Made by a program: the position numbers and the translations under genes. Shown here one piece after another: positions 1 to 20,361 of a stretch of DNA of 20,361 nt. Source of the DNA: a virus; the IMG/VR virus record IMGVR_UViG_3300017613_003403, positions 1 to 20,361 of that record, one strand, 5' to 3'. Position 1 is the first letter of the stretch. Each line of letters begins with the position of its first letter. Below the pieces are notes generated by a model. That model was not told the origin of the DNA. It saw only the letters and a program-made list of their open reading frames with translations, and ran no database searches.

Positions 1-39
1 AAGACGGGTGGAAAACTTGGGGCCGCGTTTGATATTCAT
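1..39 (-). CDS. 5' end of an unidentified gene cut by the window edge
   Basis: An ATG at 39-37 on the minus strand opens a frame (MNIKRGPKFSTRL) that runs off the left edge. A good Shine-Dalgarno (TTGGAGG) lies about 8 bases upstream, which is why I accept it as a start. Thirteen residues are too few to identify a family. It lies just inside what may be an insertion-sequence end, so an IS gene is the natural guess, but the sequence does not prove this. Confidence 0.4.
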   Translation of the reverse strand, partial: MNIKRGPKFSTRL

Positions 40-110
40 CAGTTATCCTCCAAATCAGTTTCGGATAACTGAGAATATCATGAAAAGTGGGGGAAATCAT
101 ACGTGCTTAC
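1..110 (-). mobile_element. possible end of an insertion sequence (IS66-like terminus?)
   Basis: The LamG/TIR-like reading frame stops being family-like at about 110-124. Reading the minus strand from 110 the sequence begins GTAAGCACGTATGATTTCCC. IS66-family inverted repeats usually begin GTAAGC, and the edge gene starts about 70 bases further in, a plausible distance for a first IS gene. Only one end is visible; the partner inverted repeat and target duplication lie outside the window. This is an inference from the broken frame plus a six-base match. Confidence 0.25.
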
Positions 111-685
111 CGGAAGGACACAAAAGGTTCAGAAAATTGCATAACTACGAAAGCTTGTGACAAAAAACTTGAGACGTGATAATTTTCAAATGTAACCTGA
201 TGGTCACCCCATGCATAAAGACCGACCTGATTTCCTTCAGGCGGATAGGGAAGATCGCACTCCATTACAACAATATTATTTACTATTAGAATTGCCCTTT
301 GCCCCTGCAATTCAACAACAAGCTCATAAGGAGAATTAGTTATTAAATTGCTAGAGCTTCCTAATGTTCGTAAACCTCGCCAACCACGACCCTCAGCGTA
401 TTCAGATAATACATATGCAGCATTATAGCCACCCAAGCCAAGAGAAAGATATTTCCCTTTTGAGGAACTATATCCAAACAAGATTCTTGCTGCACCATCC
501 TTAGAATCTTGTAATGTAACTTTTATAGAAAGCCTTCCAGCACGCAATCTAAATGGACTTAAGACGAAACCATGTGGATATCGGTCATCGGTTGGACCTT
601 GATATGATACATGATCATCTTCGATATTCCAGGAACCGGTGATAGGTGCCCAAGAAATATCTCCTTTTCGTTTTCGAGCTACCAC
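107..685 (-). pseudogene. LamG-like protein truncated at the start of a TIR-like domain
   Basis: Residues about 10-172 look like a concanavalin A/LamG-type beta sandwich: alternating hydrophobic strands, glycine turns and the ending GLYAWGDHQVTFENYHV, typical of sugar- or ligand-binding jellyroll domains. Directly after it comes AFVVMQFSEPF (178-188), the hallmark first strand of a TIR-like/nucleoside deoxyribosyltransferase-like domain that normally continues for another 100 or more residues. Here the frame ends within four residues of that strand. The start is a GTG at 685-683 with AAGGAG six bases upstream. An intact version would pair a sensor jellyroll with a nucleotide-hydrolysing or TIR-type effector, as in some antiphage proteins; that role is inferred. 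The C-terminal truncation is visible in the sequence. Fold assignment is from pattern only, so moderate certainty. Confidence 0.6.
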
Positions 686-1228
686 AAAATGCTCCTTAAT
701 AAAATTAACAAACTGAACTTATTAAGCTAATGGGATCAACTGGAATACTGATCTATCCAATTAAAAACAAGCAGTTTCCTCAGCTTTAAATCCTTCTCTT
801 TTAGCCCTCAAATGTTATAATTCGTAGCCTGTAGGATTAAATAATCATCTGAATCATTATTTTTTAATTAGCAATTCGTTGAGTTTAGCATCTTAGGACT
901 ATGAAAACAACACATCAACCGCTCCAACACATTCCGTTTAAGTTTGGTTTTCACTCATGTTATTCTGTCACTTCAGACTCACAACAATCCATATTAGAAA
1001 ATCACATAAATCGGAAATTTCAAAAGCATAAGCATTCTGCTGATATTTTAACCGAATAGAATATTCAGGCCCCACAAGGGTGTTTTCTGTGTAATTATTG
1101 GCTTTTATACTCGTTGGACCAATTCACCAATTCAGGGAATATATCGTTATTGGAGTTTTTAGATAGTCCCACTTCCGTTGCACAATTACAATCTGACTTT
1201 CTTGCTGCAATTTATCATATCATTACAT
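686..1228. other. 543-base gap with repeat and possible gene relic
   Basis: No convincing intact gene. It contains the upstream region of the LamG-like gene (Shine-Dalgarno near 692-697), a plus-strand open stretch interrupted by one TAG (901-1257, listed separately), and two short segments that recur in the 2789-3824 gap: 1077-1121 and about 1150-1177. It is AT-rich and looks like decayed accessory DNA. Confidence 0.5.
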
Positions 1229-1257
1229 TTAGAGGAGAGATTGAACATGTTTACTAA
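901..1257 (+). pseudogene. possible relic gene with one in-frame TAG
   Basis: Reading from ATG 901 gives 52 residues (MKTTHQPLQHIPFKFGF...) up to a TAG at 1057-1059. The same frame then continues open for another 65 codons, with protein-like composition (GCFLCNYWLLYSLDQF, LLEFLDSPTSVAQL), to TAA at 1255-1257. It overlaps the 3' end of the convergent ACT-TIR gene by 29 bases. Parts of it recur in the next gap as frame-broken copies. I do not recognise the product. It could equally be a non-coding repeat that is open by chance: the ribosome-binding site is poor and the start is arbitrary. Confidence 0.2.
1077..1121 (+). repeat. degenerate dispersed repeat, copy 1
   Basis: This segment starts AGGGTGTTTT and ends TCGTTGGACCA. 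It aligns with 3731-3776, which starts AGGGTGTTTT and ends TTCGTTGGACCA, at roughly 80% by eye with a one-base gap. An upstream stretch around CATTCTGCT (1033 and about 3665) also matches weakly. About 45 bases downstream, TTGGAG...AGTCCCACTTCCG (1150-1177) matches a second segment at about 3355-3384. Confidence 0.5.
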
Positions 1258-2788
1258 TCCCGTTAAAAGGTAGAGCTTGCCAATCACGCAAATAGGGTGG
1301 TAGATTTCGACGACTCACTCCCTTCAGATAGATCGGTAGAATATTCCTTCCCAAAGCCCAAGCAGCACTAATTTCTCTCAATACCCAATCACTTTTTATA
1401 CTGTTTCTTGTTACTAACACCCAAAGGCTTCTAGTGTCAAGAAGGGCGGATCGGATTTCATCCTCCCATCTGAAACCAGGACGAATACTATTCTCAGCCA
1501 TAAAGCACTCGAGATTATTGCTCTTTAATATATCATGAATCTCCTCTGCCTCCTTTATGTCCCTTGCGGAGTAGCTAAGGAAAACATCGTTAGCGAAGTT
1601 ACGAACTGTTGAGCCAGGCACAGCGTGGGTTCTTGTTTCTATTTCCAAAGATTGCTTGAGCTGATTCGGCTCCAGTGTAAGGACTCGAGGTGTTTTCAGT
1701 TTTACATTTTCTAAACCAACTTTTGTTAGATGAGCTTTAACATTTTCCAGTCGCTTGCGTAAGGAAAGGCAATTTTTTTCCTTACTGTAATCCGCACGAT
1801 AGGATCCTTCAGCAAAGAAATGAATCGTGCCCTTTTCCCCTCCTTTATCGAATTGTTGTACTCTCTGGGTGGCTCGCCATAAGTTTAGGTTTCTCAAACT
1901 ATTTCTGATTATCAGTTCAATAAATCCTTTGGTAGAAATCGCCTTATTATCCGAAAATGATTGATAGTCTAAGCGAATTTCACAAAAATTCTTCAATTTT
2001 TTTTTGGGAATCAAAACAAATCGTACTGTTGACTCTTCATAATCCAATTCTGCGAAAGCACAAGTTGGAAAATCCATATTATTCCTACTCTCTAGACGCA
2101 TAAGTGTTTGACTCAAGGAACTATCTTCAGTTCTCAATTTACCACCACTGAATTTTATATGAAAAGGTTCGTTTAATAATTCATTCCCTTTGGATTTTCT
2201 TTTCCTCTTCCTTCCTATTTCATAAGTATAGGCAAGTCGGTACAGCGGATTCCATCGCACTGAGTTACGTAAATGAGGATCTAGATGATCCTCAAACAGT
2301 ACATCACTACACTTTTTCTTGATGGCTTTTATCGAGCGGAGAAGATGAGCATATGTTTGTTGGTAATATGAGTTTTCTTTATTAAAAGTAAGCGACTCTA
2401 CCTGCTTGATTAACGATTCACAATAGACAGTAATCACCCATGTTGCATAGCGATGTCCAGAACGAGTACATTCTGTTGTTAATATCGAAACATTGTTCTC
2501 CTTCAATATACTCGACACCTTGCACAGGGTTTGCTTTTCATGTTTTAATCGGATAGTTAAATGCCCTGATATTGGCCACAAATGGAAAGGCACAGGCGTA
2601 AGGACAAAATCGTGATGATACTCAGGTCTCTTACGCACATTCGAATATCCGGGAAGCCTAAAATCAAGTGGCGGTGTATAATACAGACCAAATACCCTTG
2701 AATCTTCATAGATCGACAGGGGGCGGAGCAAGCTATCAGGTAATATAATTTCATTTTCATCAATATAGGCCAATCCACCATGGTTCAT
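1229..2788 (-). CDS. TIR-domain protein with ACT-like N-terminal segment
   Basis: This 519-aa protein has a clear TIR domain at about 400-519: first strand DVFLSYSARD, then NLECFMAENSIRPGFRWEDEI, LWVLVTRNSIKSDWVLREI and NILPIYL. The Glu in SDW-VL-RE (about residue 472) sits where bacterial TIR NADases keep their catalytic Glu. Bacterial TIR domains usually hydrolyse NAD+ or make cyclic ADP-ribose-type signals during antiphage defence; that activity is inferred. Residues about 75-125 (GHLTIRLKHEKQTLCKVSSILKENN with NVSILTTE and a strand ending YATWVITV) look like one ACT beta-alpha-beta unit, normally a small-molecule sensor. The 130-400 region is unrecognised and has a basic patch (GRKRKRKSKG). 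There is no signal peptide or membrane segment. The start ATG 2788 has AAGGA eight bases upstream. It is flanked by repeat-filled gaps, so probably monocistronic. Confidence 0.85.
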   Translation of the reverse strand: MNHGGLAYIDENEIILPDSLLRPLSIYEDSRVFGLYYTPPLDFRLPGYSNVRKRPEYHHDFVLTPVPFHLWPISGHLTIRLKHEKQTLCKVSSILKENNVSILTTECTRSGHRYATWVITVYCESLIKQVESLTFNKENSYYQQTYAHLLRSIKAIKKKCSDVLFEDHLDPHLRNSVRWNPLYRLAYTYEIGRKRKRKSKGNELLNEPFHIKFSGGKLRTEDSSLSQTLMRLESRNNMDFPTCAFAELDYEESTVRFVLIPKKKLKNFCEIRLDYQSFSDNKAISTKGFIELIIRNSLRNLNLWRATQRVQQFDKGGEKGTIHFFAEGSYRADYSKEKNCLSLRKRLENVKAHLTKVGLENVKLKTPRVLTLEPNQLKQSLEIETRTHAVPGSTVRNFANDVFLSYSARDIKEAEEIHDILKSNNLECFMAENSIRPGFRWEDEIRSALLDTRSLWVLVTRNSIKSDWVLREISAAWALGRNILPIYLKGVSRRNLPPYLRDWQALPFNGISKHVQSLL

Positions 2789-3368
2789 TATATAATCCTT
2801 AGTTGACGTCCTTGATTAACGTATTCAAATATATCCTTCCCGGTGAGCGTTAATACACATAGCTTTGTCAAACAAACACGATACAGGTTTTTTATTAACT
2901 CATACAAAAACATCTGCACTTGTCAAGCGCAAATGGGACCACCAAGAATACCCATCTACCCTTTTGAAAACAAGTCGATTACATTCCAGATCTCAGTTCT
3001 TTTATTTCAGACTTTCAAATGATATCATCCCCCTCTTTTTCAGCATATCCAACTGAGACTATATGAATAAATATCTCGATATAATCAACTTTGCTGTGAC
3101 CCTTATGAAAAGGCCGAACTGATGTCTAAGCAGTCTCCGGTAATATTAAACTGAATATTTTTCGAAAAACTCGGGTGACCGGGTATGGCTTGGAAATGCG
3201 GCTTAGTATATCTCTTGTCCCGCTTCCTTATCACGGGGACAATCCGTATACAGTTTTTATAATCCCTGGAATTCTAAAAAAATGATCGCCTTCTTAAAGC
3301 TCTTTCCCTGAGAATCACCATCAATGGCATTTCAAAGAGCTGAGCTTTCATTGTTTTTGGGATTTTTC

Positions 3369-3778
3369 AGTGGTCCCACTTCCGGTTAACTAGTTCATAC
3401 AGGCCGCATACCTTTCTTGTTGGCAAGACGCCATATGAAGTTTATGAAGGACTTACGCCTGCGAATTCGAAGCCACGACTTTAACCTCGGACTCACTGGC
3501 CACGCGGTAGCCCATGCGCCGCACCTCAAACGAAAGTCAACGGACAGACTGGAGCAAAGTTCGTTCTGACCGTTGCTTTCCTGGAAAACAGAAAACATCT
3601 TCCGATCATTGAACTGAGAAAAACGGCTTAACTATATTCAAATATAGAAGTTTTCCCGTAGGGACATTCTGCTTTCATATTATTTTTTGTTTTTAAAGAG
3701 CTGAAAATTCACATCTGCTATGAGTTCAGTAGGGTGTTTTTTCGGTTAATTTTTGGCTTATAGATTCGTTGGACCACT
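3369..3778. mobile_element. possible 410-base remnant element bounded by AGTGGTCC / GGACCACT
   Basis: An 8-base perfect inverted repeat bounds this stretch, and sequences adjoining each end recur in the 686-1228 gap (AGTCCCACTTCCG and CGTTGGACCA there). It has no transposase. The match is short and the internal sequence is not obviously a unit, so this may be a miniature element, an IS remnant or coincidence within a repeat family. Confidence 0.25.
3731..3776 (+). repeat. degenerate dispersed repeat, copy 2
   Basis: This is the partner of 1077-1121. If the copy at 1077 is translated (GCFLCNYWLLYSLDQF), this copy gives GCFFG, then after a one-base shift NFWLIDSLDHY. Related reading at protein level suggests either a decayed gene family or a repeat preserved for other reasons. 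It lies 49 bases downstream of the NACHT gene's stop. Confidence 0.5.
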
Positions 3779-3824
3779 ACATTCCTTCCTCCTTTTCCAG
3801 GCTTTGCCAGGCGCACTAACAAGT

Positions 3825-5267
3825 TCATTTGTTATTATGAAGAAGACGCATAATTACTTCTTTTTTACTACGCGGTGTTAACTCGCTTTTCAAGGCAAGG
3901 TCTGCAAGAAATGAAAGCTTTTTAAGAGCATTTTTAGAAGGTCTGCCTTCAACAAGTTCATTAGTCATCAAATTAAAATCTTCTTTGAAACAAATATCAT
4001 CATCAGCAATATCATCATCAGCAAAACAATTAAAAGTATCTAAAAATAATAATTCATCTTCATCAACATGAACCTCCTCATCATCCTCTAAATCACTGGG
4101 TGATCCATCACGTTCTCTTCTTCCAACAAAACCTGGTGCCTCATTCCGTGTTGACTCAATTGCTTTGTCTAACAACAACGTCAAATCACCTTTTATTTCT
4201 GCATAGAAATTGCATACATTTAACCACCAACTATCTCCAATTTTTTCCCACAATAAGTCAATGGGATTATCTTGGTTTAAGGATCTAGCAACAAGAAACT
4301 CTTGATATGTTAAATGACCAAATGATAAATTTCCTACTTCATCGATTTCAAGAAGACCTCTGTGTATACAATCAGTTAATAGTGCATCAGGATCATGATG
4401 AAAATCTGCATCATAATATTGCGATGCAAGTTCTAAAGCTTCACTACGTCGCCCTGATCGCTTACCAGACTTGTGATATAATAAACTTAGAGCCATTAAA
4501 AAATGCCAATACTTTAACCTACGGCTTCTTGGCATTGGTGGAGGGCCTTCCGTTGGATTTCCTTTCGCTCTCTTAGCTGTATCCCAAGCACCAAGGAGAA
4601 GTTCAAATCTTCTTTCATATAGCTCTATTTGAGTAGATGGTAGATCGACTTCATGAGAATACAGAGAACATAACACTGCTGCAATTAAAGGAGTCCTAGC
4701 TGCACTACGCATAGATTCGTTATCTCTTAGCCAATTTTTTAGACCTTTTGAAGCACTGGGTGAAGCTGTGAACCATCGGTCAACAAATAAATTTAACCTG
4801 CGATTATCGAATGGCTTTAACTTTAAGGCAAGAGCTTCCTCCCATTCGATTCCGAGTTCATAAACAAACGTTGAGCGACATGTCACAATAAATTGTGTCT
4901 TTGTATAAAGCTGGGAGAGTTCCATGATTGCATCCATTAATTTAACCGCTCTCTTCCCTGCCTCATCGAGCCCATCAAGAAACACACGACATTTTCCTTC
5001 ACTAAGGAGTTGCTCAATCTCTACAAGAGATATCTTAAGCCCATAGTTTAAAGCTGATTTGCGAATCTCAGCTAATAAACCAGGTCCGTCATTAGCGCTC
5101 ACGTCTACTAATGAGATTGTAAAAGGTGTTCCATAGGCCCTAGATAATGCAACTGATTTTGTTAGCCACCTTATAAGTGTAGTCTTACCACCACCAGGTT
5201 CACCAAGTATAAGAAATGGAGTTTGAGTTAGAAGCAGTGCGTGCACTGGAAACGCAACTTCGTCCAT
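3825..5267 (-). CDS. NACHT-type STAND NTPase (C-terminal part of a split nuclease-NACHT gene)
   Basis: This 480-aa reading has Walker A GEPGGGKTT (22-30), the NACHT-style Walker B CRVFLDGLDE (93-102) with the doubled acidic pattern, and sensor FIVTCRS (126-132). A helical winged-helix-like region follows, with a very acidic stretch (about 395-445) near the C-terminus. NACHT NTPases are the switch modules of bacterial NLR-like antiphage proteins: nucleotide-driven oligomerisation activates a fused effector. ATG 5267 lies only 21 codons before Walker A and has no Shine-Dalgarno. The frame is open upstream for 19 more codons (reading EIATEYYRELFTWVPNATP) back to the TGA that ends the nuclease, in the same frame. 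It therefore looks like the rest of one gene. There are no TPR or LRR repeats at the C-terminus, so the sensing part is not obvious. Confidence 0.8.
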   Translation of the reverse strand: MDEVAFPVHALLLTQTPFLILGEPGGGKTTLIRWLTKSVALSRAYGTPFTISLVDVSANDGPGLLAEIRKSALNYGLKISLVEIEQLLSEGKCRVFLDGLDEAGKRAVKLMDAIMELSQLYTKTQFIVTCRSTFVYELGIEWEEALALKLKPFDNRRLNLFVDRWFTASPSASKGLKNWLRDNESMRSAARTPLIAAVLCSLYSHEVDLPSTQIELYERRFELLLGAWDTAKRAKGNPTEGPPPMPRSRRLKYWHFLMALSLLYHKSGKRSGRRSEALELASQYYDADFHHDPDALLTDCIHRGLLEIDEVGNLSFGHLTYQEFLVARSLNQDNPIDLLWEKIGDSWWLNVCNFYAEIKGDLTLLLDKAIESTRNEAPGFVGRRERDGSPSDLEDDEEVHVDEDELLFLDTFNCFADDDIADDDICFKEDFNLMTNELVEGRPSKNALKKLSFLADLALKSELTPRSKKEVIMRLLHNNK

Positions 5268-5324
5268 AGGAGTTGCATTAGGTACCCAGGTGAACAGTTC
5301 ACGATAATACTCTGTGGCAATTTC

Positions 5325-6302
5325 TCATTGTTCAAGTTCACGGTATCTGCCGATTGCGCTCACAAGGTCGCGAAATGGATCATTATTAACTTTAAACGGT
5401 ATATTTTCAGACTCTGCCCTCTTTTGTATCCGAGAAACTGGATCTCTTAATGATTTCTGAGCAGCAATGGTAACTTTGTCAAATAAGATATCGTAATCTG
5501 TTCCTTTTGTACGTTTTACTTTAATAGTCGCCTTGTATTTTTTAGCGATCTTTTTTGCTTTTACAATTTCGATATCACTTATATTTTTAATCCTTTGCCA
5601 TTTGCGGGGTTTTACAGTTTGTCGGATTGCATAATCAACTCCAGGACTTTTGTTTTCTACTGAAAGATCAACATATATAGAGTTTAAGTCTATAAGTTCT
5701 CCAATTCCAAATGCTGATGATTCTTTAACATAACTCATTGTTTTTGTAACAGCGGTTCGATATCGTACTTCGTTGCTCAATCCTTCAAGTACACATGGGA
5801 TATGTTTTATTGCTTCGCTTACAAGAATTGGTCCGTCAATGATAGTAATATCACGCTGTTCTAAATCTTGAAACTGTGCAAGGTTGTTGTTCAGTACGTA
5901 AACATTAATTGCAAAGGGTGTAATGAAAATGAGTCTATCTGGAGGTCTACACTCACTTGCGAGTGGATCTGTTACGGGCTCCAAAGCAGCTTGGATAAGC
6001 TGACTTCGCAGGTGAGTGAATGAGTTTGTGTTAGTCTGTTTTCCGCTAAACTTATATTTTTTAAGTTGAATGGCATATAACTTTGATCGACCAATTTCAC
6101 TCTTAATTGCAACTAGATCTCTTCCTTTCTCTATTGGTCCTGATGTATCCCTAACATGTTCGAAGCCTTGTGAAAGCAACAGGGGTTCTACGATCTTTAA
6201 CTGCAACTCTTTTTCTGTAAGTTCGGTTATTTCTTTAATTATGTCTTTAATAAAGTCATTATTTTGATTGATATTATTAGAGCTTTTATTTTGCTTATTC
6301 AT
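5325..6302 (-). CDS. Mrr-like restriction endonuclease (N-terminal part of a split nuclease-NACHT gene)
   Basis: In this 325-aa protein, residues about 25-160 fit a PD-(D/E)xK nuclease of the Mrr/restriction-endonuclease type: helix ELTEKELQLKIVEPLLLSQGF, then GPIEKGRDLVA with the metal-binding Asp at 62, then LYAIQLKKYK with the QxK motif at 79-81. These are the catalytic elements expected for DNA cleavage. Residues 165-325 are a lysine-rich helical linker. The TGA at 5327-5325 is followed in the same frame by 19 sense codons and then the NACHT NTPase. Mrr-like nuclease fused to a STAND/NACHT NTPase is a known antiphage design (Avs4-type and other bacterial NLR-like proteins), so this is probably the effector of one split gene. 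The start at 6302 has only a weak ribosome-binding site, but a TGA lies just upstream. Confidence 0.8.
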   Translation of the reverse strand: MNKQNKSSNNINQNNDFIKDIIKEITELTEKELQLKIVEPLLLSQGFEHVRDTSGPIEKGRDLVAIKSEIGRSKLYAIQLKKYKFSGKQTNTNSFTHLRSQLIQAALEPVTDPLASECRPPDRLIFITPFAINVYVLNNNLAQFQDLEQRDITIIDGPILVSEAIKHIPCVLEGLSNEVRYRTAVTKTMSYVKESSAFGIGELIDLNSIYVDLSVENKSPGVDYAIRQTVKPRKWQRIKNISDIEIVKAKKIAKKYKATIKVKRTKGTDYDILFDKVTIAAQKSLRDPVSRIQKRAESENIPFKVNNDPFRDLVSAIGRYRELEQ

Positions 6303-6497
6303 AGTTACTCAGTTCGTCTAATATTTATAAACTGTACTGGTCTAGCGTTCTTCTCTGAAGACCTTATCAGCTCAAACAAACCTTAATTTCTAAAATGACC
6401 ATATGTTACAATTTCCCTCTAAGAGGGCAAAACGCCAACTCCAGGAGATTCTTATATGGCTGATTATTCCATCCTTCAGATCTCCCGGTAATGGTCA

Positions 6498-6516
6498 AAG
6501 CAAATCTGATTTGCTT
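6498..6516. repeat. 19-base palindrome downstream of the lipoprotein gene
   Basis: AAGCAAATC, T, GATTTGCTT: nine-base perfect arms around one base, 38 bases beyond the lipoprotein stop. On the minus strand it is followed only by a short T run, so it is at best a weak intrinsic terminator; an operator is the alternative. It overlaps a repeat shared with about 3555-3601. Confidence 0.35.
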
Positions 6517-6553
6517 CTTGGAAGACAGAAAACACCTTTTCACTTCTGTTTCA

Positions 6554-7591
6554 TTAAAGTGATTCAATTATTTTTCCACTATTGTCCTTAACTAACTTCC
6601 CAAATTTAGTAATTAATTCCTTTGTTTTACTTGTATCTTCCTCGATAATTTTAATTCTAAGAAGTCCAGTACCGGCATAATTACTTTTCTCAATATCCTC
6701 AGGCTTTGGAAATCCTGCTAAAAATCCAACTTTACTATTTAAACCATTATCAGGCGTAAAAAACTGATCCTCATCATTTAGATTGACTAAAGGAAGTTCA
6801 AATGTCACACTTGCATTTGATTTAACTGTTAAAGATTTTTTTTGGTTATTTTTATCATCATTAATAGATCCATTAACCCCATCGACTTTATTTAATGAAT
6901 GCACATCTAATGTTACTGTTAATTTTACTTCTTCTGTGGTTTCCCTTAATGCATGCCACCAAAACAAAGGAATATATGACCACCATCTATTTGAAGCTAC
7001 TTTAGGTTTAGAGCTTTTTAAACTAAAATAAATTGGTGCAATCATGATAGATTCACCATCTCTTGCATTTCCAAGACCAATAGCAAGCTGAAAACATTTA
7101 CCATTAGTGGTTTCACGTGTTAAAAGAATGCATCTATAGTTCTGTTTCCATTCAGTGCCCTCTTTTACCCAAAACTCATCAAAAGCAGCAACATAATTCG
7201 TTTCGACTTGATAACGATTAAGCTCTTTATCTGCTTGGTTAGTAATAAAATCAACAACCAGGCTTGCCCCAAAAGCAATTGCTGTATCTATAAGACCTTC
7301 TGCTTCATCAACGCCACTATTCTCCGTTGCCCCTTTTGCTTTTTTATCGTCAGTATTCCCCTCTGCTCCTTCTACTTTTTTGTACATTTGTTTATAATAA
7401 TCACTTAATAATTTTTCATCATTCTTATCATCTATCAGATTCTTTTCATCCAACTCGCTCGTGTTTAAGAATTGCACTTTAGTTTTTTCTTTTGACCTAT
7501 CATCTGATTTAGGGTGAATTGGTAGCATTATGCTACACCCAGTAAAGAAAAACATAATAACAATTATCAAATAGCTATTAAATCGTGCCAT
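6554..7591 (-). CDS. putative outer-membrane lipoprotein, unknown function
   Basis: This 345-aa protein starts at ATG 7591 with AAGGAG seven bases upstream. The N-terminus is a lipoprotein signal peptide: Arg at position 3, hydrophobic YLIIVIMFFF, lipobox FTGC with Cys19 as the lipidated residue. Position +2 is Ser, which by the Lol rule favours the outer membrane. Residues 24-95 are a charged linker rich in Lys, Asp and Glu. A glycine/alanine helix (about 98-115) and a mixed-strand domain follow, with an aromatic-rich segment RWWSYIPLFWWH (202-213). I do not recognise the family. It lies upstream of the nuclease-NACHT gene on the same strand with a 251-base gap, so co-transcription is possible but not shown. 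Its presence next to defence-type genes may be chance cargo. Confidence 0.75.
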   Translation of the reverse strand: MARFNSYLIIVIMFFFTGCSIMLPIHPKSDDRSKEKTKVQFLNTSELDEKNLIDDKNDEKLLSDYYKQMYKKVEGAEGNTDDKKAKGATENSGVDEAEGLIDTAIAFGASLVVDFITNQADKELNRYQVETNYVAAFDEFWVKEGTEWKQNYRCILLTRETTNGKCFQLAIGLGNARDGESIMIAPIYFSLKSSKPKVASNRWWSYIPLFWWHALRETTEEVKLTVTLDVHSLNKVDGVNGSINDDKNNQKKSLTVKSNASVTFELPLVNLNDEDQFFTPDNGLNSKVGFLAGFPKPEDIEKSNYAGTGLLRIKIIEEDTSKTKELITKFGKLVKDNSGKIIESL

Positions 7592-7720
7592 TTTCCTTCT
7601 CCTTGTATAAAATATGAGTCATATTTAATAGTTTGTTTTAATAATTCTATAAATTAACAAGTTTATTGTCTCCTTCAAACAACCAACATATTCATAATGA
7701 ATTACATTCTGTCGAAACAT

Positions 7721-7789
7721 TCTCATAATTCAAATCGCTTTTCATTAATTTTAGATCAGTATTTGAATTGTCATCTCTACAATCACATG
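7721..7789 (-). repeat. degenerate copy of the gene tail at 8070-8139
   Basis: Both copies begin CTCATAATTCAA on the plus strand and share TATTTGAA and TCACAT at matching spacing. Translated on the minus strand this copy gives DDNSNTDLKLMKSDLNYENV before a stop; the other gives NITSNTNPILLKNKLNYERV. Conserved SNT and LNYE positions suggest two relics of paralogous genes. Confidence 0.4.
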
Positions 7790-8049
7790 ATATCCCGAAT
7801 AATGATTTAGTTGTTGTCCCGAAAATATACGTCCCCCTTACAGAACATGGATTTACAACCTCCTTGAATCTTCACCTTACGAAAGTTAGTTTACCTGGAT
7901 AATTACATTAGTTATTTATTGTATTTAATCACAATTGTATTTCACTCAAGCACCCTCAATATTTTTCTAAATAACAAATATTGTGTTAATAAATCTGCAT
8001 CTAATAGTGGAATCCATTCTTCTTCAAGTAATCTGTTCTTTCCGATTAA

Positions 8050-8235
8050 TTAACCTTCTAATTTAACTCTCTCATAATTCAATTTGTTTTTCAAGAGAAT
8101 TGGATTGGTATTTGAAGTGATATTCTTAACAGTCACATACTGCCGGAAATTAGCCTGTTTTCCAGCAATCATCCTAACATCGGGAACCGGAACTTCACCG
8201 GATTCGGGGATTTTGGACGCATTATTCATCATCAC
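8050..8235 (-). pseudogene. probable 3' fragment of an unknown gene
   Basis: A 61-codon frame ends with NYVERVKLEG-like text (LNYERVKLEG) at TAA 8052-8050. An in-frame TGA lies about seven codons before the putative GTG start, and the start has no good ribosome-binding site, so a complete gene is unlikely. The last 20 residues resemble the second copy at 7721-7789. No family recognised. Confidence 0.25.
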
Positions 8236-8433
8236 TTCTGCCGGACCAGAATTTCACCGCAGCTTCACCAAAAACAGTGTTTTTCAGAACGACAAACTAA
8301 AGGCGACCGTATTATCCTTTATGCTGTAAAGGCTTACGTTAACATCTCCTACTATATATACATACCTATTTATACATCCGGTGAAATATCGTCCTTATAT
8401 TCTAAATAGTAGATAGTTATAACGTTTTATTAT

Positions 8434-8462
8434 TTGACAATACCCTAACAACTTATTAACAT
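8434..8462 (+). promoter_or_regulatory. sigma70-type promoter for the phage-like operon
   Basis: TTGACA at 8434-8439 is a perfect -35 box. Exactly 17 bases later TAACAT (8457-8462) matches four of six -10 positions including the conserved T, A and T. The surroundings are AT-rich, and the first gene of the long plus-strand run starts 76 bases downstream. No operator half-sites were clear. Confidence 0.5.
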
Positions 8463-8538
8463 ATATACGTGTTATTTGAGGCTAACTCAGTTAGTCTTAC
8501 CTGTCTTTGATTGTATATATAGGGGTATTCAAAAAGCC

Positions 8539-9855
8539 ATGGATAACAATCACGAACTACAGTCACCGGATACAATGAATGTTGAATGGACGCCGATCAC
8601 CAGCCTGTTCTGCAGTCCGTCAAATCCCCGTATCAACGACAACGCAGTCCCCCATGTGGCGGCGTCTTTAAAACGGTTCGGATGGCGACAGCCTATTGTT
8701 GCAAAGCCTACTGGTGAAGTGATAGCAGGAAACACCCGGTTGAAAGCAGCGCAGTCTATCGGCATGACAGAGGTCCCGGTGGTTCGGTTTGATGGTGATG
8801 ATATCGAAGCCACTGCTTTCGCCATTGCTGATAACCGGACTCATGAGTTCGCTTCTTGGGATGATGAATCACTGGTTCAACTGCTGAATGAGCTTCGTGC
8901 TGAAGATGCTCTGGACGGGGTTGGATATTCTGATGAAGACATCGATTCTTTACTTTCAGAACTCGAAGACGAGAACTTCACCCCTACTGACATCGATGAT
9001 CCTGGACCTGACACTCCCCCACTCAACCCTGTCGCTAAACCTGGGGATATCTGGATACTGGGTGACCATCACATCCTGTGCGGCGACTCAACCAACCCGG
9101 ATGATGTAGCACGGGTTTTGAATGGTGAAACAGCTTCTCTGCTTTCTAGCGATCCTCCATATGCCGTCGGCTACACTGGCATGGACCGTCCTATCCATGA
9201 TGGCAAGCCAAGCGGTAAGGACTGGACTCACGTCTATCATGAAACGGATATCAAGGACCTGAGTGAGTTCATGGACAAGGTATTCACTGCTTGTCTTCAA
9301 CACATCAAACCCGATGCCGCCATATACGTTTGGCATGCTCATATCCAGCAACCGACTATCGCCGCAACCTTCGAGAAGCATGGACTTCTTCTCCATCAGG
9401 TTCTCGTCTGGGTGAAACCTACAGCCACATTCGGACATTCCTATTATCGCTGGCGTCATGAACCCTGCGCGTTCGGCTGGTTGAAAGGCCACAAGCCTAC
9501 TCATGGGATGGGTCAGTTGGATTCTATCTGGGAAGTGGACTGGGAAGGCAAGTCCCGCGTTGTTGGCAATGAACATCCAACTCAAAAGCCGTTAAGACTA
9601 TTTGAAATACCGATGGAACAACACACAAAACCTGGCGCTGTCATTCTCGAACCGTTCTCAGGGAGCGGTAGCCAATTGATCGCCGCTGAGAAACTCGGTA
9701 GGAAATGCAGAGCAATAGAAATAGAACCGGCGTTCGTGGACGTAGCTATAAACCGCTGGATGAAGGCTACTGGTAAAGAAGCAGTGCTCGATGGGACGGA
9801 CAAAACGTTTGAACAAATGAAAACAGAAAGGACAGGCTCATGCTGTACTGGCTGA
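8539..9855 (+). CDS. ParB-domain DNA methyltransferase (orphan, phage-type)
   Basis: From ATG 8539 the protein is 438 aa. A TTG at 8476 in the same frame is possible, but its extra 21 residues do not resemble the family. Residues about 14-110 are a ParB/Srx-type nuclease-like domain with GEVIAGNTRLKAAQSIG. The methyltransferase part follows: GDIWILGDHHILCGDS (about 169-184), motif IV SDPPY (204-208) and the SAM-binding motif I EPFSGSGSQLIAAE at 371-384. Motif IV before motif I and DPPY indicate a beta-class amino-methyltransferase making N6-methyladenine or N4-methylcytosine. No cognate endonuclease is nearby. ParB-methylase fusions are common in phages and mobile elements just before the terminase, as here, and probably protect the element's DNA. 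The last 16 bases overlap the next gene. Confidence 0.9.
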   Translation: MDNNHELQSPDTMNVEWTPITSLFCSPSNPRINDNAVPHVAASLKRFGWRQPIVAKPTGEVIAGNTRLKAAQSIGMTEVPVVRFDGDDIEATAFAIADNRTHEFASWDDESLVQLLNELRAEDALDGVGYSDEDIDSLLSELEDENFTPTDIDDPGPDTPPLNPVAKPGDIWILGDHHILCGDSTNPDDVARVLNGETASLLSSDPPYAVGYTGMDRPIHDGKPSGKDWTHVYHETDIKDLSEFMDKVFTACLQHIKPDAAIYVWHAHIQQPTIAATFEKHGLLLHQVLVWVKPTATFGHSYYRWRHEPCAFGWLKGHKPTHGMGQLDSIWEVDWEGKSRVVGNEHPTQKPLRLFEIPMEQHTKPGAVILEPFSGSGSQLIAAEKLGRKCRAIEIEPAFVDVAINRWMKATGKEAVLDGTDKTFEQMKTERTGSCCTG

Positions 9856-10079
9856 CATCAATAGCCGCTCTCGTTGGAGTGTGGCTCAATATCAAAAAGC
9901 ATGTGTCCTGCTTTTATATTTGGGCTGTCACTAACGTAATCTGGACCTATGCTGATTTCAGTCACGGAATCTATTCCCAAGCCACACTGCAGGCCGTTTA
10001 CTTCATGCTCGCCATATACGGCATTCACAAATGGAAGAACCGCAAGCTCATCAATGGAAAGGAGAAAAACCATGGCTAA
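9840..10079 (+). CDS. short PnuC-like membrane protein
   Basis: This 79-aa protein has three hydrophobic segments (about 2-19, 25-42, 50-67) and the pattern WLTSIAALVGVWLNIKK, CFYIWAVTNVIWTYADF, LQAVYFMLAIYGIHKWK. The pattern resembles the repeating unit of the nicotinamide mononucleotide transporter PnuC, but full-length PnuC is about three times longer. Short PnuC-like proteins are common phage cargo. Whether such a fragment transports nicotinamide riboside, perhaps as an oligomer, is unknown. ATG 9840 has AAAGGA seven bases upstream and overlaps the methyltransferase end by 16 bases; its own end overlaps the TerS start by 8 bases, indicating translational coupling. Confidence 0.7.
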   Translation: MLYWLTSIAALVGVWLNIKKHVSCFYIWAVTNVIWTYADFSHGIYSQATLQAVYFMLAIYGIHKWKNRKLINGKEKNHG

Positions 10080-10545
10080 GATTCCCCATGATGCGTTCAT
10101 GTTTTATTTTGGTCTCGGACCTGACCGCAGTTATCAAGCCGTGGCGGATAGATTCGGCGTCACGAAACGGACTGTGTGCAGTGTGGCGAAGAAAGAAGGT
10201 TGGCAGGGAAAAGTAACAGAGCTTGAACAGAAAGCCCGTGAGGCCACTGAACAAGAGGCTGTCGAGTCCCTCAAAGCCATGAACACCCGGCACCTCAAAT
10301 CGATTAGAGTGATTCAAGGAAAAGCGCTTGAAGCCTTAAGAAGTAAGTCACTCACAACAGCCTGGGAAGCGGCCAGGGCTCTTTCTTTAAGCATAAAAGA
10401 GGAACGTTTGATACAGGGTGAACCGACCGACAGGAGTGCTATTAAGGTGGAGGATGTAATTCGCAAGGAATACGACCGGTGGTTGAGTAGCACAAGCGAT
10501 ATCAAAACGGGGGGTGATGATGCAGACGACACAGACGCTGAATAA
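10072..10545 (+). CDS. terminase small subunit-like protein (HTH)
   Basis: This 157-aa protein has an N-terminal helix-turn-helix: RSYQAVADRFGVTKRTVCSVAKKEGW (about 19-44), followed by an Ala/Glu-rich helical region. That is the usual build of phage small terminase subunits, which bind the packaging site and load the large subunit. The assignment rests on this fold plus the position immediately before a clear large terminase. ATG 10072 follows AAAGGAG by seven bases. An upstream in-frame ATG at 9949 would lie inside the PnuC-like gene and adds unlike sequence, so I reject it. The end overlaps TerL by 26 bases. Confidence 0.75.
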   Translation: MAKIPHDAFMFYFGLGPDRSYQAVADRFGVTKRTVCSVAKKEGWQGKVTELEQKAREATEQEAVESLKAMNTRHLKSIRVIQGKALEALRSKSLTTAWEAARALSLSIKEERLIQGEPTDRSAIKVEDVIRKEYDRWLSSTSDIKTGGDDADDTDAE

Positions 10546-11857
10546 GATAACATTTTTCAAAGATCTGGGATACGAGCCGCATAAAGGACAGCAGGAAGTA
10601 CACGCTTCCACAGCTCATCGTCGGATATTGAGCTGCGGCGTACGCTGGGGCAAGACCTTATGTGCTGCAATGGAAGGGCTTGCAGCCGCTCTGGAGCCAA
10701 AGAAGCGGTCTATGGGATGGGTGGTTGCTCCTACTTATGAACTGGCGGACAAGGTTTTCAGGGAACTCGTAATCCTTACGGCGGAACATCTACGACATCG
10801 AATTGTAACTTTAAAAGAGGGCGAGAAGCGCCTTATCATCCGCAATATGGCTGGCGGGATTTCCGAAATCAGGGGGAAGTCGGCTGACAATCCGGTGTCG
10901 CTCCTCGGCGAAGGTTTGGATTGGCTGATTGTCGATGAAGCGGCACAACTAAAACCGAAAATCTATGAGTCATACCTTAGCCAGAGGCTGATCGACAAGA
11001 AAGGTTGGGCGCTCCTGATTTCAACTCCAAAAGGCAAAGGTTGGTTTTACGATCTTTACCGTCTTGGTCAGTCTGATGATCCCGACCATCAAAGTTGGAA
11101 TTCCCCATCCTGGAGCAATCCCTATCTTGACAGGCAGTTGATTGAAAAAGAAAGGATGAAAGTTCCAGAAAGCGTCTTCGAACAAGAGTATGGCGGTAAG
11201 TTCATTGAAGGGGCTGGTGCGGTCTTCAGGAAAGTTCGAGAAGCAGCCACAGGCGGATGGCAAGAACCAAGAAGGGGCGAGGGTTATAGCGCCGGATTAG
11301 ACCTCGCTAAGGTCCAGGATTTTTCAGTTTTGGTAATCATGAACGCTAATCGGGAGGTCATGCTCGTGGACCGGTTTAATAAGCTCGATTGGAATATTCA
11401 GGTTAACCGTATTCAGGCTACAACAGAAAAATACAACGATGCTTATGTCCATGTCGATTCGACGGGAGCGGGCGAGCCTGTGTATGAAGCCCTCCTAAAT
11501 GCAGGAATCCGCTGTACACCTTACACTTTTACTCAAAAATCCAAGGCTGCATTAATAGATTCTCTTTCTATTATCTTCGAGAAGGAGTTAATCACTCTAC
11601 CACGTCCTGATCTTTTTCCAGCAATGGTTGAAGAGCTCGAAAACTTCCAGTACAGTGTGACCGATCAAGGGAATGTCAAGAGCTCAGCCCCGTTCGGGTA
11701 CCACGATGATTGTGTTATAGCTTTAGCCTTAGCAGCGTGGCCGCTCCGAAAAGACTATGATTATGACTGGATGTTTGACCCTCTTTCCCATAATACAGAG
11801 GGCTGGCCTGAGGGCGGTTCATCTATGGGCTCATTTGTTCCTGGTTTTACATGGTAG
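10520..11857 (+). CDS. terminase large subunit (TerL)
   Basis: This 445-aa protein has both TerL domains. The ATPase shows Walker A CGVRWGKT (about 39-46), a Q-motif-like WVVAPTYELADKV, Walker B LIVDEA (136-141) and the coupling motif LISTPKGKGW. The RNase H-like nuclease shows three acidic motifs: GLDLAKVQDFSVLV (Asp about 261), VHVDSTGAG (Asp about 313) and GYHDDCVIALALA (Asp 396/397). It translocates phage DNA into a procapsid and cuts it. Length is normal and no catalytic residue is missing. ATG 10520 is chosen because the G-rich stretch at 10509-10514 is five bases upstream; GTG 10514 and ATG 10517 also lie in frame. The usual next gene, a portal, is absent: an integrase follows after 139 bases. 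Confidence 0.93.
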   Translation: MQTTQTLNKITFFKDLGYEPHKGQQEVHASTAHRRILSCGVRWGKTLCAAMEGLAAALEPKKRSMGWVVAPTYELADKVFRELVILTAEHLRHRIVTLKEGEKRLIIRNMAGGISEIRGKSADNPVSLLGEGLDWLIVDEAAQLKPKIYESYLSQRLIDKKGWALLISTPKGKGWFYDLYRLGQSDDPDHQSWNSPSWSNPYLDRQLIEKERMKVPESVFEQEYGGKFIEGAGAVFRKVREAATGGWQEPRRGEGYSAGLDLAKVQDFSVLVIMNANREVMLVDRFNKLDWNIQVNRIQATTEKYNDAYVHVDSTGAGEPVYEALLNAGIRCTPYTFTQKSKAALIDSLSIIFEKELITLPRPDLFPAMVEELENFQYSVTDQGNVKSSAPFGYHDDCVIALALAAWPLRKDYDYDWMFDPLSHNTEGWPEGGSSMGSFVPGFTW

Positions 11858-11996
11858 TCATGACTTCCAGATAAAGCGCACTCTATCAGGCATCTTAAAA
11901 ACCATCTTATTCCCCACATTTCTATTGAATACATTTCAGGGATTCTGATCAATGGAGCGCTGTATTAACCTTTGGTTCCACTTCAAGGAGGGCGCT

Positions 11997-12878
11997 ATGA
12001 AAATCCAGGAAGCGTTAGAGAAATTCATCATTCAGCTTAAAGCGAATGGGCGCTCTTTTCATACGATCAATCAATACGAAAGACATGTTAGTTTGTTTGG
12101 CCACTGGATGGTCAAGGTTGAGCGTAGTGCCATCATCAAATCGATTTCGCATAAGGACGTAGCTTCCTTTCTCGTATCTTCTATGGCGCGAACACGGCGT
12201 TACGGGGGCGTTAAAAAAGCGGTTTCGATGAACGCTCTACGAAGTTCGTTAAAAGGTTTCTTTCAGTATCTTCATAAGGCAGGCTTAATCACACAAGATC
12301 CCACACGGTTGACGAGAAGGGCTATCTGCGGTACTCCCCCACCGAGGACACTCAGTGATGCAGATAGAAAGAGGCTATTCGATCTGCTTGAGAAAGGCTT
12401 GGGATTTGAAACTAAAAGAGATAACGCTTTATTCAAGCTGATGATCGAGACAGGGATTAGGTTGGGCTCAGCGATTGCACTCGATGTTGAGGACGTTGAC
12501 CTGGATAATAATGAGATTTGGCTTAACAGCACCAAAGGCGACCGTCCAGAAAAAGCGTTCATCCCTCCTTCAATTCATACTTTTTTGTTCGACTTAATAG
12601 CCATGGTAAAGTCTGGCCCCCTCTTCACTGCAAGGAATGGTAAACGGCTTTCTATACGTCACATTCAACGCAGGTTTCGGATTTGGCAGGAAAGGGCTGG
12701 GATTAAGAGGATGGCGTCGCCACATATCCTACGGCATACTTTTGCAAGCCGGTTATACCAACGCTCAGGTGATATCTTTTTAGTAAAGCAAGCATTAAAA
12801 CACCGAAGCATTACCTCAACCCTCATCTATGCACACGCTGATGAATCTCGACTCAAACAGATCTTATCTATTAATTAA
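11997..12878 (+). CDS. tyrosine recombinase / integrase
   Basis: This 293-aa protein has XerC/D-like size and layout. The N-terminal SAM-like core-binding domain begins MKIQEALEKFIIQLKANGRS. The catalytic domain has TGIRLGSA (Arg about 155), a lysine in STKGDRPEK (about 180), HILRHTFAS (His 243, Arg 246), LKHRSITST (His 269) and LIYAH (nucleophile Tyr 278). All expected catalytic residues are present. ATG 11997 is preceded by AAGGAGG at five bases, favoured over an earlier in-frame ATG at 11952. There is no N-terminal arm-binding domain, so it resembles simple Xer-type or integron-neighbour recombinases rather than lambda integrase. It probably mediates integration, excision or dimer resolution; no att core is visible. 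The 139 bases before it carry nothing recognisable. Confidence 0.9.
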   Translation: MKIQEALEKFIIQLKANGRSFHTINQYERHVSLFGHWMVKVERSAIIKSISHKDVASFLVSSMARTRRYGGVKKAVSMNALRSSLKGFFQYLHKAGLITQDPTRLTRRAICGTPPPRTLSDADRKRLFDLLEKGLGFETKRDNALFKLMIETGIRLGSAIALDVEDVDLDNNEIWLNSTKGDRPEKAFIPPSIHTFLFDLIAMVKSGPLFTARNGKRLSIRHIQRRFRIWQERAGIKRMASPHILRHTFASRLYQRSGDIFLVKQALKHRSITSTLIYAHADESRLKQILSIN

Positions 12879-12901
12879 AGAAAGTGAATGTTAGGATAAT
12901 C

Positions 12902-12947
12902 AAGACTGAATCCTTATGATTCCATTATTTGATGGGGATTCAGCCTT
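12902..12947. repeat. 12-base inverted repeat after the integrase gene
   Basis: AAGACTGAATCC (12902-12913) and GGATTCAGCCTT (12936-12947) pair with one mismatch around a 22-base AT-rich loop. It begins 24 bases past the integrase stop. No long T-run follows, so a weak terminator is possible; a recombinase-binding site is an alternative given the neighbouring gene. Confidence 0.4.
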
Positions 12948-13002
12948 ATCGTTAATTGTAAAGGTAGTAAACTGTGTAATATTGCAAACAGGACAACAAA
13001 GC

Positions 13003-13821
13003 ATGTCTAATTATGAGCTATATCCCAACGAGATCATTCAGATTTGCGAGAATATGGAAACTTCATTACATGAGTATACAAGATCAATTTCGCGAGCTAT
13101 TGGTCATAATAAGGACTATCAAAAAGTAGATAAATTCCCTGACCTTGTAGAGATGGCATATCAAAATGTTGAGAATACATTTATTCGGTTTAAACCAATA
13201 CTTGGTCTTTGGGAAGATCTTAATCTTTTTATGAATTGGAATGATGTGCCAACCTATAAGGACGTTACGTGTTATCGTGATTTAATCATACTGAATGAAC
13301 AGAGAGCGCTACCTATCCTACCCAGTGGAGAAAGAAATCCCATTTATGAAGAGATAAATGGATACTTCACTGATATCAACACAGTTTTGAATAAAGCGAG
13401 ACAGCAGACTGAAATAGTAGTTATTACGAATGCCCAGGATGTTGAAAAGATAAGAAACCATGGTGTATCAAAAGTGTTGAAACCTAATTGGGTCAATAGA
13501 AAGAAATTAGAAGAAAAAAAACAATGCGCAAATGAAAATCCGAATATTGGCTCAGATGGTCCACCAACTCAAATAAAGTCAAGTGATCCAGGAGAGCTTG
13601 TTATTAAAATATCAGATTTCCTCCGCATAGTTGATCCAAAAAGTAAGCGCAGCATTCAAAATGAAGCCTGGAGAAAGAATCTATCTTTAGATCCATCAAA
13701 GCCGGCAGATAAAATAGGTAAAGCTCATCACTATAATCTTCATGATTTATATGCTGACTACAAAGAGAAAGTGAATCCATCAATAGATACTCCGCTTACA
13801 GAATTTAAGATTTACTGCTAA
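13003..13821 (+). CDS. unknown protein, probable cargo gene
   Basis: From ATG 13003 (weak AGGA about ten bases upstream) the protein is 272 aa; an ATG at 12916 in frame would lie inside the inverted repeat. I do not recognise it. Residues 1-150 look all-helical and charged, with no signal peptide or membrane segment. A polar low-complexity linker (about 175-198, NENPNIGSDGPPTQ) separates a small basic C-terminal domain (about 200-272, LVIKISDFLRIVDPKSKRSIQ ... HHYNLHDLYADY) that could be a winged helix. Base composition is visibly more AT-rich than flanking element genes. It sits alone between integrase and excisionase-like gene, the usual place for accessory cargo such as a defence or superinfection gene; that role is a guess. 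Confidence 0.65.
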   Translation: MSNYELYPNEIIQICENMETSLHEYTRSISRAIGHNKDYQKVDKFPDLVEMAYQNVENTFIRFKPILGLWEDLNLFMNWNDVPTYKDVTCYRDLIILNEQRALPILPSGERNPIYEEINGYFTDINTVLNKARQQTEIVVITNAQDVEKIRNHGVSKVLKPNWVNRKKLEEKKQCANENPNIGSDGPPTQIKSSDPGELVIKISDFLRIVDPKSKRSIQNEAWRKNLSLDPSKPADKIGKAHHYNLHDLYADYKEKVNPSIDTPLTEFKIYC

Positions 13822-13846
13822 AATCCATCTAAAAAACCGTCCTCAG

Positions 13847-13906
13847 AAAGTACTTAAAAGTAAAAAAAAGTACTCAAAAGTACTTCAAAGTACTCAAAAG
13901 TGAAAA
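13847..13906 (+). repeat. six 10-base units in helical phase (iteron or operator array)
   Basis: Units start every 10 bases at 13847, 13857, 13867, 13877, 13887 and 13897. They read AAAGTACTTA, AAAGTAAAAA, AAAGTACTCA, AAAGTACTTC, AAAGTACTCA, AAAGTGAAAA. AAAGT is invariant and AAAGTACT occurs in four. Spacing near one helical turn places all sites on one DNA face, suiting cooperative binding of a small protein. The array ends 76 bases before the AlpA/excisionase-like gene, the obvious candidate ligand. Confidence 0.7.
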
Positions 13907-13982
13907 GTCACTCTTCAAGATCTCATGACAGCTTCCGTTATTATAGGTAGATGCACAATGAACCTTAATAGTGGAGGCGTAA

Positions 13983-14189
13983 ATGTCGGACAATCTTGAA
14001 CTCCCAACAAAGTATCTCAATGAGAAGCAGGTTAGTGAATTAACTGGTTTGGGTTTGTCAACACTCAAGAATCATCGCTTTGAAAAGAGAGGAATACCTT
14101 TCGTTAAGGCGGGTCGTTCAGTTCGCTACAACTCCAAAGATGTCCTTGAATTCATGGAATCCAACAAAGTGATTCCAATTCATGAATAA
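13983..14189 (+). CDS. AlpA/excisionase-family HTH protein
   Basis: This 68-aa protein is a MerR-like winged helix of the excisionase type: KYLNEKQVSELTGLGLSTLKNHRFEKRGIPFVKAGRSVRYNSKDVLEFMES. It has a recognition helix (LSTLKNHRF) and a wing carrying GRSVRYN. Such proteins act as recombination directionality factors for tyrosine recombinases or as small activators. ATG 13983 has GGAGG five bases upstream. The phased AAAGTACT array just upstream fits autoregulation or an excision complex. The stop codon sits within the Shine-Dalgarno region of a micro-frame that leads into the replication gene, so it may be first in the replication operon. Confidence 0.8.
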   Translation: MSDNLELPTKYLNEKQVSELTGLGLSTLKNHRFEKRGIPFVKAGRSVRYNSKDVLEFMESNKVIPIHE

Positions 14190-14200
14190 GGAACTGAGTT

Positions 14201-14251
14201 ATGAATTGGATACTGCTTTGCAAAGAGTTTGTGGTGGAGAGTGAAGAATGA
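14201..14251 (+). CDS. 16-codon leader frame coupled to the replication gene
   Basis: ATG 14201 with AAGGA eight bases upstream opens MNWILLCKEFVVESEE and stops at TGA 14249-14251. The initiator's ATG is 14248, so the two overlap as ATGA. This fits a translational coupling leader that sets the rate of initiator synthesis. It may also be chance, since it is very short. Confidence 0.35.
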   Translation: MNWILLCKEFVVESEE

Positions 14252-15090
14252 GTTTCGCATATCTACCTGAATCCGTTATGTCTAAATGGTCTCAGCTATC
14301 GCCATCAGCAAAAGCTGTTGCCGGAAGCGTGGCGAGCTTCATGGATGGACAAGCGACAGGTTGTTGGCCCAGTATCAGTACGCTCAAGAAACATTCTGGA
14401 TTGAAAACTGAAAGGACTGTTCGAAAAGCGCTACAAGAATTATCAGATGCTGGAATACTGATTAAAAAGAAAAGGTCAGGCCAGTCAAACCTATTCTCAT
14501 GGGCTAAACCCCTGACATCCAATGCAGGGGGTGCAACAGATGCCACCCCTGACATCCAATGTAGGGGGACCCCCTACATCCGATGCACCGAACCCCCTAC
14601 ATCCATTGCACCCCTAAGGATACCAAAGAAGGATACCAAGAAGGATAACTCACAAAAATCTTCTGGTACAAAGAGCGACCATCCAAATGATGGGCATATC
14701 TGGAAATGTTGGATTGGCAAAAATAATGATGCTGGAAGACGAGCTCCGGTTAGGAATGGACCAGATCTGAACACAGCTAAACGACTCGCTGATATGGTCA
14801 ATGCCAAAGATTTCACTGAAGATGAATTGATGCAATGCATGGAAGCTTATCTTTCCGATCCAGATAAATGGCTCAACGATAATGGACATGCTCTACGGTT
14901 TCTTCCTGGGAAAATAAACACTTATCTGAATTCAGACTATCATGCGCACTCCCTTGAACATAAACGCTCTGAAGATGAGTTTGCCGCCGCCTCTCTTGCA
15001 TATGCAGAGAGTGGATTTGAAGAATCCATAAGTGCAAAAGACCAAGATGGAAAACAGAACGCCAAGCTTTCGGAAAGGAATCCAGTGTGA
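14248..15090 (+). CDS. replication initiator-like protein (winged helix, lambda O / RepO type)
   Basis: In this 280-aa protein, residues 1-86 form a winged helix: MSKWSQLSPSAKAVAGSVASF, GCWPSISTLKKHSGLKTERTVRKALQELSDAGILIKKK. The type is shared by phage replication initiators (lambda O N-domain, PF13730-like). A polar linker (about 88-145) follows, then a helical C-terminal region (TAKRLADMVNAKDFTEDELMQCMEAYLSDPDKW) that may load the helicase. The DNA encoding the linker is an iteron cluster (14509-14610), so the gene probably contains its own origin, as lambda O does. ATG 14248 has GGAGA nine bases upstream. The stop overlaps the GTG start of the primase-helicase. I infer origin recognition; an alternative is a simple regulator. 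Confidence 0.8.
   Translation: MSFAYLPESVMSKWSQLSPSAKAVAGSVASFMDGQATGCWPSISTLKKHSGLKTERTVRKALQELSDAGILIKKKRSGQSNLFSWAKPLTSNAGGATDATPDIQCRGTPYIRCTEPPTSIAPLRIPKKDTKKDNSQKSSGTKSDHPNDGHIWKCWIGKNNDAGRRAPVRNGPDLNTAKRLADMVNAKDFTEDELMQCMEAYLSDPDKWLNDNGHALRFLPGKINTYLNSDYHAHSLEHKRSEDEFAAASLAYAESGFEESISAKDQDGKQNAKLSERNPV
14509..14610 (+). repeat. four 18-base iterons: probable replication origin
   Basis: Copies at 14509-14526, 14546-14563, 14570-14587 and 14593-14610 read CCCCTGACATCCAATGCA, CCCCTGACATCCAATGTA, CCCCCTACATCCGATGCA and CCCCCTACATCCATTGCA. Start-to-start spacings are 37, 24 and 23 bases. They lie within the initiator's linker codons, the lambda O arrangement. Three GGATA-type units follow at once (14616-14650). 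Confidence 0.75.
14559..14579. repeat. 21-base perfect palindrome within the iteron cluster
   Basis: ATGTAGGGGG, A, CCCCCTACAT: ten-base perfect arms. It joins the end of iteron 2 to the start of iteron 3 and could extrude a GC-rich hairpin or bind a dimer. Confidence 0.75.
14616..14650 (+). repeat. three AAGGATA-type direct repeats beside the iterons
   Basis: AAGGATACCA at 14616-14625 and 14629-14638, then AAGGATAACT at 14641-14650. Starts are 13 and 12 bases apart. In lambda-like origins the region beside the iterons is the melting site; these A-rich repeats occupy that place. Confidence 0.55.
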
Positions 15091-17069
15091 CAATTCAAGA
15101 GATGTCCACTTCCAAGTCACTGAATCAGTATGCAAGCATTGTTTGGACGTTAAAAGACCTGATTGAAATTCGCGCCCTGCCTACGAAAAGAAAAAATGGC
15201 TATCATCCTGAGTCTCTCTGGATTTTTGCTGAAGAGCTACCAAATCTGACTGACCGGCTTATGGAAATGAATAACGCCGGATTGAATATATACGCAGGAG
15301 TCTGTCCTCGGAAAGCAGAAGGCTCTGCGACTGATGTGGAAACCTTACCTGGTTCAGTTCTATGGACTGATTTTGATCACATTGAACCTCGTGAAGCATG
15401 GGAGCATGCCATTGGGGTAGGAATGCCTCGTCCGACTATGGCAATAAATTCTGGTAATGGATGCCACTTATATTGGAGGTTGAATAATAAAGCGCCTCTG
15501 GATGAACTATCAACCCTCGTCGGTGATATTGCAGCACACCTCGGAAGCGACCCTAGTGTGAAAAATCTTTCCAGGATAATGCGATTGCCGGGATTCATGA
15601 ATCTCAAAGATCCTTGCGCCCCATGCAAATTGCTTCATGCTGAGCCTAATACTCGATATGATTTTGCTGAGCTCAGAGATGCTGTTCCTCGAGTGAGACA
15701 AGAGCCGTCTGCTGTCAGCATTGCTGGAAATAATAATCTCCAAAAGCTCTCAAGGAGCATCACCCATCCTTCCAGTGAGAGTACTTCATTAATCGAGCGC
15801 GGCAGAAAATACGCCGCTAAAGTACAGGGAGCTACTCCAGGCGGCAGAACAAACACTGCGTTCCGATTAGCGGCGGCTCTTCATAATGACCTTGGGCTTT
15901 CTGAGTCCGAGACTTTGTCAGTCCTCACTGAATGGGATATGTCGGCAAACTCGCACTCAATTTCAACAGATTACGGCCCCGATGAGCTTCCCAAGATCAT
16001 TAGAAATACTGCTAAGTATCACAAAAATCCTCCAGGCGCGCTTGTGGATGCGAAACAGCCAGTTACAGCTTCTCAACAATCAGGGATTAAAATACAACTT
16101 CCATCTGAATCTCCGTGTTCAACATTAGCAGATGAATTCGAGGCAGAGGGTTTGGGATTGCGAAAGACGATTCCATTTCCATGGGCAAGATTGACGGATA
16201 TAACTCGCGCTCTACGACCAGGAGCGGTCACAATCATCGCAGGACCATCAGGTCATGGAAAAAGCTTTTTTGCTCTCCAAATCGCCGCACATGTTCACAA
16301 GAACAACGAGAAGTTCGCCTATCTGATATTAGAGGATAGAAAAGTTGACTTCGAACGGCGATTACTTGCTTACCTTTCAGATTCCTGGGAGGTTATCAAT
16401 GACACACAAGAAGGCGCCGATTACCGAAAAAGTATTTTGCATCAGTACGAACATGAGCTTCAGGAGCTTTCAACGAATGTCGCAGAAAATCCAAGATTGC
16501 CAGTTAAAAGGTCTAATGGTTTACCTATCATTCCACCACTACCATATCAGAATGTCATAGACTGGGCTGCAGAGGTGATGAATTCCTCACGAGTGATCTT
16601 CATTGACCCACTCGCTCAGATTGATTTCGGGGAACGTCAGGAGTGGAAAGGGCAAGGGGATTTCATGCGTCAAATCACTGGCATGGCGGCGCATTTCGGA
16701 TCTTCAATCATTTTAGTTACTCATACAGTCAAAAGAGGTGGAAGAAATGGATCACTGCCTCTAACGGGGGAGGATATCCAAGGGGCGGCTGAGATAAAGC
16801 GACTCAGCCATACTATCCTGATGCTTGATGTCCATGATGAAAAAGAATCAGAGGTATGGAGAGGCGGGGGACATAGAGAGACGGTTCTTCATAATAAGAC
16901 AGTTATTGTTGATAAAGCCCGAAACGCTTCAGGAAAAGGGAATAGAGTTGCATTCAGTATGGAAAGCCCTGTGTTTCAGGAACTAGGTGTCATAGCGCCA
17001 AAAGAGAAGAAGTGCAATCCCAATTCACTGGGAAAAGGCAATCCATCAGACCGGGCTTATAAGGATTGA
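15087..17069 (+). CDS. primase-helicase (AEP-like primase + RecA-like ATPase)
   Basis: This 660-aa fusion starts at GTG 15087, seven bases after AAAGGA and overlapping the initiator's TGA; ATG 15102 is the alternative. The N-terminal domain fits an archaeo-eukaryotic-type primase or RepB-like polymerase: VLWTDFDH with Asp95 and Asp97, SGNGCHLYW (122-130) and RIMRLPGFMNLK (163-174). Residues 235-320 (TNTAFRLAAALH ... IIRNTAKYH) resemble a PriCT linker. The C-terminal domain is a RecA/AAA_25 ATPase: Walker A GPSGHGKS (386-393), LILEDRK, Walker B VIFIDPLAQID (503-513) and ILVTHTVKRGG (542-552). It should unwind and prime DNA at the adjacent origin, giving the element replication independent of host DnaB/DnaG. 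All key residues are intact. Confidence 0.88.
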   Translation: MTIQEMSTSKSLNQYASIVWTLKDLIEIRALPTKRKNGYHPESLWIFAEELPNLTDRLMEMNNAGLNIYAGVCPRKAEGSATDVETLPGSVLWTDFDHIEPREAWEHAIGVGMPRPTMAINSGNGCHLYWRLNNKAPLDELSTLVGDIAAHLGSDPSVKNLSRIMRLPGFMNLKDPCAPCKLLHAEPNTRYDFAELRDAVPRVRQEPSAVSIAGNNNLQKLSRSITHPSSESTSLIERGRKYAAKVQGATPGGRTNTAFRLAAALHNDLGLSESETLSVLTEWDMSANSHSISTDYGPDELPKIIRNTAKYHKNPPGALVDAKQPVTASQQSGIKIQLPSESPCSTLADEFEAEGLGLRKTIPFPWARLTDITRALRPGAVTIIAGPSGHGKSFFALQIAAHVHKNNEKFAYLILEDRKVDFERRLLAYLSDSWEVINDTQEGADYRKSILHQYEHELQELSTNVAENPRLPVKRSNGLPIIPPLPYQNVIDWAAEVMNSSRVIFIDPLAQIDFGERQEWKGQGDFMRQITGMAAHFGSSIILVTHTVKRGGRNGSLPLTGEDIQGAAEIKRLSHTILMLDVHDEKESEVWRGGGHRETVLHNKTVIVDKARNASGKGNRVAFSMESPVFQELGVIAPKEKKCNPNSLGKGNPSDRAYKD

Positions 17070-17072
17070 TCC

Positions 17073-17357
17073 ATGAGGAATCTAAGAGTGTGCAAGAGAG
17101 ACTCTAAGCAAATGGAAAAGCACATGATAATCGACCTCCAGAATACTTCAGTTATGGCGCCCGATGAGAGACTGCTGGAAGTTGCCGCTATACTTGCCAT
17201 CGGATATCGAAAGTTTAGAAAATCCATGACAAAACCTGTAGTCTCCCCCACTGATGTTCCAGAAAACCGCCCATTAACCCGAGAAAGCTCTGGATTTCCC
17301 GGTCCCCCAGAGGCTTCATCGTCCTCGAACTTAACAGAGTTGGAGAATGCATCATGA
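17073..17357 (+). CDS. small conserved-type protein upstream of DUF2924 gene
   Basis: A 94-aa protein starting at ATG 17073, eight bases after AAGGA and three bases after the primase-helicase stop. The core APDERLLEVAAILAIGYRKFRK (about 29-50) is a helix resembling short unnamed proteins that sit before DUF2924/recombinase pairs in other mobile elements. The C-terminal half is Pro/Ser-rich and probably disordered. It ends in an ATGA overlap with the DUF2924 gene. Function unknown; the overlap and synteny suggest it belongs to the recombination cassette. Confidence 0.65.
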   Translation: MRNLRVCKRDSKQMEKHMIIDLQNTSVMAPDERLLEVAAILAIGYRKFRKSMTKPVVSPTDVPENRPLTRESSGFPGPPEASSSSNLTELENAS

Positions 17358-17860
17358 AGCTAAACATTACTGAACAAGTAGAGAAATTAGAACAGCTCAC
17401 GGTAAATGAACTCAGAATTAAATATCAGGAACAATTCGGTGAAGAAACGAGGTCGCGTAATAAGCCGTACTTGGTCAAACGGGTGCTCTGGCGAATGCAG
17501 GCCAATGCGCATAGCGGTCTCTCTGAACGCGCGCGCCACAGGGCTGTTAAAATCGCCAATGAAGCCGATTTAAGGCTCATAGCGCCTAAGAACGCCATTA
17601 AAACTGATGGCGCCTACAAAGGCGAATACGGCGCTCACAAGCTATCGTTAAAACTACGTGACCCACGTCTACCAATGCCTGGAACTGTGTTAACCAGAGA
17701 GTACAAAGGCGAGACGCTGCATGTCACTGTACTTCGAAAAGGATTTGAGTTCCAAGGCGAAGTGTACCGTTCGCTATCCGCAGTGGCTCGGAAAGTTTCC
17801 GGCAGCCAGTGGAATGGATATCTGTTTTTCAATCTTCAAAAGAGAACAAAGAAGAAATGA
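17354..17860 (+). CDS. DUF2924 family protein
   Basis: This 168-aa protein matches the DUF2924 pattern: LTVNELRIKYQEQFGEETRSRNKPYLVKRVLWRMQ (15-49), LSERARHRA, then PGTVLTREYKGETLHVTVLRKGFEFQGEVYRSLSAVARKVSG and WNGYLFFNL (110-161). The C-terminal part is an RRM/SH3-like strand set ending in the G-x-x-Y-x-SLSA motif. DUF2924 genes characteristically precede large serine recombinases in prophage-like elements; the molecular role is unknown, and a recombination accessory or DNA-binding factor is often assumed. It overlaps both neighbours by ATGA junctions, implying coupled translation. Confidence 0.88.
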   Translation: MKLNITEQVEKLEQLTVNELRIKYQEQFGEETRSRNKPYLVKRVLWRMQANAHSGLSERARHRAVKIANEADLRLIAPKNAIKTDGAYKGEYGAHKLSLKLRDPRLPMPGTVLTREYKGETLHVTVLRKGFEFQGEVYRSLSAVARKVSGSQWNGYLFFNLQKRTKKK

Positions 17861-19440
17861 CAAGAGCTTCTAAAAGTTGTATGGAAAACCAGCGTGAGAC
17901 CATCATGTGCGCAATCTATACACGCAAGAGCACTGATGAAAACCTGGATTCCGATTTCAACTCTCTGGATGCGCAGCGGGAAGCCGCCGAGTCATTCATC
18001 AATAGCCAAAAGCATGAAGGCTGGTCTCTTCATCCTGAACGATATGACGATGGTGGAATCAGCGGCGGGACCATGGACCGGCCTGCTCTCAACCAGCTGC
18101 TCAAAGCTGTAGAAGCTGGGATAATACACTGTCTCGTGGTCTACAAGGTGGATAGGCTTAGCCGCTCATTGCTCGATTTCACTCGTATAATGGAAATCCT
18201 TGACCGCAACCACTGTTCGTTCGTCAGTGTCACGCAGCAGTTCAACACCACCCACTCGATGGGTCGGCTTACACTGAACATCCTGCTTAGTTTTGCTCAA
18301 TTCGAGCGTGAAATCATCTCAGAACGGACCGCTGACAAAATGCGTGGAGCAAAACGTAAAGGTAAATGGGTAGGCGGATTTCCAATACTGGGATATGACA
18401 TCGCTGTTCAAGGCGGCGCTCTTGTCATCAATGAAGACGAAGCTGAAAAGGTTCGTGCAATATTTGACATTTATCTTGAGCGGCGGTCAATCACATCCAT
18501 TGTCCAAGAGTTGAATCGACGTGGCTGGACTACAAAGAAATGGATTTCAAAAAAAGAAATCGTGCATGGCGGAAAAGAATTCAACAAAGCATCTCTTTAC
18601 CGGATGCTCACCCACCCCGCCTATATCGGCCAGGTTAAGTACAAAGACGAGTTATACGAAGGCGAGCATGATGCTATCGTTGATGAACCGGTATGGCGTA
18701 AAGTTCAGAGTCTGTTAAAAAAGAATGGCGGACAGTGCGGCGTGAAGAGAAATAAATATGGCGCATTGCTCAGGGGTGTTCTCTACTGCACACCCTGTGA
18801 CTCGCTCATGGTCCATACCTCTACAAAGAAAGATTCCAGGCGTTACCGTTATTATACCTGTAGCAAGGCGCACAAGCAGGGATATGATGCCTGTCCAAGC
18901 AAATCGATTCCAGCCAATGAGATTGAACGATTCGTTGTTGAGCAGATTCGCGGTATGGGAAAGGACCCTGTACTGGTGGCGAAGACCGTCGAGCAAGTAC
19001 GCATGCAGCACTCAAATCACATCGATAGCCTGGAACAGGAAAAACGGATTAGTGAGAAAGAAATCCGTCGAATGCATGATGAGATTAGAAATGTTCTGAA
19101 CCGGAAGATAGAGAACTCTCTGATTGCTGAGCTTCTTGCTGATCTGCAGGACCGTATTAGAAAAGCGGAAGAACGGCTCGCCTGGATTAAATGTGAGATT
19201 TCAACTGCTCATGGTGAAGAGCTTTTTGAAGAAGAGATTGTGGCTGCTCTTTCAGCTTTTGACCCGGTTTGGGAATCGTTGTCGACCAAAGAACAGAGCC
19301 GCATCATACATCTACTGGTGGACCGAGTCGGATATGATGGGAAGAATGAGAAGATTACTATCACATTCCGTCCTACCGGGATTAAAACGTTAGCCAGGGA
19401 TTCTGGGTACACCAATGGGGAACACGAAAATGGCAGGTGA
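17857..19440 (+). CDS. large serine recombinase
   Basis: From ATG 17857 (ATGA overlap with the previous stop) the protein is 527 aa. The resolvase domain has CAIYTRKSTDE with nucleophile Ser25, SLDAQREAAESF, DDGGISGGTMDRPAL and VYKVDRLSRS with Arg100 and Arg103. The recombinase domain includes LTHPAYIGQVKYKD. A zinc ribbon follows with Cys pairs LYCTPC (311, 314) and Cys335/Cys346 (YTCSKAHKQGYDACPS), then a coiled coil (LEQEKRISEKEIRRMHDEI) typical of large serine integrases, where it controls integration versus excision. This is the second integrase-type enzyme in the element. No flanking att core could be identified. Confidence 0.93.
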   Translation: MTRASKSCMENQRETIMCAIYTRKSTDENLDSDFNSLDAQREAAESFINSQKHEGWSLHPERYDDGGISGGTMDRPALNQLLKAVEAGIIHCLVVYKVDRLSRSLLDFTRIMEILDRNHCSFVSVTQQFNTTHSMGRLTLNILLSFAQFEREIISERTADKMRGAKRKGKWVGGFPILGYDIAVQGGALVINEDEAEKVRAIFDIYLERRSITSIVQELNRRGWTTKKWISKKEIVHGGKEFNKASLYRMLTHPAYIGQVKYKDELYEGEHDAIVDEPVWRKVQSLLKKNGGQCGVKRNKYGALLRGVLYCTPCDSLMVHTSTKKDSRRYRYYTCSKAHKQGYDACPSKSIPANEIERFVVEQIRGMGKDPVLVAKTVEQVRMQHSNHIDSLEQEKRISEKEIRRMHDEIRNVLNRKIENSLIAELLADLQDRIRKAEERLAWIKCEISTAHGEELFEEEIVAALSAFDPVWESLSTKEQSRIIHLLVDRVGYDGKNEKITITFRPTGIKTLARDSGYTNGEHENGR

Positions 19441-19873
19441 GAATAAAAACGACACCAGCGCTCTTACTCTTGAATTTAACATTCATTTCAAGAAGAAGAA
19501 CAAGGGTAGGAAATGCATTGAAAATGGAAGTGCGCAGATACCACCGCGTTTAATGCCTGGGAAAATACCGCGAATTTCTCGTTTGATGGCGCTGGCTATC
19601 AGGTATGACAAGCTTATCCGAGAAGGAAAGTTGAAAGATTTCGCGCAGCTGGCGAAACTCGGACAAGTCAGCAGAGCTCGCGTGTCTCAGATTTCGAATC
19701 TTTTGAATCTTGCGCCTGATATTCAGGAAGAGTTGCTTTTCTTAGGCAGGACGGTGAGCGGAAAAGATACGATTACAGAACGACACATGCGGCCAATCCT
19801 GTCAAATCTATCATGGAACGAGCAGCGTAAGATGTGGAAAGAATTGAAAGAGCAGGTAATGAATAATGATTAA
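19430..19873 (+). CDS. HTH protein of the serine recombinase cassette
   Basis: ATG 19430 lies eight bases after GGGGA, giving 147 aa; ATG 19415 in frame is the alternative. The start overlaps the recombinase end by 11 bases. After a basic N-terminal region, residues about 45-105 are highly family-like: PGKIPRISRLMALAIRYDKL, then KDFAQLAKLGQVSRARVSQISNLL and PDIQEELLFL, a ParB/KorB-like helix-turn-helix. Proteins with this core regularly follow DUF2924-recombinase pairs. It is likely to bind DNA as a regulator or a recombination directionality factor, which large serine integrases need; this role is inferred. The gene ends overlapping the next by 8 bases. Confidence 0.75.
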   Translation: MAGENKNDTSALTLEFNIHFKKKNKGRKCIENGSAQIPPRLMPGKIPRISRLMALAIRYDKLIREGKLKDFAQLAKLGQVSRARVSQISNLLNLAPDIQEELLFLGRTVSGKDTITERHMRPILSNLSWNEQRKMWKELKEQVMNND

Positions 19874-20108
19874 GGATAATACAGATCCAATGGATAAGTG
19901 GCCTGAGTTCATGGAAGCTATCAAGAAACGGCTTAAAGCTGGGAAACGGGAGTATGGGGATTGCTCGTTCACATGTCCTGCTTCTGAAATCGCAGAAGAA
20001 ATTGAAGAAGAGCTGCTCGATGTAGCGGGGTGGGCGTTCTTTTTGTGGTTGCGAATCCGAAGAATGAGAAAATCGTTTATTAAAGGTTCGGCTTTAAATT
20101 CAACTTAA
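19866..20108 (+). CDS. small MazG-like/unknown helical protein
   Basis: In this 80-aa protein, RLKAGKREYGDCSFTCPASEIAEEIEEELLDVAGWAFFLWLRI has the EExxE-then-ExxD spacing (EIEEELLDV, about 46-54) of MazG-type nucleotide pyrophosphohydrolase helices. The protein is about half the usual length and lacks the second catalytic helix, so activity is doubtful. Homologous short proteins seem to travel with this recombinase cassette. It overlaps the previous gene by 8 bases and its stop overlaps the convergent Cys-rich gene by 4. The tail after RRMRK (KSFIKGSALNST) looks unlike the family, possibly altered at a junction. Confidence 0.55.
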   Translation: MIKDNTDPMDKWPEFMEAIKKRLKAGKREYGDCSFTCPASEIAEEIEEELLDVAGWAFFLWLRIRRMRKSFIKGSALNST

Positions 20109-20361
20109 TCATCCAGTCCACGATGGCTGGTTGAGTCTTCATCGACCCAATCCTCTTCCTCGTACACCATCCATTTTTTCCTTCCGGGCACCTTGCGAGT
20201 CGGTCCAGCTTTATATAACTTACAACTCTTCGGTCCATAACAGAAGGTTTCAAAGCGATATCGTTTATTCGAAGGATTCCATTGATCGACAATCATTTCC
20301 ACTGGCATCCGGCATCCCCATATACAGGTTAGACATTTCTTTTTATAAGTCGCAGCGGCAA
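20105..20361 (-). CDS. Cys-rich conserved hypothetical protein, 5' end beyond the window
   Basis: The frame ends at TGA or TAA near 20105 and is open to the right edge. Read from the edge it gives KKKCLTCIWGCRMPVEMIVD, then YRFETFCYGPKSCKLYKAGP, RKVPGRKKWMVYEEEDWVDE and HRGLDD. An ATG at 20308 would start within this text but would cut off CLTC and GC, which look like part of the same Cys-containing unit, so the true start is probably outside. Five or more Cys in CxxC, C and C-x(4)-C spacing suggest zinc binding. I recall similar unnamed proteins in diverse anaerobes but know no function. It is convergent with the phage-like operon and may be flanking chromosomal DNA. Confidence 0.65.
   Translation of the reverse strand, partial: AAATYKKKCLTCIWGCRMPVEMIVDQWNPSNKRYRFETFCYGPKSCKLYKAGPTRKVPGRKKWMVYEEEDWVDEDSTSHRGLDD

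Follow-up and report, generated by a model that had tools for sequence, protein, structure and literature searches.

Described phage satellites either redirect the terminase of a helper phage, contributing a TerS or a cos site only, or bring a capsid together with a terminase, as do the cf-PICIs. PICIs are typically about 15 kb long and contain an integrase, a regulator/AlpA, a primase-rep module with an origin and sometimes terS; SaPIs and PICIs that encode TerS only also exist (PMC6092414). In cf-PICIs, genes for capsid, protease, portal and connectors are present, and P4 uses the terminase of its helper (PMC10690885). P4-like satellites and the Pseudomonas AH14b satellite have an integrase, AlpA and a primase, and no structural genes (PMC4936722). 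Marine VEIMEs and tycheposons have been proposed to be virion-encapsidated integrative elements (PMC10803314, PMC11389934), and their likeness to the locus described below would lie in this proposed nature. In the openly licensed literature that we searched, neither a satellite of Planctomycetota nor the family of elements reported here has been described.

The window analysed in the present study is the whole 20,361-bp contig of IMG/VR record IMGVR_UViG_3300017613_003403. Positions 8434-20108 are occupied by 14 close-set genes, all on the + strand, with 96% of the sequence coding, and the size of the element is roughly 12 kb. Its GC content is 45.4%, versus 37.5% in the left flank. The features are as follows.

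8539..9855, +, ParB_N domain with N6/N4 DNA methyltransferase (PF01555 2.7e-18, phrog_498 4e-124)
9840..10079, +, half-size PnuC-like membrane protein of 79 aa (PF04973 6.4e-12, profile positions 3-70 of 175)
10072..10545, +, terminase small subunit TerS (phrog_6299 2.7e-10; conserved in relatives)
10514..11857, +, terminase large subunit TerL (phrog_2 8e-45, Terminase_6N/6C)
11952..12878 (start more likely 11997), +, TyrInt, XerA/XerC-like tyrosine recombinase (PF00589 6e-28)
12916..13821, +, U301, 301 aa, no Pfam, PHROG or NCBIfam match
13983..14189, +, AlpA/HTH_17 excisionase-regulator (PF12728 1.4e-7, phrog_66 7.8e-6)
14248..15090, +, HTH_36 replication initiator (PF13730 2.4e-13, phrog_270 1.2e-14)
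14508..14612, +, iteron-like array within the initiator gene (direct repeats D2/D5, four units of 21-24 bp)
15087..17069, +, primase-helicase with RepB_primase-like N-terminus and DnaB/AAA_25 C-terminus (profile matches)
17073..17357, +, U94, 94 aa, no family match; relatives encode a SpoVG-like protein at this position
17354..17860, +, DUF2924 protein, partner of the serine recombinase (PF11149 2.4e-41; adjoins the serine recombinase in relatives)
17809..19440 (start more likely 17881), +, large serine recombinase (PF00239, PF07508, PF13408; phrog_95 integrase 7.5e-124)
19415..19873, +, ParB-HTH-like protein of the integration module (phrog_14161 5e-15; adjacent in L010, L015, L032, L034 and L039)
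19866..20108, +, U80, 80 aa (cluster c17; L013 has it within its terminase module)

Among the genes of the element, only U301, U94 and U80 are without a family. The methylase, PnuC-like protein, TerS, TerL, integrase, Xis-like protein, initiator and primase-helicase that a first-pass annotation had read on the + strand were each confirmed by Pfam or PHROGs. The DUF2924 protein, the second (serine) recombinase, the ParB-HTH protein and the TIR, NACHT and Mrr genes on the left had escaped it.

The resemblance to PICIs and SaPIs extends to the size, the integrase, the AlpA-type regulator, a primase and initiator with repeats as a putative origin, TerS and the lack of structural genes, so that each component of the PICI gene set (int, AlpA, primase-rep with origin, terS) has a counterpart in the window element. 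However, a complete TerL, a ParB-methylase and an additional recombinase of the XerC-like kind set the window element apart; its genes all point in one direction, its probable integrase is a serine recombinase, and it comes from a different phylum. PICIs are further marked by exclusive orthologues, by attachment sites specific to them, and by induction and packaging that depend on a helper, with interference against the phage. By analogy of composition the window element may work like a PICI with a putative helper, but we do not file it as one. Both TerS and TerL are shared with cf-PICIs, whereas the capsid, portal, protease and connector genes that accompany the terminase in cf-PICIs are absent. 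As in the P4-like and AH14b satellites, integrase, AlpA and primase occur without structural genes; P4, however, has the Sid capsid-size protein and depends on the helper terminase, whereas the window element has TerS and TerL of its own, and no match to Sid/Psu-type families was found in the window with Pfam or PHROGs. The portal, major capsid and tail genes by which temperate tailed phages (Caudoviricetes) are recognized were likewise not found in the element.

In the TerL of the window, Walker A, Walker B (DEA), STP as the coupling motif and the acidic residues of the nuclease are all preserved, which bears out the earlier reading of it as catalytically intact, and the same ATPase and nuclease motifs are retained in all full-length TerLs of the related elements (motif table). 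Among phage relatives for which domains have been solved, terminases of the Thermus-phage P74-26/P23-45 type are the nearest to the window TerL, and the TerLs of these phages are among the closest in the databases (about 32% identity), but P74-26 and P23-45 are phages with a full set of virion genes. Searches with TerL in genome and viral collections yielded 28 genome loci, mostly of Planctomycetota and with 57-70% identity, in addition to viral contigs. The same set of modules recurs at about 38 related terminase loci, which come almost without exception from Planctomycetota genomes or from IMG/VR contigs. The recurrent order is ParB-methylase (the first gene of the window element and of most relatives), PnuC in some, TerS, TerL and XerC-like recombinase, followed by a divergent protein that is often HTH-like at its end, replication genes of the CHC2, DUF3987 or Prim-Pol type and a SpoVG-like protein, and finally either DUF2924, serine recombinase and ParB-HTH or AlpA with a phage tyrosine integrase. 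The short form of PnuC recurs in L010, L015, L018, L027, L003/L038, L004/L039 and L041. In longer stretches of relatives, the flanks resemble host genes.

Adjacency of TerL and recombinase is common, not universal. The XerC-like recombinase directly follows TerL in 12 loci, the window included, and a SAM-only small protein lies between the two in three more (L025, L030 and L151). In L010, L018, L026, L027 and L147 it precedes the terminase, and a recombinase near TerL is absent in several loci. Among 392 planctomycete genomes, 18 have TerL and 20 have TyrInt; the 13 that have both (p=9e-16, genome kinship ignored) include 12 in which the two are on the same contig.

Annotation of the window and of the family shows that capsid, portal and tail are not among the products of the element. 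With Pfam and PHROGs, no structural gene was found in the element or in either flank of the window; the left flank has genes for a lipoprotein, an Mrr-type nuclease, a NACHT and a TIR protein on the opposite strand. Portal or major capsid protein appears in none of the 39 element rows of the module table (window included), several of which are short contigs. The Pfam scan of 103 otherwise unassigned in-element proteins of relatives gave a complete list of 22 families, none of them structural, and no structural family was among the 25 of 55 families listed from the PHROGs scan of relatives. As a positive control, PHROGs recovered portal, major head and protease families in phage contigs with a related TerL. 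Portal queries made from L005/L006 miss the phage portals of L045-L047 and L160, so the negative result depends on the scans with PHROGs and Pfam; profile searches can overlook divergent structural proteins, and the Mu-type portal search was run without a positive control. The first-pass annotation had pointed out that an integrase follows the terminase in place of portal, protease and capsid genes and had called the layout satellite-like. TyrInt is indeed the gene next to TerL, the capsid-less relatives share the module set, and neither the other side of the window nor the interval between terL and int in the about 38 loci has a detectable portal or capsid gene, either of which it had named as evidence against its reading.

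We therefore think that the locus is probably a phage-satellite-like element, able to integrate and to replicate itself, from a family that spans Planctomycetota; packaging specificity and motor would be its own, and the procapsids would be borrowed. One alternative, already given the lesser place in the first-pass annotation, is a defective prophage from which the morphogenesis genes were deleted. The ParB-methylase precedes TerL also in the phage-type contigs L031 and L047, so that the packaging module is probably derived from a phage. Relics of structural genes were not found, however, the genes are packed at the coding density given above, and the capsid-less layout with intact catalytic residues is kept across many Planctomycetota genomes; this phylum-wide conservation argues against deletion, and we consider a defective prophage very improbable. 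Another possibility is a complete virus or transfer agent, the capsid, portal and tail genes of which are unrecognisable or at a second chromosomal locus. U301 and U94 have no family, and draft genomes could hide such a split arrangement. However, proteins of 301, 94 and 80 aa are too few to encode portal, capsid and tail, and the equivalents of U301 by position are HTH-like at their ends in several relatives. Furthermore, an HK97 portal was found in none of 16 host genomes, and an HK97 capsid in one of 16, on other contigs than the element. The hosts are mostly draft MAGs and possibly incomplete, but their near lack of HK97 portal and capsid means that structural proteins would need an outside source. 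A complete virus or transfer agent thus appears quite improbable.

Relatives form a graded series with respect to the terminase: a full TerL, a TerL with a Cys4 zinc-ribbon-like segment in the place of the nuclease domain, TerS without TerL, and neither. In 11 proteins of nine loci (L034, L043, L044, L146-L149, L152 and L153), the TerL ATPase is kept and CxxC-(about 21-24)-CxxC replaces the nuclease domain. These proteins form one clade (96/97), and this form was not seen among portal-bearing phages. A structural model of it had a mean pLDDT of 55, too low to confirm a ribbon fold. L229 and L230 have the methylase and TerS without TerL, and L231 has no terminase subunit; in L235 and L236 neither subunit was seen, but both begin at contig ends. 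The zinc-ribbon-like TerL is the sole TerL in L034, L146, L148 and L152, and it is in tandem in L152 and L153. Cutting by the terminase is thus not always used, since some relatives have only the nuclease-less TerL. This branch would have a motor without its own cutter, which could package ends cut by the helper or made by a recombinase, or could jam the packaging of the helper.

In another explanation, TerS and TerL do not package the element at all, but serve, for example, in anti-phage defence at the packaging step (occupation of the portal, cutting of phage concatemers) or process DNA jointly with the XerC-like recombinase, the element being spread by other routes. The elements with a nuclease-less TerL as their sole TerL or in tandem, the terminase-free L231, the near absence of HK97-type structural genes from host genomes and the defence-like genes beside the window element are consistent with such a role. 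However, the full TerL keeps every packaging motif across deep divergence, and the element has replication and integration genes of its own in the style of satellites. TerS alone is kept in L229 and L230, and this retention without TerL, as in the TerS-only SaPIs and PICIs, points to redirected packaging specificity. We consider a non-packaging role unlikely. Tentatively, and with somewhat less than even confidence, we propose that these elements make up a new satellite class, found mainly in Planctomycetota, with its own complete motor where others only redirect that of the helper, one monophyletic branch of which exchanged the nuclease for a Cys4 zinc-ribbon-like domain. Capsid-less elements with TerS and TerL, together with TerS-only and nuclease-less siblings, would then be a natural series in which to ask which part of the packaging machinery a hitch-hiker needs. 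Such a family would extend satellite biology to Planctomycetota, and would change the reading of contigs that are called viral from a terminase gene.

For the phage-satellite-like element, we infer from gene content a life cycle with a helper, induction and encapsidation. Induction may be controlled by AlpA and probably also by U301, for which we propose a regulatory role on the basis of its position, occupied in relatives by divergent proteins, several with HTH-like C-termini. A homologue search with U301 found no relative, and its AlphaFold model from the single sequence was unusable (pLDDT 35). The large serine recombinase, probably the chromosomal integrase, would carry out excision and integration together with the DUF2924 and ParB-HTH proteins, as their families suggest. 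The initiator would bind its own iterons, the array at 14508..14612 being the probable replication origin, and would copy the excised form together with the primase-helicase; for the latter, no close viral relative was found and plasmid matches were partial only. The methylase may protect or mark the DNA of the element. TerS would recognize a packaging site on this DNA, and TerL, with motor and nuclease, would dock on the portal of the procapsid of an infecting helper phage and fill it. With less certainty, the XerC-like recombinase next to TerL may resolve multimers formed in replication or be a second integrase. Its best models are XerA/XerC, with scores under the cut-offs of those models, and the catalytic R-K-HxxR-H-Y is largely retained among relatives. 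Promoter and terminator scans gave signals no higher than in shuffled sequence.

As for the borders, the similarity between the elements L146 and L148 starts about 76 bp upstream of the methylase gene, suggesting that the left end of the element is located there. The right end is not fixable, since the contig stops about 250 bp beyond the last gene. When att sites were sought as flank repeats of exact or nearly exact identity, both in the window and in relatives, only chance matches, dispersed repeats and local duplications turned up, which may be expected of serine recombinases, with their short cores. No tRNA was found at the ends of the elements; a tRNA-Asn lies about 1 kb outside the L010 element. 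The Mrr, NACHT and TIR genes of the left flank are defence-like. Between L146 and L149, which are in different genomes, the methylase and the primase have 86-88% DNA identity while the terminases have diverged, and this pattern indicates an exchange of modules between genomes. The serine recombinase is related to those of phage WO and Acidithiobacillus phage AcaML1 (41-45% identity across about 70% of its length), both of which are full phages with structural genes, and DUF2924 is reportedly linked to Wolbachia phage.

Among the loci with related elements or terminases (L-numbers), one sub-family of the terminase large subunit (TerL) has a CxxC...CxxC zinc-ribbon-like segment in place of the nuclease domain. 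Its members were found in the following loci:

L034, 9989-11011: zinc-ribbon-like TerL
L043, 3068-4003: zinc-ribbon-like TerL
L044, 1118-2029: zinc-ribbon-like TerL
L146, L147, L148, L149, L152 (two) and L153 (two): further zinc-ribbon-like TerLs

These TerLs are monophyletic with intact ATPase motifs; those of L152 and L153 are encoded as tandem pairs, and in some elements the zinc-ribbon-like form is the sole TerL. Terminase genes are tandem or paired inside a single locus in L017, L041, L043 and L044, which suggests that packaging modules accreted repeatedly. L229 and L230, both from one genome, have the methylase and small-subunit (TerS) genes without TerL in elements that are similar in other respects.

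A small protein with only the integrase SAM-like N-terminal domain (cluster c12) was found in these loci:

L014, L021, L025, L027, L030, L136, L151, L228-L231: SAM-only protein

In most of them its gene lies directly upstream of the XerC-like recombinase gene, and the two products may form a two-component recombinase. The window encodes a half-size PnuC-like protein (9840-10079), reminiscent of the half-size SemiSWEET transporters; in several relatives such a protein is conserved between the methylase and terminase.

In Planctomycetes bacterium Pla163 (L108-L110), the region holding the element contains many dispersed repeats of 137-197 bp, which separate small genes, including an HTH/toxin-like pair, in a layout resembling a cassette array. 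On the minus strand of the window (1229-7591), TIR, NACHT, Mrr_cat and lipoprotein genes are clustered, possibly as a defence island adjoining the element or carried by it.
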